A stretch of DNA of 53,267 bases from contig CAIMUF010000062.1 of NCBI GenBank assembly GCA_903844635.1, forward strand, positions 1 to 53,267, in the 5' to 3' direction. Position numbers and translations under genes: made by a program. Below the pieces are notes generated by a model, which searched no databases, was not told the origin of the DNA, and worked only from the letters and a program-made list of their open reading frames with translations. Source of the DNA: an uncultured Sulfuricurvum sp. (GTDB lineage: Bacteria > Campylobacterota > Campylobacteria > Campylobacterales > Sulfurimonadaceae). Below are positions 1 to 53,267 of the stretch, one piece after another (positions within the stretch are counted from its first letter, which is position 1; each line of letters opens with the position of its first letter).

Positions 1-119
1 AAAGTCTTTAAATTGGAAAACACCCAATGAGGTTTTTTATGGATTAGTAGCAGCGGCTTAAGCTAAAAATAGGTATGATTTTTTAAGTCAAAAAATTGCA
101 CTTCAGATTTAAATTTTGG
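1..119 (+). mobile_element. Right end of an IS30-like insertion sequence (partial)
   Basis: The first about 119 bases hold the last codons of an IS30-type transposase, followed by a short AT-rich tail with a TTGCACTTCAGATTTAAATT-like block at 95-114, which resembles the terminal inverted repeat of IS30 elements in this phylum. The rest of the element lies before the window, so the matching left repeat and the target duplication cannot be seen. The element ends about 30 bases from the rny stop codon, so it sits just downstream of rny and in the opposite orientation. The exact boundary is a guess. Confidence 0.5.
2..61 (+). CDS. IS30-family transposase, C-terminal end only
   Basis: Reading from base 2 gives 19 residues, KSLNWKTPNEVFYGLVAAA, then TAA at 59-61. 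The N-W-K-T-P-x-E-V-F pattern is the usual C-terminal end of IS30-family DDE transposases, which often finish near R-P-R-K-x-L-x-W-K-T-P-x-E-V-F. The start and the catalytic DDE residues lie outside the window, so it cannot be judged whether the transposase is intact. The call rests on one short motif. Confidence 0.6.
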   Translation, partial: KSLNWKTPNEVFYGLVAAA

Positions 120-148
120 ATTATTATATTTTTCTATAATTTAAATAT

Positions 149-1720
149 TTATCGTGCAAATTCTATTGTGCGACTCTCTCGGATAACATTTACTTTTATT
201 TCACCTGGAAATTGTACTTTTTGCGCGATTTCATCCGCGATTTCTCGTGCCAACAATGCACTCTCATCATCATTAATACTTGTCGCATTAACAATAACTC
301 TTACTTCACGTCCTGCATTGATCGCATAAGCTTGCTTAACGCCATATTTTGCAGTCGCAATCTCTTCGATTTCACTTACTCGGCGTAAAAAACTTTCCAG
401 TACTTCACGTCGCGCTCCAGGCCGCGCGGCGGAAAGAGTATCTGCGGCACATACGCATGCACACTCGACACTTTTAATCTCTTCTTGTCCATGATGCGCA
501 TAAATAGCATTTATGACAACAGGATCTTCACCCAAACGTCGGCATACTTCTACACCTAAATCAACGTGATTACCACCTGCACTCTCTTGTGTCAGTGATT
601 TACCAATATCATGAAGCAATCCTGCTCGTTTAGCTAGGCGTACATCTCCACCCATTTCGGCAGCCATTAAGCCGGCTAAATGTGCTACTTCGAGCGTATG
701 TGCCAAAGCATTTTGTCCATAACTCGCACGATAACGAAGCCGTCCTATTAATCGACAAAGCTCTGGATGCATCACACCCAGTCCTAAATCAAAGACAATC
801 TCTTCACCCTCACGTAAAATCGCATCTTCGAATTCATCCACAACTTTTTGGTAAATCTCCTCGATTCGTGCCGGTTGAATCCGTCCATCTTCGACAAGAA
901 GCCCTATCGTTTTCGTAGCAATCGCACGACGATAAAGATTAAATGAGCTTACAACAATGGTATTCGGTGTTTCATCGATAATAATATCAACACCTGTTAC
1001 CATCTCAATGGCTTTGATGTTGCGCCCTTCCTTACCGATAATGCGCCCTTTTAGCTCATCACTTTCCAGATGGATCACACTAATAAGGCGTTCAGAGGCA
1101 AATTCACCTGCGAACCTTGATGTTGCTTGACCTAAAATATAATCGGCTTTGCGCTTGAGTTGATCTTTTGTTTGTTCTTCAAGTTGACGCGTTAATCGTC
1201 CCAATTCTAATCGGGCATCATTACGCACTTGTTCGAACAATAATGATTTAGCTTCTTGTACCGAAAGAGCGCAACGCCCCTCTAATACAGAAGTAACTTG
1301 TTGTATTTTTTGATGATATTCTTCTTTTAATTTCTCTAAAGCACGCTCACTTCGTTCCAAATTCAGTCGTGTATTCTCAACTGCGCTTCGTAAAGCGCTT
1401 ATTGCACTCGACTCACTAAGACGAAAAGCCTCAAAATCATTTTGTAGCTGAAGCACATGTGCTTCTTGAATACTCAAATCACTCTTTGCGCGGCTGTACA
1501 CTTCATCATATTTACGTATCGCTTCTTTTTCAATCTCATTTGATCTTGTCGTTGCACGTAACAGTAAATTTTGCGCTTCAGACTCTATGGCATTTGCTTT
1601 TGCACGTGCTTGCGCTTCATAATGTTCGAAACTAGAGAGTGATATTTTTCTTGAAATTAAAAATCCGACTATCCCGCTTAAAGTGGCTATGCCACTGCCT
1701 ACGAGCAGGCTGTTTAACAT
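149..1720 (-). CDS. rny: Ribonuclease Y
   Basis: A 523-residue membrane-anchored endoribonuclease that starts mRNA decay. An N-terminal hydrophobic segment (about residues 2-22) is followed by a long charged coiled coil (to about 200), a KH RNA-binding domain containing GKEGRNIKAIE, and an HD phosphohydrolase domain with LLHDIGKS. The length matches the usual 510-530. The ATG at 1720 is preceded by AAGGA six bases upstream and is needed to include the membrane anchor. The gene overlaps the end of the upstream cyclo-ligase gene by 89 bases in another frame, so translational coupling is likely. The IS30 end lies just past its stop codon. Confidence 0.95.
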   Translation of the reverse strand: MLNSLLVGSGIATLSGIVGFLISRKISLSSFEHYEAQARAKANAIESEAQNLLLRATTRSNEIEKEAIRKYDEVYSRAKSDLSIQEAHVLQLQNDFEAFRLSESSAISALRSAVENTRLNLERSERALEKLKEEYHQKIQQVTSVLEGRCALSVQEAKSLLFEQVRNDARLELGRLTRQLEEQTKDQLKRKADYILGQATSRFAGEFASERLISVIHLESDELKGRIIGKEGRNIKAIEMVTGVDIIIDETPNTIVVSSFNLYRRAIATKTIGLLVEDGRIQPARIEEIYQKVVDEFEDAILREGEEIVFDLGLGVMHPELCRLIGRLRYRASYGQNALAHTLEVAHLAGLMAAEMGGDVRLAKRAGLLHDIGKSLTQESAGGNHVDLGVEVCRRLGEDPVVINAIYAHHGQEEIKSVECACVCAADTLSAARPGARREVLESFLRRVSEIEEIATAKYGVKQAYAINAGREVRVIVNATSINDDESALLAREIADEIAQKVQFPGEIKVNVIRESRTIEFAR

Positions 1721-2270
1721 GAAAATCCTTCATTCTACGCACCCCATCAGGTGTGATCAGCAGATCGCCTTGTATGTCATAATCATCACACAACGGTAAT
1801 GCAGTATAGCAAACACATGACTGTACAAAAATAGTTAACGGTTTACGTTTCAGTGTGGGAAAAAAACGATCATACATGCCTTTGCCAAAACCAATTCGGC
1901 GTCCAGCTCCATCCACACCCACGACGGGGACAATAGCAATATCAATTAATTTTATATTTAAGTTTGAAATCCGAGGTTCATAAATCCCGAAGGCTTTACG
2001 CTCCAACGGCAACCTTAATGGTACCATCTTGAAACTGACGTCATCCATAAATGGTAAATATAATGATTTTTTTGAGCGTAGAGCTAAAATAGTACGACGA
2101 ATATCCGCTTCAAAACCAAAAGGCCAATAAAATAAAATTCTCTTCGAAGAGTTATGACGTAAAAATTTTAAAAGATAATGATTAATACGTGAATCACGAT
2201 ACAATTTACCCGTTTTCGGAAGATTTTTTTGTTGTTTTAAACAGTGGTCACGAAAATCATTTTTGGTCAC
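1632..2270 (-). CDS. 5-formyltetrahydrofolate cyclo-ligase
   Basis: A 212-residue member of the MTHFS family, which converts 5-formyl-THF to 5,10-methenyl-THF with ATP. N-terminal basic residues lie in the ATP-binding region, and the family glycine-rich motif is seen as RRIGFGKGMYDRFF. The start is GTG at 2270, supported by AAAAAGG eight bases upstream. The conserved part ends near GDLLITPDGVRRMKDF. The last 29 or so residues are basic, look unconserved, and are read through the start of rny. It is probably co-transcribed with rny from the region shared with the divergent TlpA-like gene. Confidence 0.85.
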   Translation of the reverse strand: MTKNDFRDHCLKQQKNLPKTGKLYRDSRINHYLLKFLRHNSSKRILFYWPFGFEADIRRTILALRSKKSLYLPFMDDVSFKMVPLRLPLERKAFGIYEPRISNLNIKLIDIAIVPVVGVDGAGRRIGFGKGMYDRFFPTLKRKPLTIFVQSCVCYTALPLCDDYDIQGDLLITPDGVRRMKDFHVKQPARRQWHSHFKRDSRIFNFKKNITL

Positions 2271-2287
2271 TTCTAAACCTTTTTCGA

Positions 2288-2293
2288 TATAAT
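2288..2293 (+). promoter_or_regulatory. -10 box upstream of the TlpA-like gene
   Basis: Perfect TATAAT at 2288-2293, 34 bases before the chosen ATG at 2327. A weak TTGGTC lies at 2263-2268 with a 19-base spacer. The box falls in the short gap between divergent genes, which makes promoter function likely. It would drive the TlpA-like gene, ftsY and radA. Confidence 0.5.
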
Positions 2294-2326
2294 CATCATA
2301 TTCTAGCCAATTTACAAAGGTTATCC

Positions 2327-2875
2327 ATGCGTTTTTCCACTTTTTTTATCTCTTTAGTTTCTGCAATGTTCCTCTTTACAGGATGCAGTGATAATTCACC
2401 TGAAGAATCATTGGTCTCTACCGCTTCGTTTAACCTGCTTGATACCCAAGGCAAGTCGTACAGTGTCGAAAAACAGGGAAGTAATTTTACCCTCAGTGAT
2501 AGTAAAGGCAAAGTTGTACTTTTTGATGTTTTTGCTACGTGGTGTCCACCATGTCGTGCAGAAGTACGTCATTTAGGCAATTTACAAAAAAAATATGGTG
2601 ATGATTTGATCGTTATGGGGATTACGATTGAAGATGATGTCTCCAACAATGATCTTGAAAAATTCAAAGAAAAATACGGCGGTCAATATCTAATCTCCAA
2701 TAAAGCACAAAACCAAGACCTTGCACGTGCCATAGCATCTACTATCGGTGTAGGGCAACAGTTTCCTATCCCGCTTATGATTTTATACAAAGATGGTCAA
2801 TACATCACACACTATTCAGGGGCGACACCCGAAGAGATGATAGACAGTGACATTGCCCAAGCATTAGGTAAATAA
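2327..2875 (+). CDS. TlpA/ResA-like thiol-disulfide oxidoreductase lipoprotein
   Basis: A 182-residue thioredoxin-fold protein. From ATG 2327 (AAAGG seven bases upstream) it has a lipoprotein signal, MRFSTFFISLVSAMFLFTGC, with the lipid-bearing Cys at 20. This start is preferred to one 46 codons earlier, which would bury the signal. A TlpA/ResA redox motif W-C-P-P-C is at Cys73 and Cys76, with a cis-Pro region near FPIPLMILY. It probably reduces disulfides in exported proteins or cytochrome c precursors on the outer face of the inner membrane. It is followed two bases later by ftsY, so the three genes TlpA-ftsY-radA form one tight operon. Confidence 0.88.
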   Translation: MRFSTFFISLVSAMFLFTGCSDNSPEESLVSTASFNLLDTQGKSYSVEKQGSNFTLSDSKGKVVLFDVFATWCPPCRAEVRHLGNLQKKYGDDLIVMGITIEDDVSNNDLEKFKEKYGGQYLISNKAQNQDLARAIASTIGVGQQFPIPLMILYKDGQYITHYSGATPEEMIDSDIAQALGK

Positions 2876-2877
2876 TC

Positions 2878-3765
2878 ATGTTCAGTTTTATAAAAAAAGG
2901 GTTACAAAAAACCATTGAAGCCATAAGTGCTATCGTCCCTGATAAAAAACTCACTATAACTAAAGATGAACTCGAAAATATCTTACTCGAATCAGACGTT
3001 GAATATGATCTTGTTGAAATCATTTTACGTGAACTCTATCAAAATGAAGTAAGCCGTGAGCAATTACGTTCTAAACTGCTCGCAACACTCAACTTTGCTC
3101 AAAATACTCTTCCTGAAAATCCCAACAAACCTACCGTTTCTCTCATCATTGGAGTCAATGGTGCCGGAAAAACAACAACCATTGCAAAACTGGCACAACG
3201 CCATCTCAACAACGGTGAACGCGTTATTTTAGGAGCTGGCGACACATTCCGAGCTGCTGCTATCGAACAGCTCACTCGCTGGGCCGATAAACTCGAAATC
3301 CCTATTGTCTCATCTCGACAAGGTCATGATCCTAGTGCTGTCGCCTACGACACAATCGAATCGGCTAAAGCACGAGGGTTTGAGCAAGTTATCATTGACA
3401 CCGCAGGACGTTTACATACCCAAACAAATTTGGGAAATGAACTCAAAAAAATCGTCCGTATCTGTGACAAAGCCCACACCGGTGCACCGCATCACAAAAT
3501 TCTCATCCTCGATGGCACACAAGGAAGCTCCGCCATCGCCCAAGCCAAAGCATTTAATGAAATGATCGGCATCGATGGAATTATTATCACAAAACTTGAC
3601 GGTACTGCTAAAGGTGGATCTGTGTTCAGTATCGCCTACGCGCTTGAGCTCCCGATTCTCTTCATCGGTGTAGGTGAACAACCGGAACATTTGATACCGT
3701 TTAACAAATATGAATTTGTGGACGGGATTTTGGATGCGATTTATGGGGAAGAAACTCAAAAATAA
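2878..3765 (+). CDS. ftsY: Signal recognition particle receptor FtsY
   Basis: A 295-residue SRP-type GTPase that docks the SRP-ribosome complex at the inner membrane. The NG domain carries GVNGAGKTTT at 92-101, then DTFRAAAIEQL, DTAGRL and TKLDGTAKGG. The acidic A domain of E. coli FtsY is absent, as is usual in this phylum, and the first 80 residues form the N domain. The TAA stop overlaps the radA start as TAATG, indicating translational coupling. Confidence 0.96.
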   Translation: MFSFIKKGLQKTIEAISAIVPDKKLTITKDELENILLESDVEYDLVEIILRELYQNEVSREQLRSKLLATLNFAQNTLPENPNKPTVSLIIGVNGAGKTTTIAKLAQRHLNNGERVILGAGDTFRAAAIEQLTRWADKLEIPIVSSRQGHDPSAVAYDTIESAKARGFEQVIIDTAGRLHTQTNLGNELKKIVRICDKAHTGAPHHKILILDGTQGSSAIAQAKAFNEMIGIDGIIITKLDGTAKGGSVFSIAYALELPILFIGVGEQPEHLIPFNKYEFVDGILDAIYGEETQK

Positions 3766-5117
3766 TGGCAAAGAAAAAAACAACCCTCTTCGAATGTCAG
3801 CACTGCGGCTTTACCACCCCTAAATGGATGGGAAAATGTACCAACTGTGGCGGCTGGGACAGTTTTGTTGAGCTGAATGAACAACAGCAAGATATTATTA
3901 AAATCACTTCTTCCTCTTCACCCGCAGATGCCTCCAAAGCCAAAGAGATTACTAAAATCCAAGAAGAGACCACAGAGCGTTACAGCAGTGATGATGCCGA
4001 GCTTGATATGGTTCTTGGCGGCGGGATTGTTCCGGGTTCGCTGGTGCTTATCGGCGGAAGTCCCGGAGTTGGTAAATCGACGCTATTACTCAAAATTGGT
4101 TCAAATCTTGCTCGTCAAAATAAGAATGTTTTGTATGTATCAGGAGAAGAGAGTGAGGGACAAATCAAACTGCGCGCCAATCGTTTGGGTGCAAATGTCG
4201 ATAATCTCTATCTTTTAGCTGAAATACGTCTAGAACAAGTTCTCTCTGAGCTCCATGAACGCAGCTATGAATGTATTATCATCGACTCTATCCAAACTCT
4301 TTATTCGGAGTCCATAGCCTCAGCTCCCGGATCGGTGACTCAAGTGCGACAAATCACTTTTGATTTGATGCGCATTGCCAAAGAACGCCGTATTGCAATC
4401 TTTATTATCGGGCACATTACCAAAGAAGGTTCCATAGCAGGCCCTCGCGTCTTGGAGCATATGGTCGATGTTGTCTTGTATTTCGAAGGGGATAGCGGTC
4501 ATGAACTTCGTATTTTACGGGGCTTTAAAAATCGTTTTGGTCCGACAAGTGAAATTGGTGTTTTTGAGATGCGTTCGGAAGGACTTATGTCAGCGAAAGA
4601 CTTGTCTTCACGTTTTTTCAATCGCAATAAATCTCAGAGCGGATCCGCTTTAACGGTGATTATGGAGGGCTCTCGTCCCATCGTCTTGGAAGTGCAGGCA
4701 CTGGTAAGTGACACTCATGCCCCTAACCCAAAACGCCAAGCAACTGGATTTGATAATAATCGTCTTAATATGCTTTTAGCGTTACTGGAACGTAAACTCG
4801 AAATCCCTCTCAACAGCTACGATGTTTTCGTCAACATAACCGGCGGCATCAAGATCACTGAAACCTCTGCTGATTTAGCCATTTTAGCTGCCATCATCAG
4901 TAGTTTTCGTAACCGTTCTATTTCCAAAGAAACGGTTTTTATAGGTGAAGTTTCCCTAGTAGGAGATATTCGTGAAGTTTATCAGCTTGATCAGCGTCTC
5001 AAAGAAGCACATTCTCAGCAAATCACCAAAGCCCTAATTCCGAAGAAACCGCTTGAAAAAACAGCCATTAAATGCTACGAAATTGACGAAGTTAGTAAGC
5101 TGTTGGAGTGGTTTTAA
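3765..5117 (+). CDS. radA: DNA repair protein RadA
   Basis: A 450-residue RecA-like branch-migration helicase that processes recombination intermediates. It has a zinc finger with Cys11, Cys14, Cys25 and Cys28, a Walker A motif GGSPGVGKST at 97-106, the RadA signature KNRFG, and a C-terminal Lon-like domain from about 300. The length is normal for the family. It shares the TAATG overlap with ftsY and is the last gene of that operon. Confidence 0.96.
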   Translation: MAKKKTTLFECQHCGFTTPKWMGKCTNCGGWDSFVELNEQQQDIIKITSSSSPADASKAKEITKIQEETTERYSSDDAELDMVLGGGIVPGSLVLIGGSPGVGKSTLLLKIGSNLARQNKNVLYVSGEESEGQIKLRANRLGANVDNLYLLAEIRLEQVLSELHERSYECIIIDSIQTLYSESIASAPGSVTQVRQITFDLMRIAKERRIAIFIIGHITKEGSIAGPRVLEHMVDVVLYFEGDSGHELRILRGFKNRFGPTSEIGVFEMRSEGLMSAKDLSSRFFNRNKSQSGSALTVIMEGSRPIVLEVQALVSDTHAPNPKRQATGFDNNRLNMLLALLERKLEIPLNSYDVFVNITGGIKITETSADLAILAAIISSFRNRSISKETVFIGEVSLVGDIREVYQLDQRLKEAHSQQITKALIPKKPLEKTAIKCYEIDEVSKLLEWF

Positions 5118-5128
5118 CGCTTCTAAGC

Positions 5129-5134
5129 TATAAT
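5129..5134 (+). promoter_or_regulatory. -10 box for the gene at 5163
   Basis: Perfect TATAAT at 5129-5134, in the 45-base gap after radA. It is followed by an AAAGGA ribosome-binding site at 5149-5154 and the ATG at 5163. It would give the following small gene and the carbonic anhydrase their own promoter. Confidence 0.5.
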
Positions 5135-5162
5135 AAGTCTATTAAATCAAAGGACATCTACC

Positions 5163-5435
5163 ATGACAGAATGCTCTATTATTGCAGATCATAAATCCGA
5201 AGAACGCTACACTAAGCTTTCACTTGCTTATTCTACGGAGCAAGAAAAAGAACAAATTGAAGAAGCCATTCAAAAATGCACTACGGAATGTTCTATTCAA
5301 CCCATTATTTATGGTGGAGATGTAACCGGTGGAAAAAAAATGATTACCATCGAATACCATGATGATTGTGATCGTGAGGGAGGCGCTGTCTATGAAAAGA
5401 TTTTATGCACTCTTGGGATCAAAGAATGTCATTAA
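5163..5435 (+). CDS. Small cysteine-containing protein of unknown function
   Basis: A 90-residue soluble protein that I do not recognise. It has no signal peptide or membrane segment. Cysteines occur at the N-terminus (TEC), in C-T-T-E-C near the middle, in DDCDREG, and near the end (ILC, KEC), but they do not form a standard zinc-finger pattern. Its start is well supported by AAAGGA and an upstream TATAAT. It overlaps the start of the carbonic anhydrase by ten bases, so the two are probably translated together and may be linked in function. Confidence 0.75.
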   Translation: MTECSIIADHKSEERYTKLSLAYSTEQEKEQIEEAIQKCTTECSIQPIIYGGDVTGGKKMITIEYHDDCDREGGAVYEKILCTLGIKECH

Positions 5436-6106
5436 GCCTTAACAGTTCAGATAAAAGTGCCCAGCTTCTTCAAGAATTTGTAAAAGGAAATGAAACATTT
5501 CAACAAACCTATTTCAAAAAACATGAGGAACAATTGCTTAATCTCGTCCAAAATGGGCAAAATCCTCGTGCCTTATTTATCGGATGTTCAGATTCACGGG
5601 TTATCCCTGATTTGATCGTTCAAACTCGTCCGGGAGATTTGTTTGTTATTCGCAATGTAGGAAATTTCGTTGCACCCTATAAACCCGATGAAGATTTTCA
5701 CTCAACTGCTGCCGGAATCGAATATGCCGTTGCTGTTTTGGAAGTTTCTGAGATCATTATTTGTGGACATTCTCATTGTGGAGCGATTGAAGCACTCTAT
5801 AATCCTACCTGCGATACAACAATGGTTCATACTGCAAAATGGCTAACATTGGGAGAAAAAGCAAAATCAATGGCAATGATAGCATTAGGGGAAAATGCCC
5901 CTCGCGAGGAATTACTTCGGGCAACAGAGCAACTTTCCGTTGTGACCCAAATTGAAAATCTTCTTACCTATCCGTATGTAAAAAAATTAGCCGAGGAAGA
6001 AAAGCTTTTTATCCATGGCTGGTACTATGATATCGAAACGGGTGCTATAGAATATTATGATCCAGAAATATTTCAATTTCGACCACTTAGCGAGCTTGGC
6101 GAATAA
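5426..6106 (+). CDS. Beta-class carbonic anhydrase
   Basis: A 226-residue zinc enzyme for the reversible hydration of CO2, likely supplying bicarbonate for carboxylases in an autotroph or capnophile. Numbered from the ATG at 5426, zinc ligands are Cys54, His115 and Cys118, and the Asp56/Arg58 dyad lies in GCSDSR. The second motif is CGHSHCGA. An in-frame ATG seven codons upstream (5405) would lengthen the overlap with the preceding gene; 5426 gives the usual N-terminus. No signal peptide is seen, so it is cytoplasmic. The gene ends at a stem-loop terminator facing the mlaE-like gene. Confidence 0.93.
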   Translation: MSLSLNSSDKSAQLLQEFVKGNETFQQTYFKKHEEQLLNLVQNGQNPRALFIGCSDSRVIPDLIVQTRPGDLFVIRNVGNFVAPYKPDEDFHSTAAGIEYAVAVLEVSEIIICGHSHCGAIEALYNPTCDTTMVHTAKWLTLGEKAKSMAMIALGENAPREELLRATEQLSVVTQIENLLTYPYVKKLAEEEKLFIHGWYYDIETGAIEYYDPEIFQFRPLSELGE

Positions 6107-6130
6107 TTTTCAACGTTATAGTTAAAGTGC

Positions 6131-6165
6131 ACTTTTCCCGTATACGCGGGAACGAAAAGTTTTTT
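6131..6165 (+). terminator. Stem-loop terminator between convergent genes
   Basis: TTCCCG (6135-6140) pairs with CGGGAA (6147-6152) around a six-base loop. The flanking ACTT and AAGT can extend the stem, and a run of T follows at 6160-6165. It sits between the convergent carbonic anhydrase and MlaE-type genes and could end transcription from the plus strand. The core resembles short GC-rich palindromes dispersed in many bacterial genomes. Confidence 0.65.
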
Positions 6166-6958
6166 ACCAATTCAAATACAAAAACAATGATGACATAAAA
6201 TAGTTAGCAATAAAAATAGCTACTGCTGAATAGACAACAGCATAGATCGTTGATTGCCCTACCCCTCTGGCTCCACCACTTGTGTGATATCCGATATAAC
6301 TTCCAATAGCACTTACAATCCACCCGAATACTGCAGCTTTGATAACACCGGTCATAATATCATTAAGCTCACCAAAACGCATTACTGTATCTTGGTAGGC
6401 AATAGGATTTATTCCAAGCGCGCCCGTTGAAATAAAATAGGCGGATGTAACAGCAATAAAGTCGAACCATATAACGAGCAACGGAAGAGAAATTACGGTC
6501 GCAACAATTCTAGGTACCAATAGATACTCTTTTGAATCCACGCCTAAGATATCAATCGCATCAATCTGCTCACTCACTTTCATCGTTCCAAGCTCTGCAG
6601 CCATCGCACTGATAGAACGAGAAATAAGCATCAATGAGGCAAATACAGGTCCAAGTTCTTTGGTAATTGAGAGAAAGATCGTGTACCCGATAAAACTTTC
6701 AATACCGAATTGATGAAATCCGCTGTACAGCTGAATAGCTTCCACCATTCCCGTAAACAATGCCGTGAGCGTTACAACACCCAAACAGCCAAGCCCAATA
6801 ATATCAATTTGGGTCAATAAAATTGTTGGCCGTTTAAAAACTTTTGGATAAAGACGAAACAGTCTAACCTGAAACAAAATAAACACACCAAAACGCTCAA
6901 GACTCTCAAAAATATTTAAAAAAGGACGCCCAATAAATCCAAAAATTGACTCAATCAT
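6164..6958 (-). CDS. MlaE-family ABC transporter permease
   Basis: A 264-residue inner-membrane permease of the MlaE/YrbE family, which moves phospholipid between the inner and outer membranes as part of an MlaFEDB-like complex. It has five or six hydrophobic segments and the family pattern around ELGPVFASLMLISRSISAMAAELGTM, with EQIDAIDILG after it. The ATPase (MlaF) and MCE protein (MlaD) genes are not beside it here. The minus-strand gene stands alone between two plus-strand groups. Confidence 0.88.
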   Translation of the reverse strand: MIESIFGFIGRPFLNIFESLERFGVFILFQVRLFRLYPKVFKRPTILLTQIDIIGLGCLGVVTLTALFTGMVEAIQLYSGFHQFGIESFIGYTIFLSITKELGPVFASLMLISRSISAMAAELGTMKVSEQIDAIDILGVDSKEYLLVPRIVATVISLPLLVIWFDFIAVTSAYFISTGALGINPIAYQDTVMRFGELNDIMTGVIKAAVFGWIVSAIGSYIGYHTSGGARGVGQSTIYAVVYSAVAIFIANYFMSSLFLYLNW

Positions 6959-7023
6959 ACTCTAAACCCCACTTTGCTCTTACAAGTTTACTCAAATCGG
7001 GACAAATTTCAAAGGTTTCAAGA

Positions 7024-7029
7024 TACAAT
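7024..7029 (+). promoter_or_regulatory. -10 box upstream of fliL
   Basis: TACAAT at 7024-7029, 32 bases before the fliL ATG. It is followed by AGGAG seven bases before the start codon. No clear -35 box is visible, which is typical of housekeeping promoters in this phylum. It is a prediction from position and motif only. Confidence 0.4.
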
Positions 7030-7061
7030 AAAGAAAATATTTACTTTCATAGGAGCAACGG

Positions 7062-7652
7062 ATGGCTGAAAAAGATAAAGGGCACCAAGAAGAAGATCTA
7101 CCAGAGGGTGGCGAAAAGAAAAAATCGGGTAATTTGCTCCTGATTATTATCATTGCAGTTCTCTTTCTCATTATTATTATTGGTGGTATTATCGCCTTTA
7201 TGATGATGGGAAGCCATGAAGAAGAAGCTGGTGCAGCTAAAACCACCAAAGAAGCTTCTGCTCACGGTGATGAAAAGGCTGCTGAAGGCGAAGCAGCTGT
7301 AACGGAGGCTGAACATACAGGTGATGCTCATGGAGAGGCATCAACGGAAGTAGGAATCATGTTCCCACTTGATCTATTTACTGTTAACCTCCTCTCCGAA
7401 AGTGGGAGACGCTATTTAAAAGTAGAAATGAACCTTGAGCTCTCAGGGGAAGAACTAGCCGTCGAGCTCGAAAAAAAGAAACCTGTGCTACGTGATACCA
7501 TTATCCGTATTCTCTCGTCTAAATCACTCGAAGAGATTTCTACCGCTAAAGGTAAAGAGACACTCAAAGAAGAAATTGTCTCTGAGCTAAATAAACGCGT
7601 GAAAGATGGAAAAATTAAAAATGTTTACTTCGTTGATTTTGTCGTTCAATAA
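7062..7652 (+). CDS. fliL: Flagellar basal-body protein FliL
   Basis: A 196-residue single-pass membrane protein that associates with the flagellar stator and motor. A charged N-terminus rich in Lys and Glu is followed by one membrane helix at about 26-48, then a Glu/Ala/His-rich linker, and a periplasmic FliL domain from about 95 with FPLDLFTVNLL and a stomatin-like helix region at the end. The length is in the family range. It is followed six bases later by acpS, so the two are co-transcribed away from any flagellar operon. Confidence 0.9.
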   Translation: MAEKDKGHQEEDLPEGGEKKKSGNLLLIIIIAVLFLIIIIGGIIAFMMMGSHEEEAGAAKTTKEASAHGDEKAAEGEAAVTEAEHTGDAHGEASTEVGIMFPLDLFTVNLLSESGRRYLKVEMNLELSGEELAVELEKKKPVLRDTIIRILSSKSLEEISTAKGKETLKEEIVSELNKRVKDGKIKNVYFVDFVVQ

Positions 7653-7658
7653 CAGAGC

Positions 7659-8009
7659 ATGATAGGAATTGATCTCATTAAAACGGCTCGAATGAAACGT
7701 CTTATGGAACGTTTCGGTAATCATGGATTATCCAAATTTTTGTCCACTGAAGAGATTGCTCTTGTCAAAAATCATTCTACAGCCGCAGGATTTTGGGCTG
7801 CCAAAGAAGCATGCTCAAAAGCTCTTGGGTGTGGAATCGGACATGAATGTGGATTTCACGATATAATTCTCTCAAAATCCCCAAAAGGTGCGCCACAAAT
7901 TACTTTGAGTTCTAAAGTACAAAATACTTTTGCTATCACCAGCACCTCTGTGTCCATTACCCACGATGGTGAATATGCCATTGCTGTCGTGGCACTTTCT
8001 GCCTCTTAG
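7659..8009 (+). CDS. acpS: Holo-[acyl-carrier-protein] synthase
   Basis: A 116-residue phosphopantetheinyl transferase that activates acyl carrier protein by transferring 4'-phosphopantetheine from CoA. The N-terminal MIGIDLI holds the metal-binding Asp4, and F-W-A-A-K-E-A-C-S-K-A-L-G holds the second metal-binding Glu. Normal AcpS length. No obvious ribosome-binding site is seen and the gap to fliL is six bases, which suggests translational coupling. The stop codon lies inside a small hairpin, GCCTC-TTA-GAGGC. Confidence 0.92.
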   Translation: MIGIDLIKTARMKRLMERFGNHGLSKFLSTEEIALVKNHSTAAGFWAAKEACSKALGCGIGHECGFHDIILSKSPKGAPQITLSSKVQNTFAITSTSVSITHDGEYAIAVVALSAS

Positions 8010-8065
8010 AGGCAAGCTTTAGTGCCTCAGCGGCAAGCGTAGCCAAAGGAATAAATTCCTTTGGC
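7998..8065 (+). terminator. Palindrome cluster after acpS
   Basis: Several hairpins lie in a row. GCCTC-TTA-GAGGC overlaps the acpS stop codon. GAGGCA can instead pair with TGCCTC about eight bases downstream. A perfect ten-base stem GCCAAAGGAA (8042-8051) / TTCCTTTGGC (8056-8065) has the loop TAAA. The last one is the strongest, but the T tract after it is poor. It may terminate fliL-acpS or shield the following gene, or be a dispersed repeat. Confidence 0.55.
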
Positions 8066-8093
8066 GTTTAAATTAAATAATAAAAGGAACAAT

Positions 8094-8636
8094 ATGCGCA
8101 ATAACACTCAATGTGAACTCTGTGGATCAACAGAAAATTTAGAACTTTTAAACATCGGAAATGGGAGTGATGACCAGTCGCTTACTCTTTGTGAAACATG
8201 TCGTACTCAAATCAATAATCCTGAAACACTTGATGCAAATCATTGGCGTTTTCTAAGTGATACCATGTGGAGCGAAATACCTGCAGTTCAAGTGATGTCG
8301 TACCGTCTGCTTAAGGCACTGGGTGAATCTGATCTCGTTGATATGATGTATTTTGAAGATGATCTCAAAACATGGGCAGATGCTGGACTATTAAAAGTGG
8401 CAAATGAATCAACAGAGGGACCAGTCGTACACCGTGATAGCAATGGGACTATCCTGCTTCAAGGTGATACCGTCACTCTCATCAAAGATTTAGAAGTTAA
8501 AGGGGCAGGATTTACCGCCAAACGTGGAACCATTGTAAAAAATATCCACCTTACCGATGATGCTAAATTTATCGAAGGTAAAATTAACGGCACTCAAATC
8601 GTCCTTGTAGCTGAATACATGAAGAAAAGTAATTAA
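8094..8636 (+). CDS. PhnA/YjdM-like zinc-ribbon protein
   Basis: A 180-residue protein of the PhnA (YjdM) family. It has an N-terminal zinc ribbon with Cys-x2-Cys (CELC) and Cys-x2-Cys (CETC), a helical middle, and a C-terminal SH3-like PhnA domain from about 115 (DSNGTILLQGDTVTLIKDL, then GTIVKNIHL). Despite its old name the family is not phosphonoacetate hydrolase, and its role is unclear. The ATG at 8094 has AAAAGG seven bases upstream. An in-frame TTG at 8061 lies in the upstream hairpin and is rejected as a start. Confidence 0.88.
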   Translation: MRNNTQCELCGSTENLELLNIGNGSDDQSLTLCETCRTQINNPETLDANHWRFLSDTMWSEIPAVQVMSYRLLKALGESDLVDMMYFEDDLKTWADAGLLKVANESTEGPVVHRDSNGTILLQGDTVTLIKDLEVKGAGFTAKRGTIVKNIHLTDDAKFIEGKINGTQIVLVAEYMKKSN

Positions 8637-8747
8637 AATAGTATAAAGCTCTTTACAAAAAACACCTCGTCCTAAAAACAAGAGTATAAAAGTTTTAAGA
8701 CCTGATTAATGCAAAACTCAATCAACCTAACAAATTTATTTCGTAAT

Positions 8748-8764
8748 ACCGTGCTTGACACGGT
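8748..8764. repeat. Short palindromic repeat, copy 1
   Basis: ACCGTG (8748-8753), loop CTTGA, CACGGT (8759-8764), inside TCGTAATACCGTGCTTGACA and the bases after it. The same layout (TCGT-x-AT, a C-C-G-T-type stem, then ATCC-like bases) recurs twice at 15782-15860. It is probably an interspersed intergenic palindrome and may also act as a terminator after the PhnA-like gene. Confidence 0.55.
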
Positions 8765-8803
8765 TTCGATTTTAATAATATCTACGGTTAAATGAGTGTC
8801 ATC

Positions 8804-8826
8804 ATTCTTTTTACTGCGTAAAGTCA
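8804..8826 (+). promoter_or_regulatory. Operator-like element, copy 1
   Basis: ATTCTTTTTACTGCGTAAAG and the next few bases, centred on the inverted repeat TTTAC-TGC-GTAAA. A near-identical copy lies 174 bases downstream, at 8978. Paired palindromes of this size upstream of a single gene usually mark a dimeric regulator's binding sites. The regulator is unknown. Confidence 0.45.
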
Positions 8827-8977
8827 GTTCATCATATAAATAAACATCATAATAATCTCATTTTAATGATTTATAATTGCTCGTATAAAAATATTAAAAG
8901 AGTTTCATGCTATTAATAAGTATAGAGCTCTAAATAGTCTGCTTTTATCCTCTATCAAAAGTATATTAAGTGCGTTA

Positions 8978-9000
8978 ATTCTTTTTACAGCGTAAGGTCA
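8978..9000 (+). promoter_or_regulatory. Operator-like element, copy 2, next to the promoter
   Basis: ATTCTTTTTACAGCGTAAGG followed by TCAG, matching copy 1 at all but two of the first 23 positions. The second half-site is slightly broken (GTAAG). The element ends four bases before TATAAT (9004-9009), so a bound protein would occupy the -35 region of the HD-GYP promoter. Confidence 0.45.
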
Positions 9001-9003
9001 GCT

Positions 9004-9009
9004 TATAAT
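9004..9009 (+). promoter_or_regulatory. -10 box upstream of the HD-GYP gene
   Basis: TATAAT, 24 bases before the ATG at 9034. TTTTTA at 8982-8987 could serve as a -35 with a 16-base spacer and lies within operator copy 2. The 5' leader would be short, and AAAGG at 9014-9018 is farther from the ATG than usual. Confidence 0.45.
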
Positions 9010-9033
9010 AGAGAAAGGCACAAACAATCATTA

Positions 9034-10047
9034 ATGGCAAAAATAGCTAAAATAATTATCAATCACGAATACAACTCTATTAATATAGATATGTTGATTA
9101 AAGATAAGGTGATTCCATTTGATGTTTATATCAAGCGTTATAACGATTTTGTAGTCATTATCGAGTCAGGTACGATTTTAGATCAAAATCTTAGGGCAAA
9201 ATTGATGACTCATGAATCAATCTATATAAAGAATCATGATTTAGATAAGCTCACTGAGTATACTGCTCTCTACAGCTGCATCACTGTTTTAAATCATTCT
9301 AAAAAAATAGTAGACCCAATTTCTGAGGCATTAAAAATTACAGAAAAAAATGGACATATTAGTGATTACAAACGAAAACTTTTTTTTGTCTATTCAACAA
9401 CTGCCGATTTAACTCAATATTTATTTGATAAAAGAGATGAAAATCTTCATCGTGAAGCCTTGTATGCATGTGTACGTGAAATTGTAGATACTCTCAATAC
9501 TGACATAAATGTAATGCCTACCATTCTGAAATTTATGCCTGAAGAATACACCACCTACCATCACAGTACTAACGTTGCATTTTTTTCAGTCATTCTCGGA
9601 TACAAGCTCAAGATGAGCCAACAAGAATTACTTGATTTAACCTATGCAGGCTTAGTACATGATATTGGTAAAATACGGATTGATTCTATCATTTTGGAGA
9701 AGCCTTCATCTCTGGAAGAAAATGAATTTGAGTTGGTTAAAGAACATTCACAAATCGGTTACGATATTTTGGAAAAAAATGGGATTGTCAATCAAATGAT
9801 ACTTAAAGCGGTTAAGCATCATCATGAAAGACTCGATGGTTCAGGATATCCTGATGGGCTCCGAGGCAAAATGATTCCTAAGGCCGCTCGTGTCATCGGA
9901 ATGTGTGATACTTTTGATGCCCTAACGACGAAGCGAACATTTCGAAAAAGCTATACCAGTTTTGAATCACTGTTGTTAATGAAGCGGGATATGCATACAC
10001 AATTTGATGAAAGCTTGGTCGATATATTTATTCAAATGCTTCGATAA
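9034..10047 (+). CDS. HD-GYP domain protein, probable c-di-GMP phosphodiesterase
   Basis: A 337-residue cytoplasmic protein. The N-terminal part (about 1-140) is not a recognised receiver or PAS domain. The C-terminal HD-GYP domain has His209-Asp210 in LVHDIGK and the full HHERLDGSGYP motif at 263-273, so it should hydrolyse c-di-GMP to pGpG or GMP. No membrane segment is seen. The upstream region carries two operator-like repeats. It is followed by a terminator hairpin that overlaps its stop codon. The many GGDEF proteins 16-22 kb downstream are possible functional opponents. Confidence 0.88.
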   Translation: MAKIAKIIINHEYNSINIDMLIKDKVIPFDVYIKRYNDFVVIIESGTILDQNLRAKLMTHESIYIKNHDLDKLTEYTALYSCITVLNHSKKIVDPISEALKITEKNGHISDYKRKLFFVYSTTADLTQYLFDKRDENLHREALYACVREIVDTLNTDINVMPTILKFMPEEYTTYHHSTNVAFFSVILGYKLKMSQQELLDLTYAGLVHDIGKIRIDSIILEKPSSLEENEFELVKEHSQIGYDILEKNGIVNQMILKAVKHHHERLDGSGYPDGLRGKMIPKAARVIGMCDTFDALTTKRTFRKSYTSFESLLLMKRDMHTQFDESLVDIFIQMLR

Positions 10048-10067
10048 AAACTATCGAAAAGCTTTTC
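10039..10067. terminator. Bidirectional terminator between HD-GYP gene and thiS
   Basis: TCGATA (10041-10046), loop AAAAC, TATCGA (10052-10057). The outer GC on the left can pair with GC on the right across a two-base bulge, and TTTTC follows. The hairpin spans the HD-GYP stop codon and separates the two convergent genes. Confidence 0.6.
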
Positions 10068-10272
10068 ACCCACCGCCAACAAAGTCAAGCAGTTCAATAA
10101 CATCACTATCGTTCAATACAGCACTGTTCCAGACATCTTTTTTCACAATCTGCATATTGACTGCCGCAGCCATTACTCGCTCTTCTAGACCCAAAGAATG
10201 GATTACATCAAACAGAGTTGAGTTTTCGCTTATCTCACGCATTTCACCGTTTACTTTTACTTTTACTTGCAT
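10066..10272 (-). CDS. thiS: Sulfur carrier protein ThiS
   Basis: A 68-residue ubiquitin-fold protein that carries the sulfur for the thiazole ring of thiamine as a C-terminal thiocarboxylate. It ends in the required Gly-Gly (DFVGGG). The start has AGGAAGTAGG directly upstream. It is the last gene of the minus-strand operon, 16 bases after the ankyrin gene. The other thiazole genes (thiG, thiF, thiH) are not nearby, so its position here looks incidental. Confidence 0.88.
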   Translation of the reverse strand: MQVKVKVNGEMREISENSTLFDVIHSLGLEERVMAAAVNMQIVKKDVWNSAVLNDSDVIELLDFVGGG

Positions 10273-10288
10273 CCTACTTCCTCATGCT

Positions 10289-10792
10289 TTATTTTAACAT
10301 TTGAACAATATTCATATTTTTCTTTGCCACTGCAAAATCATACGGCGTTGCGCCGTCATTATTTTTAACTTTCGGATCTGCTTTTGCCTTAAGTAAAAAA
10401 TCGACCACCAAATCGTTTCCGCTAAACGCCGCTTGATGCAGTGGAGTAATCCCCTCATTATTGGCCAAATTAACATCTGCACCGTTCATCACAACAAAAG
10501 TTGTCAATTCCAAGTTTTTTTTCTTGACGGCTAAAATAAGCGGCGTATTGCCTTGATTATCTTGAAAATTAATATCCGCACCCCGACTCAGTAAAAAACG
10601 TGCCATCTTCATATCTGAGAGTTTTACCGCTACATGTAAAGCACTTAGCCCTGCTTGATTTGGTTCATCAACTTTAGAGGAAATTGCCAAATATTTTTTG
10701 ACTTTTTCAACATTTCCTTCATATACGGCATCGTGTAATTCACCTGCATATAAAGATAAAATAGAGATGAACATTAACAAAAGCAACTTCAT
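10289..10792 (-). CDS. Exported ankyrin-repeat protein
   Basis: A 167-residue protein with an N-terminal signal peptide (MKLLLLMFISILSLYAG, likely cleaved near 17) and four ankyrin repeats of about 33 residues. Each shows the G-x-T/S-P/A-L-H/I pattern, for example AGLSALHVAVK, QGNTPLILAVK, EGITPLHQAAF and DGATPYDFAVA. It is probably a periplasmic protein-binding scaffold; the partner is unknown. AAGGA upstream of ATG 10792 supports the start. It is separated by three bases from the preceding methyltransferase gene. Confidence 0.85.
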   Translation of the reverse strand: MKLLLLMFISILSLYAGELHDAVYEGNVEKVKKYLAISSKVDEPNQAGLSALHVAVKLSDMKMARFLLSRGADINFQDNQGNTPLILAVKKKNLELTTFVVMNGADVNLANNEGITPLHQAAFSGNDLVVDFLLKAKADPKVKNNDGATPYDFAVAKKNMNIVQMLK

Positions 10793-10795
10793 TTT

Positions 10796-11785
10796 TTATC
10801 CTTGCGTAAAACGTATCATCTTAAACCGCTCACCCATCAGTGATGGGGTTATGAGAATTTTAACTTTTTCGAGTTCTTGGGTATAGATCTCATCGCTGGC
10901 ATTTTCTTTTAGCATTGAGAGCAAATCCAAAATACCCATTTCAATCAATGCCACTAACTGCGTTGAAAATTGAACGCACTTTATCCCTTGCGCCTCAAAA
11001 GCATCTCGTACATGCGAAAAATTCACATCGTAAGTTATGTCAGTCGTTCCAAAAACATTGTCTAAAACTAATGCTTCATCAAATAGCGGTGTCACTTGGT
11101 GCCCTTGATAAACACGGATTGAAAAATCACTGCGCGCTTCCAACTCACCGTAATCAAAACTCATAAACTCAAATTTTGGAATACTCTGCACCATTGACTT
11201 TGCAAATTCTTCGTATCCTACCGCGATTTCCCCTCGATCTTTTTTATATTTTTCAGCATGTTTTAGAACTTCAGGAGATTCTTGATCAAAAACTATTTTT
11301 CCCTCTTCCAAACGGCCGATTTTATCTTTATACAAAAGTTCACACGCAAATGCGTCAAATATCTCATTGGCTATAAAAAAAGCATTAGAAGCATTTATTT
11401 CACTTACATCATGATAATGTTCTAACGTGATTACATCTCCAAAAGAATCAAAAAAATAACTTTTTTGCTGATCTTGGAGTGCATTAAACCGCTCAATAAT
11501 TCCAAAACGAAGAGTCCCAAGCAACTCAGGGCGCAACGTGTGCAAAAATTCGATAATGTCTGCAAGAAGATAGCCATGATGAGCACCAATCTCACAAATC
11601 AAAGAATCAGGAGCTAAAAATTCATCATCAATACGAGAAATAATGTGCTTCGCAATGGTTCCGCCAAAAAACTTTGAAGTACTCACTGCAGTATAAAAGT
11701 CCCCTTTTTTACCAATAGGCCGATAGGTTCCATAATAGCCATTCTCGCCATACAGCCACTCATTCATATACTTACTAAAAAGCAC
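10796..11785 (-). CDS. MidA/NDUFAF7-like SAM-dependent methyltransferase (DUF185)
   Basis: A 329-residue protein of the family that includes NDUFAF7, which dimethylates an arginine of a complex I subunit. The N-terminal YxxxWLYGENGYYG, KGDFYTAVSTSKFFG and SAM-binding ICEIGAHHGYLLADI match the family. Its start is GTG at 11785, directly after the argD stop; the conserved N-terminal motif begins at once, so no shorter start fits. It is probably cytoplasmic. Its link with argD and the molybdoenzyme is positional only. Confidence 0.85.
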   Translation of the reverse strand: MLFSKYMNEWLYGENGYYGTYRPIGKKGDFYTAVSTSKFFGGTIAKHIISRIDDEFLAPDSLICEIGAHHGYLLADIIEFLHTLRPELLGTLRFGIIERFNALQDQQKSYFFDSFGDVITLEHYHDVSEINASNAFFIANEIFDAFACELLYKDKIGRLEEGKIVFDQESPEVLKHAEKYKKDRGEIAVGYEEFAKSMVQSIPKFEFMSFDYGELEARSDFSIRVYQGHQVTPLFDEALVLDNVFGTTDITYDVNFSHVRDAFEAQGIKCVQFSTQLVALIEMGILDLLSMLKENASDEIYTQELEKVKILITPSLMGERFKMIRFTQG

Positions 11786-12961
11786 TTATAAATCACCCAT
11801 CGCTTTCTCTAATCGTACAAATCCCTCATCAATATTTGCTTTGGTAATCGTAAGCGGAGGAAGGAAACGGAGAGTATTACGCCCTGCTTTGAGCACAATC
11901 ACTCCATTTTCACGTGCACTATTGATAATTTTTCCCAATGTTTCGGCATCTACCACACGTAATCCACGCATCAGTCCAAACCCTACATGCCCTTGAAATA
12001 TAGCAGGATGTTTTTGAGCAAACGCTTCCAATGCCGTTTCAAAATAGATCAATGTCTCATCGAGTTCACCACTGACTTTCAGTTCTTCGAGAATATCAAG
12101 TACTTCATTCGCAGCAGCCGTTGAAAGATAATTCCCTCCAAACGTCGAGCCATGATCACCGGGAGCAAAAATATCCAGACGATTTGTCATTACCACACCG
12201 ATAGGAACACCGCCTCCTAATCCTTTTGCGAGAGTAATGACATCGGGTTCAATCCCATAGAGATTGGACGCTAAAAACTCACCCGTTCGGTAAATTCCTG
12301 TTTGAACTTCATCCACCATCAGCAAAATATTACGCGGTTTAAGCATCTTTGCCAAGGCTTGAACTTTTGCCAAATCCAGAGGTTGAACTCCGCCCTCGCC
12401 TTGTACCAGTTCAATCATAACTGCAACTGTATGCTCATCGATGAGAGATTCAATCTCATCGATATTTTTAGCGTACACAAAACCATCCGGAAAAGGTCCG
12501 AAATAATTGTGCATTGATTCTTGCCCCGTTGCTTTGAGCGCAGTAATCGTTCGCCCGTGAAACGAGTGTTCGAGTGTGATGATTTTATAGCGCTTAGCCT
12601 CTCCATCCACTTCTCCAAATTTACGAGCAATTTTAATTGCTCCCTCATTTGCCTCTGCACCACTGTTACCGAAAAAACATTTCATGTTATATCCGCTGAG
12701 CTCCACAATTTTTTTGGCACAAAGAGCCTGTGGCTCGATGTAATACAAATTAGAGACATGAATAAGTTTAGAAACTTGGTCACATATTGCTTTAGTCAAG
12801 CGATTGTTACTGTGCCCTACACTGCACACCGCAATTCCTGCTGCAAAATCAATGTATTCTTTCCCTTCAGTATCGATTAAAATCGCATTTTTACCTTCTA
12901 CAAAACTAATAGGCTGGCGACCATACGTTGGAAGTACATACTGTTCAAAATTAGTTGTCAT
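11786..12961 (-). CDS. argD: Acetylornithine aminotransferase
   Basis: A 391-residue class-III PLP aminotransferase of arginine synthesis, which may also serve in lysine synthesis as succinyldiaminopimelate aminotransferase. Visible landmarks are FAAGIAVCSVGHSN, GNSGAEANEGAIKIARK, HSFHGRT, the DEVQTGI cofactor-binding Asp, and LAKGLGGGVPIG with the Schiff-base Lys. Normal length. It overlaps the upstream oxidoreductase gene by 11 bases and abuts the methyltransferase gene. Confidence 0.95.
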   Translation of the reverse strand: MTTNFEQYVLPTYGRQPISFVEGKNAILIDTEGKEYIDFAAGIAVCSVGHSNNRLTKAICDQVSKLIHVSNLYYIEPQALCAKKIVELSGYNMKCFFGNSGAEANEGAIKIARKFGEVDGEAKRYKIITLEHSFHGRTITALKATGQESMHNYFGPFPDGFVYAKNIDEIESLIDEHTVAVMIELVQGEGGVQPLDLAKVQALAKMLKPRNILLMVDEVQTGIYRTGEFLASNLYGIEPDVITLAKGLGGGVPIGVVMTNRLDIFAPGDHGSTFGGNYLSTAAANEVLDILEELKVSGELDETLIYFETALEAFAQKHPAIFQGHVGFGLMRGLRVVDAETLGKIINSARENGVIVLKAGRNTLRFLPPLTITKANIDEGFVRLEKAMGDL

Positions 12962-14696
12962 TTTTTTCTACCTTTATTTTAAATTCTTGATATACTGCAT
13001 TTTCACCCTCATAGCTCAATAGGCTTGGGGTCAACACATTCACTTCGGGCGTTCCTGCATAAATTAATGCACAATCATGTCGAAGTCTACTATCATAATG
13101 GATAATAAGAGAAATTGATCCCGATTTACTGCTTACTTTAACCGTTTTACCCTCTTCAAATCCACATTCCGGATGTAAAAAAAGTCCCTCTTCTCGGTGA
13201 AATTGTGAATTTAATGACCGTGAAGATTTTGGCGTAATTAAAAATAGCCCTTCCTCATTACTCAAACTTAAATCAATTTCATCCATAAAGATAAATTCTC
13301 CAGACTCTGTATCAAATCCTTCCGAATAAGGAATGTCTAGACGATTTTTTTTTGAACTAACTCCATTACTTAGTTCCATTTGTCCCCTCAGTATCTTTAA
13401 GCACTCCTCTTCACTGGGAATAGAGAGATTAAAATAATCGCAGAGTGATTTTGCAAGAACGTATTCTGAAATCCCGATCTCACCTTTACGTAACTTTGAC
13501 ATATTTTGAAGCGTAAAATCACCGTATGAAGCGCGTATATCCTCTTTTTCTAAAAATGTTTTTGCAGGGATGACTAAATCTGACGCCAATGAAGTTTCGT
13601 TTTCATACAAACCAAAATAAATTTTAACTCCAGCATTTGCAAATTCCTTTTGTACTTTCAAAGAATTGGGCATTTGAGCAAGGGGGTTTCCTCCTTGAAC
13701 AAAGACCGTTTCATACGTTGAAAAATTCACTATTGGTTTAGCAACTGTGTTGTGGATTGAAATAAAAGGCAACTCTATCCCTGACAACGATGAGCCCAAG
13801 AACCCGACACCACTTCCTCTCTTTCCAAACAACCCAAGTATCGCTCCAAACGCATCTATCGCTCGAATAACATCCGCACCGTTTTGATATTTTTGCACCC
13901 CTGAGCCAACTAAAATTACCGTTTTTTTATCGCGAATAAACTCTAAAACAGCACCGATTTGCCCTAGACTTACATCAATGGCTTCGAGTGTTGATTTTAT
14001 TCGAACACTCTGTGTTAATTCATAAAAGTCTTTATAATCACTCCCAAAACTTTCCAAAAACTCTTTATCTTGCGATCCTTCAATAATACAAAACCGGGAA
14101 AGGAGAAGGGCTAAATGCAAATCGCCACGCGGTTTGATTTGTATATGTAAATCTGCACTTTGCGCTAAAACAGTTTTTACAGGATCAACGACAATAATCT
14201 TTTTATTTTTCAAAAACGGCAGTATATGAGAATGGGTTACATGAGGATTTCTCCCCCACACTATGACAACCTCAGATGCATCAATCATTTCAGCTGAAAG
14301 CGGATGGTTAACACCTCGCCCAAGTACGATACCGGCTTCTCCTGCTCCATCACAAAGCGATCCTCGTGTTCCCACCGCTCCCATACGAGCAAAAAAATGG
14401 TCCATTGATCGTTGCATTAATCCTACATTTCCGCTTCCTCGATAAAAAAGAGTTTTTGCAGGGGAATTTGTCTCTAAAATATTTAATAATTTACTGAATG
14501 CTTCTTCCATCGTAATGGTTTTTCCATGATAACGTGGTGTATTAATTCGTATATTTTCATCAAAATGAGTTAAATGAGGACACAAATATCCTTTTGTTAC
14601 AGGGTGAGACTTATCGCCTTTGACCTTCCCTTTATCATCCAAAATAATACGGCACGCATCATAACAATCGAGTGGACAAGCGGTAGTATTACTCAT
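12951..14696 (-). CDS. Molybdopterin-dependent oxidoreductase with N-terminal [4Fe-4S] motif
   Basis: A 581-residue member of the DMSO reductase superfamily. Cys7, Cys11, Cys15 and Cys39 form a ferredoxin-like [4Fe-4S] site, followed by molybdopterin-binding regions such as GSLCDGAGEAG, VVIVWGRNPHVTH and VQGGNPLAQMPN, and a C-terminal dinucleotide-binding domain from about 475. There is no Tat signal, so it is cytoplasmic. The protein is shorter than most formate dehydrogenases or nitrate reductases, and no electron-transfer subunit is encoded nearby. The substrate is unknown. It is the first gene of the operon with argD; AGGGG lies upstream of its ATG. Confidence 0.85.
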   Translation of the reverse strand: MSNTTACPLDCYDACRIILDDKGKVKGDKSHPVTKGYLCPHLTHFDENIRINTPRYHGKTITMEEAFSKLLNILETNSPAKTLFYRGSGNVGLMQRSMDHFFARMGAVGTRGSLCDGAGEAGIVLGRGVNHPLSAEMIDASEVVIVWGRNPHVTHSHILPFLKNKKIIVVDPVKTVLAQSADLHIQIKPRGDLHLALLLSRFCIIEGSQDKEFLESFGSDYKDFYELTQSVRIKSTLEAIDVSLGQIGAVLEFIRDKKTVILVGSGVQKYQNGADVIRAIDAFGAILGLFGKRGSGVGFLGSSLSGIELPFISIHNTVAKPIVNFSTYETVFVQGGNPLAQMPNSLKVQKEFANAGVKIYFGLYENETSLASDLVIPAKTFLEKEDIRASYGDFTLQNMSKLRKGEIGISEYVLAKSLCDYFNLSIPSEEECLKILRGQMELSNGVSSKKNRLDIPYSEGFDTESGEFIFMDEIDLSLSNEEGLFLITPKSSRSLNSQFHREEGLFLHPECGFEEGKTVKVSSKSGSISLIIHYDSRLRHDCALIYAGTPEVNVLTPSLLSYEGENAVYQEFKIKVEKNDN

Positions 14697-14821
14697 AAAA
14701 CATCCCCTTTTACTATTATCTATGCTAATGTATTATTTTACAGTCCAATGGCTTTAATTTTTAGTAAAAAAAAGCTTCAGTTTGGATATGATTAACACCA
14801 ATAAAACTCTCGAGGTTAATA

Positions 14822-15781
14822 ATGTCTCTTTTAGAACACGTAGATGGAGCCACAAATCTGGCAAAAAATAATGAAGTACAACTTCTGATCTTTAAAGTAG
14901 ATGCTGCCGAAACATCTGCTTATTACGCCATTAACGTTTTTAAAACACGAGAAGTTGTAGAAGCTAAACACCATCAATTAACACTTATTCCCTCATCTCA
15001 TCCTTTGCTAGAAGGAACCATCGTCTTACGCGGTCTTCAAATCCCTATTCTTAATCTTCCAAAATGGTTAGGTTCAGAACTGACAAATGATAAGAAAAAA
15101 CTTTCCAATCTTTTAATCTGTGATTTTAATGGAATTATTATCGGCATACGAATCATGTTTGCCTACCGTGTTATCAAGAAAAACTGGAATGAAATGCACG
15201 CGCCAGACAGCTATCGTCTTGGAGAAGACGGATTGGTCATTAACGATACAAGACTCGATGATGGAAGTTTGTGCTTGGTACTCGACTATGAAAAACTGCT
15301 CGCAGATGTCATTCCCCAAGCAATGGTCAATGTTTTAGAATCACCTAATAATTTAGCCAATCTTGTGATTCCGGATAAGCTAAAAAACGGAACCGTTTTA
15401 ATTGCCGAAGATTCTAAAACTGCTCAACGGCATTTACGTCAGGTTTTCGCAAATGCTCACCTTTCCTATCAAATTTTTAACAATGGTAAAGAACTGATGG
15501 ATTTTGTTAATGCTCATCCGAATCCTTCTTCCATTCCCGCTATCATTACAGATATTGAGATGCCGGAAATGTCAGGCTTTACCGTTGTCCGCCTTTTGAA
15601 AGCGAATGCCGCAACGAAATCCATTCCTATTATCGTCAACAGTTCAATGACAGGTGAAAATAATAAACGGGAAGCAGCAGGATTAGGGGCAGATGGATTT
15701 ATTGATAAGACAAAGAGTCATGATATCATTCCGTTGATTGTCAGTAAGATGGAAATTGCAGCGCAGGTATTATTGGCTTAG
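14822..15781 (+). CDS. cheV: Chemotaxis protein CheV
   Basis: A 319-residue fusion of an N-terminal CheW-like coupling domain (about 15-170) and a C-terminal receiver domain (about 190-315). The phosphoacceptor is Asp244 in IITDIEMPEMSG, and Lys in FIDKTKS is the usual receiver lysine. CheV links receptors to CheA and tunes adaptation, and members of this phylum often have several copies. GAGG lies nine bases before the ATG. It is a single-gene unit ended by the palindrome at 15782-15860. Confidence 0.94.
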   Translation: MSLLEHVDGATNLAKNNEVQLLIFKVDAAETSAYYAINVFKTREVVEAKHHQLTLIPSSHPLLEGTIVLRGLQIPILNLPKWLGSELTNDKKKLSNLLICDFNGIIIGIRIMFAYRVIKKNWNEMHAPDSYRLGEDGLVINDTRLDDGSLCLVLDYEKLLADVIPQAMVNVLESPNNLANLVIPDKLKNGTVLIAEDSKTAQRHLRQVFANAHLSYQIFNNGKELMDFVNAHPNPSSIPAIITDIEMPEMSGFTVVRLLKANAATKSIPIIVNSSMTGENNKREAAGLGADGFIDKTKSHDIIPLIVSKMEIAAQVLLA

Positions 15782-15860
15782 TTCGTCATGCAGTACCTGA
15801 TACGGTATCCACACACTTAAAATGTTTATGGATTCCGTGTCGGAGCACGGAATAACGAGG
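15782..15860. repeat. Two head-to-head palindromic repeats in a convergent gap
   Basis: The first unit (15783-15812, TCGTCATGCAGTACCTGATA then CGGTATCCAC) has a small stem TACC/GGTA. The second unit lies inverted (15829-15858) and has a perfect eight-base stem ATTCCGTG (15832-15839) / CACGGAAT (15846-15853). The reverse complement of unit two lines up with unit one and with the copy at 8741-8770. The element fills the gap between cheV and the convergent biotin-enzyme gene and can act as a two-way terminator. Confidence 0.65.
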
Positions 15861-15868
15861 ATATAAGT

Positions 15869-17701
15869 TTAGTCTACGATTGCGAGAACTTGACCCGCTT
15901 CAACTTTATCATTTACTTGTACCATAACTGCACTCAAGATACCTGAACGCGGTGCTAAAACATCGATTTCCATTTTCATTGCTTCGAGAATCATAATCTT
16001 GTCACCAGCGTTGATTGGAGCACCTACTTGTGCCAAAAGCTTAAACACAGAACCTGGAAGCTCTGAACGAATTGCGTTTTCATTCGCAACAGGCGCTGCA
16101 ACTACTGGTGCTGCTACTGCTGCAACCGCTACTGGAGCTGCTACTGCTACTGATTGAACGTTTGCATTGCCATCTACGATTTGTACGTTGTATTGTTGTC
16201 CGTCTACGATTACCGTGTAAGTACCATTTGCCATTGTGAAATTCTCCTGTTTTAGTGTTGATTGAATTGATTGAGTTACATCAGCCGTTTTTGGGCTGTT
16301 TTTTCGAACGTTTACGGTTGCTTCCCCTTTGAGGAATGCAATCCCTTTAACATCACATGAAGCAGCAATAAAAATATTTTCATCACTGGCTTCAAGACCT
16401 TCGTTTGTTAACTGGGTAGTCCAATAGGCAATTGATTTTTTTTCATCACGATCCGCGATGTCAATTGCATTATCTGTAGTTGGCTCAAGCTTGAGCTGTT
16501 CGGCCGCTATGCGAACAATCTCTGCATCAGGAGCCGTTGGTGTTTTACCAAAATAACCTAATACCATCTTACCATAACCTGGAGCTATTTTTTTCCATGG
16601 TCCCATAAGAGCATTGTTAAGTGCTTGCTGAAAATAAAACTGAGACACGGGGGTAACCGATGTACCGTATCCCCCTTTTTCAACCACTTCACGCATTGCA
16701 CGAATGACTTCAGGATAACGGTCCAACATATTATTATCACGCATCATCTGAGTATTCGCCGTCAATGCACCGCCTGGCATTGGAGAAAATGGAATTAAAG
16801 GTGAAACTTGCGTTGCTTCTGGCGGAATGAAATAGTCTTTCAAGCAATCACCCAATACATCTTCGTACTGTAAGATTTTTTCAAGCTCTAAGCCACCCAA
16901 ATCAAAATTCTTACCCTTGACTGCATGCAACATCGTCAATATATCCGGTTGAGATGTACCACCGCTCACAGGAGAAGCTGCCATATCAATACCATCAATG
17001 CCTGCATCAAGCGCTGCCATATAACACGCAACACTCACACCCGCAGTTTCATGCGTATGAAGACGTAAATGTGTCCCCTCTGGAACAAGCTTACGTGCCA
17101 TTTGAATCGTCTCATAGACTTTTTGAGGACTTGATGTTCCACTTGCATCTTTGAAACAAATTGAACTGTAAGGGATTCCAGAGTCCAAAATATCTCGAAG
17201 AGTTTTTTCATAAAATGCAACGTCATGCGCACCCTCACAACCTGGAGGAAGGTCCATCATTGTCACAACGACTTCGTGCTTTAGACCATGATGAACAATA
17301 CGCTCACCAGAATATTTCAAATTTTCAACATCATTAAGAGCATCAAAATTTCGAATTGTTGTCGTACCGTGCTTTTTAAACATCTTAGCGTGCAAATCAA
17401 CCATCTCACGGCTACCCGTATCAAGCATAACGGTATTAACACCGCGAGCAAGAGTTTGAAGATTGGCATCCGGACCTACGATAGCACGGAACTGATCCAT
17501 CATATCAAATGCATTTTCATTTAAATAGAAAAAAAGACTTTGAAAGCGCGCTCCGCCTCCAAATTCGAAATGGGTAATCCCTGCATGAGCAGCTGCTTCT
17601 ACCGCAGGGAAAAAATCATTCATCAGTACGCGTCCGCCAAATACGGATTGAAATCCGTCACGGAATGTTGTATCCATTATGTCGATATATTTTTTTGCCA
17701 T
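15869..17701 (-). CDS. pycB: Biotin-dependent carboxyltransferase subunit (PycB / OadA type)
   Basis: A 610-residue protein. The N-terminal HMGL-like carboxyltransferase domain (about 5-270) contains DTTFRDGFQS and CFKDASG with the metal-bound carbamylated Lys. A conserved carboxylase domain follows, then an Ala/Val/Pro-rich hinge (about 515-545) and a C-terminal biotinyl domain with EAMKMEI, biotin on about Lys576. It is either the B subunit of two-subunit pyruvate carboxylase (making oxaloacetate) or the alpha subunit of a Na+-pumping oxaloacetate decarboxylase. Neither pycA nor oadB is in view. An OadG-tail-like gene is immediately upstream in the same direction. AGGG precedes the ATG. Confidence 0.85.
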   Translation of the reverse strand: MAKKYIDIMDTTFRDGFQSVFGGRVLMNDFFPAVEAAAHAGITHFEFGGGARFQSLFFYLNENAFDMMDQFRAIVGPDANLQTLARGVNTVMLDTGSREMVDLHAKMFKKHGTTTIRNFDALNDVENLKYSGERIVHHGLKHEVVVTMMDLPPGCEGAHDVAFYEKTLRDILDSGIPYSSICFKDASGTSSPQKVYETIQMARKLVPEGTHLRLHTHETAGVSVACYMAALDAGIDGIDMAASPVSGGTSQPDILTMLHAVKGKNFDLGGLELEKILQYEDVLGDCLKDYFIPPEATQVSPLIPFSPMPGGALTANTQMMRDNNMLDRYPEVIRAMREVVEKGGYGTSVTPVSQFYFQQALNNALMGPWKKIAPGYGKMVLGYFGKTPTAPDAEIVRIAAEQLKLEPTTDNAIDIADRDEKKSIAYWTTQLTNEGLEASDENIFIAASCDVKGIAFLKGEATVNVRKNSPKTADVTQSIQSTLKQENFTMANGTYTVIVDGQQYNVQIVDGNANVQSVAVAAPVAVAAVAAPVVAAPVANENAIRSELPGSVFKLLAQVGAPINAGDKIMILEAMKMEIDVLAPRSGILSAVMVQVNDKVEAGQVLAIVD

Positions 17702-17754
17702 AATCCCTACTTTTAGTTTTATTTATACACTAACCGCTATGGTTACTAAAGTCA

Positions 17755-17793
17755 GCCTTTTTCGAGGCAGAAATCTTCTTATTTAGAAGATTT
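17755..17793 (-). terminator. Two stem-loops between the His-rich gene and pycB
   Basis: On the minus-strand transcript an eight-base stem AAATCTTC / GAAGATTT (forward 17771-17778 and 17786-17793) spans the stop codon of the His-rich gene. It is followed by GCCT-CGAAAA-AGGC (forward 17755-17768). There is no good T tract, so it may attenuate or stabilise the message instead of ending it. Confidence 0.45.
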
Positions 17794-18075
17794 ATTATGA
17801 TGATGGATTGCTGCAACGAGGGAAGCAAGCCCAGCTAAACCATTATTTTGACCTGAATTTTCAAGTTCATGATGATGAAGTGCTACAGCGATAGCCGCAA
17901 CTCTCGCCCTAACATCATCGTTCTCTAAAGAATGATGATGCAGTGCAGCAGCAATGGCAGCCACTCTGGCACCTTCATGAGTAGGAAACGACTCATTCGT
18001 ACATGCTTGTAACTCTAAGAGGTTTTTAGGCTGCGACTTCGTAAAAAATTTCATTACTCTATCTAGTAATTCCAC
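17779..18075 (-). CDS. Small soluble protein with three OadG-tail-like HHH repeats
   Basis: A protein of 98 residues from GTG 18075 (108 if a TTG at 18105 were used). The GTG is preferred because AGAGGA lies nine bases upstream, while the TTG has no ribosome-binding site. Three copies of a V-A-A-I-x-x-A-L-H-H-H-like motif are present, with His triplets 21 and 24 residues apart. This resembles the cytoplasmic, zinc-binding C-terminal tail of the oxaloacetate decarboxylase gamma subunit, but there is no membrane helix. The first two copies are also similar at DNA level, which indicates internal duplication. Given its place just before pycB, it may be an assembly or metal-binding partner of that enzyme; this is inference. 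Confidence 0.7.
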   Translation of the reverse strand: MELLDRVMKFFTKSQPKNLLELQACTNESFPTHEGARVAAIAAALHHHSLENDDVRARVAAIAVALHHHELENSGQNNGLAGLASLVAAIHHHNKSSK

Positions 18076-18190
18076 GTCTATGATTCCTCTACTGATATTT
18101 GACAACGCAACACGTTAGTGTGATTTTAGTATAAAGTTCATTAAAATTAATTTACTGAACCGTTTCAATATAGCTCAAAGATAATTTTGT

Positions 18191-18196
18191 TACAAT
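18191..18196 (+). promoter_or_regulatory. -10 box upstream of ppa
   Basis: TACAAT, 35 bases before the ppa ATG, within TTTTGTTACAATCC. AAGAGG follows eight bases before the start codon. There is no clear -35. Confidence 0.45.
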
Positions 18197-18230
18197 CCGC
18201 ACCAATAAATAATGATAAAGAGGTACGCAA

Positions 18231-18752
18231 ATGGATCTTAGTAAAATCGGATATGGCGAAAACCCGGATAAAGTTAAAGCAATTATTGAAATTGCCTGCG
18301 GATCAAACATAAAATATGAAGTTGAAAAAGAAAGCGGTGCATTAGTCCTTGACCGTGTTATGCACTCAGCAATGTACTATCCGGCAAATTATGGTTTTGT
18401 GAATAAAACACTTTCACAAGACGGTGATCCGGCTGACATCTTGATCCTTACTGAATATCCAATGGTTGAAGGGTGTGTTACAAACTGTCGTTTAGTCGGT
18501 GTTTTAATCATGGAAGACGAAAGCGGTATTGATGAAAAACTGCTTGCGGTTCCAACTTCAAAAATTGATCCAACCTTTGATGCGATTCAAGATCTTGGAG
18601 ATATTCCAAAACATACATTGGCAAAAATCAAAAACTTCTTTGAAACCTATAAAATGCTAGAACCGAATAAATGGGTAAAAGTAAAAGGATTTGAAGACAA
18701 AGCATCCGCAACTAAAATCCTAGAAGATGCAATTGCTGCATACAAAGAATAA
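18231..18752 (+). CDS. ppa: Inorganic pyrophosphatase
   Basis: A 173-residue soluble family I pyrophosphatase that hydrolyses PPi and pulls biosynthetic reactions forward. The active-site signature is seen as DGDPADILIL, with further metal-binding acidic residues and the conserved Lys and Tyr in MYYPANYGF. The length is typical of bacterial hexameric enzymes. It has its own promoter, and a small membrane-protein gene follows nine bases later. Confidence 0.96.
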   Translation: MDLSKIGYGENPDKVKAIIEIACGSNIKYEVEKESGALVLDRVMHSAMYYPANYGFVNKTLSQDGDPADILILTEYPMVEGCVTNCRLVGVLIMEDESGIDEKLLAVPTSKIDPTFDAIQDLGDIPKHTLAKIKNFFETYKMLEPNKWVKVKGFEDKASATKILEDAIAAYKE

Positions 18753-18760
18753 GTTTACCA

Positions 18761-19051
18761 ATGATTGATTTTTCTTCGCCCGAATTTTTCTCTTATGCTA
18801 TTTTTGGTGTAATCCTAAATTTCATTTTTTCAATGGCATTTGGGGTGTATCTGAGTAATAACATCGGGATTGAAGAAATGCTTCTCTCAAAAGGTGAAAA
18901 AGAGCATCAGTGGTGGCTATCACTCTCTCTTGTAATACCTTTTGCAAAGATGATAATTACTCTCTATCGTGTTGCTATCTTACAATTTTACTTTCTTGAC
19001 CAAGGAAAGTCTCACAAAGAGTTCTGGGTTTACCTCACAACTGACGATTAA
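18761..19051 (+). CDS. Small membrane protein of unknown function
   Basis: A 96-residue protein with two hydrophobic segments, about 9-30 (YAIFGVILNFIFSMAFGVYL) and 48-72, separated by a charged loop KGEKEHQWW. I do not recognise the family. The short distance to ppa suggests read-through from that promoter. The end is acidic (LTTDD). Confidence 0.7.
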   Translation: MIDFSSPEFFSYAIFGVILNFIFSMAFGVYLSNNIGIEEMLLSKGEKEHQWWLSLSLVIPFAKMIITLYRVAILQFYFLDQGKSHKEFWVYLTTDD

Positions 19052-19311
19052 TCAACCTCCAAATTTCTTTTTTCAGCTTAAATATAGCTTAATACAAAAT
19101 GTTGACTTAAGTTAAGCGAAAATAAATAACATTTTATAATATATTTTACCTATAATTTAAAGTTATCTTAATATTAACTTTCCCTATACATAGGAACCAA
19201 TCACCTATTTTCATTACTTTTTCTTAACTAAATCATTTAGAAGTTCAACAACAGCAGTGTAAGCTTATGAATACCTTAAAATTTCACTACCGAAATAAGG
19301 AGGTATAAAAA
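19052..19311. other. 260-base AT-rich leader region
   Basis: No gene is seen. It contains repeated CTTAA-type words, including CTTAAGTTAAG near 19110, and TATAAT at 19151-19156. A perfect ribosome-binding site AAGGAGG lies at 19297-19303, eight bases before the ATG at 19312. It probably holds the promoter and a long 5' leader of the next gene. No riboswitch fold was recognised. Confidence 0.5.
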
Positions 19312-19851
19312 ATGAAAATTCTTTCATTCCTAGTTCTCTTTGTATGCGCATCATTAGCCGATAATACAATTCACCAAATGAGTCCAAAGCAACTACATGT
19401 TTTACAAACTGTTCGAGATGTCGCCAAAACTATCCCCGACAAGCATGGTCAAACTTATGAAAATACCGTAAGTGCTATTTGTATTACTGAAAGCAGTGCA
19501 GGTAAAAATACGATAGGTGATTTTCACAATAAAAAATCATTTACCAAAGCCTCCCTTGGGCCAATGCAAGTTCGTGTATCAACGGCTAGGCACGTTTCAC
19601 AAAATTTTAAAGCACTTAGCTGGCTTAATAAACTTAATGATATTCAACTTGCAGCACGACTCTTGGGTGATACGCGTTTATCTGCAAAAGTTGCAACCTA
19701 TTACGTAGTATTACTTCACAACAGCCGTGGAAACTCTTTTAATGCTGTCAGCGGCTACAATGGAGGAATGGTCAATCATAAATACTATGATAAAATCATG
19801 AAAAATAAAGCAGTTATAGCTCAGCTCGTCTCTTCTGGAAAACTCTCTTAA
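19312..19851 (+). CDS. Lytic-transglycosylase-like exported protein
   Basis: A 179-residue protein with a signal peptide (MKILSFLVLFVCASLA, cleavage near 16) and a lysozyme-like SLT fold. Glu60 in ICITESSAG would be the catalytic acid, followed by S-L-G-P-M-Q-V and V-S-G-Y-N-G-G, both hallmarks of the family. It would cut the glycan strands of peptidoglycan in the periplasm, possibly to make room for flagella or secretion systems. Its consensus ribosome-binding site, AAGGAGG, is the strongest in this part of the window, suggesting high expression. Confidence 0.75.
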   Translation: MKILSFLVLFVCASLADNTIHQMSPKQLHVLQTVRDVAKTIPDKHGQTYENTVSAICITESSAGKNTIGDFHNKKSFTKASLGPMQVRVSTARHVSQNFKALSWLNKLNDIQLAARLLGDTRLSAKVATYYVVLLHNSRGNSFNAVSGYNGGMVNHKYYDKIMKNKAVIAQLVSSGKLS

Positions 19852-19859
19852 AAATTCGC

Positions 19860-19865
19860 TATAAT
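19860..19865 (+). promoter_or_regulatory. -10 box upstream of the 68-residue protein gene
   Basis: TATAAT right after the stop of the lytic-transglycosylase-like gene, followed by GGGAG (19881-19885) and ATG at 19893. It would drive the next four or five genes as one unit. Confidence 0.45.
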
Positions 19866-19892
19866 ATTCCCATATTTGATGGGAGTCTATGA

Positions 19893-20099
19893 ATGGATGA
19901 TGATAAACTTAAACTAATTCTTGCGGGACTTGGCGGATTGGTTTTTAGTCTGATTTTCATATTGTTGGCTTTTGTTCTTCCCCTTAAAGATAACAGTGTC
20001 AATACAGAATTGCAAGCGAAACGTACTCTTGAAAAGATTTCAAAAGGGATTAAAGAAGGTCAGCTTCGACCTCCTCCAAAAGATCAAAGCAATCACTAA
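19893..20099 (+). CDS. Small single-pass membrane protein
   Basis: A 68-residue protein with one membrane helix at about 9-31 (LILAGLGGLVFSLIFILLAF) and a hydrophilic basic tail ending in PPPKDQSNH. The family is not recognised. The stop codon overlaps the start of the histidine kinase gene as TAATG, so the two are translationally coupled, and it may be an accessory part of that sensor. Confidence 0.65.
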   Translation: MDDDKLKLILAGLGGLVFSLIFILLAFVLPLKDNSVNTELQAKRTLEKISKGIKEGQLRPPPKDQSNH

Positions 20100-21700
20100 T
20101 GAATGAGTCTATCGATAAAAAGCTTTTATATCGTACAAAGAATCTGCGTGTTTTATATGTGGAAGACTCGACCGTTATGCGGCATGCTACTAGCAAAATG
20201 CTCAAAGATTATTTTTATTCTGTTGATACTGCGATTGATGGAATAGACGGATATAAACTGTATCTCGATTACCATGATAAATATGATTTATTTTATGACA
20301 TACTTATCACTGATTTGGAAATGCCAAATATGGATGGTCGTGAACTTACACGACGGGTTCTAGATATAAATCCTCTCCAAGAAATTATTATTACCTCTTC
20401 GCATAAAGACTCATCCGATCTTATTGATCTCATTAATCTTGGAATAACAAATTTTTTAACTAAACCTATCCAGACTGGCCTTTTGCAAGAAATAATTGCT
20501 GATATTGCCAATCATCTTTATCTCGAAAAATTAAAAAAAGAGGAACACAGTGATTTAACCCAACACAATGAACTCTTAAAAAAACGCGAGAATGATCATT
20601 TGATACGGCTTCAAAGCAGTCTTAAAACACTGGAAGAGTTCAATGATGCCCTCAACGAAAGCGGCATTGTAAGCAAAACAGATACGCAAGGTATTATCAC
20701 CTATGTAAACGATTCTTTTTGTAAGGTTTCAGGATACGAACGCCATGAGCTTATCGGTCAAAAACACAGTATTATCAACAGCGGGGAGATGAGTTCTAGT
20801 TTCTTTACTAAATTATGGAATACCATTAATAGTGGTAAAAGTTATAAAGCTATTTTTAAAAACCGTTCAAAAAATGGATTATTTTATTATTCGGAATCCC
20901 TGATTAAGCCTATCATAAATACTGAAGGTGAAATTTTCGAATATATTGCTATTGAACACGATATTACACGTATGATGGAATCGATTGAAAACGCAAAAAA
21001 AGCTGAAAAAAATAAAGATGATTTTTTTCGAAATATTTCCCATGAAATGCGTACTCCTCTCAATGCTATTCTTGGACTTGCCTCTTTACTTATGCGACGA
21101 GCGAATAACGACGATACAAAACTCACAAGTGCTCTGAGTGTCATGGATGAAAGCGTTCATCATCTTCATCAAATGATTGAATCCATTCTTGATGTGCAAA
21201 ATATTCAAAATAATTCCTTTGTATTGAATGAAAAAGAGTTTGAAGTTCATGAATTACTCCATGGTTGTATTAAAATCTGTCAACTTAAAGGGGAAGAAAA
21301 AGGGATAAAATTTTTCTCTCAACTTGACTCGAATCTGCCCTTAAGCGGTTTTGGTGATCCCGTTAGGATAAAACAAGTTTTTAAAGAAATACTCGACAAT
21401 GCCTTTAAATTTACCCCCAAAGGGGGTCGAGTAGATTTACATGTCACCTTTGATCATGAAGAAAATATTCTATTGGCTCAAATAACGGATACCGGCATTG
21501 GCATCAACAAAGAGAGTCAAGGAAAAATATATGAACTCACTCAAATCGACAGTTCTCTTGCTCGTAAATATGAAGGTGCAGGATTAGGACTTACAATTGT
21601 CAATGCAATTGTCAAAAAAATGAAAGGAACACTCACCGTTCACTCTGACATAGGGCAAGGAACAACTTTTTTAATCGAATTACCCCTAAAGTACCTCTAG
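20099..21700 (+). CDS. REC-PAS-histidine kinase
   Basis: A 533-residue soluble kinase with an unusual order of domains. A receiver domain is first (about 14-140, Asp72 in ITDLEMPNMDG), then a coiled linker, a PAS domain (about 178-290), a HisKA domain with His315 in NISHEMRTPLNA, and an ATPase domain with N, G1 and G2 boxes (DNAFKFTPKGG, DTGIGI, GAGLGLTIV). It has no membrane segment. The N-terminal receiver suggests it is the output of another kinase. It lies with FliK-like and FlhB-tail genes, so a role in motility is possible. Confidence 0.93.
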   Translation: MNESIDKKLLYRTKNLRVLYVEDSTVMRHATSKMLKDYFYSVDTAIDGIDGYKLYLDYHDKYDLFYDILITDLEMPNMDGRELTRRVLDINPLQEIIITSSHKDSSDLIDLINLGITNFLTKPIQTGLLQEIIADIANHLYLEKLKKEEHSDLTQHNELLKKRENDHLIRLQSSLKTLEEFNDALNESGIVSKTDTQGIITYVNDSFCKVSGYERHELIGQKHSIINSGEMSSSFFTKLWNTINSGKSYKAIFKNRSKNGLFYYSESLIKPIINTEGEIFEYIAIEHDITRMMESIENAKKAEKNKDDFFRNISHEMRTPLNAILGLASLLMRRANNDDTKLTSALSVMDESVHHLHQMIESILDVQNIQNNSFVLNEKEFEVHELLHGCIKICQLKGEEKGIKFFSQLDSNLPLSGFGDPVRIKQVFKEILDNAFKFTPKGGRVDLHVTFDHEENILLAQITDTGIGINKESQGKIYELTQIDSSLARKYEGAGLGLTIVNAIVKKMKGTLTVHSDIGQGTTFLIELPLKYL

Positions 21701-21702
21701 CA

Positions 21703-22656
21703 ATGATCACTTCAACCACGCACTCCAAACTTTCTCTTTTGCTCCCTAGTCAAAACAAAGTACTCACTGAAATCATCAAACAAGCTTCTCCTGAGCAATT
21801 AAGTAATTTACAGGAAAAAAGCAATCTTAAATCCTTTTTAGGATCACTTTTTCATGATACTCTCACCAACACTCAATCCGATTCGATACTCCTCGATATG
21901 CTCAAAAACAATCCCTCATTTAAAAATATGGGGAATTTCACCGATAATCTCAAAACACTTCTAACGTTATTAAAAGAGGAGCCTTCCCTCTCACCAAGAC
22001 TTGTTAAGCTCGAAATTTTTGTAGAATCTATTCAGACCATAAATGCCCCTATTTTAAAAGAAAAAATCGTACATTCCGGTGTTTTTATGGAATCTAAAAT
22101 TGCTTCCTTGGCAGATGCGTCACTCCAAGAGGTAGAGCAGAGTATGGGACGCGATGTCAAATCCAATCTTTTAGCCCTTAAATCTGACTTAGAACAACTT
22201 GATTTACCTAACAATGAAGCACTCCAATCTCACATCGATCAACTTACCACGAACATCGACTATCATCAGCTTCTTTCTCATCTAAGTTCTTCCAATTCCC
22301 TTCATTTCCCCTTTAGCTGGGATCAGCTTCAAGAAGGTAGTGTTACTTTTAAAAAAGAAAAAGGAAAAAAGTTTTATTGTGAGATCAATCTAATGCTAAA
22401 AGAATACGGTGAAATTGACCTGATCATGGGCCTTTATGAGGAAAATCAACTTGAAATCCAAATACACACCGAAAAGACTTCCTTAAAAGCACTGATTCAA
22501 TCCCATCTTGAACTTTTAAGGACACTGCTCATCGAGGCAGGAATCACTTTGCGCATTATTCGTGTGCACGATACCAAAGACCGCCTTACCCCTTCGACAG
22601 CAGCTTATTCACCCGAAGCAACGGATAACCATTTTGGATTTGAGGCTCTTGTATGA
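21703..22656 (+). CDS. FliK-like flagellar hook-length control domain protein
   Basis: A 317-residue protein. The first 200 residues are helical and poorly conserved. The last 90 or so (from about GSVTFKKEKGKKFYCEINL to LIEAGITLRIIRV) look like the C-terminal FliK domain, which switches export specificity through contact with FlhB. It is two bases after the kinase gene and overlaps the FlhB-tail gene by four bases (ATGA), which strengthens the flagellar export assignment. It is probably not the main FliK, which is usually longer. Confidence 0.65.
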   Translation: MITSTTHSKLSLLLPSQNKVLTEIIKQASPEQLSNLQEKSNLKSFLGSLFHDTLTNTQSDSILLDMLKNNPSFKNMGNFTDNLKTLLTLLKEEPSLSPRLVKLEIFVESIQTINAPILKEKIVHSGVFMESKIASLADASLQEVEQSMGRDVKSNLLALKSDLEQLDLPNNEALQSHIDQLTTNIDYHQLLSHLSSSNSLHFPFSWDQLQEGSVTFKKEKGKKFYCEINLMLKEYGEIDLIMGLYEENQLEIQIHTEKTSLKALIQSHLELLRTLLIEAGITLRIIRVHDTKDRLTPSTAAYSPEATDNHFGFEALV

Positions 22657-22907
22657 AGAAAGCAGTTGCCCTTAGCTATGACAAAATCAACGATAGAGCG
22701 CCCAAAGTCATTGCAAAAGGCAAAGGAGATACAGCTGAAAATATCATAAAAATTGCTCAGCTGTATAATCTTCCCATCACCCAAGATGAGGATCTTGTAG
22801 AGTTACTCAGTAAAGTTGAAATCGATCATGAGATTCCCGACAAACTCTACGTAGCTGTTGCTGAAGTATTTAAGTTTCTCTATACGATTACCCATAAAGA
22901 GCCCTAA
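22653..22907 (+). CDS. FlhB C-terminal-domain-like protein (FlhX type)
   Basis: An 84-residue protein that matches only the cytoplasmic fragment of FlhB released by self-cleavage at N-P-T-H. It begins with AVALSYD, which in full FlhB comes directly after that motif, and continues with APKVIAKG and IPDKLYVAVAEVFKFLY. Such stand-alone copies (FlhX in Helicobacter, YlqH in Bacillus) can partly replace the FlhB fragment in the flagellar export switch. It overlaps the FliK-like gene, the expected interaction partner. Confidence 0.88.
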   Translation: MKKAVALSYDKINDRAPKVIAKGKGDTAENIIKIAQLYNLPITQDEDLVELLSKVEIDHEIPDKLYVAVAEVFKFLYTITHKEP

Positions 22908-22929
22908 AAAATTATGCTACACTTTCATC

Positions 22930-23370
22930 ATGAAAAAATATACCAATCCTTTTTGGGAAACCAAACAACTCAATGAACTTACGAATGAAGAATGGGAAGC
23001 ACTGTGTGATGGCTGTGGACTATGCTGTCTGCATAAACTCCAAGATGAAGATGTCGAAGACGCACCGGCTTTAATGACTCGTGTAGTTTGCCGATGTTAC
23101 GATCTCCAAGCTCTCGGGTGCAGTGATTATCCAAACCGACAAAAAATAGTCCCAGAATGTACAGCTCTTTCTATCAAAAGAGCCTCTGAATTTGAGTGGC
23201 TTCCGCAAACGTGTGCTTACCGTTTACGCCATCATAATCTTCCACTCCCGCAATGGCATCCTCTTATCACGGGAACACGGGAGAGTGTTCAACCGTATAG
23301 TGTTCGCGCGCTTAATCCTGTTCTCGAAACTGAAACGATTGATTTTGAAGACTATCTTATCCCGAATTGA
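22930..23370 (+). CDS. YcgN/UPF0260 family cysteine-cluster protein
   Basis: A 146-residue protein of the YcgN-like family (CxxCxxCC, possible metal- or cluster-binding). The motif CDGCGLCC is near residues 27-34, with further cysteines in VVCRCYD, GCSDYP, PECTAL and TCAYRL. The ATG at 22930 is chosen because the family begins about here; an earlier in-frame start at 22858 lies within the preceding gene. The function of the family is not established. Confidence 0.85.
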   Translation: MKKYTNPFWETKQLNELTNEEWEALCDGCGLCCLHKLQDEDVEDAPALMTRVVCRCYDLQALGCSDYPNRQKIVPECTALSIKRASEFEWLPQTCAYRLRHHNLPLPQWHPLITGTRESVQPYSVRALNPVLETETIDFEDYLIPN

Positions 23371-23432
23371 GCACTCTGGCTTAATTTCTAAAATGGAATA
23401 ATGACTTACTTCAAAATTTAGTGGGAGCTAAA

Positions 23433-23819
23433 ATGACCGTTTTATTGGTAGATGACAGCAAAATTGTACGCATACTTTTAAGAAATGTTTTAACAAAAGT
23501 CTTAGGGACAAAAACCGTTTTTTTAGAAGCAGAAAATGGTGAGATAGCACTTGAACATATGAAGACTAGATTCGTAGATCTCATGATGCTCGATTGGAAT
23601 ATGCCTATCATGAATGGGGAACAAGTTGTTGATGCCGTTCGTTCCAACCCTGCGTACATTAAAACAAGAATCATTATGGCAACGACTGAAGGTGGCAAAA
23701 ATGAAGTGCTTCGTATGATTAAAAAAGGGGTGAACGGCTATCTCGTTAAGCCGTTTCAAGAACCCAAGCAATCGAAGCGCTTCGAATGCGCTAATTGCTT
23801 ATTGTACGATACACTTTAA
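23433..23819 (+). CDS. CheY-like single-domain response regulator, possibly frameshifted at the end
   Basis: A 128-residue receiver with acidic pocket Asp7-Asp8, phosphoacceptor Asp54 in MMLDWNMPIMNG, Thr in MATTEGG and Lys106 in LVKPF. GGGAG lies six bases before the ATG at 23433. After KPFQEP the sequence becomes an odd Cys-rich tail (SKRFECANCLL) that overlaps the convergent gene by 21 bases. One extra C in the run near 23763-23765 would give KPFQEPQAIEALRMR and a stop at 23792-23794, a normal 120-residue CheY length. Either a sequencing error or a recent frameshift could explain this. Confidence 0.85.
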   Translation: MTVLLVDDSKIVRILLRNVLTKVLGTKTVFLEAENGEIALEHMKTRFVDLMMLDWNMPIMNGEQVVDAVRSNPAYIKTRIIMATTEGGKNEVLRMIKKGVNGYLVKPFQEPKQSKRFECANCLLYDTL

Positions 23820-24407
23820 CAGTCGAGGATCGTTTTTATACTCTATCAAAATTCGCTTTACACGATCTTGCCATAATATGCCAAAGAGTTCTAGCTGGGA
23901 AGCATCGGCTCGCGCTGATGCAATAAGAGGAAGAAGCTCGCCCATACGTGGATCACTCATAACGAAAGAGGGATTGTAACTAAGGGTTACTCGCTCAAGC
24001 GTATCAACACGCTCAAGTGCCATCTCCCCTTCTATTTGAACATCATAGAAAAGCAACTGTCGACGATCAAACTTTCCTGCTAGCCCATGGAAGCCACCCA
24101 GATCGGTTGCGCCTGTAATCATAGAGGCAACATTCGCAATAACCCCTACGACTCCATCACCAAGAGTACCCTTCATTAGGACTTTAATCTCTCCACGTAC
24201 AGGCGTTTTATCCCCGTACAGTGATTTAAGTCCCTCTTGCACCATCAAAAATGCACCTGCAACCGTAGGACACGAATGACCAGCCAGTTTTACCACATCC
24301 CTATACGTATAGTCAATTATACCGTTACTCGCAGCTCCAAGTACCTCAGAGAGCGGATCACGCACTACTATGGGTGCAACATCATTAAAAAAATCGGGTG
24401 TTATCAT
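23799..24407 (-). CDS. FmdE-like protein of unknown function
   Basis: A 202-residue soluble protein. The motif YRDVVKLAGHSCPTVAGAFLM, with His-x-Cys-Pro near residue 44, and the following GEIKVLMKGTLGDGVVG resemble the FmdE family (first noted beside formylmethanofuran dehydrogenase), which binds metal through a His/Cys site. Only one Cys of this kind is obvious and there is no C-terminal zinc finger. A TATAAT box for this gene lies on the minus strand at 24431-24436, and AGGGAG precedes the ATG. The assignment rests on motif memory. Confidence 0.6.
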   Translation of the reverse strand: MITPDFFNDVAPIVVRDPLSEVLGAASNGIIDYTYRDVVKLAGHSCPTVAGAFLMVQEGLKSLYGDKTPVRGEIKVLMKGTLGDGVVGVIANVASMITGATDLGGFHGLAGKFDRRQLLFYDVQIEGEMALERVDTLERVTLSYNPSFVMSDPRMGELLPLIASARADASQLELFGILWQDRVKRILIEYKNDPRLLKCIVQ

Positions 24408-24430
24408 CGTCTCTCTCCCTAAAAGAAGAG

Positions 24431-24436
24431 ATTATA
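24431..24436 (-). promoter_or_regulatory. -10 box for the FmdE-like gene (minus strand)
   Basis: Reads TATAAT on the minus strand, 24 bases before the ATG at 24407. AGGGAG follows in the short leader. It lies in the 61-base gap after the TIGR01777 gene. Confidence 0.45.
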
Positions 24437-24468
24437 ATCTTTTTAGTCACTTTAACCATTGACCTGCA

Positions 24469-25323
24469 TCAATCTCGTGATACAATCTGACGCAAAGCCT
24501 CTTCAAATGATGGATATAAAAATTCAAATCCATTCTTCAAAAGTTTCTCCGGATACACCTCTTTCGAGTCAAGCATAACCGACGAACCTTCACCAAAAGC
24601 TAGTCTTACAAGCCATGCCGGAAGCGTAAAGAAAGTTGGACGATGCAATACGTTTCCAATAATTTTGGTTTGAGACGCATTGCTAAGAGGATGAGGTGCC
24701 GTGAAATTTACGACGCCGTTCAAATTAGCATGGTCAATTAAAAAAGCGCAAGCACGAACAAGATCGTCTAAATGAATCCATGAAACCATTTGCGTTCCAT
24801 CTCCCATTTTGCCCCCCAATCCCATTTTAAAAGGAGGTAACATTTTTTGCATTGCACCGCCATCTTTACCCAACACGACTCCAAATCGCATCACGCATAC
24901 TCTCGTTTTCTGTGCTGCCATTGCTGCCTTTTCCCAATCCATGACCAAGGTAGCCAAAAAATCATTGGCAAAGAGTTCAGAGGCTTCGGTATGCTGATGG
25001 TCTCCGTCATAAATACCGACCGCAGATGCATTTATAAACGTAGAAGGAGGATTACTACATGCAACAATAGCGGCTGCCAGTTTATCGGTACTTTCCAAAC
25101 GACTTTGACGCAATATATTTTTATAACTATCACTCCAGCGCCCCAAGATATTGGCACCGGAGAGATTAATGACCACATCTGCGTTGTCAATCGCTTCAAC
25201 AATTTTTTCAACTGAGGTATCAGTACGAATACTCAAGCCCACAATCGTATCGGATCGTTGCAACAAATACTCATGTAAAGCACTTCCGACAAATCCACTC
25301 ATTCCACAAATAACAATTTTCAT
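24469..25323 (-). CDS. TIGR01777 family NAD(P)-binding epimerase-like protein
   Basis: A 284-residue protein of the extended SDR fold (YfcH/SULA group). The N-terminal nucleotide-binding pattern is G-x2-G-x2-G in CGMSGFVGSAL, followed by NLSGANILGRWS, the family hallmark, then INASAVGIYDG, VVLGKDGGAM and a C-terminal DUF1731 region (PAWLVRLAFGEGSSVML). The substrate is unknown; related proteins are found near cell-division or envelope genes. It is 11 bases downstream of the diguanylate cyclase gene, so the two may share a transcript. Confidence 0.9.
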   Translation of the reverse strand: MKIVICGMSGFVGSALHEYLLQRSDTIVGLSIRTDTSVEKIVEAIDNADVVINLSGANILGRWSDSYKNILRQSRLESTDKLAAAIVACSNPPSTFINASAVGIYDGDHQHTEASELFANDFLATLVMDWEKAAMAAQKTRVCVMRFGVVLGKDGGAMQKMLPPFKMGLGGKMGDGTQMVSWIHLDDLVRACAFLIDHANLNGVVNFTAPHPLSNASQTKIIGNVLHRPTFFTLPAWLVRLAFGEGSSVMLDSKEVYPEKLLKNGFEFLYPSFEEALRQIVSRD

Positions 25324-25334
25324 ATTTAACCCTT

Positions 25335-27098
25335 TTACAATGTACTCATTTTTATAACCACTTGGTTTCTTCCCTGATCTTTTGACACATAAAGCTGCTC
25401 ATCGGCTGCTTTATAAAGTTGTTCATGGGTCATAATGGATTCAGGTCGATACACAAAAATTCCCATAGAGATGGTAACATACGGCGAAGCATCATTATTT
25501 TTATGTAAGATTGATAATGCTTCCGTTTCATTTCGTATGCGATGTCCTAGATACAAATATTCATCATCACTCATATCAGATACTATTATCGCAAACTCTT
25601 CGCCCCCCAGTCTAAAAGCATATTCACCGCTTCTGGTAGTATACTGCTTTAAAATTTTGGCAATGCGGATCAAAACATCATCTCCGGCTTGATGCCCATA
25701 CGTGTCATTGTACCGTTTAAAGTGGTCCACATCCAGCATCATCAATGCCATAGTATGATTATGTCGCTTAGCACGGTTCATCTCTTCTTGAATGGTCAAT
25801 ATATAATGCCGTCGATTATACAATTCAGTCATAGGATCAGTAATCGCCAATTCTTGAAGTTTTTTAGTTTTATCTTCAATGCGTGTTTCCAATGTACGAT
25901 TAAGCTCTTCAAGCTCACGTTTTTGAGTATTTAGTACAATATTGGTCTCATATAATTGTGTCACTTTTTGTTTGATCTCAATCGCCATTTTTTTAAATGC
26001 GTGGGTCAGTAATTGCCACTCATGATCATATTTGCTGCTGTTAATATCAATATCATAGTGACCGTTTGAAATCAATAAGGCATTATGGCTCAACTCTTGA
26101 ATCGGTTTTGCAAACGAGCGAAGTGCAATAATAATCATGCCAAAGACAACCATGACACCAATGAAGAATAATAACAGTAACGATGTTGTTTGCTTGTACC
26201 ATTCGTACAGTAATTCACTTTCGTCTATTTTAACCATCATTCCACAACGAAGCTCTTTTTGATAGCCCCAGGCAACAACCGAGTTCTCCCCTGTTTCGTC
26301 AACCCTATATTTTTGCCCTCTTCCACCACGAACGGCTTCATAGATGGGATTATCCTGAGGCAATATTAAAAAAGTATGCGGGGAAATTTTTGTGTGGCGA
26401 GTGGCAAACATATTTATAAGTTTTTTGTTTTCTATGACAGCGGTAATCACTTCACCTGTTTTTCCAAGTTCACTGGAATCATTGACAACAGCTTGAATTG
26501 TTTTATTATCAATTTGGGCAGCTGAAATACCAATAATTTTTCCATTATGAATAATCGGTTCAGCTATAAAAGCAGCATAATCATTACTTGGCTCATAAAA
26601 ATGAAATTCTGATACATAAGGTTTAGTATTTTTTAGGGCATCTTTAAATACATGTGCTAGCTGTGAAGCACGATAGTCACCGGTTAAAAGGTTGGTGTGC
26701 AAATCAGATTCATGCTTTACACTATAAATAATTTCACCCTCAAGCGAAATTAAAAAAATATCATAAAATCCATTTTGTTTGGCAATAATAGTTAGTTTTT
26801 TTTGTAAACTTTCAGGTGAGTGCTTCCAAAAATACTTTTTAAAAATACTATGGTGACGCGAGGCAAAATAAAAAAGTTCAGTTATATTTGTTAAAGAGAC
26901 ATAACGTTGCTCAACATAGTTATCTATGGTTTCAATTTTATGATTAAGTATGCTGTGAATGCGGTTCAGACCATTGTGACGAATGGTTTCACGTACTTCT
27001 AAACCGATAAAAATCAAGATAGTAAAACTAAAAACGGCAATAGAACTAAGCCAAATAATAGTTCGCTTAAGTATCGTCATTTTATTCGTCAAAAACAT
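25335..27098 (-). CDS. Membrane diguanylate cyclase with periplasmic sensor
   Basis: A 587-residue protein. Membrane helices at about 12-30 and 307-330 bracket a roughly 275-residue periplasmic region with a Cache-like fold pattern (FLISLEGEIIYSV, AQIDNKTIQ). A HAMP-like segment, a coiled coil (about 385-420) and a GGDEF domain with GGEEF at about 499-503 follow, so it should make c-di-GMP. The inhibitory I-site position reads RSGE in place of RxxD, so product inhibition may be weak. AAAGG lies eight bases before the ATG. Confidence 0.92.
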   Translation of the reverse strand: MFLTNKMTILKRTIIWLSSIAVFSFTILIFIGLEVRETIRHNGLNRIHSILNHKIETIDNYVEQRYVSLTNITELFYFASRHHSIFKKYFWKHSPESLQKKLTIIAKQNGFYDIFLISLEGEIIYSVKHESDLHTNLLTGDYRASQLAHVFKDALKNTKPYVSEFHFYEPSNDYAAFIAEPIIHNGKIIGISAAQIDNKTIQAVVNDSSELGKTGEVITAVIENKKLINMFATRHTKISPHTFLILPQDNPIYEAVRGGRGQKYRVDETGENSVVAWGYQKELRCGMMVKIDESELLYEWYKQTTSLLLLFFIGVMVVFGMIIIALRSFAKPIQELSHNALLISNGHYDIDINSSKYDHEWQLLTHAFKKMAIEIKQKVTQLYETNIVLNTQKRELEELNRTLETRIEDKTKKLQELAITDPMTELYNRRHYILTIQEEMNRAKRHNHTMALMMLDVDHFKRYNDTYGHQAGDDVLIRIAKILKQYTTRSGEYAFRLGGEEFAIIVSDMSDDEYLYLGHRIRNETEALSILHKNNDASPYVTISMGIFVYRPESIMTHEQLYKAADEQLYVSKDQGRNQVVIKMSTL

Positions 27099-27233
27099 GA
27101 ACTCAACCTTTAATCGATCGACTGTTCTATCATAAAACTTTATAATAGCAAAGATGACAATTTTTATCTATTAAAGGTATTTTTAACCTATTTTTAAAAT
27201 ATTAGTAACAAAATTTGATAAAAATATAATTTG

Positions 27234-28686
27234 CTAGCTATTTGATTCAATCACCATGGAATCAAGCAAATCAAAAAGCTCATGGCTTGATTTTTCCATT
27301 CTAATCATATTTTTTATAATACGTTCTTTATTTTGACTCTGTAGACAATCATGATTGATGGCACAGGAAATTGTTTCAAGTACCGTATGGTGAATGTCTT
27401 CATGGGATTTTTCTAACTTTTTATATGATGAGGTATGCGAAAAAAAGATTTTACCGTCTCCACTGTCATACCATTTTCCTAAACGACAGTTATGGTGATC
27501 GGTGAACTTTTTTGCTTTTTCCGCATCTTGATGGATAATAGTAGAATAGGCATCATCTTTAAAAATGATATGATCAACCTTAACAAGAGTCGTATACAAG
27601 GATGCATTAACATACTGAGACATCTTTGCGGTATTAAATGTTGTTTGTGCAAATTCGCCAAGCACTTCTTTGAAGTTATAAATATTACTCTGTGAATTAG
27701 CTGCAATTGCGCCTATCTCTTCTGAACTTGTGAAAATATCGCCTGCTTCTTGTTGAAGAGTCTGCAGTGTCATCGATATTTCCATCGTTGCTTTTTGTGT
27801 TCGCTCTGCTAGCTTGCGTACTTCATCAGCAACAACTGCAAAGCCTCTCCCATGTTCACCTGCACGAGCCGCTTCAATAGCTGCATTAAGAGCAAGCAAA
27901 TTGGTCTGATCTGCAATATCTTTGATGAGACCAGCAATCGTACTAATCTCGCGTGTTCGTTCATTGAGTGCGGAAATTGCACTGCTTGAGCTGGAAATCA
28001 CCTCAATTAAATGTTCAAGATCCGTAATAATGACGCCAACTGCTTGTTGAGACTGTGAAACATTTTCAGCTGATTTTGATGAAGCCATATTGATTTTTTG
28101 AGTTAATTCACTGTTTTTATGAAGAGCACTTTGAATAACACTAAAGCCCTTGGCTACACCACCACTAGTTTCTTCCAATGCTGCTGAGAGTTCTGCCGTC
28201 ATTTTGCCAGTATACGATTTCGAAATAAAATCTATTGCCAGATTAAGTTCAGGACATGATGCTGCAAAATCCCCTTTATACCCCTCCTTAAAAATAATTC
28301 GATTTCCATTTCCCGTATTGGCTGATTTAATCGAATCACGGATATCACGCATCATCTGTTCTGTTTGATCCAACAAATCGTTAATTCCCCACGCAACTCC
28401 TTGTAATACATGCGTACTAGGTATATTCGTAACGCGCTCAGAGAGCTTCCCACTACCTGCTTTTATTAAAACGTCACGGATTTGACGAATAAGATCATCA
28501 TTAAAAATTTTTTCACATGCTTCCGATTCCGGAATAAACAATCCTATCAGTATCAATACACCGATAATAATCGAAGGAATTATAATCCCTAAAAATACCA
28601 AATACCAAATACCCAGTAGCACCTGTTGCTAATAAAAGATAAAGTAATGTTTGTTTATTGCTGAAGACTGAGGACAAATCCATCAT
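27234..28686 (-). CDS. Methyl-accepting chemotaxis protein with CZB domain; frame broken by a 7-bp repeat
   Basis: The best start is the ATG at 28686, with AAGGAG six bases upstream. It reads [20 protein letters not shown], the first membrane helix. Three tandem GGTATTT units at 28593-28613 then shift the frame. The long downstream frame opens at a GTG at 28622 without a ribosome-binding site and encodes the rest: second hydrophobic stretch, signalling domain (hairpin region around [19 protein letters not shown]), and a C-terminal zinc-binding CZB domain with [13 protein letters not shown]. With two units the whole reads as one 481-residue receptor. It has no periplasmic domain. It is coupled to the upstream PAS gene. 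Confidence 0.85.
28593..28613 (-). repeat. Three tandem copies of GGTATTT inside the MCP gene
   Basis: On the minus strand the units are GGTATTT at 28613-28607, 28606-28600 and 28599-28593, perfect and contiguous. Seven bases is not a multiple of three, so adding or losing one unit changes the frame of the first membrane segment. Two units give a continuous receptor. Three, as here, do not. Confidence 0.9.
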
Positions 28687-29164
28687 AATCAACTCCTTTT
28701 TCGGTTAAAATTTTATCCAGTAATTTTGCAGAAGCATCTATCCCACTACTTCGTTCAGCCGAAAGTAGCTGAGCATAAAGATCTGGGATCACCGCCATTG
28801 CTTTTGCACTTGGTTTACGCCGAACCGAATGAAAGTCCCGAATCGAATTATTGATATCAAGAGTTGCGGTGACGTTGGCATAAACCCAATAAAACGATCC
28901 ATTTTTGGTAAGATTTTTGACGTAGGCAAAGATCTCTTGCTTATTTCGAATACGATCCCACAAAAGCTTAAAAATAATTTTTGGCATATCAGGATGTCTC
29001 AGAATTGAATGCTCAGCATATAAAAGTTCTTTTTCGTCGTATCCTGACATCTTGATAAAAATTTTATTGCCGTAAATAATTCTTCCGTCTAAACCTGTCT
29101 TCGAAACAATAAAATCATCTGAATTCAATTGTATTTCAGATTGTGTAGGAGTGGGTCTTTGCAT
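28655..29164 (-). CDS. Aer-type PAS domain protein
   Basis: A 169-residue soluble protein that is nearly all one PAS domain of the aerotaxis type (SDDFIVSKTGLDGRIIYGN, then FIKMSGYDEKELL, RHPDMPKIIFKLLW and FAYVKNLTKNGSFYWVYANV). In Aer this kind of PAS binds FAD; here the cofactor is unknown. A short C-terminal helical region follows. The MCP start codon lies 32 bases before its stop, so the sensor PAS and the signalling MCP are made together and probably act as a split energy-taxis receptor. AAAGG supports the start at 29164. Confidence 0.9.
   Translation of the reverse strand: MQRPTPTQSEIQLNSDDFIVSKTGLDGRIIYGNKIFIKMSGYDEKELLYAEHSILRHPDMPKIIFKLLWDRIRNKQEIFAYVKNLTKNGSFYWVYANVTATLDINNSIRDFHSVRRKPSAKAMAVIPDLYAQLLSAERSSGIDASAKLLDKILTEKGVDYDGFVLSLQQ
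28693..28698 (-). promoter_or_regulatory. Ribosome-binding site that fixes the MCP start
   Basis: AAGGAG on the minus strand, six bases before ATG 28686 and inside the end of the PAS gene. It is a strong consensus site and argues that translation begins here and not at the GTG 64 bases downstream. Confidence 0.75.
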
Positions 29165-29257
29165 TATTATTACCTTTCTTATTCTTAAAATTAAATTTAT
29201 TCAAAACAGACATAATCACGGCTTTGGATGGAATATGTTTTTCGTAGACCAATGCTC

Positions 29258-31696
29258 TCATTTTCGATTTCCCATTACAAATTCATAAAAGGCATTTGCA
29301 TCAACAGCTTTACTAAAATAGAAACCTTGTACTTTTTGACACCCATTTTGTAGCAAAAATTCTACTTGTTCTAGCTTTTCTACCCCCTCTGCGATCACTT
29401 TCATTCCTAGATTATGCGCCAAATCAATCACTGCTTTTACAATCATTCGATCATCCAAATTATTGGATATTTCATCAATAAATGATTTGTCTATTTTCAA
29501 TACATCGACAGGAAATTGTTTCAGATATTTCAACGAAGAGTAACCGGTTCCAAAATCATCGATGGAGAGTGAAAGACCCATTTCTTTAAGCTGCTTCATC
29601 ATTTCAATACTGCTTTTGACATCATTCATAAGCATACTCTCTGTGATTTCCATCTCAAGAGAGTGGACGTTTACACCCTCTTGTGTAATAACTGTATCAA
29701 GGATTTTTACCAAATTTGGATCACGAAACTGAACAGCAGAAAGATTAACAGAGACTATTATCCCAGTAAGTCCTCGCTCTTCCCATTCACTCAAATCACG
29801 GCAAACCTGTCTAAAAACCCATTCTCCCATTCGTGCTATCATCCCTGTTTCTTCGGCTAAAGGGATAAATTGTGATGGAGGGACGAAACCAAAGGTAGGA
29901 TGATTCCATCGGATAAGTGCTTCTGCCCCCTCAACGCTGTGATCGATAAGATTGATTTTAGGTTGATAATAGACCATAAACTGCTGTTCATCATATGCGC
30001 GATGGAGACAGGATTCGAGGGTCAATCGCTCTAATGTTTTACGATTCATCTCATAATCATAAAATTCATAACGATTTTTCCCTTTGTCTTTTGCTGCGTA
30101 CATAGCGGTATCCGCATTTTTAATTAACTCCTGAATATCACAGCCATCATCGGGATAGATACTAATACCGATGCTCGCCGTAATGTAAACAGAACGTTCT
30201 CCAATCTTAAATTCTGCCGAAAGCTCTTTTAAAATCTTGTTTACAACAATAATAATATCGCTGATTTGACTGTAGCCATCGATGATTATGGTAAATTCAT
30301 CACCGCCAAGACGACATACCGTATCGCTTTCACGCATGTATTTTTTTAGTCTTAAAGCAACTTCTTGGAGTAATAAATCTCCTGCATCGTGCCCCAGAGA
30401 ATCATTAATTTTCTTAAAGCCATCCAAATCAATAAAGAATAGACCTAAAGGTATCTCTTTTCTCCGTGCCATGACGATACTTTGCTTGAGACGTTCCATA
30501 AAGAGCAGACGATTAGGAAGATTCGTAAGAGCATCATAGTGTGCCAGCTGATGAATATGATCCTGCGTCATCTTCTTTTCGGTCAAATCACTAAAAAGCC
30601 CTATATAATTGATGACATCACCATTTTTGTTTTTGATACTGTAGATGCTGAGCCATTCGGGATAGATTTCTCCACTTTTTCGACGATTAAAGATTTGCCC
30701 TTGCCACATCCCTGTGCGTTTGAGTGTTGCCCACATGTTTTTATAAAAATCATCATCATGTTGCCCTGACTGCAGTATCGCCGGTGTTTTTCCGACGACT
30801 TCCGAAAACTCATAGCCTGTTACTTCCGTAAAAGTTCGATTGATCTGCTGAATACGCAGTTCATTATCGGTAAGTACGATGCCTTCTATACTGTTGTCAA
30901 AAAGTTTCTCCGCCATTTTACTTTGACGTTCATTGACAAGATGTTCTCGCTTATCTGAAAAAATGATAATGCCTGCTTCGTTCTGAACATCCTCATCTTT
31001 GCTTTTAATCGGAATGATATTGAGAGTAATCGGGATCAATGTTCCAAATCTGGACTGCAACTCAAAACCGTGCGGAAGCGATAAAAGTGTTTGTGTGTCC
31101 AGAAGAGTCAATGGATTTATAGATTCGTCTTTGTTTATCCCCGAATTGATCAAGACAAACACATCACTTAGATTACGCTTGACCGCTTCTTTTGCTTTCC
31201 AGCCGCTTAAGGCTTCCGCCATCGCATTCAAATAGCGGATTTTCCCCTCGTGGTCAAAAGAGATAACGGCATCACCGATACTTGCAAGTGTTGTTGAGTA
31301 GCATGCATCAAGAGCTTGATCTACTTCGTGACGATGTAAAGCCATTTCAATATTACTGCGGAGCATTTGAGCATTAAACGGTTTAACAATATAACCGTGA
31401 GGATGGCTCTTTTTTGCCCGAGCAAGGGTCTTTTCGTCCGCATACGCCGTCAAAAATACCACCGGAATTCCAAATAATTCATTAATTTGCTTAGCCGCGC
31501 TGATACCGTCACGCTCCCCTTTGAGCACAATGTCCATCAAAACCAAATCAGGACTGTGTTTTGCAGCCATTTTAAGGGCAATTTTGGCAGTATCCGCAAT
31601 GCCGCACACCTCATATCCTAACTGTTCCAATCGATCCTGCAAATCCAGCGCAACGATTCCCTCGTCTTCTACAATAAGAATCTTCTTTAGTTTCAT
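29258..31696 (-). CDS. REC-PAS-PAS-GGDEF-EAL c-di-GMP protein
   Basis: An 812-residue soluble protein. It has a receiver (1-120, Asp55 in LVLMDIVLKGERDG), two PAS domains (about 130-245 and 260-375), a GGDEF domain with intact GGDEF at 464-468 and an RESD inhibitory site just before it, and an EAL domain with E-A-L at 592-594 and DDFGTG at about 713-718. Both cyclase and phosphodiesterase motifs look intact, so which one dominates cannot be told. Its start overlaps the kinase stop codon (ATGA), so the upstream kinase is the likely phosphate donor. Confidence 0.94.
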   Translation of the reverse strand: MKLKKILIVEDEGIVALDLQDRLEQLGYEVCGIADTAKIALKMAAKHSPDLVLMDIVLKGERDGISAAKQINELFGIPVVFLTAYADEKTLARAKKSHPHGYIVKPFNAQMLRSNIEMALHRHEVDQALDACYSTTLASIGDAVISFDHEGKIRYLNAMAEALSGWKAKEAVKRNLSDVFVLINSGINKDESINPLTLLDTQTLLSLPHGFELQSRFGTLIPITLNIIPIKSKDEDVQNEAGIIIFSDKREHLVNERQSKMAEKLFDNSIEGIVLTDNELRIQQINRTFTEVTGYEFSEVVGKTPAILQSGQHDDDFYKNMWATLKRTGMWQGQIFNRRKSGEIYPEWLSIYSIKNKNGDVINYIGLFSDLTEKKMTQDHIHQLAHYDALTNLPNRLLFMERLKQSIVMARRKEIPLGLFFIDLDGFKKINDSLGHDAGDLLLQEVALRLKKYMRESDTVCRLGGDEFTIIIDGYSQISDIIIVVNKILKELSAEFKIGERSVYITASIGISIYPDDGCDIQELIKNADTAMYAAKDKGKNRYEFYDYEMNRKTLERLTLESCLHRAYDEQQFMVYYQPKINLIDHSVEGAEALIRWNHPTFGFVPPSQFIPLAEETGMIARMGEWVFRQVCRDLSEWEERGLTGIIVSVNLSAVQFRDPNLVKILDTVITQEGVNVHSLEMEITESMLMNDVKSSIEMMKQLKEMGLSLSIDDFGTGYSSLKYLKQFPVDVLKIDKSFIDEISNNLDDRMIVKAVIDLAHNLGMKVIAEGVEKLEQVEFLLQNGCQKVQGFYFSKAVDANAFYEFVMGNRK

Positions 31697-32727
31697 AACT
31701 GTGCTTCCTCCTCATTAATCACATCAGGAGCAGTGAAAAGAATCCGGAATTCTGTCCCTTCTCCATCGTACCTTTTTAGTTCGCCATCAAGCTGTTTTGC
31801 CAAAATAGTGACCATTTTCAACCCCACGGAGATATTTTCATTTTCGGGATTTGGATGGAATCCGATTCCTGAATCTTTGACACTCAAGGTAAGCTCTCCA
31901 TCCTTATTTGAGTTGAGGGTAACCTCAATAATTTTGCTAGAGGTATCTTTCGTAAAAGCGTGCCCAATGGCATTTGTAATAAGCTCATTAACAATTAACC
32001 CGCACGGCATTGCCGTATCCATGAGGAAAAATAACTTTTGGGTATTTAGATTGATACTAATCCCTTGTGCCAATGGGCCAAATGAATCAATCAATGATGC
32101 AATCAAATATTTCAAATATTTGGACATATCGACGCGTCCCGCTATATCAGATTTATAGAGGATCTCATGGACTGTGGCTATGGCATGGATACGATTTTGA
32201 GTCTCTTGCAGTACATTTAAAACGGATTCATTTTTGATTTTTTTGCTCCCGAGAGACAAAAGACTCGAAATAGTTTGCAAGTTATTTTTAACACGGTGAT
32301 GAATCTCTTTTAGCAGCTGTTCTTTTTCTTGAAGCGAGATTGAGATTTCTTCATTTTGTTGTATAAATTTAGAAATATCATGGACGACACTAACCACGCA
32401 CTCCGCTGTATCTTTACAAAATACGCTAGAAATTTCAACAGGGAGCATGTCTCCATTTTGTTTACGATATAAACTCTGAGTTTGAATTCGTCCATTATGC
32501 TTAAGGGCTGTTGTCTGAGCCTGCCATGTAAGAAGATCAGGTATATGATAATCCAAATCATTAATGTGCTTTTCCATCAATTCGGATACACTGAATCCTA
32601 GTAAAAGCGCAAAATAATCATTCACAAAAAGGACATTGCCCTCAACTGGATCAAATACAATAAGAGGATCTGGGATACAGTAACTAAAGGGCAAGGGTGT
32701 TGAGCGTAGGTTAGATATTGTAGGCAT
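31693..32727 (-). CDS. PAS-containing sensor histidine kinase (HisKA_2 / HWE-like)
   Basis: A 344-residue soluble kinase. An N-terminal PAS domain (about 15-125, with GNVLFVNDYFALLLGFS) is followed by the HisKA_2 dimerisation motif EIHHRVKNNLQT, phosphoacceptor His144, and an ATPase domain (NELITNAIGHAF, DSGIGF, GLKMV). Kinases of this type often lack a membrane anchor and work with nearby response regulators. It lies between a response regulator gene and the REC-GGDEF-EAL gene on the same strand. AAAGG precedes the ATG. Confidence 0.92.
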   Translation of the reverse strand: MPTISNLRSTPLPFSYCIPDPLIVFDPVEGNVLFVNDYFALLLGFSVSELMEKHINDLDYHIPDLLTWQAQTTALKHNGRIQTQSLYRKQNGDMLPVEISSVFCKDTAECVVSVVHDISKFIQQNEEISISLQEKEQLLKEIHHRVKNNLQTISSLLSLGSKKIKNESVLNVLQETQNRIHAIATVHEILYKSDIAGRVDMSKYLKYLIASLIDSFGPLAQGISINLNTQKLFFLMDTAMPCGLIVNELITNAIGHAFTKDTSSKIIEVTLNSNKDGELTLSVKDSGIGFHPNPENENISVGLKMVTILAKQLDGELKRYDGEGTEFRILFTAPDVINEEEAQL

Positions 32728-32794
32728 TCTGATATCCTTTCTAACTTGGACATCTATTATAGGACATTTTGCGTGACAAAAGCGTCACAAACGA

Positions 32795-33511
32795 TTATAC
32801 CGACTGAGAGACAAATGCGCTGAGGCAACAACCGTTACCCTGAAGTACCCTAATAATTTGATAATTAAGCTTGACATGAAGACGATAAATAAGAGTTCTA
32901 CGGCTACTGTCGCTCATTGAACTGTTTGGCCAAATATGATATTCCAGTTCTTTAAAACAGACTACTTTGTACGGATGTAAGGCAAGATAAGAAAGAAGGG
33001 TTCGTTCTTTGGCAGTAATATGAAGTGCAGATCCATCGTTGGTCAAAATTCCACTTTCTACTCTAAAGCGATATCCGCCTCCAAGATCTAAAACCTGGGT
33101 GGTTTGATCATCATAGGAAATTTTAGATTGACGAAGTGCCAATGAAATCAGAGCAAACAGTTCCGCATAACGATACGATTTTACAAGGTAGCCACATGGA
33201 CTAGTTTCAACAGCTAGCTTAACTGTCTGCATATCAATTGATGCACTTAGATAAATGACAGAGGGCGTATACTTTAAATAAATACGCTTCACAATATCAA
33301 TCCCGCTTTCTTTTGTCTGAAGAGTAATATCACACAAAAGAATGTCCGCTGGAGTATGTGTCATCACATCAAGTGCATCAGGATAATTTTTAACAATTCC
33401 AATAACATGACATCCCATTTCTTCCACTGCCAAACTAAGTTCAAGGGCAATAATAGGATCATCTTCGATAATAAGAATCTTGTTATGTTGATGGTGTGAA
33501 ATTAATGACAA
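32795..33511 (-). CDS. OmpR-like response regulator
   Basis: A 238-residue protein with a receiver domain (about 10-125; Asp17-Asp18 and phosphoacceptor Asp61 in LLCDITLQTKESG) and a winged-helix DNA-binding domain (about 150-238; LLSYLALHPYKVV, FKELEYHIW, LIYRLHVKL). The only available start in the frame is TTG at 33511, with GGGG ten bases upstream; no ATG or GTG occurs between it and the upstream stop. The likely partner kinase gene follows 67 bases downstream, so this is the first gene of the signalling operon. Confidence 0.9.
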   Translation of the reverse strand: MSLISHHQHNKILIIEDDPIIALELSLAVEEMGCHVIGIVKNYPDALDVMTHTPADILLCDITLQTKESGIDIVKRIYLKYTPSVIYLSASIDMQTVKLAVETSPCGYLVKSYRYAELFALISLALRQSKISYDDQTTQVLDLGGGYRFRVESGILTNDGSALHITAKERTLLSYLALHPYKVVCFKELEYHIWPNSSMSDSSRRTLIYRLHVKLNYQIIRVLQGNGCCLSAFVSQSV

Positions 33512-33570
33512 AGATAATTTTCCCCTATTTAGGCTGCATGATTATTTTTAGAAGTATAACCAATGGATGT

Positions 33571-35214
33571 TTAGGCATTGTACATTTTTAAATAATACTC
33601 ATGCGCCATGCGTCCTGAATCAAATGCTGGAATAACATCCGACATGGCACTTTTCATAATCTGAGTCCAATGTTCAGGTTTATCATAGTACATTGGAATG
33701 ATCTCATTTTCAAGCATATCCATGAGATTTTTATTGTCTTCATAGTCTTGAACCTCGATCGGTGTCGTGTGGTCAATCGGAGGAATTGTGAATGAGTTTG
33801 AGCCATTTTTAGCAAATTCAGGATGCCATCCATCATCGGTTGAGAGATGGATTGATCCGTTCATACTTGCCGTCATTCCGCTTGTACCGCTCGCCTCTCT
33901 CGAAACTCTGGGCGTATTCAACCATAAGTCGGAACCTTTTTTTAGCATCGCTGATAATTCAAGTTCATATCCGACAAGTACTGCCATATTTTTAAAGCAA
34001 TGGCTGGTATGAATCAAGTCATTAAACGCATTGATAGCATTATTATCGAATGGATAAGGTTTACCGGCCCAAATAACTTGAATCGGTTTTTCAGTGCGTT
34101 CCAAAAGACGTTTAAAGCGTTCTAGATCGTGCTTTAGAAGTCCAGGGCGTTTGTATTCAGCAAAACGTCGAGCCCAGACAATGGTCAAAATATCCGGGTC
34201 AAACATTTTACCCGTCTGATCGGCAACAACATTGAACAACAGACGCTTCAAATGCTTTTTACGACCGACTAATGCATAATCCTCATGTTCATCGAGAGCA
34301 GATAGCATCCCTTTATCAGTCCAAAAACGACGATTTTGAGCATTAGTAATATAGGTAATCTCAGAGCGTCCTTCACACTGTTCCCACATCCGATTCGCTA
34401 CTGCACCATGAAACTTGGAAACGGCATTGGTCATCTTCGATGAGCGTAAGGCTCCGACAGTGAGATTAAAGGTTTCGTCATTTTCCATTTTCATAATCGT
34501 CCGCACGGTGTTTAAATCAAGACCGTTAAAGAACCCAAATTTGTGGAGTAAAAAGATACTGTGCTGCTCATTTCCAGAATCTTCAGGGGTATGGGTTGTA
34601 AAAGCTACCTTCTCTTTGACCTTTTCCATATCCTGATATTTTGCATACAGTTCGAAAGCCAAAGGAAGGGCATGACCCTCGTTCATATGATAAATATCAA
34701 TTTTTTGTTTTAAGGCTTCCAGTACTTTTACACCGCCAATTCCCAATACTATTTCTTGAGAAATACGAGTCTCTTCATTGCTATCATAAAGTTTATGGGT
34801 GATAGTTCGTGCTAAAAAATCGTTTTCAGGAATATCCGTTGAAAGCAAAATAAGAGGGGCAGATCCAAACACGCTGGGTGGAAGATAGAAAGCTTTAATA
34901 TGAACTTCTTGCGAGTGAATAGTGACCGTCGCCCGAACACCCAAATCTTCGAGAAAATAATAATGTTTACGGATAAATTCAGCTTTTAAATAACGCTTTT
35001 CAGTACGCAATTGATCGTAATAGCCAAAGCTCCATAAGATACCGACTCCCACTACATTTTGTCGCAGATCGTAAGCACTTCTCATATGGGAACCTGATAA
35101 GAATCCTAAACCGCCGGAATAAACTTTCAATGCCTGATGAATGGCAAATTCCATCGAAAAATAAGCGACGCTCGTGGAGTATTTCGAGTCAAACTCGTAA
35201 TCGTGTAAAATCAT
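33571..35214 (-). CDS. glgP: Short-form alpha-glucan phosphorylase family protein
   Basis: A 547-residue member of the alpha-glucan phosphorylase family (TIGR02094-like, short form), expected to release glucose-1-phosphate from glycogen. The N-terminal SMEFAIHQALKVYSGGLGFL, the middle WARRFAEYKRPGLL and the C-terminal EASGTSGMTASMNG are family landmarks. In the last motif, Thr448 stands where classical phosphorylases have the Lys that binds pyridoxal phosphate, so activity as a phosphorylase is uncertain. It is the last gene of the glycogen operon, six bases after pgi. Confidence 0.85.
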   Translation of the reverse strand: MILHDYEFDSKYSTSVAYFSMEFAIHQALKVYSGGLGFLSGSHMRSAYDLRQNVVGVGILWSFGYYDQLRTEKRYLKAEFIRKHYYFLEDLGVRATVTIHSQEVHIKAFYLPPSVFGSAPLILLSTDIPENDFLARTITHKLYDSNEETRISQEIVLGIGGVKVLEALKQKIDIYHMNEGHALPLAFELYAKYQDMEKVKEKVAFTTHTPEDSGNEQHSIFLLHKFGFFNGLDLNTVRTIMKMENDETFNLTVGALRSSKMTNAVSKFHGAVANRMWEQCEGRSEITYITNAQNRRFWTDKGMLSALDEHEDYALVGRKKHLKRLLFNVVADQTGKMFDPDILTIVWARRFAEYKRPGLLKHDLERFKRLLERTEKPIQVIWAGKPYPFDNNAINAFNDLIHTSHCFKNMAVLVGYELELSAMLKKGSDLWLNTPRVSREASGTSGMTASMNGSIHLSTDDGWHPEFAKNGSNSFTIPPIDHTTPIEVQDYEDNKNLMDMLENEIIPMYYDKPEHWTQIMKSAMSDVIPAFDSGRMAHEYYLKMYNA

Positions 35215-35220
35215 CTCTTC

Positions 35221-36468
35221 TCAGCTTTCAAATTTTTTGTACAAAATCTGCTTGCCCAGTTCAACTCCCGGTTGGTCGTAGGTGTGAATGTGCATCATCG
35301 CACCGACTAAAGAAGTTAGGAGTTCATAATACATGATAAGCGTACCGACATTTGCTTCATCACGCTTAGGAAACGTAATCTGATCCGTTGGAATACCGTT
35401 CATGTCCAAACTCTCTTTGGTCGCATCACATTGAAGGTTGATGAGGGTATTAAAGTTTTTGCTGTTAACAAAATCGGTCATTTCTAGATATTTTAAGGAA
35501 ATATTCGGGATAACGAGAGGCGTTTCAAAATCCTCAATCGTGAGAAAAGTGACCGTCTTATCCTTGGGTCCCTCAATGAGCAGCTGCAAAAATGAGTGCT
35601 GATCGACTGAACCGATCAACGAGGCAGGAGTTAACCCGACACTCTTGCCCGATGAGTCGATTTTACCCAAAGACTCTCCCCATAGCTGAACATACCATTT
35701 ACACAGATTTTCCAGTTCATTGGCGTAGGCAAAAATGACATTGATCGTTTTTTCGTGGCTGTTGAGGTAAAGATACGAAGCTTTTGTCAAAAGATGATCC
35801 TCTTTACGCTCAAAAAAGCGCTGTAAGAAACTTTCTGCTCCCTCAAGCAATGCTTTAGTATCGTATCCTGCCAATGTCAATGGAACGATTCCCACTGCAC
35901 TTAAAACTGAAAATCTTCCTCCGACGTTCTGAGGAATCGAAAACTGCGCAAGATCATAGTGATTACCGAATTTGGACAATGCCGAACCCTGATCGGTAAT
36001 GATAAGGATTCGTTCTTTATCACTGCCCTCTATCTCCAAACCAAAATGGGAAATAATCGTTTTAAAAATAGAGATGGTCTCTATCGTTGTTCCCGATTTT
36101 GAGATGATGATAAAAAGGGTATTCTCTTTTGTGAGCTTGCTCAATGTCTCTGAGATAATGATCGGATCGGTGTTCTCGAAAAAATGCAACGTTCGAAGGT
36201 TGGTTGCTTTTGATTTTAGCAACGAATCAATCCCTTTTGTCCCCAATGAAGAACCGCCGATTCCGACAATCGCAATATCCCGAATCTTCCCGGATGCAAA
36301 AATAGAGTTTTTTTGTTTAAAATCCTCAAGGCGCTCAATCAATCCGTCAGAATCTGAGGGCAATGCATAATAACCGACCTTTTGGCTATCACATTCTTCA
36401 CGAACACTTGCAAAAGCAGCTTCGTGGATAGGGGTTTGGTTCTTATCGAAATCGTGTTTAAAAATCAT
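35221..36468 (-). CDS. pgi: Glucose-6-phosphate isomerase
   Basis: A 415-residue enzyme that interconverts glucose-6-P and fructose-6-P. This is the short bacterial form (E. coli is about 550). The SIS domains show IVGIGGSSLGTKG, FIIISKSGTTIET, FSIPQNVGGRFSVLSAVG and a C-terminal catalytic region with QPGVELGKQ. The start overlaps the glgB stop codon (ATGA). It links glycogen breakdown and the Entner-Doudoroff genes with gluconeogenesis. Confidence 0.95.
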   Translation of the reverse strand: MIFKHDFDKNQTPIHEAAFASVREECDSQKVGYYALPSDSDGLIERLEDFKQKNSIFASGKIRDIAIVGIGGSSLGTKGIDSLLKSKATNLRTLHFFENTDPIIISETLSKLTKENTLFIIISKSGTTIETISIFKTIISHFGLEIEGSDKERILIITDQGSALSKFGNHYDLAQFSIPQNVGGRFSVLSAVGIVPLTLAGYDTKALLEGAESFLQRFFERKEDHLLTKASYLYLNSHEKTINVIFAYANELENLCKWYVQLWGESLGKIDSSGKSVGLTPASLIGSVDQHSFLQLLIEGPKDKTVTFLTIEDFETPLVIPNISLKYLEMTDFVNSKNFNTLINLQCDATKESLDMNGIPTDQITFPKRDEANVGTLIMYYELLTSLVGAMMHIHTYDQPGVELGKQILYKKFES

Positions 36469-38399
36469 AGTTTCTCCTGCGATATATGTTTGATGTAAAG
36501 TACCCCTAGAGGGGGAAGTGTTAGTGTAATTGTAAACTCTCGTGCGTGTGTAGATTCTGAAACCGCCTCAATTGGTAAGCTATTTTCGATATTCCACCCT
36601 TCGTACATAGAGGACTGGGAGTTAAAAATCTCAACATACTCACCAGCGTCCAAGACACCCATTTTATAATTTTCACGTGTTGCATCGGCAAAGTTGCACA
36701 CCACATAGATTTTTTCTGAAGGGTTTGTGCTTTTTCGGACAAAACTGATGCAGTTATGAGTGAAATCTTGATCATCAATCCACTCAAATCCTTCACGCTT
36801 TTCATCCAACTGATGTAAGGCAGGTTCGTTCGTGTAGAGTCGATTCAAATCAGAGACCATCTTTTTCAACCCTGCATGAAGTGGATTTTCCAAGATGTGC
36901 CAGTCTAAAGAGCGCTCAAAATTCCATTCCGAATATTGGGCAATTTCACCCCCCATAAAGAGAAGTTTTTTACCAGGATGCGCCATCATATACCCATACA
37001 ACGAGCGTAAATGAGCAAATTTTTGGTTGGTGTCTCCCGGCATTTTGTTGATCAGGGAACCTTTCATGTGGACGACCTCATCGTGACTTAGAGGAAGCAT
37101 GAAATTCTCATCAAAACCATACCACATGCTAAAAGTCAGCTGTGCATGGTGGTGCTGTCGGTGAATCGGATCAAAACTCATGTATTTGAGAGAATCGTGC
37201 ATCCATCCCATATTCCATTTAAATCCAAATCCCAAACCGCCGACATCGACTGGACGAGTGACCATCGGATAAGCGGTCGATTCTTCGGCAATCATCAAGA
37301 TGTCAGAAAATTCTCCATAAAGACTGGTATTGAGTTTTTTCAAGAATTCTACGGCTTCGAGATTGATGTCGCCACCGTCTTTGTTGGGTATCCACTCCCC
37401 TTCTTTACGGGCATAGTTGAGATAGAGCATCGACGCGACTGCATCGACACGAATCCCGTCAATATGGTATTTGTCCACCCAAAACATCGCTGAGCTTATA
37501 AGAAACGACTGGACTTCGTTGCGCCCGTAGTTGAAAATGATGCTCCCCCACTCCGGATGATACCCCTGACGCGGATCGTCATGCTCATACAGTGCGGTTC
37601 CATCAAAGTTGATAAGTCCGTGCATATCGACTGCAAAATGCGACGGAACCCAGTCCATAATCACCCCGATAGCGTTTTCATGAAGCGTACTGATGAGATA
37701 CATCAAATCTTGCGGTGTTCCAAAACGGGATGTTGCGGCAAAATAGCCCACAACCTGATATCCCCATGAACCGAAAAACGGGTATTCGGTGAGAGGCATA
37801 AACTCGACATGGGTGTAATTCATCTCAATCAGATATGCAACCAGTTCTACGGCAAGCTCACGGTAGGTTAAAAAGCGCTCACCCTCTTCTACGTTTCGTC
37901 TCCATGAACCCACGTGCATCTCATAGACACTGATGGGAGCATCATGGGCATTGTTGACATGACGATTTTGCATCCATTTACTATCGTCCCATCTGTAATC
38001 CTCTAAGCTCCATACTCTTGAAGCCGATTTTGGCGGTAATTCAGCAAAGAATCCAAACGGATCACTTTTATCATGGATGATATTATGAAACTGCGAGACG
38101 ATGTGATATTTGTAGGTGATTCCCTGCTCTACGCCCTCAATAAACCCTTCCCAAATCCCTGATTCATCGGGACGTAAAACGAGAGGATGGGTAAGTGTAT
38201 CGTAGTCATTAAAATCTCCCCGCACACTGACACTCGCTGCATTGGGTGCCCAGACTGCGAAATAAACTCCTGATTTCCCCTCATGTATCATCGCATGAGA
38301 GCCTAGTTTATCGTAAAGCTTGGTATGAGTGCCTTGCTTGAAGAGATAGATATCCATCTCACTCAAACGCGAAATATCATAGCGTATCGGATGATTCAT
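36465..38399 (-). CDS. glgB: 1,4-alpha-glucan branching enzyme
   Basis: A 644-residue GH13 enzyme that makes the alpha-1,6 branches of glycogen. An N-terminal CBM48 domain (VYFAVWAPNAASVSVRGDFN) precedes the catalytic barrel with GVIMDWVPSHF, GIRVDAVASMLY (nucleophile Asp), MIAEESTAYP (acid/base Glu) and LPLSHDEVVH (transition-state Asp). The C-terminal all-beta domain is complete. The start overlaps the glgA stop codon by four bases. Confidence 0.96.
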   Translation of the reverse strand: MNHPIRYDISRLSEMDIYLFKQGTHTKLYDKLGSHAMIHEGKSGVYFAVWAPNAASVSVRGDFNDYDTLTHPLVLRPDESGIWEGFIEGVEQGITYKYHIVSQFHNIIHDKSDPFGFFAELPPKSASRVWSLEDYRWDDSKWMQNRHVNNAHDAPISVYEMHVGSWRRNVEEGERFLTYRELAVELVAYLIEMNYTHVEFMPLTEYPFFGSWGYQVVGYFAATSRFGTPQDLMYLISTLHENAIGVIMDWVPSHFAVDMHGLINFDGTALYEHDDPRQGYHPEWGSIIFNYGRNEVQSFLISSAMFWVDKYHIDGIRVDAVASMLYLNYARKEGEWIPNKDGGDINLEAVEFLKKLNTSLYGEFSDILMIAEESTAYPMVTRPVDVGGLGFGFKWNMGWMHDSLKYMSFDPIHRQHHHAQLTFSMWYGFDENFMLPLSHDEVVHMKGSLINKMPGDTNQKFAHLRSLYGYMMAHPGKKLLFMGGEIAQYSEWNFERSLDWHILENPLHAGLKKMVSDLNRLYTNEPALHQLDEKREGFEWIDDQDFTHNCISFVRKSTNPSEKIYVVCNFADATRENYKMGVLDAGEYVEIFNSQSSMYEGWNIENSLPIEAVSESTHAREFTITLTLPPLGVLYIKHISQEKL

Positions 38400-39865
38400 C
38401 CTTTTCTCCCCTCTTTGATGGTGTAATAAAGGGCTTCATACTCGCGTCCTGCAACGTCCCAGTCAAACCGTCGGCTCATTGCATTGTGCTGCATCTGTCT
38501 AAATCCGTTGGGGTCATTGTACCATGTATGAACTGCCCATCCAACGGTATTGATAAGCGCGTCAGCCGTAGCGTCGTAAAATTTAAACCCTGTACCGTTG
38601 GATGAGTCATTTTGGTAGTTTTCAATCGTATCATCCAGTCCACCCGTTGCCCGAACGATGGGAAGCGTTCCATAACGAAGAGAGTAAATTTGATTCAACC
38701 CGCATGGTTCAAAGAGTGACGGCATCAAAAACAAATCGGATGCCGCTTCGATTTGATGAGCGAGATCGTTTCGATAGCCGATGAAACAGCTGAATTTGTC
38801 CGGATAGATTGCTGCGATGTGACTAAAAAAGGATTCTGCCCATTTTTCTCCCGCACCCAGCATGACGATTTGAATGTCCATTTCCAACAGTTTATGGATC
38901 GAGGCTGAAAGCAAGGCAATCCCTTTTTGTTCGGCTAAACGCCCAACGAGACCTATGAGGGGAACTTCAGGCCTTTGGGAAAGATGAAATGTCTCTTGCA
39001 AAGCACGTTTGCACAAAACCTTACCGCTCATATCCTCGACATCAAAATGGTTAGGAATAAACGGATCGATTGCAGGACTCCATTCGTCGTAATCAACTCC
39101 GTTTAGTATCCCATGTAATTTGTAAGAGTACTTACCGATGAGTCCCTCTAAACCCCATCCAAATTCCGCCGTGCAAATCTCTTGGGCATATTTACGGCTT
39201 ACGGTGCTGACTGCATCGGCGTGGACGATTCCCCCTTTGAGAAGGTTGACGCTGCCGTTGTCTTCAAGATCGTAAAAATGTTCCCAGCCAATGGCGAGTA
39301 CGTCCATCACCCCTTTATAAAACTTGCCTTGATGCTGGAGATTATGGATGGTAAGCAGCGTTCCTGTAGCGCTGAAATCTCTATCATGCTTATACAACGT
39401 GTTGAGCATTACGGGAATTGCGGCTGTATGCCAATCGTTGGCATGAATCACGTCGGGATGAAAATGAAGTTTCTTTGACAGTTGCATCACGGCACGTGAA
39501 AAGAAGATAAATCGATTATCGTTGTCTGCGAACCCTTCTCCGTTTGTATCATACAGGTCACTGCGACCAAAATACTCTTCATAGTCGATGAAATACACGG
39601 GGATGTCGGTTTGCGGCAAAAGTCCTTCATACACTCCTGCCCACAACTCTCCCATCACTCCCATCGGAACTCCAAGAGAGCCTTCCAGTCGTTTTAAACC
39701 GTATTTTTCACGATCAACGAGATAGTAGCGAGGCATGACTAAACGTACATCATGCCCAAGTGCGCGAAGTGCTTTAGGAAGAGCCCCGGCGACATCGGCT
39801 AGACCGCCAGTTTTGGCAAAAGGGACAATCTCAGAGGCAGCGATCAGAATATTCAGTTTAGACAT
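38396..39865 (-). CDS. glgA: Glycogen synthase (first of two GT5 copies)
   Basis: A 489-residue GT5 enzyme that adds glucose from a nucleotide sugar to glycogen. The N-terminal KTGGLADVAGALPKAL binds the donor, HANDWHTA and TIHNLQHQG follow, and the C-terminal half has GLVGRLAEQKG and the EPCGLNQIYSLRYG motif with its catalytic Glu. It overlaps the second synthase gene by 13 bases. The two copies are clearly diverged from each other, so this is an old duplication or two separate acquisitions. Confidence 0.94.
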   Translation of the reverse strand: MSKLNILIAASEIVPFAKTGGLADVAGALPKALRALGHDVRLVMPRYYLVDREKYGLKRLEGSLGVPMGVMGELWAGVYEGLLPQTDIPVYFIDYEEYFGRSDLYDTNGEGFADNDNRFIFFSRAVMQLSKKLHFHPDVIHANDWHTAAIPVMLNTLYKHDRDFSATGTLLTIHNLQHQGKFYKGVMDVLAIGWEHFYDLEDNGSVNLLKGGIVHADAVSTVSRKYAQEICTAEFGWGLEGLIGKYSYKLHGILNGVDYDEWSPAIDPFIPNHFDVEDMSGKVLCKRALQETFHLSQRPEVPLIGLVGRLAEQKGIALLSASIHKLLEMDIQIVMLGAGEKWAESFFSHIAAIYPDKFSCFIGYRNDLAHQIEAASDLFLMPSLFEPCGLNQIYSLRYGTLPIVRATGGLDDTIENYQNDSSNGTGFKFYDATADALINTVGWAVHTWYNDPNGFRQMQHNAMSRRFDWDVAGREYEALYYTIKEGRKG

Positions 39866-41292
39866 TTTTTTCCTTCTTTTATGAGGGTTTCATAGAGTGC
39901 ACCATACGCTTTTGCACTCTCGGACCATGAAAAATCACACTGCATATTATGAGCGACCAACAGTTCAAAACGCTTTTTATCGGCATACAAATCGAGCCCT
40001 TTTCGTACTGCCAACAAAAGTGATCGAGGCGTTGGTGTATTAAAAACGACTCCATACCCTTCACGGCTTTTAGGATCAAACGATTCAAATTTTTTAACGG
40101 TATCCGCCAATCCGCCTACACGATGGACAAGAGGAACTGCCCCGTAGCTAAACGCGATCATTTGATTGAGGCCACAAGGTTCAAACAGGGAGGGCATCAA
40201 TAAAAAATCTGCCGCAGCATACAATCGATGGGAAAACGATTCATCGTATCCGTAGGTCAAATGAAGATTGGGATAATACTGTTCTAATTTCCGTAGACGA
40301 TCATAATATCCCTCTTCCCCTTCCCCTAAAAGAGCGATAGTGCACTCTAACTCTGCCATCTTTGGAAGGGTTTCGATGAGGAGATCCATCCCTTTTTGAC
40401 TGACAAAACGACCGATAAAAGCAAAAAGAGGTTTGGATGTCCCTTTTAGTCCCAACTCTTTTAGCAGAGCATTTTTATTGATTTTTTTGCCCTTTGGCTC
40501 GTTATAAACGACATTCAATGCGGTATCGTGTGCAGGTGAAAAATGCTCATGATCGATTCCATTGATGATCCCTGAAAGTTTTGTGCGATGAAGCTGTAAA
40601 AAACCTTCTAATCCGCATCCAAACTCAGGAGTCATAATCTCTTTTGCGTACGTTGAGCTCACAGTGGTAATGCAATCTGAGTAAGCAATTCCCGCTTTCA
40701 TCAAGTTTATTTGTCCATAAAACTCGATCTCATTCATCCTAAAATGCGATTGATTAATCCCTAAATCATCCATATAAACAGGGTCAAAAACACCCTGATA
40801 GGCTAAGTTATGAATCGTGTAAAGAGATTTGGTGGAGAGAGTCGGATCATCGTGCATAAGCAATGCCGTCAATGCACACTGCCAGTCGTTAAGATGGACA
40901 ATGTCATAGTGATCATCTCTTAACAATGTGTAGATCGTATGGCTGAAGAGTCCAAAGCGTAACGCATTATCCTCATATCCAGCTTCCGGTGTACCGTAGA
41001 GAAACTCTCTGTCACACAGCATTGGATGGTACACAAAACGATATTTTACCCCCTCATGCGTACATCCGTACATCTCAATTCGATATTGGGTCTCTCCCAT
41101 CAATACGTCAAAAAAGCAATCTTCTGAGACAATGTTGTATTTATCCCGATCAACCGATTGATACAGAGGCATAATGACCTCAATATCATACGCATTGAGC
41201 GCACGAGGCAAAGCGTGTGCCACATCTGCCAAACCGCCTGTTTTAGCAAAAGGATAGACTTCACTCGCAGCGAACAGCACTTTTTTAGACAT
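39853..41292 (-). CDS. glgA: Glycogen synthase (second GT5 copy)
   Basis: A 479-residue GT5 glycogen/starch synthase. The donor-binding KTGGLADVAHALPRAL, HLNDWQCALTALLMHD, TIHNLAYQG, FIGRFVSQKG and EPCGLNQMIAFSYG motifs are intact. It differs from its neighbour mainly in the middle and at the loops (no long insert after HPMLCD), so the two may prefer different donors or chain lengths. It overlaps galT by eight bases at its start. Confidence 0.93.
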   Translation of the reverse strand: MSKKVLFAASEVYPFAKTGGLADVAHALPRALNAYDIEVIMPLYQSVDRDKYNIVSEDCFFDVLMGETQYRIEMYGCTHEGVKYRFVYHPMLCDREFLYGTPEAGYEDNALRFGLFSHTIYTLLRDDHYDIVHLNDWQCALTALLMHDDPTLSTKSLYTIHNLAYQGVFDPVYMDDLGINQSHFRMNEIEFYGQINLMKAGIAYSDCITTVSSTYAKEIMTPEFGCGLEGFLQLHRTKLSGIINGIDHEHFSPAHDTALNVVYNEPKGKKINKNALLKELGLKGTSKPLFAFIGRFVSQKGMDLLIETLPKMAELECTIALLGEGEEGYYDRLRKLEQYYPNLHLTYGYDESFSHRLYAAADFLLMPSLFEPCGLNQMIAFSYGAVPLVHRVGGLADTVKKFESFDPKSREGYGVVFNTPTPRSLLLAVRKGLDLYADKKRFELLVAHNMQCDFSWSESAKAYGALYETLIKEGKKCLN

Positions 41293-42292
41293 AATTTTCC
41301 CCTCGCAAAACTTTGGCCGCCAATTCGGGTTCCATCGGATTAATCATCATGTCGGTATTCGTCTCAAATCCGCCAAACCGATACAGTCGCGGAAGAATGC
41401 GAATGTAAAATGGATACAGATTGCTTCGCTCTCTGTCTTCGTGCAACGGCGGTGTCGATACCCATAGATTCAACGCCATGTTGTTCATTTGAATATTCAA
41501 ACGCTGCATCACCGACATAAGCAAAGTGGAGAGGGCTTCGATTCTCTCGTTGGTAAGCGCGTCGATTGATTCCATCCTCTGCGATGAAGCGATCATCACC
41601 TCAAAGGGATAATTGCTGGCATAAGGACAAAATGCACTAAATTCTCCTACTCGCTGGATGATTCGAACCTCAGCATCTTCTTCATCTTTTACGATTGATT
41701 CCATCAAGGGATGATGATGAGTTTCGAAATAGTCACGGCTTCGCTGATACACGTCACGCTGTGCTTTTGGGATCAAAGGAAGCGCGATGAGCTGTGTATG
41801 ACAATGGCTCATGGTTGAACCTGCATCATACCCCTCATTTTTAAAGAGAGAAATAGAAGCCAAACGATGATCGCGTCTAAGATCTTCCACTCGTGCTCTG
41901 AGTGTTTTGAGCCATGCTACACACTCCTCATGACTCCACTGACTCATCGAAACATGATGTTGCGGTGTATCGATGATCACTTCATGCGCCCCAAAACCTT
42001 CCCACGACTCAAACGTCCCGAAATTATGCTGATGGGGAGCTTCGATCGCGACGGCTTTATAGAGATTGGGGACAACGCGAGTATTCCATCCTGGTTGATT
42101 TGCCCACGAATCATCGTGACGCATTGCAAAGATCTCTTTGGGAGTCATGGCTTCATTTCCCTCACAAAAAGGGCATGCTACAAGCTGTGTATCCTCTCCT
42201 ATAGGAGTCATATCCGGTCGGTGCAGCCGTTCTGGCGCGATGAGGACATGGTTATCGTTCAAACGATCGTATCGGATTTCAGACACGCTCAA
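41285..42292 (-). CDS. galT: GalT-like hexose-1-phosphate nucleotidylyltransferase
   Basis: A 335-residue HIT-superfamily enzyme of the galactose-1-phosphate uridylyltransferase family. Zinc ligands Cys40 and Cys43 (ACPFC) and the active-site H-x-H-x-Q are visible as H163-C-H165-T-Q167. No galK, galE or galM is in the window. In this glycogen setting it may instead handle glucose-1-phosphate and a nucleotide sugar, as known for the related ADP-glucose phosphorylase; this is inference. It overlaps the GH57 gene by 14 bases. Confidence 0.85.
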   Translation of the reverse strand: MSVSEIRYDRLNDNHVLIAPERLHRPDMTPIGEDTQLVACPFCEGNEAMTPKEIFAMRHDDSWANQPGWNTRVVPNLYKAVAIEAPHQHNFGTFESWEGFGAHEVIIDTPQHHVSMSQWSHEECVAWLKTLRARVEDLRRDHRLASISLFKNEGYDAGSTMSHCHTQLIALPLIPKAQRDVYQRSRDYFETHHHPLMESIVKDEEDAEVRIIQRVGEFSAFCPYASNYPFEVMIASSQRMESIDALTNERIEALSTLLMSVMQRLNIQMNNMALNLWVSTPPLHEDRERSNLYPFYIRILPRLYRFGGFETNTDMMINPMEPELAAKVLRGENYV

Positions 42293-44309
42293 TCTCCAAA
42301 ATTCCGCTTAGATCCAACACCGTATCAAAAGCAAAGACCAAAGCTAAACTCACACCCTGAACACTCAGATCAAAGCCCTGCTCGCTTTGAGAAAGCGTTT
42401 GGAGTTGAAAATAGTGAACTTTACAGGGCTTATCGGTACGGATGATGATTTTTTTCTTTAAATACAGGTCTTCCATCTCGATCATCTGAGTCTCTTTAAT
42501 CGTCCCTATCTGCGCTAAATCGACACCATTAATCCGAATCTTTTCATAATCTGCAAAGTGAAAATTGTGTTCCATCACATAGGTAAAGTCACCTTTGGCA
42601 TCACTTTTGAGATGAAGAGAAAATTCGATTGCACTGGAAGCAAAGGTAAAATTTTTCTCCAACGAAGCATTGGCTTTTTCATCGTTGTAGATTCCTCCTT
42701 CACGTGTAAAGGCAATACTGTTTTTGGTTTGGGAAGATTCAAAAGGCTGATTGGCAAAATCTCCATATTCCCGAAAATTGCAATGACGAAAATTCTCTGC
42801 ATTAAACCCAGAGTCACTGATATGATCGACAAAGGAGTTTTTCAAATACCAATCATAAATAATCGCATCTCTTAACGTATCGTCAACCGCAACATTGGCA
42901 TGATGGATCGTATCGATCCCCTCTTCAAACGGTATTGATTTTTCTTTTGGAGCTTCAAACAATTTAGCGTGATACGCTTCTTTTCTCCGTGTCAGGGTGT
43001 TTTGATAGTTAAAACAGCAATCTCTCAAATCGAGTTCCACCAACTGTCCACCGCAAGCTGAATCAAAACGGGAGATGAGCTTGGACGTCACCGATTTGTA
43101 TTTCGCATGTCCGTCAAGCTCGTTGGAATCACTCACGAGAGCTTTCTTTTTCCCATAACGGATATTTTCACACTCAATCAAATAACGATAGCCGTTGTCG
43201 CGCAGATTCGGGAGATACAGTCCTCCAAAAACACCATGCCAGAGCGAATCGTTGGTTTGTGCTTTGTACAAAGCGGTCTCAAAATCCCCTTCACCCGCAT
43301 GAAAGGCACGGGAAAGTTCCATTGTCCGCTTGTGCAGGCGATTGGATTCCGGGTATTTGACGAAGAAATTCTTCCAAATTCCCCCTTTGAGAAACTTAAC
43401 CCCGTATTCCTCATACCGCTGTAATCCCATTTCCTCTTTGAGCGCTTCAAGATGCAGAGCATCATCCGCCCTTAGACTCCATTCCCCCATCTCGTAATAC
43501 GAGACATTCGGTAAATAGGCAATACCGCGCGGACGATGGGCATCAAAATACTCACCGAAATGACGTGTCTGAATCGACTCATCAGCCAATACGCCTTGAA
43601 CAAACGACTCAAGCCACCCTTTTTCATACACCCATTCATGCGTACCCGGCCACATCCCGAATTTTTCGGCATCATCAAAAATAATTGCGGCTGAATCTTC
43701 TTCGCGGTTGTAAGATTTTATCGCTTTAATCGCACTTTCTACATTCAAAAACGGAATGGCGTATCGGAGTTTTTGACTGATAGGAAACAGTCCCATAGGC
43801 GTTCCGCCCTCTTCACTCATGTAGTAGCCATCTAACCCCGTAGCATCAAAACCAGCGCACTGAAAATGGTAATCGTCCATCACGGTATATTTTATCCCCG
43901 CACGATCAAGATCTGGGATCAGTGAGGATTCCCAAACCCGTTCGGTCAGCCATAAACCTTTGGGAGTTTGACCAAAACGGGTGTGTATTGAATCGTTTAG
44001 CCGTTGGATTTGTCCTACGCGGTCAGCGGAGGGAATAACGCTCAAAATCGGTTCATAATAGCCTGCACTGAAAAACTCGATGCTTCCTGCTTTAGCCAAG
44101 GTGACAATTTTTTCATAGAGTGACGGTCTCAATTCCTCGATCCGCTCCATAAGCCATCCGCTGCAATGAACGGAGAATTTAAAATCAGGATAGCGGCTCA
44201 TCACCTCGAAAAAAGGTTCGTAGCAGGTTTTTATCCCCAGTTCGATTACCCACTCGAGATTGTCCACCGGCTGGTGCATGTGGATACCCAATAGTAATGA
44301 TGTTTTCAT
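42279..44309 (-). CDS. GH57 4-alpha-glucanotransferase / alpha-amylase
   Basis: A 676-residue GH57 enzyme with a catalytic (beta/alpha)7 barrel and C-terminal DUF1925/DUF1926-type beta domains. Conserved motifs are GIHMHQPVDN, the nucleophile Glu123 in GLWLTERVW, and the acid/base Asp213 in DDAEKFG. Both positions match the numbering recalled for the Thermococcus litoralis 4-alpha-glucanotransferase (Glu123, Asp214). It probably transfers maltooligosaccharides to reshape glycogen chains. No signal peptide, so cytoplasmic. It lies eight bases from the second GH57 gene. Confidence 0.9.
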   Translation of the reverse strand: MKTSLLLGIHMHQPVDNLEWVIELGIKTCYEPFFEVMSRYPDFKFSVHCSGWLMERIEELRPSLYEKIVTLAKAGSIEFFSAGYYEPILSVIPSADRVGQIQRLNDSIHTRFGQTPKGLWLTERVWESSLIPDLDRAGIKYTVMDDYHFQCAGFDATGLDGYYMSEEGGTPMGLFPISQKLRYAIPFLNVESAIKAIKSYNREEDSAAIIFDDAEKFGMWPGTHEWVYEKGWLESFVQGVLADESIQTRHFGEYFDAHRPRGIAYLPNVSYYEMGEWSLRADDALHLEALKEEMGLQRYEEYGVKFLKGGIWKNFFVKYPESNRLHKRTMELSRAFHAGEGDFETALYKAQTNDSLWHGVFGGLYLPNLRDNGYRYLIECENIRYGKKKALVSDSNELDGHAKYKSVTSKLISRFDSACGGQLVELDLRDCCFNYQNTLTRRKEAYHAKLFEAPKEKSIPFEEGIDTIHHANVAVDDTLRDAIIYDWYLKNSFVDHISDSGFNAENFRHCNFREYGDFANQPFESSQTKNSIAFTREGGIYNDEKANASLEKNFTFASSAIEFSLHLKSDAKGDFTYVMEHNFHFADYEKIRINGVDLAQIGTIKETQMIEMEDLYLKKKIIIRTDKPCKVHYFQLQTLSQSEQGFDLSVQGVSLALVFAFDTVLDLSGILEIERV

Positions 44310-44317
44310 TCTCTCTC

Positions 44318-46309
44318 CTATATAAACCAGTCGGTTGTAAAATAATTATTTAGTTCCAATAAAAGTGTTCCATTGCCCGGTAAAGTTTGAAGCACCTGCT
44401 TCTCTTCTAGCACTTCCCACCGAAGATGGACAACAGTGTTGCTTCCAAAATGAGCTCGTGAGAGTGAAAATTCCAACCGGTGGTTGAAAATAACTGGCTC
44501 CAATACTAGACGTTCACCCGTCTCTTCGATCACCATCTCGATATACGTATGCAGCGAGAAAGGGCTTTTGCCTTCCAAGGCGATATAAACGGTTTGATCG
44601 TCCAATCCATAATAGATGGTATCGACAGGACCACGCAACCTGTCCATCGTTGAAAAGCTCTGCGTCTCATCGATCATGCCGCATCCGGTCCATTCAAAAA
44701 AGCCTCTTTTTCCTCCGCCTAAACGCGGTGAAATACTATTGCGAGGCTTGATCCAAGAGGGTTTTGCGACATGAAAAGAGTTAATCGGTTCCCTAAAATG
44801 CGAGGGAACCGTTTTTTCCATCAAACGATAGATCTCGATCAGATGGTCTCGAAACAAGGTATCAAACTCAGATGAAAACTCCGTCACGTGATCTTCACCG
44901 TACCACCAAAACCAGTCACTGCACTGCGATGCCAGAAGATGATACCGTATCGTTTCGGTGACTTCATGGGTTTGGGCATAGCGTTCTACCTCACGGCGTG
45001 TTTCAAAAATAAGTTCCCATGCCCGATTTTTTTCACGATGTCCTACCCATGTATCAAAGGTTCCGTGTATCCAGCTGCCAGGAGCCAAGTGTTCTAACAC
45101 TTCACTCTCATTGTTTTGCGACACCTCATCCATACTTGCCGTTTTACACCATGTTGATGTGCTCAAAGCGCTATACAAAGAGGTAAAGAAATCCCATCCG
45201 TTATTCGGGTAAAACTCCCATGCATTCTCGCCGTCGACAATCACAAAAACATGCGGATTTTCTTCATTGGAAGCGATACGATGCAGTTCATCCATAAAAT
45301 GGCTGCTCGCCTTTTTTCCTTCCATATGACGATACTCAAATCCGATCAGATCACTCAAACCATGATCACGAAAAGCGATGGTCACATCCTCATAACGATA
45401 GGGTTTATAACGCAGAGATGACGCATCGCTGTGGAGCGATTTATGAAGTATCGCCTCGTCGGTCGCAATCCATGAAATGCCATGCTCTTTGTAAATAGCA
45501 AGACTTTTTTCATCAACAGCTCCCTCCGCCGGCCAAAAACCGCTGGGCTTGGTTCCAAATGTCGCTTCATACAGTTCGATGGAACGCTTAACATGTTCAA
45601 TCGCATCATCACGCAGTGAATATGCACCCTCTGGTAACTCAGTTGCGCCATTGGCACGCTGTCCATTTTCCATGTCGATTAACAAAGGAAGGATCGGATG
45701 AAAATAAGGAGTCGTTGAAACCGATATGGTTCCCTCTTTTTGCAGTCTTCCGTAAAAAGGAAGTATCTCCGAAACAAAAAGGGACAACGTTTCCAGTAAC
45801 GCGGTTTTGTCCTCTTGGGTGTACCCTCGCTGTTTGATAAACAACGCTTTGACCAAATCATTATGAAGACGAAGAGTATTTCCGCACCATGCGAGCAAAA
45901 ACACCACTTCCAAATCGATCAGCTCATCATCACTAAAAAGCGTCTGCTCGTAAAGTTCACAATAGCGTACTATGGGGCGTACCATGGTGTCATACTGCGT
46001 CGTAGTACACAGTTTTATGAGCCATTCTTGTTGCGATTGGCTAAGCTTTGCGGGGTCTTGTGCCCACAGGGAAAGAAAATAATCGTATTTCAGAGGCTGT
46101 GTGTAAAGTTTGAGCTGTTCGATTAACGACGCACTGAGGTTGAACGTGGCTTTGAGCCCCGGATACTGACTCATAAGCCACGGCATCTCATAATAATCTT
46201 TAATGGCGTGTAAAAATACCCATGGCATACTCATCACACCATCGCTGCCCCTGTAATCAGGCTGATGCATGTGCCAAAAAAACGAAAGGCTAAGGCTTCG
46301 ATCATTCAT
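44318..46309 (-). CDS. GH57 glycoside hydrolase, alpha-amylase type
   Basis: A 663-residue GH57 protein. FFWHMHQPDYRG is motif 1, GFWPAEGAVDE holds the likely nucleophile Glu262, and VIVDGENAWEFYPNNG holds the acid/base Asp. The C-terminal part (about 480-663) is a beta-rich domain. The ATG at 46309 overlaps the preceding stop as TGATG, typical of coupling in this operon; a GTG five codons upstream is an alternative. It is probably a cytoplasmic alpha-amylase or debranching-type enzyme acting on glycogen. Confidence 0.88.
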   Translation of the reverse strand: MNDRSLSLSFFWHMHQPDYRGSDGVMSMPWVFLHAIKDYYEMPWLMSQYPGLKATFNLSASLIEQLKLYTQPLKYDYFLSLWAQDPAKLSQSQQEWLIKLCTTTQYDTMVRPIVRYCELYEQTLFSDDELIDLEVVFLLAWCGNTLRLHNDLVKALFIKQRGYTQEDKTALLETLSLFVSEILPFYGRLQKEGTISVSTTPYFHPILPLLIDMENGQRANGATELPEGAYSLRDDAIEHVKRSIELYEATFGTKPSGFWPAEGAVDEKSLAIYKEHGISWIATDEAILHKSLHSDASSLRYKPYRYEDVTIAFRDHGLSDLIGFEYRHMEGKKASSHFMDELHRIASNEENPHVFVIVDGENAWEFYPNNGWDFFTSLYSALSTSTWCKTASMDEVSQNNESEVLEHLAPGSWIHGTFDTWVGHREKNRAWELIFETRREVERYAQTHEVTETIRYHLLASQCSDWFWWYGEDHVTEFSSEFDTLFRDHLIEIYRLMEKTVPSHFREPINSFHVAKPSWIKPRNSISPRLGGGKRGFFEWTGCGMIDETQSFSTMDRLRGPVDTIYYGLDDQTVYIALEGKSPFSLHTYIEMVIEETGERLVLEPVIFNHRLEFSLSRAHFGSNTVVHLRWEVLEEKQVLQTLPGNGTLLLELNNYFTTDWFI

Positions 46310-48816
46310 CAAGGCTTCGACCACTCCTGTATTTTTTCCGTGTAGCGCTTGGTATACATTTCCCCTTTTTCATCGTCTGTTGCTTGGATTGTCAGATTGA
46401 GATAATCGCTGTATTGATCCGGAATCATTAATACCCAATCATCTTTATCCAGCCAAATTTTGACCCCATCAAGCGTCGACGATTCTTTATCTTTGGCATC
46501 TTCCAAAAATTTGCGCATCATTTTTCCCTTCAGGGACTGAGTACACGGAAGCTGAATCGTTGTATAGAAAAAATGAGGCAATGAGTCAATAATTTCAGAA
46601 AGTTTCACACTGTGAGACACCATCATCTCCAAAATTTTCAACGTCGCATACATCGAATCTCTGTGTGTCGCAAATTCGGTAAAGGTAAAGTTCCCCTCCC
46701 CTGTAGCGACCAAGTCATAACTTTTCATCTTAGAGGCTTTAAAATTCGCGTACTGACCCCGTTCAATCTCAAGATGGTCAAAATAGACAATGTCCGCAGC
46801 CCACGTCGGTAAAAAGACTCGCTTTTTAACCCCGCTGGCTTTGGCCTCCATGTTCAAAAGACTCATAACAACATACAACGCGCTTTGCTTGGAAAGAGGA
46901 AGCCCCTCATCGCACACAATATCCAATCGCTGACCATGAGGATAGAGGATAAATCCTCCATCAAGTTTGAGCGCTTTAATCACTGCCCCCATATCCTCAT
47001 ACGAGCGTTTCACCAACGTATTAATGTTCGAGAGACGCTGTTCGTCGCTATAAGCATTGAACATAATATGTTCAACCCCAAGATCGTTCAAAATATCAGG
47101 GAAAACCTCAGCCGCCAAACCGTGCGTCAAATCAACAGCAATACGGCAATCAAGACATTTAAACCGATGCGATTGCAAAACAGTCTCTATCCCTTTTTTG
47201 TATTCGGCATATTCACGCTTGTGGTCGAGTTCGTGGATCTGTCCGATTTGGGAATAATCGACTCGACGAAAAGTTTCTTTGAAAAATGCTTTTTCTACCT
47301 TTTTTGCCACATCATTATTGATACGAAGTGCTTCATGGTTGTAAAAAGTAATGACCGTACTGGTGGGATCATCGATTTTTTGATGAAAATGAACCCCTGC
47401 CGTATAGTGCTCGTGGAAGGAGAGACTGCATCGCATAACGGCCGAGGGGATAGCATTATAATCGACAACATCGACTCCCGAAGAGAGCAGACCGCCTAAA
47501 AATGCCCGTTTCAGCATCCGTGAGCTTTTATCATAATGCCGTGATACTAGCACCGTCGAACCTACAGGTAACTGCGCACCAAAAGATTCTGCTATCTTCG
47601 TCGCCATTTCGCATGAAAGTTCCACGTTTGATTTCCCGATGACCATTCCGTTTTCAAAAATAGAATTTTTATATTTACTTCCCAGAATGACACTGCGGCT
47701 GACGATAGAAGCATCTTCAATCATTTTATACGGCCAAATGGTGACATCTTTTTCGATGGTGACCAGCTCACCAATTTCGCATCCCTCGGCTAAAATTAAT
47801 CCCGATTTAGCGGTAACATTTTTTCCGATACTGTTCCCGTCACAAATAACGCACCCGTCTAGTTTGGCATTTTTTCCGATTTCAACATCATTCCAAATAA
47901 CGGTATTGGCAATCTTCGAAGAAGAGCCGATAACAACATTATTTCCTATCACGACATTGCTAAGCTTCGAACCGCGTTTAACCGTCACATTTTTACCGAT
48001 TACGACGATTCCGATGACTTCAACACTCTCATCGAGAGTGTTGTCCTCTTCACAAATGAGAACACCATCAGGATATTTAATGGCTTCTCCCCCAATATTG
48101 AGTTTGATTTTACCGGCAAGTATGTCTTCATACACATCCCGATAACTCTCTGGATTGCCGACATCACGCCAATATCCTTGGGCATATCCTGCCATTAAAT
48201 CGATTCCTTGACGCATCAAATGAGGGAAAAGATCTTTGGCAAAATCAAAATTTTCATTTTTAGGGATGTACTCAAGAATTTCAGGCTCGATGATATAAAT
48301 ACCGGTGTTAATGGTGTCGCTAAATACCTCTCCCCAACTCGGTTTTTCGAGGAATTTTTCGATTTTTCCCTCTTCATTGGCAATGACCACCCCAAACTCG
48401 AGCGGGTTTTCAACCGAAGTCAACGTTATGGTTAATTTAGAATTTTTTGATTTGTGATAGTCAAAAATCTGCTGAAAATCAAAATCGGTTACCAAATCAC
48501 CGCTGATAATGATGAAGTTTTCATTGCCGATGTATTCCTGCGCTTTTTTAACCGCACCCGCTGTCCCGTAATCATCATCAGGGACAACATAGGTAATGTT
48601 GATTCCCCAAGCACTTCCGTCTTGGAAATAATCCTTAATGACATCGGGTTTAAAATAGAGTAATACAATAAATTCTTTAATGCCTAAATCTCGTAGGCTT
48701 ACAATCGTATGTTCCATCATCGGACGGTTCATTATCGGTAACATAGGCTTTGGGACAGAATTCGTCAGGGGCTGTATTCGTGTTCCAAATCCGCCTGCCA
48801 TAACAACAGCTTTCAT
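46309..48816 (-). CDS. Sugar-phosphate nucleotidyltransferase fused to a degenerate phosphohexomutase domain
   Basis: An 835-residue protein. Residues 1-235 are a nucleotidyltransferase (MAGGFGTRIQPLTNSVPKPM, SGDLVTDFD), 250-385 a left-handed beta-helix of hexapeptide repeats, and 400-835 a phosphoglucomutase/phosphomannomutase fold. The mutase part lacks the Ser-His-Asn loop (HFHQKID near 476-482), the D-x-D-x-D metal site (YPHGQRLD near 625-632) and the phosphate-binding RPSGTEP-like loop (IPDQYSD near 798). Family members are annotated as mannose-1-phosphate guanylyltransferases; a donor-making role for GlgA is possible. It is the first gene of the operon, with AAGGAG four bases before the ATG. 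Confidence 0.88.
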   Translation of the reverse strand: MKAVVMAGGFGTRIQPLTNSVPKPMLPIMNRPMMEHTIVSLRDLGIKEFIVLLYFKPDVIKDYFQDGSAWGINITYVVPDDDYGTAGAVKKAQEYIGNENFIIISGDLVTDFDFQQIFDYHKSKNSKLTITLTSVENPLEFGVVIANEEGKIEKFLEKPSWGEVFSDTINTGIYIIEPEILEYIPKNENFDFAKDLFPHLMRQGIDLMAGYAQGYWRDVGNPESYRDVYEDILAGKIKLNIGGEAIKYPDGVLICEEDNTLDESVEVIGIVVIGKNVTVKRGSKLSNVVIGNNVVIGSSSKIANTVIWNDVEIGKNAKLDGCVICDGNSIGKNVTAKSGLILAEGCEIGELVTIEKDVTIWPYKMIEDASIVSRSVILGSKYKNSIFENGMVIGKSNVELSCEMATKIAESFGAQLPVGSTVLVSRHYDKSSRMLKRAFLGGLLSSGVDVVDYNAIPSAVMRCSLSFHEHYTAGVHFHQKIDDPTSTVITFYNHEALRINNDVAKKVEKAFFKETFRRVDYSQIGQIHELDHKREYAEYKKGIETVLQSHRFKCLDCRIAVDLTHGLAAEVFPDILNDLGVEHIMFNAYSDEQRLSNINTLVKRSYEDMGAVIKALKLDGGFILYPHGQRLDIVCDEGLPLSKQSALYVVMSLLNMEAKASGVKKRVFLPTWAADIVYFDHLEIERGQYANFKASKMKSYDLVATGEGNFTFTEFATHRDSMYATLKILEMMVSHSVKLSEIIDSLPHFFYTTIQLPCTQSLKGKMMRKFLEDAKDKESSTLDGVKIWLDKDDWVLMIPDQYSDYLNLTIQATDDEKGEMYTKRYTEKIQEWSKP

Positions 48817-49057
48817 TGATCTCCTTTTTGAAACGGTTTTAACTACACAATCATCTATTATTCTACAATTACTAGAGCTAAATCATAGCATTTTTTTTAT
48901 AGATTGTTTATAGGAAATCAACGCATTTAAAAAACACTCTTTAGCCCTCTTGCGTTATTATGTCATTTATATTTATTGCAGTAGTGATTATAGTTTAATC
49001 AATCAATACAAATACAACTTGCTACAATGGTAAAAATCAAAATGTTAAAGAGTCTTT
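48817..49057. other. Divergent promoter region between the glycogen and ED operons
   Basis: 241 bases without a gene. It contains the AAGGAG site of the minus-strand gene at its left edge, an AT-rich middle with a run of eight T, and the plus-strand TACAAT at 49023-49028. On the minus strand TAGAAT/TATGAT-like words could form the opposing -10. No clear operator palindrome is seen. Both operons may be controlled together from here. Confidence 0.55.
49023..49028 (+). promoter_or_regulatory. -10 box upstream of zwf
   Basis: TACAAT, 29 bases before the ATG at 49058, within TTGCTACAATGG. AAAGAG lies shortly before the start codon. No clear -35. Confidence 0.45.
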
Positions 49058-50521
49058 ATGAGTGAAATATCCAATTTATGCGACGTTATTATTTTCGGAG
49101 GGCATGGTGATTTAGCGTTTCGAAAGCTCATGCCTGCGTTGTATCATCTTTGTAATGACGGACACATTAACGAGCACAGCCGTATTTTTTCAACCACCCG
49201 TGCCAATATGACCCAAGAAGAGCACCTTGAACTGGTCAAAACAAAATTAAAAGAGTTTTTAGCCCAAGGGCAATTTGATGAGACAAAATTTGAGAATTTT
49301 AAAGCACGGCTTCATCTGGTTAAAGTGGATTTGGGTAATGTTGAAAGTTACGAGGAACTTAGCCTCTTGCTTGGAGAAAATCCACAACGAGAGCGCATCA
49401 GCTATCTCTCTACCTCTCCTGATTTTTTCGGAACGATTTGTAAAGCATTAAGCACATGGAGACTTGTCAGCCCTCAAAGTCGTGTCGTTTTGGAAAAACC
49501 GATCGGGCGGGATCTTGTCTCTTCACGTGCCATCAATGTGGAAGTACTAAAATATTTCGAAGAATCCCAAGTCTATCGTATCGACCACTATTTAGGGAAA
49601 GACACCGTTCAAAACATTATGGCGCTGCGTTTTTCCAACCGTATTTTCACCCCGTTGTGGGATGCGAGCAACATCGACCATGTTGAAATCACCGTCTCTG
49701 AGAGTGTCGGGGTTGAAGGGCGCTGGGGCTATTACGATGAGTACGGTGCGATGCGCGACATGATTCAAAATCATCTGATGCAGCTGCTGTGCCTCATCGC
49801 TATGGAACCTCCGTGTTCTTTGGATGCGGACAGTGTACGGGATGAAAAAGTTAAAGTGCTCAAATCCCTGCGCCCTATGAGTGCTGCGGATATCCAGCAA
49901 AAAACCGTTCGCGCCCAATACACAAAAGGCTCCAGTAACGGTCAAATCGTCCCCGGGTACAAAGAGGGTGAAGGGGTTGCAAACAGTACGACTGAAACCT
50001 ATGCAGCCGTTCGTGTAGACATCGACAACTGGCGCTGGAACGGTGTACCGTTTTATCTGCGAAGCGGTAAACGCCTGCGCAACAGAAACTCTGAAATCAT
50101 TATTCAGTTCAAATCGATCCCCTACTCTATTTTTGCCAACAAAGGGAGCTGTATTTCGCAAAACAAACTGGTCATCTCTTTACAGCCCAGAGAGAGTATC
50201 CAGCTCAAACTCATGAATAAAATTCCCGGACTCAGTGAACAGATGCGTCTGCAACAAGTCGATTTGGAACTCAATTCCCCTACTAATGAGGAGCGTAAGC
50301 CTGAAGCCTATGAGAGACTGATGCTCGATGTTATCCGCAGTAATCCGACACTGTTTATGCGTCTGGATGAAGTGGAAGCGGCGTGGAAATGGGCGGATAT
50401 TATTTTACAAGGATGGGCAGAAAACATTGTTCCGATGAAAAGCTACAGTGCAGGAACCGATGGCCCAACAGCAGCAGTCGAACTGATCGCACGAGATGGC
50501 AGAAGCTGGCATGATGAATAA
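49058..50521 (+). CDS. zwf: Glucose-6-phosphate 1-dehydrogenase
   Basis: A 487-residue enzyme that oxidises glucose-6-P to 6-phosphogluconolactone with NAD(P)+. The N-terminal dinucleotide motif is FGGHGDLAFRKL, EKPIGRDL follows, and the substrate-binding and catalytic RIDHYLGKDTVQN has the catalytic His region. The length is standard. It is the first gene of the Entner-Doudoroff operon. Its end overlaps the pgl start (ATGATGAATAA). Confidence 0.96.
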   Translation: MSEISNLCDVIIFGGHGDLAFRKLMPALYHLCNDGHINEHSRIFSTTRANMTQEEHLELVKTKLKEFLAQGQFDETKFENFKARLHLVKVDLGNVESYEELSLLLGENPQRERISYLSTSPDFFGTICKALSTWRLVSPQSRVVLEKPIGRDLVSSRAINVEVLKYFEESQVYRIDHYLGKDTVQNIMALRFSNRIFTPLWDASNIDHVEITVSESVGVEGRWGYYDEYGAMRDMIQNHLMQLLCLIAMEPPCSLDADSVRDEKVKVLKSLRPMSAADIQQKTVRAQYTKGSSNGQIVPGYKEGEGVANSTTETYAAVRVDIDNWRWNGVPFYLRSGKRLRNRNSEIIIQFKSIPYSIFANKGSCISQNKLVISLQPRESIQLKLMNKIPGLSEQMRLQQVDLELNSPTNEERKPEAYERLMLDVIRSNPTLFMRLDEVEAAWKWADIILQGWAENIVPMKSYSAGTDGPTAAVELIARDGRSWHDE

Positions 50522-51194
50522 TCTCAATTTTCACCGTTTTGAGGATGAAGAAAAGCTTGCATTTTCTCTTGCTCAAAGCATTGGGAATCACCTCAACGAA
50601 GCCATCGCCGAAAAAGGCTCTGCTTCACTGATCGTCTCAGGAGGAAGCACCCCTAAAAAGCTTTTTAACGCCTTGAGTACGATGGACATCGAGTGGGATA
50701 AAATTAAAATCGGTCTGTGTGATGAGCGTCTCGTTGAACCGACCCATAACGACAGTAATGAAAAACTGGTTCGAGAAACACTCATGACAGGTTACGCTGC
50801 AAAAGCAACCTTTGTTAGTATGGCAAACGAAGATGAGACTGCATGTTCTGTGCGCGGTAAAGAGTTACTTATGCCCTTTGATGTCCTCGTTTTAGGGATG
50901 GGTGATGACGCACATACTGCTTCGCTTTTCCCCAACAATCCAAGACTTGCTGAAGCGTATGACCAAACAAAAGAAAATGTCTGTATTAAGATTGTCCCGC
51001 AACATGCCCCTCATACGCGCATGAGTCTCACATTGGGAGCCATTTTAAGCGCTCGCCATGTCTATCTTCATTTTCAAGGTGTGAGCAAACTGAATGTTTA
51101 CAAAGAAGCACTAAACGGGACAGACACATTCGCCATGCCCATTCGTGCTATCATCAACCAAACGGACAAAAAAATTGAGGTATACAGCGCATGA
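50511..51194 (+). CDS. pgl: 6-phosphogluconolactonase
   Basis: A 227-residue enzyme of the SOL/DevB type that hydrolyses 6-phosphogluconolactone to 6-phosphogluconate. Family motifs are SLIVSGGSTPKKLFNALS, CDERLVEPTHNDSNEKL, LGMGDDAHTASLFPNN and APHTRMSLTLGAIL. The tandem ATG-ATG at 50511/50514 overlaps the zwf stop; an earlier ATG at 50496 gives a longer, unneeded leader. The stop overlaps the edd start (ATGA). Confidence 0.94.
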   Translation: MMNNLNFHRFEDEEKLAFSLAQSIGNHLNEAIAEKGSASLIVSGGSTPKKLFNALSTMDIEWDKIKIGLCDERLVEPTHNDSNEKLVRETLMTGYAAKATFVSMANEDETACSVRGKELLMPFDVLVLGMGDDAHTASLFPNNPRLAEAYDQTKENVCIKIVPQHAPHTRMSLTLGAILSARHVYLHFQGVSKLNVYKEALNGTDTFAMPIRAIINQTDKKIEVYSA

Positions 51195-53020
51195 ATGAAA
51201 TACTCCTCCGTGTTACTAAAAATATACAAGAACGTTCACGTATCAGCAGAGAACATTATCTCCAACGAATCAACGAAGCAAAAACACATGGTGTAAACCG
51301 ACAAAAACTCGGATGCAGTAATCTCGCTCACGCGATGGCACCTATGGATACGCACGATAAAGCATCGTTAAGTGCTCTGCAAAATCAGAATATCGCCATT
51401 GTCACGGCGTATAACGATATGCTCTCCGCCCATGAACCCTATAAACTCTATCCTGCCCTCATCAAACGAACCCTCAGCGATATGGGTGCTACGTGTCAGG
51501 TTGCCGGAGGAGTCCCAGCCATGTGTGATGGAGTGACTCAATCGCAAAGCGGAATGGAACTGAGTCTCTTTAGCCGTGACAACATCGCCATGGGAACCGC
51601 CATCGCTCTCTCGCACAATGTCTATGACGGGGCTGTCTATCTGGGCGTATGCGATAAAATCGTTCCGGGTCTTGTCATCGGAGCGTTAGCATTTGGTCAT
51701 TTGCCCGGACTCTTTATCCCGGCAGGTCCCATGCCATCAGGAATCAGCAATGCCGAAAAAGGGAAAATCCGACAAGAGTATGCCAAAGGAAACGTCACCG
51801 AAGTCGAGCTTTTAAAAGCTGAAGCTGCTTCCTATCACAGCAGTGGAACGTGCACGTTTTACGGTACCGCCAACTCCAATCAAATGCTCTTAGAGATGAT
51901 GGGTCTGCAGCTTCCCAACAGTTCGTTTGTCAATACGAATACCCCGTTGCGAGAAGCACTCACCATCCAAGCATCTCAAACCATTTTCGGACTCACCGAA
52001 ACTTCAGGTAACTATCTCCCCATAGCGGACATCATCGATGAACGCAGTTTCGTCAATGCGATCGTAGGACTCATGGCAACCGGCGGATCGACCAATCATA
52101 CGATCCACCTCATCGCCATGGCACGCGCGGCAGGGATACTTCTGACATGGGATGATTTTGATGCTCTGTCGAAAATCACACCGCTTTTGTGCCGTATGTA
52201 TCCTAACGGAAGTGCCGATGTCAACGCATTTCGAGATGCAGGAGGAATGTCGGTCGTCATCCATCAGCTTCTAAATGTAGGGTTGGCGCATAACGATGTC
52301 CAAACCATCATGGGTAAAGGGCTTGATCGCTACGTGGTTGAACCCGTCTTGCGCGATAATAAATTTTGTTATGAATCCGGAGCTAAGATCTCTCGTGACA
52401 CTTCGGTCATTTCGAGCGTAGAAACACCCTTCAGCCACGAGGGAGGACTTAAACTGCTTCGCGGAAATATCGGTCGAAGTATCATCAAAACCTCCGCTCT
52501 CAAAGATCCTGATACCATCATAGAAGCCGAAGCCCTCATATTTGATTCTCAAGAAGCCTTGCAAAGTGCCTTTAAACGAGGCGAGTTGGAGAGAGACTTT
52601 ATCGCGGTCGTCCGATTTCAAGGTCCACGCGCCAACGGTATGCCTGAGCTTCATGGGCTTATGCCTCCGCTTGGTGTACTTCAAGAGCGAGGATTCAATG
52701 TCGCTATCGTCACAGACGGACGAATGTCGGGTGCATCCGGAAAAGTTCCCTCAGCAATTCATATTTCCCCTGAAGCCGCTGATGGAGGAATATTGGCAAA
52801 ACTCCAAAACGGTGATAGAATCCGATTTGATGTCAAAGCCGGGGAAGTCACCGTATTGGTAGAGGATGCGATATTATCCGCACGTGCGATTTATACCCCA
52901 GATTTGAGCCACAACCGATACGGTTTTGGACGAGAGCTCTTTGCCTCGATCCGAGCCAGTGTCTCAAGCGCTGAAGAGGGTGCAAGTATTTTTGATATTA
53001 CAGGTAAGGAACGCGCATGA
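51191..53020 (+). CDS. edd: Phosphogluconate dehydratase
   Basis: A 609-residue [4Fe-4S] dehydratase that turns 6-phosphogluconate into 2-keto-3-deoxy-6-phosphogluconate (KDPG), the first committed Entner-Doudoroff step. Landmarks are IVTAYNDMLSAHEPYK, VPAMCDGVTQSQSGMELSLFSRD with a cluster Cys, GTCTFYGTANSNQMLLEMMGL with another cluster Cys, TGGSTNHTIHL, and the C-terminal TDGRMSGASGKVPSAIH. The length is standard. It overlaps the following aldolase gene by four bases (ATGA). Confidence 0.97.
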   Translation: MNEILLRVTKNIQERSRISREHYLQRINEAKTHGVNRQKLGCSNLAHAMAPMDTHDKASLSALQNQNIAIVTAYNDMLSAHEPYKLYPALIKRTLSDMGATCQVAGGVPAMCDGVTQSQSGMELSLFSRDNIAMGTAIALSHNVYDGAVYLGVCDKIVPGLVIGALAFGHLPGLFIPAGPMPSGISNAEKGKIRQEYAKGNVTEVELLKAEAASYHSSGTCTFYGTANSNQMLLEMMGLQLPNSSFVNTNTPLREALTIQASQTIFGLTETSGNYLPIADIIDERSFVNAIVGLMATGGSTNHTIHLIAMARAAGILLTWDDFDALSKITPLLCRMYPNGSADVNAFRDAGGMSVVIHQLLNVGLAHNDVQTIMGKGLDRYVVEPVLRDNKFCYESGAKISRDTSVISSVETPFSHEGGLKLLRGNIGRSIIKTSALKDPDTIIEAEALIFDSQEALQSAFKRGELERDFIAVVRFQGPRANGMPELHGLMPPLGVLQERGFNVAIVTDGRMSGASGKVPSAIHISPEAADGGILAKLQNGDRIRFDVKAGEVTVLVEDAILSARAIYTPDLSHNRYGFGRELFASIRASVSSAEEGASIFDITGKERA

Positions 53021-53267
53021 ACGCTTATGATGTTATGAAACGATCTCCCATTGTCCCCGTTATCGCGATTGAGGATGCTGAGAATGCCTTACCGCTTGCC
53101 CAAGCATTACTTGCAGGGGGAATCGATCTTATGGAAATCACGCTACGAACTCCTGCCGGAATCAAAGCAATCGAGATCATTGCCAAAAACTTACCTCAAA
53201 TGGCGGTAGGTGCAGGAACCGTCCTCAATGCGGATGATTTCAAAAGAGCAGTCGATCACGGTGCGCA
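53017..53267 (+). CDS. eda: KDPG aldolase, N-terminal part (runs off the window)
   Basis: The first 83 codons of 2-keto-3-deoxy-6-phosphogluconate aldolase, which splits KDPG into pyruvate and glyceraldehyde-3-P. The N-terminal sequence contains PIVPVIAIEDAENALPLAQA, GGIDLMEITLRTPAG with the conserved Glu and Arg, and VGAGTVLNADDFKRAVDHGA. The Schiff-base Lys lies past the window end. It overlaps the edd stop by four bases and completes the zwf-pgl-edd-eda order. Confidence 0.93.
   Translation, partial: MNAYDVMKRSPIVPVIAIEDAENALPLAQALLAGGIDLMEITLRTPAGIKAIEIIAKNLPQMAVGAGTVLNADDFKRAVDHGA

Follow-up and report, generated by a model that had tools for sequence, protein, structure and literature searches.

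A CetA-like energy-taxis receptor gene of an uncultured, sulfur-oxidising Sulfuricurvum sp. was found to run out of frame at three perfect tandem GGTATTT units, and the break is probably the product of a recent 7-bp slippage duplication rather than an evolved switch. The gene lies on a stretch of 53,267 nucleotides that was analysed as a whole (hereafter, the window) and comprises the following features:

27234–28686, minus strand: entire CetA-like receptor gene, encoding 481 aa when read with two units and frameshifted here (based on hairpin alignment to homologues).
28513–28686, minus strand: 5′ fragment of the receptor, 57 aa with the first membrane helix, ending at TGA 28515–28513.
28593–28613, minus strand: three perfect tandem GGTATTT units (AAATACC on the plus strand), within the codons of the receptor membrane hairpin.
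27234–28622, minus strand: 3′ frame of the receptor, 462 aa from GTG 28622 and lacking a Shine-Dalgarno sequence, with the second membrane helix, PF00015 and PF13682.
28655–29164, minus strand: intact partner gene, encoding an Aer-type single-PAS protein of 169 aa (based on domain match and structure match).
28655–28686, minus strand: 32-nt overlap between the end of the PAS gene and the start of the receptor gene (based on homologue comparison).

The receptor was taken to start at ATG 28686 on the minus strand, which is preceded by AAGGAG with a spacer of 6 nt. This start, proposed in the initial annotation, was borne out by a set of 24 distinct homologous sequences from the genus, the order and the phylum: in 24 of 24 the equivalent ATG, situated within the last codons of the PAS gene, opens one uninterrupted frame. 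The frame of the window gene is lost where the annotation had placed the loss, at the three perfect units at 28613–28593 of the minus strand. Depending on the number of GGTATTT units, translation from ATG 28686 yields products of 50 (no unit), 27 (one), 57 (three) or 34 residues (four), and the frame stays open with two units (481 residues) or five (488 residues). The expected 481-residue receptor on removal of one unit was hence recovered by translation, in agreement with the homologues, and the continuous two-helix anchor of the two-unit frame also held, its hairpin aligning without a gap to every homologue except one, which has a 1-aa insertion. As read from the assembly, the window would carry a +7 tandem duplication in which the third GGTATTT unit breaks the frame.

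None of the 24 homologues was out of frame, and perfect tandem repeats of two or more units (periods of 4, 5, 7 and 8) were absent from their first 180 nt. The alignment with homologues suggested by the initial annotation was run, and a three-unit array with a GTG start occurred in 0 of 24. Since the shared ATG opens an intact frame in every homologue and the array is found in none, the downstream GTG is not the real start. In the homologue L004, the codons ATT TAT TTT GCC TTT align to GGG TAT TTG GTA TTT of the window gene, so that the two-unit state is a codon coincidence (Gly-Tyr-Leu-Val-Phe). A search of the genus found 11 other carriers among 41 genomes, the closest with at most 76% identity over the first 169 residues, and a search of genome contigs for the receptor returned homologues with no sister strain among them. 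Of the two closest homologues, one comes from a MAG of Sulfuricurvum sp., which the search grouping assigns to the same genus; on this basis the genome is placed with Sulfuricurvum.

The repeat background was sampled in 418 kb, consisting of the window and 27 stretches of the same genome. This array was the only perfect 3×7 repeat in the sample, and order-2 and order-5 Markov sequence gave an expectation of 0.0; because of this difference, the third unit is not chance lettering but a mutational event. Perfect heptamer repeats with two or slightly more units were present at 16 other places in the same 418 kb, and by extrapolation the whole genome should contain roughly a hundred two-unit heptamer sites. 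The 14-mer GGTATTTGGTATTT had no second occurrence in the 2.67-Mb genome. One slippage of 7 bp at a pre-existing two-unit site accounts for the array.

Elsewhere in the gene no decay was seen, which argues for a duplication that is either recent or not fixed. Of the 138 columns that do not vary among the rest of its clade, the window gene differs at 2 (intact relatives at 0–7), and its branch length of 0.26 compares with 0.29 (0.16 + 0.13) for its sisters. The dN/dS against the sisters was about 0.13; dS to these nearest relatives is near saturation, so that the age estimate is coarse. Judging from these values, the receptor gene likely evolved under normal constraint up to a recent date, or most cells still carry it intact, in keeping with the recent inactivation that the initial annotation had considered.

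The downstream product contains an MCP signalling domain (PF00015) and a CZB zinc-binding domain (PF13682). In the two-unit frame, residues 13–56 form a hydrophobic N-terminal hairpin and a periplasmic domain is absent; a Pfam search for HAMP after the anchor (E ≤ 0.001) reported no match. The best solved relative of the PAS partner is the PAS domain of an aerotaxis receptor (8dik, E = 2e-20). Sensor and transducer are thus laid out in bipartite form, with the PAS protein and the membrane MCP encoded by separate, adjacent genes, and the receptor gene would encode the membrane component of a split energy-taxis receptor of the CetAB type, its role in taxis being predicted from this layout. The pair lies in a dense signalling cluster on the minus strand (25335–33511), with a GGDEF protein downstream and a response-regulator PAS-GGDEF-EAL protein, a PAS-histidine kinase and a response regulator upstream.

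Comparison of the window with its homologues (L004, L006–L019, L021, L033–L040) showed a PAS/receptor overlap of exactly 32 nt in 21 of the 24 homologues and in the window gene (22 of 25), the others having 29 or 35 nt. The Shine-Dalgarno sequence and the ATG of the receptor sit inside the conserved C-terminal YD.F(I/V)LSLQQ codons of the PAS gene. Such strict conservation of the overlap across the phylum implies that the two genes are probably translationally coupled. The PAS/MCP-CZB cassette was present in 12 of 41 genus genomes (E ≤ 1e-20), and its gene neighbourhood differed in each relative (L081, L082, L083, L085); this distribution, together with the differing neighbourhoods, suggests that both genes of the cassette move or are lost together. 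A second PAS + MCP-CZB pair, intact and with overlapping genes, was located elsewhere in the genome (G000:C55:74000-80000, L084, positions 1750–3667), with identities of 57% (PAS) and 43% (MCP) to the window pair. With this second intact pair, in a genome that encodes 16 CZB domains, loss of the window receptor would be tolerable.

In the proposed sequence of events, the cassette consists of a cytoplasmic Aer-type PAS sensor and a membrane-hairpin MCP-CZB transducer, encoded by two probably coupled genes. Replication slippage would have converted the two-unit site GGG TAT TTG GTA TTT into three units, whereupon translation from ATG 28686 would halt after 57 residues and no working receptor would be made, a loss of function predicted from the sequence. 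The PAS protein would be left without its transducer, and reversion by slippage could occur at a low rate.

Slippage of this kind was one of two readings in the initial annotation, which described a typical contingency-locus design. Under that explanation, GGTATTT slippage would toggle the receptor between ON (two or five units) and OFF (three or four) at a locus selected for switching. The repeat is perfect, its unit is not a multiple of three, it lies early in the gene, a change in unit number shifts the frame, and the two- and five-unit states are in frame; the array is also the sole 3×7 repeat in the 418-kb sample. Reversible slippage is known for short arrays, such as 3×CTGG in lacI (PMC3485313) and TTTA in icaC of S. 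aureus (PMC4117637), and the tlpB chemoreceptor gene of H. pylori has a leader with a variable G-tract (PMC8295292). The array itself has only three units, short of a hypermutable length, and its ON state would be the two-unit form, the least slippage-prone array possible. Contingency loci retain a long array across strains, whereas here no repeat of varying unit number was kept in related genomes: the array is missing from all 24 homologues. G/C tracts of 9 or more are moreover absent from the genome, and the 418-kb sample holds no further 3×7 array. The contingency-locus description did not stand up to the three-unit length, the coincidental origin of the two-unit state and the relatives, of which none has the array or is out of frame. 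We consider a selected contingency locus quite unlikely, as we do a true low-rate heptamer phase switch of a CetA-like energy-taxis receptor in a free-living, non-pathogenic campylobacterote; a literature search on phase variation in Sulfuricurvum returned nothing relevant.

The third unit could also be an assembly or sequencing artefact or the consensus of a mixed population, the true gene being two-unit and intact. The undecayed remainder of the gene would fit this, as would the draft state of the genome (86 contigs) and the fact that a single broken gene was noticed in the 53-kb window, in which coding is otherwise near-continuous. Against this, homopolymer errors are of a different kind from a duplication of 7 bp, and an array of 21 bp fits within any short read. 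Because the array fits any read, a real, fixed allele is favoured over a minority allele or an assembly slip, judging from the assembled sequence alone, and we regard an artefact as unlikely. Even less can be said for a receptor still translated in the long frame, whether ribosomes re-initiate at GTG 28622 once past the PAS stop or shift by +1; we hold this to be highly improbable. The long frame is intact and constrained across the family, 33 nt separate the PAS stop from GTG 28622, and Tlp7 of C. jejuni works when split (PMC3461409). However, TAG 28631 blocks any start farther upstream in the long frame, leaving GTG 28622 or later TTG/ATG codons as possible starts, and a search of these membrane-region starts found no real Shine-Dalgarno sequence at any of them, as the initial annotation had stated for the GTG. 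A prfB-like or homopolymer shift signal, sought in the overlap of the two frames, was not found either, which made the GTG start, re-initiation and +1 frameshifting weak candidates. A product initiated at the GTG would lack the first helix and its topology would be wrong, and the homologues start at the ATG.

A recent slippage duplication, the preferred explanation, is an ordinary finding, accurately described; on the sequence at hand, phase variation would be possible but unsupported, and nothing shows a selected reversal. If the allele is real, it would represent another strain-level loss of a chemoreceptor from a single slippage event, with the PAS partner and the paralogous pair intact. 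If the switch were true, energy taxis of a free-living bacterium would join the traits known to be phase-variable, a reading not favoured by the evidence. Of more use, as a by-product, is the coupled PAS/MCP-CZB cassette, with its 32-nt gene overlap strictly conserved across Campylobacterota.

In the CetA/CetB/CetC system of C. jejuni, a cytoplasmic single-PAS protein acts with a separate membrane transducer made up of a two-helix hairpin and an MCP domain, the hydrophobic hairpin of CetA spanning residues 6–43 (PMC2628428, PMC3558505). The layout compared here likewise represents a split sensor with the PAS gene upstream of the transducer, as cetC is of cetA. Unlike in C. jejuni, the present transducer has a C-terminal CZB domain, Pfam reported no HAMP match, the PAS and receptor genes overlap by 32 nt and the transducer is frameshifted.

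The array resembles the 3×CTGG of lacI, a frameshift hotspot that slips both ways (PMC3485313), in having three short perfect coding units of which the gain or loss of one shifts the frame, but its unit is of 7 rather than 4 nucleotides and its slippage is deduced from sequence. In icaC of S. aureus, a short TTTA array confers phase variation (PMC4117637): both cases involve a few-copy tandem repeat in coding sequence in which a unit change alters the frame, reversibly so in icaC, but the icaC repeat is common to strains and varies among isolates, while the GGTATTT array is confined to a single genome. Chemoreceptor genes of Campylobacter commonly have broken frames (PMC6433261), and the tlp pseudogenes and split tlp7 of that genus (PMC6433261, PMC3461409) share with the window gene a strain-level break of a chemoreceptor frame within the same phylum. 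Those breaks are stop codons or changes of 1–2 nt, whereas the present one is a 7-bp duplication in an environmental relative.

What the first reader, a model, noticed from the sequence alone, without database searches (positions are those of the whole stretch)
46309..48816. Phosphohexomutase domain that has lost all three catalytic motifs
The C-terminal 430 residues keep the mutase fold by sequence pattern, but the phosphoserine loop, the D-x-D-x-D metal site and the phosphate-binding loop are all replaced. A pseudoenzyme domain attached to an apparently intact nucleotidyltransferase may sense hexose phosphates and control donor synthesis. Related fusion proteins are known from other phyla under the name mannose-1-phosphate guanylyltransferase.
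Basis: partly seen in the sequence, partly recalled or inferred. Interest (0 to 1): 0.6.

Follow-up and report, generated by a model that had tools for sequence, protein, structure and literature searches.

The report
Glycogen-operon nucleotidyltransferase with dead mutase domain
The gene encodes a sugar-nucleotide-making enzyme fused to a dead sugar-phosphate mutase; it heads a glycogen operon and is probably the missing enzyme that makes the glucose donor for glycogen in these bacteria, which lack the textbook enzyme for that step.

Summary
Observation confirmed; the gene is on the MINUS strand (46309-48816, 835 aa). An apparently intact nucleotidyltransferase and left-handed beta-helix (1-~370) are followed by a complete phosphohexomutase fold (383-835; Z 39.9 to T. 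kodakarensis phosphoglucomutase). The phosphoserine loop, D-x-D-x-D metal loop and phosphate loop are all replaced. None of 57 family members examined keeps the metal or phosphate loop, although 15 keep a Ser at the nucleophile column, so the dead domain is an old family trait, not decay in this strain.

Context takes the finding further. The gene heads a glycogen operon (two GH57, an ADP-glucose-phosphorylase-like GalT, two GlgA, GlgB, Pgi, a glucan phosphorylase). No GlgC was found in the genome or in any of 298 Campylobacterota genomes. The fusion and GlgA occur in exactly the same 44 of 298; GalU is separate in 43 of those 44. Aquificota agree only in part. In Bacillota the fusion again sits among alpha-glucan genes.

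Best reading: a GlgC-replacing NDP-glucose (probably ADP-glucose) pyrophosphorylase with a non-catalytic, probably regulatory or structural, mutase domain. Nucleotide specificity and the domain's ligand, if any, are untested.

The parts
46309..48816 (-). gene for the 835-aa nucleotidyltransferase / pseudo-phosphohexomutase fusion (stop codon 46309-46311)
   Evidence: ORF and translation; Pfam
48118..48816 (-). NTP_transferase domain, residues 1-233; GGFGTR 8-13, PKPM 22-25, D107, EKP 157-159, D218; most of these residues invariant in 48 sequences
   Evidence: closest solved chain 8x7s
47707..48099 (-). left-handed beta-helix, residues 240-370 (hexapeptide repeats)
46312..47670 (-). pseudo-phosphohexomutase domain, residues 383-835
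47365..47403 (-). replaced phosphoserine loop, TAGVHFHQKIDDP (472-484)
46903..46965 (-). replaced metal loop, LDGGFILYPHGQRLDIVCDEG (618-638)
46651..46710 (-). replaced sugar-binding loop, VATGEGNFTFTEFATHRDSM (703-722); D720 kept in 57 of 57
46393..46437 (-). replaced phosphate loop, WVLMIPDQYSDYLNL (794-808); P799 invariant in 48 of 48
44318..46324 (-). GH57 protein, overlaps the fusion gene's end
42279..44309 (-). GH57 alpha-amylase/4-alpha-glucanotransferase
41285..42292 (-). GalT-like protein, nearest solved relative At5g18200 (1z84; an ADP-glucose phosphorylase per PMC6329318)
39853..41292 (-). glycogen synthase GlgA (first copy)
   Evidence: TIGR02095 504 bits, cut-off 328
38396..39865 (-). 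glycogen synthase GlgA (second copy)
   Evidence: TIGR02095 530 bits
36465..38399 (-). branching enzyme GlgB
35221..36468 (-). glucose-6-phosphate isomerase Pgi
33571..35214 (-). alpha-glucan phosphorylase
   Evidence: TIGR02094 442 bits

Best explanation
The protein is the NDP-glucose (most likely ADP-glucose) pyrophosphorylase of a GlgC-less glycogen pathway. Its N-terminal domain joins glucose-1-phosphate to a nucleotide, and GlgA uses the product. Its C-terminal domain is a phosphohexomutase that has lost catalysis and now serves as a fixed, non-catalytic part of the enzyme, most likely for regulation and/or assembly. Shown: the domain layout, mutase fold (by model), loss of catalytic motifs across the family, place in the glycogen operon, one-to-one co-occurrence with GlgA in Campylobacterota, absence of GlgC. 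Inferred: that the sugar is glucose, that the nucleotide is ATP, and any regulatory role.
For: Own genome: no GlgC; the best TIGR02091 match is this protein at 139 bits, cut-off 425. 298 Campylobacterota genomes: GlgC 0 of 298 (the same search rings in 7 of 14 control genomes), fusion 44 of 298, GlgA 44 of 298, the same 44, with a GlgA within 9.6 kb in 35 of 44 and on another contig in 9. The set cuts across genera: in genus g2 at least 9 genomes have both and 8 have neither. GalU is a separate gene in 43 of the 44. Of 33 loci at 59-100% identity, 28 have the same GH57 gene next downstream, one has GlgB there, and in four the contig ends. In Bacillota at about 32% identity, 7 of 10 loci have GH57 genes downstream, and in L045 and L049 a GT4/GT5-type glycosyltransferase lies next to it. 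The operon's GalT-like protein is nearest to an ADP-glucose phosphorylase. Motif loss. Fold.
Against: The nearest solved nucleotidyltransferases are a UDP-glucose type (8x7s, named UTP--glucose-1-phosphate uridylyltransferase) and GDP-mannose types, so ATP use is not readable from sequence. In Aquificota 35 GlgA genomes have neither fusion nor GlgC, so absence of GlgC alone does not point to the fusion. Ten loci labelled KSB1, Ignavibacteria, Kapaibacterium or Bacteroidetes show no glycogen gene next to it, and one KSB1 genome also holds GlgC-like genes. S. kujiense carries a copy on a plasmid away from glycogen genes. No biochemical or genetic data.
Confidence: 0.66

Rival explanations
1. Same place in the pathway, but the nucleotide is UTP or GTP: the enzyme makes UDP- or GDP-glucose and the GlgAs accept it.
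For: Closest solved nucleotidyltransferases are UDP-glucose (8x7s) and GDP-mannose types. Other bacteria make glycogen from UDP-glucose (P. aeruginosa, Aeromonas: passages of PMC11046441); S. venezuelae makes GDP-glucose with a homologue of mycobacterial ManB (passages of PMC5247666).
Against: GalU already supplies UDP-glucose in 43 of 44 fusion genomes; both GlgAs score over the 'ADP-glucose type' cut-off; ADP-glucose-phosphorylase-like neighbour.
Confidence: 0.25
2. GDP-mannose pyrophosphorylase, as a ManC-like label would suggest.
For: Best curated nucleotidyltransferase model is the mycobacterial mannose-1-phosphate guanylyltransferase.
Against: Score far below that model's cut-off (262 vs 440); glycogen operon; co-occurrence with GlgA. 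A further 479-aa NTP_transferase frame on C52 looks by length like ManC, but that name is from recall.
Confidence: 0.07
3. The C-terminal domain is purely structural: an oligomerisation or scaffold module with no ligand (a rival only for the domain's role, not for the enzyme's place in the pathway).
For: All catalytic loops replaced, the phosphate-binding Arg gone in 57 of 57; the domain varies much more than the nucleotidyltransferase half (11 of 451 vs 63 of 233 invariant positions).
Against: The replacement of the phosphate loop is itself conserved (P799 in 48 of 48; Asp in 50 and Glu in 5 of 57 at the Ser column), and G764/R768 are invariant, which suggests a selected function there.
Confidence: 0.35
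4. The mutase domain is still active through other residues (bifunctional enzyme: glucose-6-phosphate to glucose-1-phosphate to NDP-glucose).
For: Complete fold; phosphoglucomutase is the preceding step of the pathway; Ser kept at the nucleophile column in 15 of 57 relatives.
Against: In this protein Ser is Lys; no member keeps the three metal Asp residues or the phosphate Arg. The genome has two mutases with intact motifs.
Confidence: 0.03

Closest known systems
GlgC, ADP-glucose pyrophosphorylase (TIGR02091)
   Same: nucleotidyltransferase plus beta-helix; supplies the glycogen donor (inferred here)
   Different: 139 bits against a cut-off of 425; carries a 450-residue mutase-fold domain that GlgC lacks
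tlr0611 UDP-glucose pyrophosphorylase (8x7s; the family name CugP is recalled) and GMPPB/VTC1 GDP-mannose pyrophosphorylases
   Same: N-terminal half, residues 1-372; 8x7s Z 31.2 over 341 residues, 29% identity
   Different: no mutase domain
Archaeal PGM/PMM (9du5, 1wqa, 2f7l)
   Same: fold over 383-835, Z 38-40
   Different: all catalytic loops replaced here
GlgD of Bacillota, GMPPA (regulatory pseudo-subunits)
   Same: a catalytically dead relative attached to a sugar nucleotidyltransferase (GlgD: passages of PMC9093745; GMPPA as regulator recalled)
   Different: those are dead nucleotidyltransferases in separate chains; here a dead mutase is fused in the same chain
PGM5/aciculin (6y8x)
   Same: phosphoglucomutase-fold protein without mutase activity (recalled); matched by fold
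   Different: eukaryotic, not fused, different role

Membership tests
GlgC ADP-glucose pyrophosphorylase | score over the TIGR02091 cut-off (424.9 bits) | tested here: not met
   139.3-139.4 bits
GlgC ADP-glucose pyrophosphorylase | located with glycogen synthesis genes | tested here: met
GlgC ADP-glucose pyrophosphorylase | ATP + glucose-1-phosphate activity | not testable with these tools
   needs an enzyme assay
Mannose-1-phosphate guanylyltransferase (Rv3264c type) | score over the NF052502 cut-off (440 bits) | tested here: not met
   262.3 bits
Sugar-1-phosphate nucleotidyltransferase superfamily (PF00483) | domain over gathering with G-rich loop, PKP, metal Asp and EKP conserved | tested here: met
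   188.4 bits; invariant residues G8 G9 G11 R13 P22 K23 P24 D107 E157 K158 P159 D218; which residues are catalytic is recalled
alpha-D-phosphohexomutase superfamily (fold) | mutase fold over the domain | tested here: met
   PF02878/79/80 over gathering; Z 39.9 to 9du5
active alpha-D-phosphohexomutase | phosphoserine loop, DxDxD metal loop, sugar loop, RxSGT phosphate loop | tested here: not met
GlgD-type regulatory pseudo-subunit | separate, dead nucleotidyltransferase chain | tested here: not met
   the dead domain is a mutase fold within the same chain

The most novel reading that the evidence does not exclude
The dead mutase domain is a built-in allosteric sensor: its old substrate cleft binds a sugar phosphate or another small metabolite and switches ADP-glucose synthesis on or off, replacing the allosteric site that GlgC carries between its catalytic and beta-helix domains. 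This would be a second, independent design of a regulated glycogen donor enzyme in chemolithoautotrophic bacteria.
Probability: 0.3. Interest if true: 0.75.

Novelty: new variant of a known kind. Interest (0 to 1): 0.57.

Why it matters
It offers a candidate for a missing step: how Campylobacterota that carry GlgA make the glucose donor although none of 298 sampled genomes has GlgC. It also gives a clear case of a metabolic enzyme kept as a dead domain on the enzyme of the next pathway step, in Campylobacterota, Aquificota, Bacillota, Actinomycetota and Bacteroidota/Ignavibacteria-type genomes. If confirmed, many 'sugar phosphate nucleotidyltransferase' or mannose-1-phosphate-type labels should be changed.

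Tried and rejected
Bifunctional active mutase: rejected on motif loss in two alignments. Strain-specific decay: rejected, the motifs are lost in all 57 members examined, and in the 53 full-length loci used the frame runs on for 799-842 residues. GDP-mannose enzyme: see rivals.

dN/dS by domain gave little: synonymous sites are saturated (median pS 0.75) and only 2 pairs qualified for the mutase half, so no selection claim is made from it. Neighbours of the Ignavibacteria/Bacteroidetes-type copies (L038, L040) gave no functional lead. Whether S. venezuelae SVEN_3972 or SVEN_2781 is a fusion could not be read from the passages seen of PMC5247666. Mapping conserved residues onto the model was not done, since no coordinates were laid for scripts. 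The first L003 match (8001-8282) is a short piece in front of a full copy (8600-11101); the full copy was left out of my alignments because I started at the short piece.

Literature: ten full-text searches listed, as far as titles and abstract starts show, no paper on this fusion or on a GlgC substitute in Campylobacterota; subscription journals are mostly not held. Of the papers named I saw only passages found by search terms, no whole text. PMC3958643 (one passage) notes a vent-specific glycogen gene cluster in Epsilonproteobacteria without naming the donor enzyme in that passage.

Full report
Observation. The ORF at 46309-48816 is on the minus strand and encodes 835 residues. Pfam finds NTP_transferase (2-233), beta-helix repeats (256-354) and three PGM_PMM domains (392-517, 538-637, 695-747), each over its gathering score. 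An AlphaFold2 model built on 48 family members (the window protein and 47 of the 53 full-length loci; mean pLDDT 81.7, most of the mutase half at about 85-95, pTM 0.64) superposes the last 450 residues on solved mutases, best 9du5 with Z 39.9, rmsd 2.6, 437 residues, and the first 370 on nucleotidyltransferases such as 8x7s (Z 31.2, 341 residues, 29% identity). The relative placing of the two halves is not reliable at this pTM.

Motif loss. Two independent alignments agree (MAFFT with the genome's own GlmM and PMM; phmmer against T. kodakarensis PGM). The phosphoserine loop is GVHFHQKIDD with Lys at the Ser position; the metal loop DGDADR is YPHGQR; the sugar loop GEQSGH is TGEGNF; the phosphate loop RxSGTE is IPDQYSD. 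Over 57 mutase halves (53 of the 58 loci, the stand-alone paralogue, and three plasmid-collection copies; five loci were dropped as truncated, without a mutase half, or wrongly started) the Ser column is K in 22, S in 15, other in 20; the second and third metal Asp are each kept in one sequence, and none keeps all three; the phosphate Arg is kept in none; one Asp (D720) is kept in all. The phosphate-loop replacement is conserved in its own right: P799 is invariant in 48 of 48, and the old Ser column is Asp in 50 and Glu in 5 of 57.

Surroundings. The gene is the first of a run of overlapping or closely spaced minus-strand genes: fusion, GH57, GH57 glucanotransferase, GalT-like, GlgA, GlgA, GlgB, Pgi, alpha-glucan phosphorylase. 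Divergently, from a 241-base gap, runs an operon that by sequence looks like zwf-pgl-edd (these three names are from recall, not from a family search). The GalT-like protein is below the cut-off of true GalT models (92 of 448 bits; 77 of 102) and nearest among solved structures to Arabidopsis At5g18200 (1z84) over nearly its full length (E 2.4e-42; that 1z84 is At5g18200 is recalled), which reviews describe as an ADP-glucose phosphorylase (passages of PMC6329318 and PMC11066809).

The missing enzyme. A GlgC search of the own genome (96% complete) returns nothing over the cut-off; this protein is the best hit. Across 298 Campylobacterota genomes GlgC is found in none at E 1e-60, while the same search finds it in 7 of 14 control genomes. 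The fusion (E 1e-100) is in 44 of 298, GlgA in 44 of 298, and the two sets are identical; the nearest GlgA lies within 9.6 kb in 35 of 44 and on another contig in the remaining 9. Shared descent makes the nominal Fisher p (1e-53) an overstatement, but the pair comes and goes together even within genus g2 (at least 9 with both, 8 with neither in the rows shown). GalU is a separate gene in 43 of the 44, so UDP-glucose does not need the fusion.

Other phyla, results for and against. I searched the genomes of 25 more distant loci; 24 hold the fusion and one (L057) only a 361-aa nucleotidyltransferase. Of the 24 fusion genomes 23 lack GlgC at E 1e-50 and one (KSB1, L037) has three GlgC-like genes; 10 of 24 have GlgA. 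In 136 Aquificota genomes the fusion is in 23, GlgA in 57, GlgC in none; 22 of 23 fusion genomes have GlgA, but 35 GlgA genomes lack the fusion, so another donor enzyme must serve there. In Bacillota at about 32% identity, 7 of 10 loci have GH57 genes downstream, and in L045 and L049 the fusion follows a glycosyltransferase nearest to TIGR02149 glgA_Coryne, below its cut-off; L045 also has a GH57 branching enzyme. Ten KSB1/Ignavibacteria/Kapaibacterium/Bacteroidetes loci show no linked glycogen gene. S. kujiense has a plasmid copy beside phospholipase genes. Streptomyces and Nonomuraea have about 30%-identical fusions with the same motif losses.

Mechanism. The most economical account: the first half makes NDP-glucose for GlgA, in place of GlgC. 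ADP-glucose is favoured over UDP-glucose because GalU is present, the GlgAs pass the ADP-glucose-type model, and an ADP-glucose-phosphorylase-like gene sits in the operon; the sequence itself does not settle it. The mutase half cannot catalyse by the known mechanism. That a dead copy of the preceding enzyme of the pathway is fused to this step suggests it was first a bifunctional enzyme and was later kept for regulation or assembly; that history and role are inference. Precedents for dead relatives tuning such enzymes exist (GlgD: passages of PMC9093745; GMPPA: recalled).

Verdict. A real and old pseudoenzyme fusion, more likely tied to glucan than to mannose metabolism. The new point is its tie to glycogen synthesis without GlgC. 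It is a new variant of a known kind (sugar nucleotidyltransferase with a regulatory or structural add-on), testable with simple assays.

Noticed in passing
L078:7879-9357 (own genome, contig C44): A 492-aa stand-alone pseudo-mutase without a nucleotidyltransferase, 44% identical to residues 349-834 of the fusion, lying between signalling genes and a rhodanese-like gene; none of the other 297 Campylobacterota genomes shows such a second hit at E 1e-100.
   Followed up: partly
window 41285-42292: GalT-like gene in the glycogen operon is closest to an ADP-glucose phosphorylase, suggesting the operon can also break down ADP-glucose.
   Followed up: partly
window 38396-41292: Two different GlgA genes in tandem; 15 of 15 fusion genomes of the own family have two, as do some of other families, the rest one.
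   Followed up: no
L079:12035-14572 (S. kujiense pSULKU01): A plasmid copy of the fusion next to phospholipase genes, away from glycogen genes.
   Followed up: no
window 49058-53020: An operon that looks like zwf-pgl-edd (Entner-Doudoroff; names recalled) diverges from the glycogen operon across a 241-base gap.
   Followed up: no
Aquificota genomes: 35 genomes have GlgA but neither GlgC nor the fusion, so a third donor enzyme is likely there.
   Followed up: no
L003:8001-8282: A short N-terminal piece of the fusion gene stands in front of a full copy.
   Followed up: no
L037:4885-7208: A second, 26%-identical relative of the fusion lies upstream of the first in a KSB1 genome.
   Followed up: no
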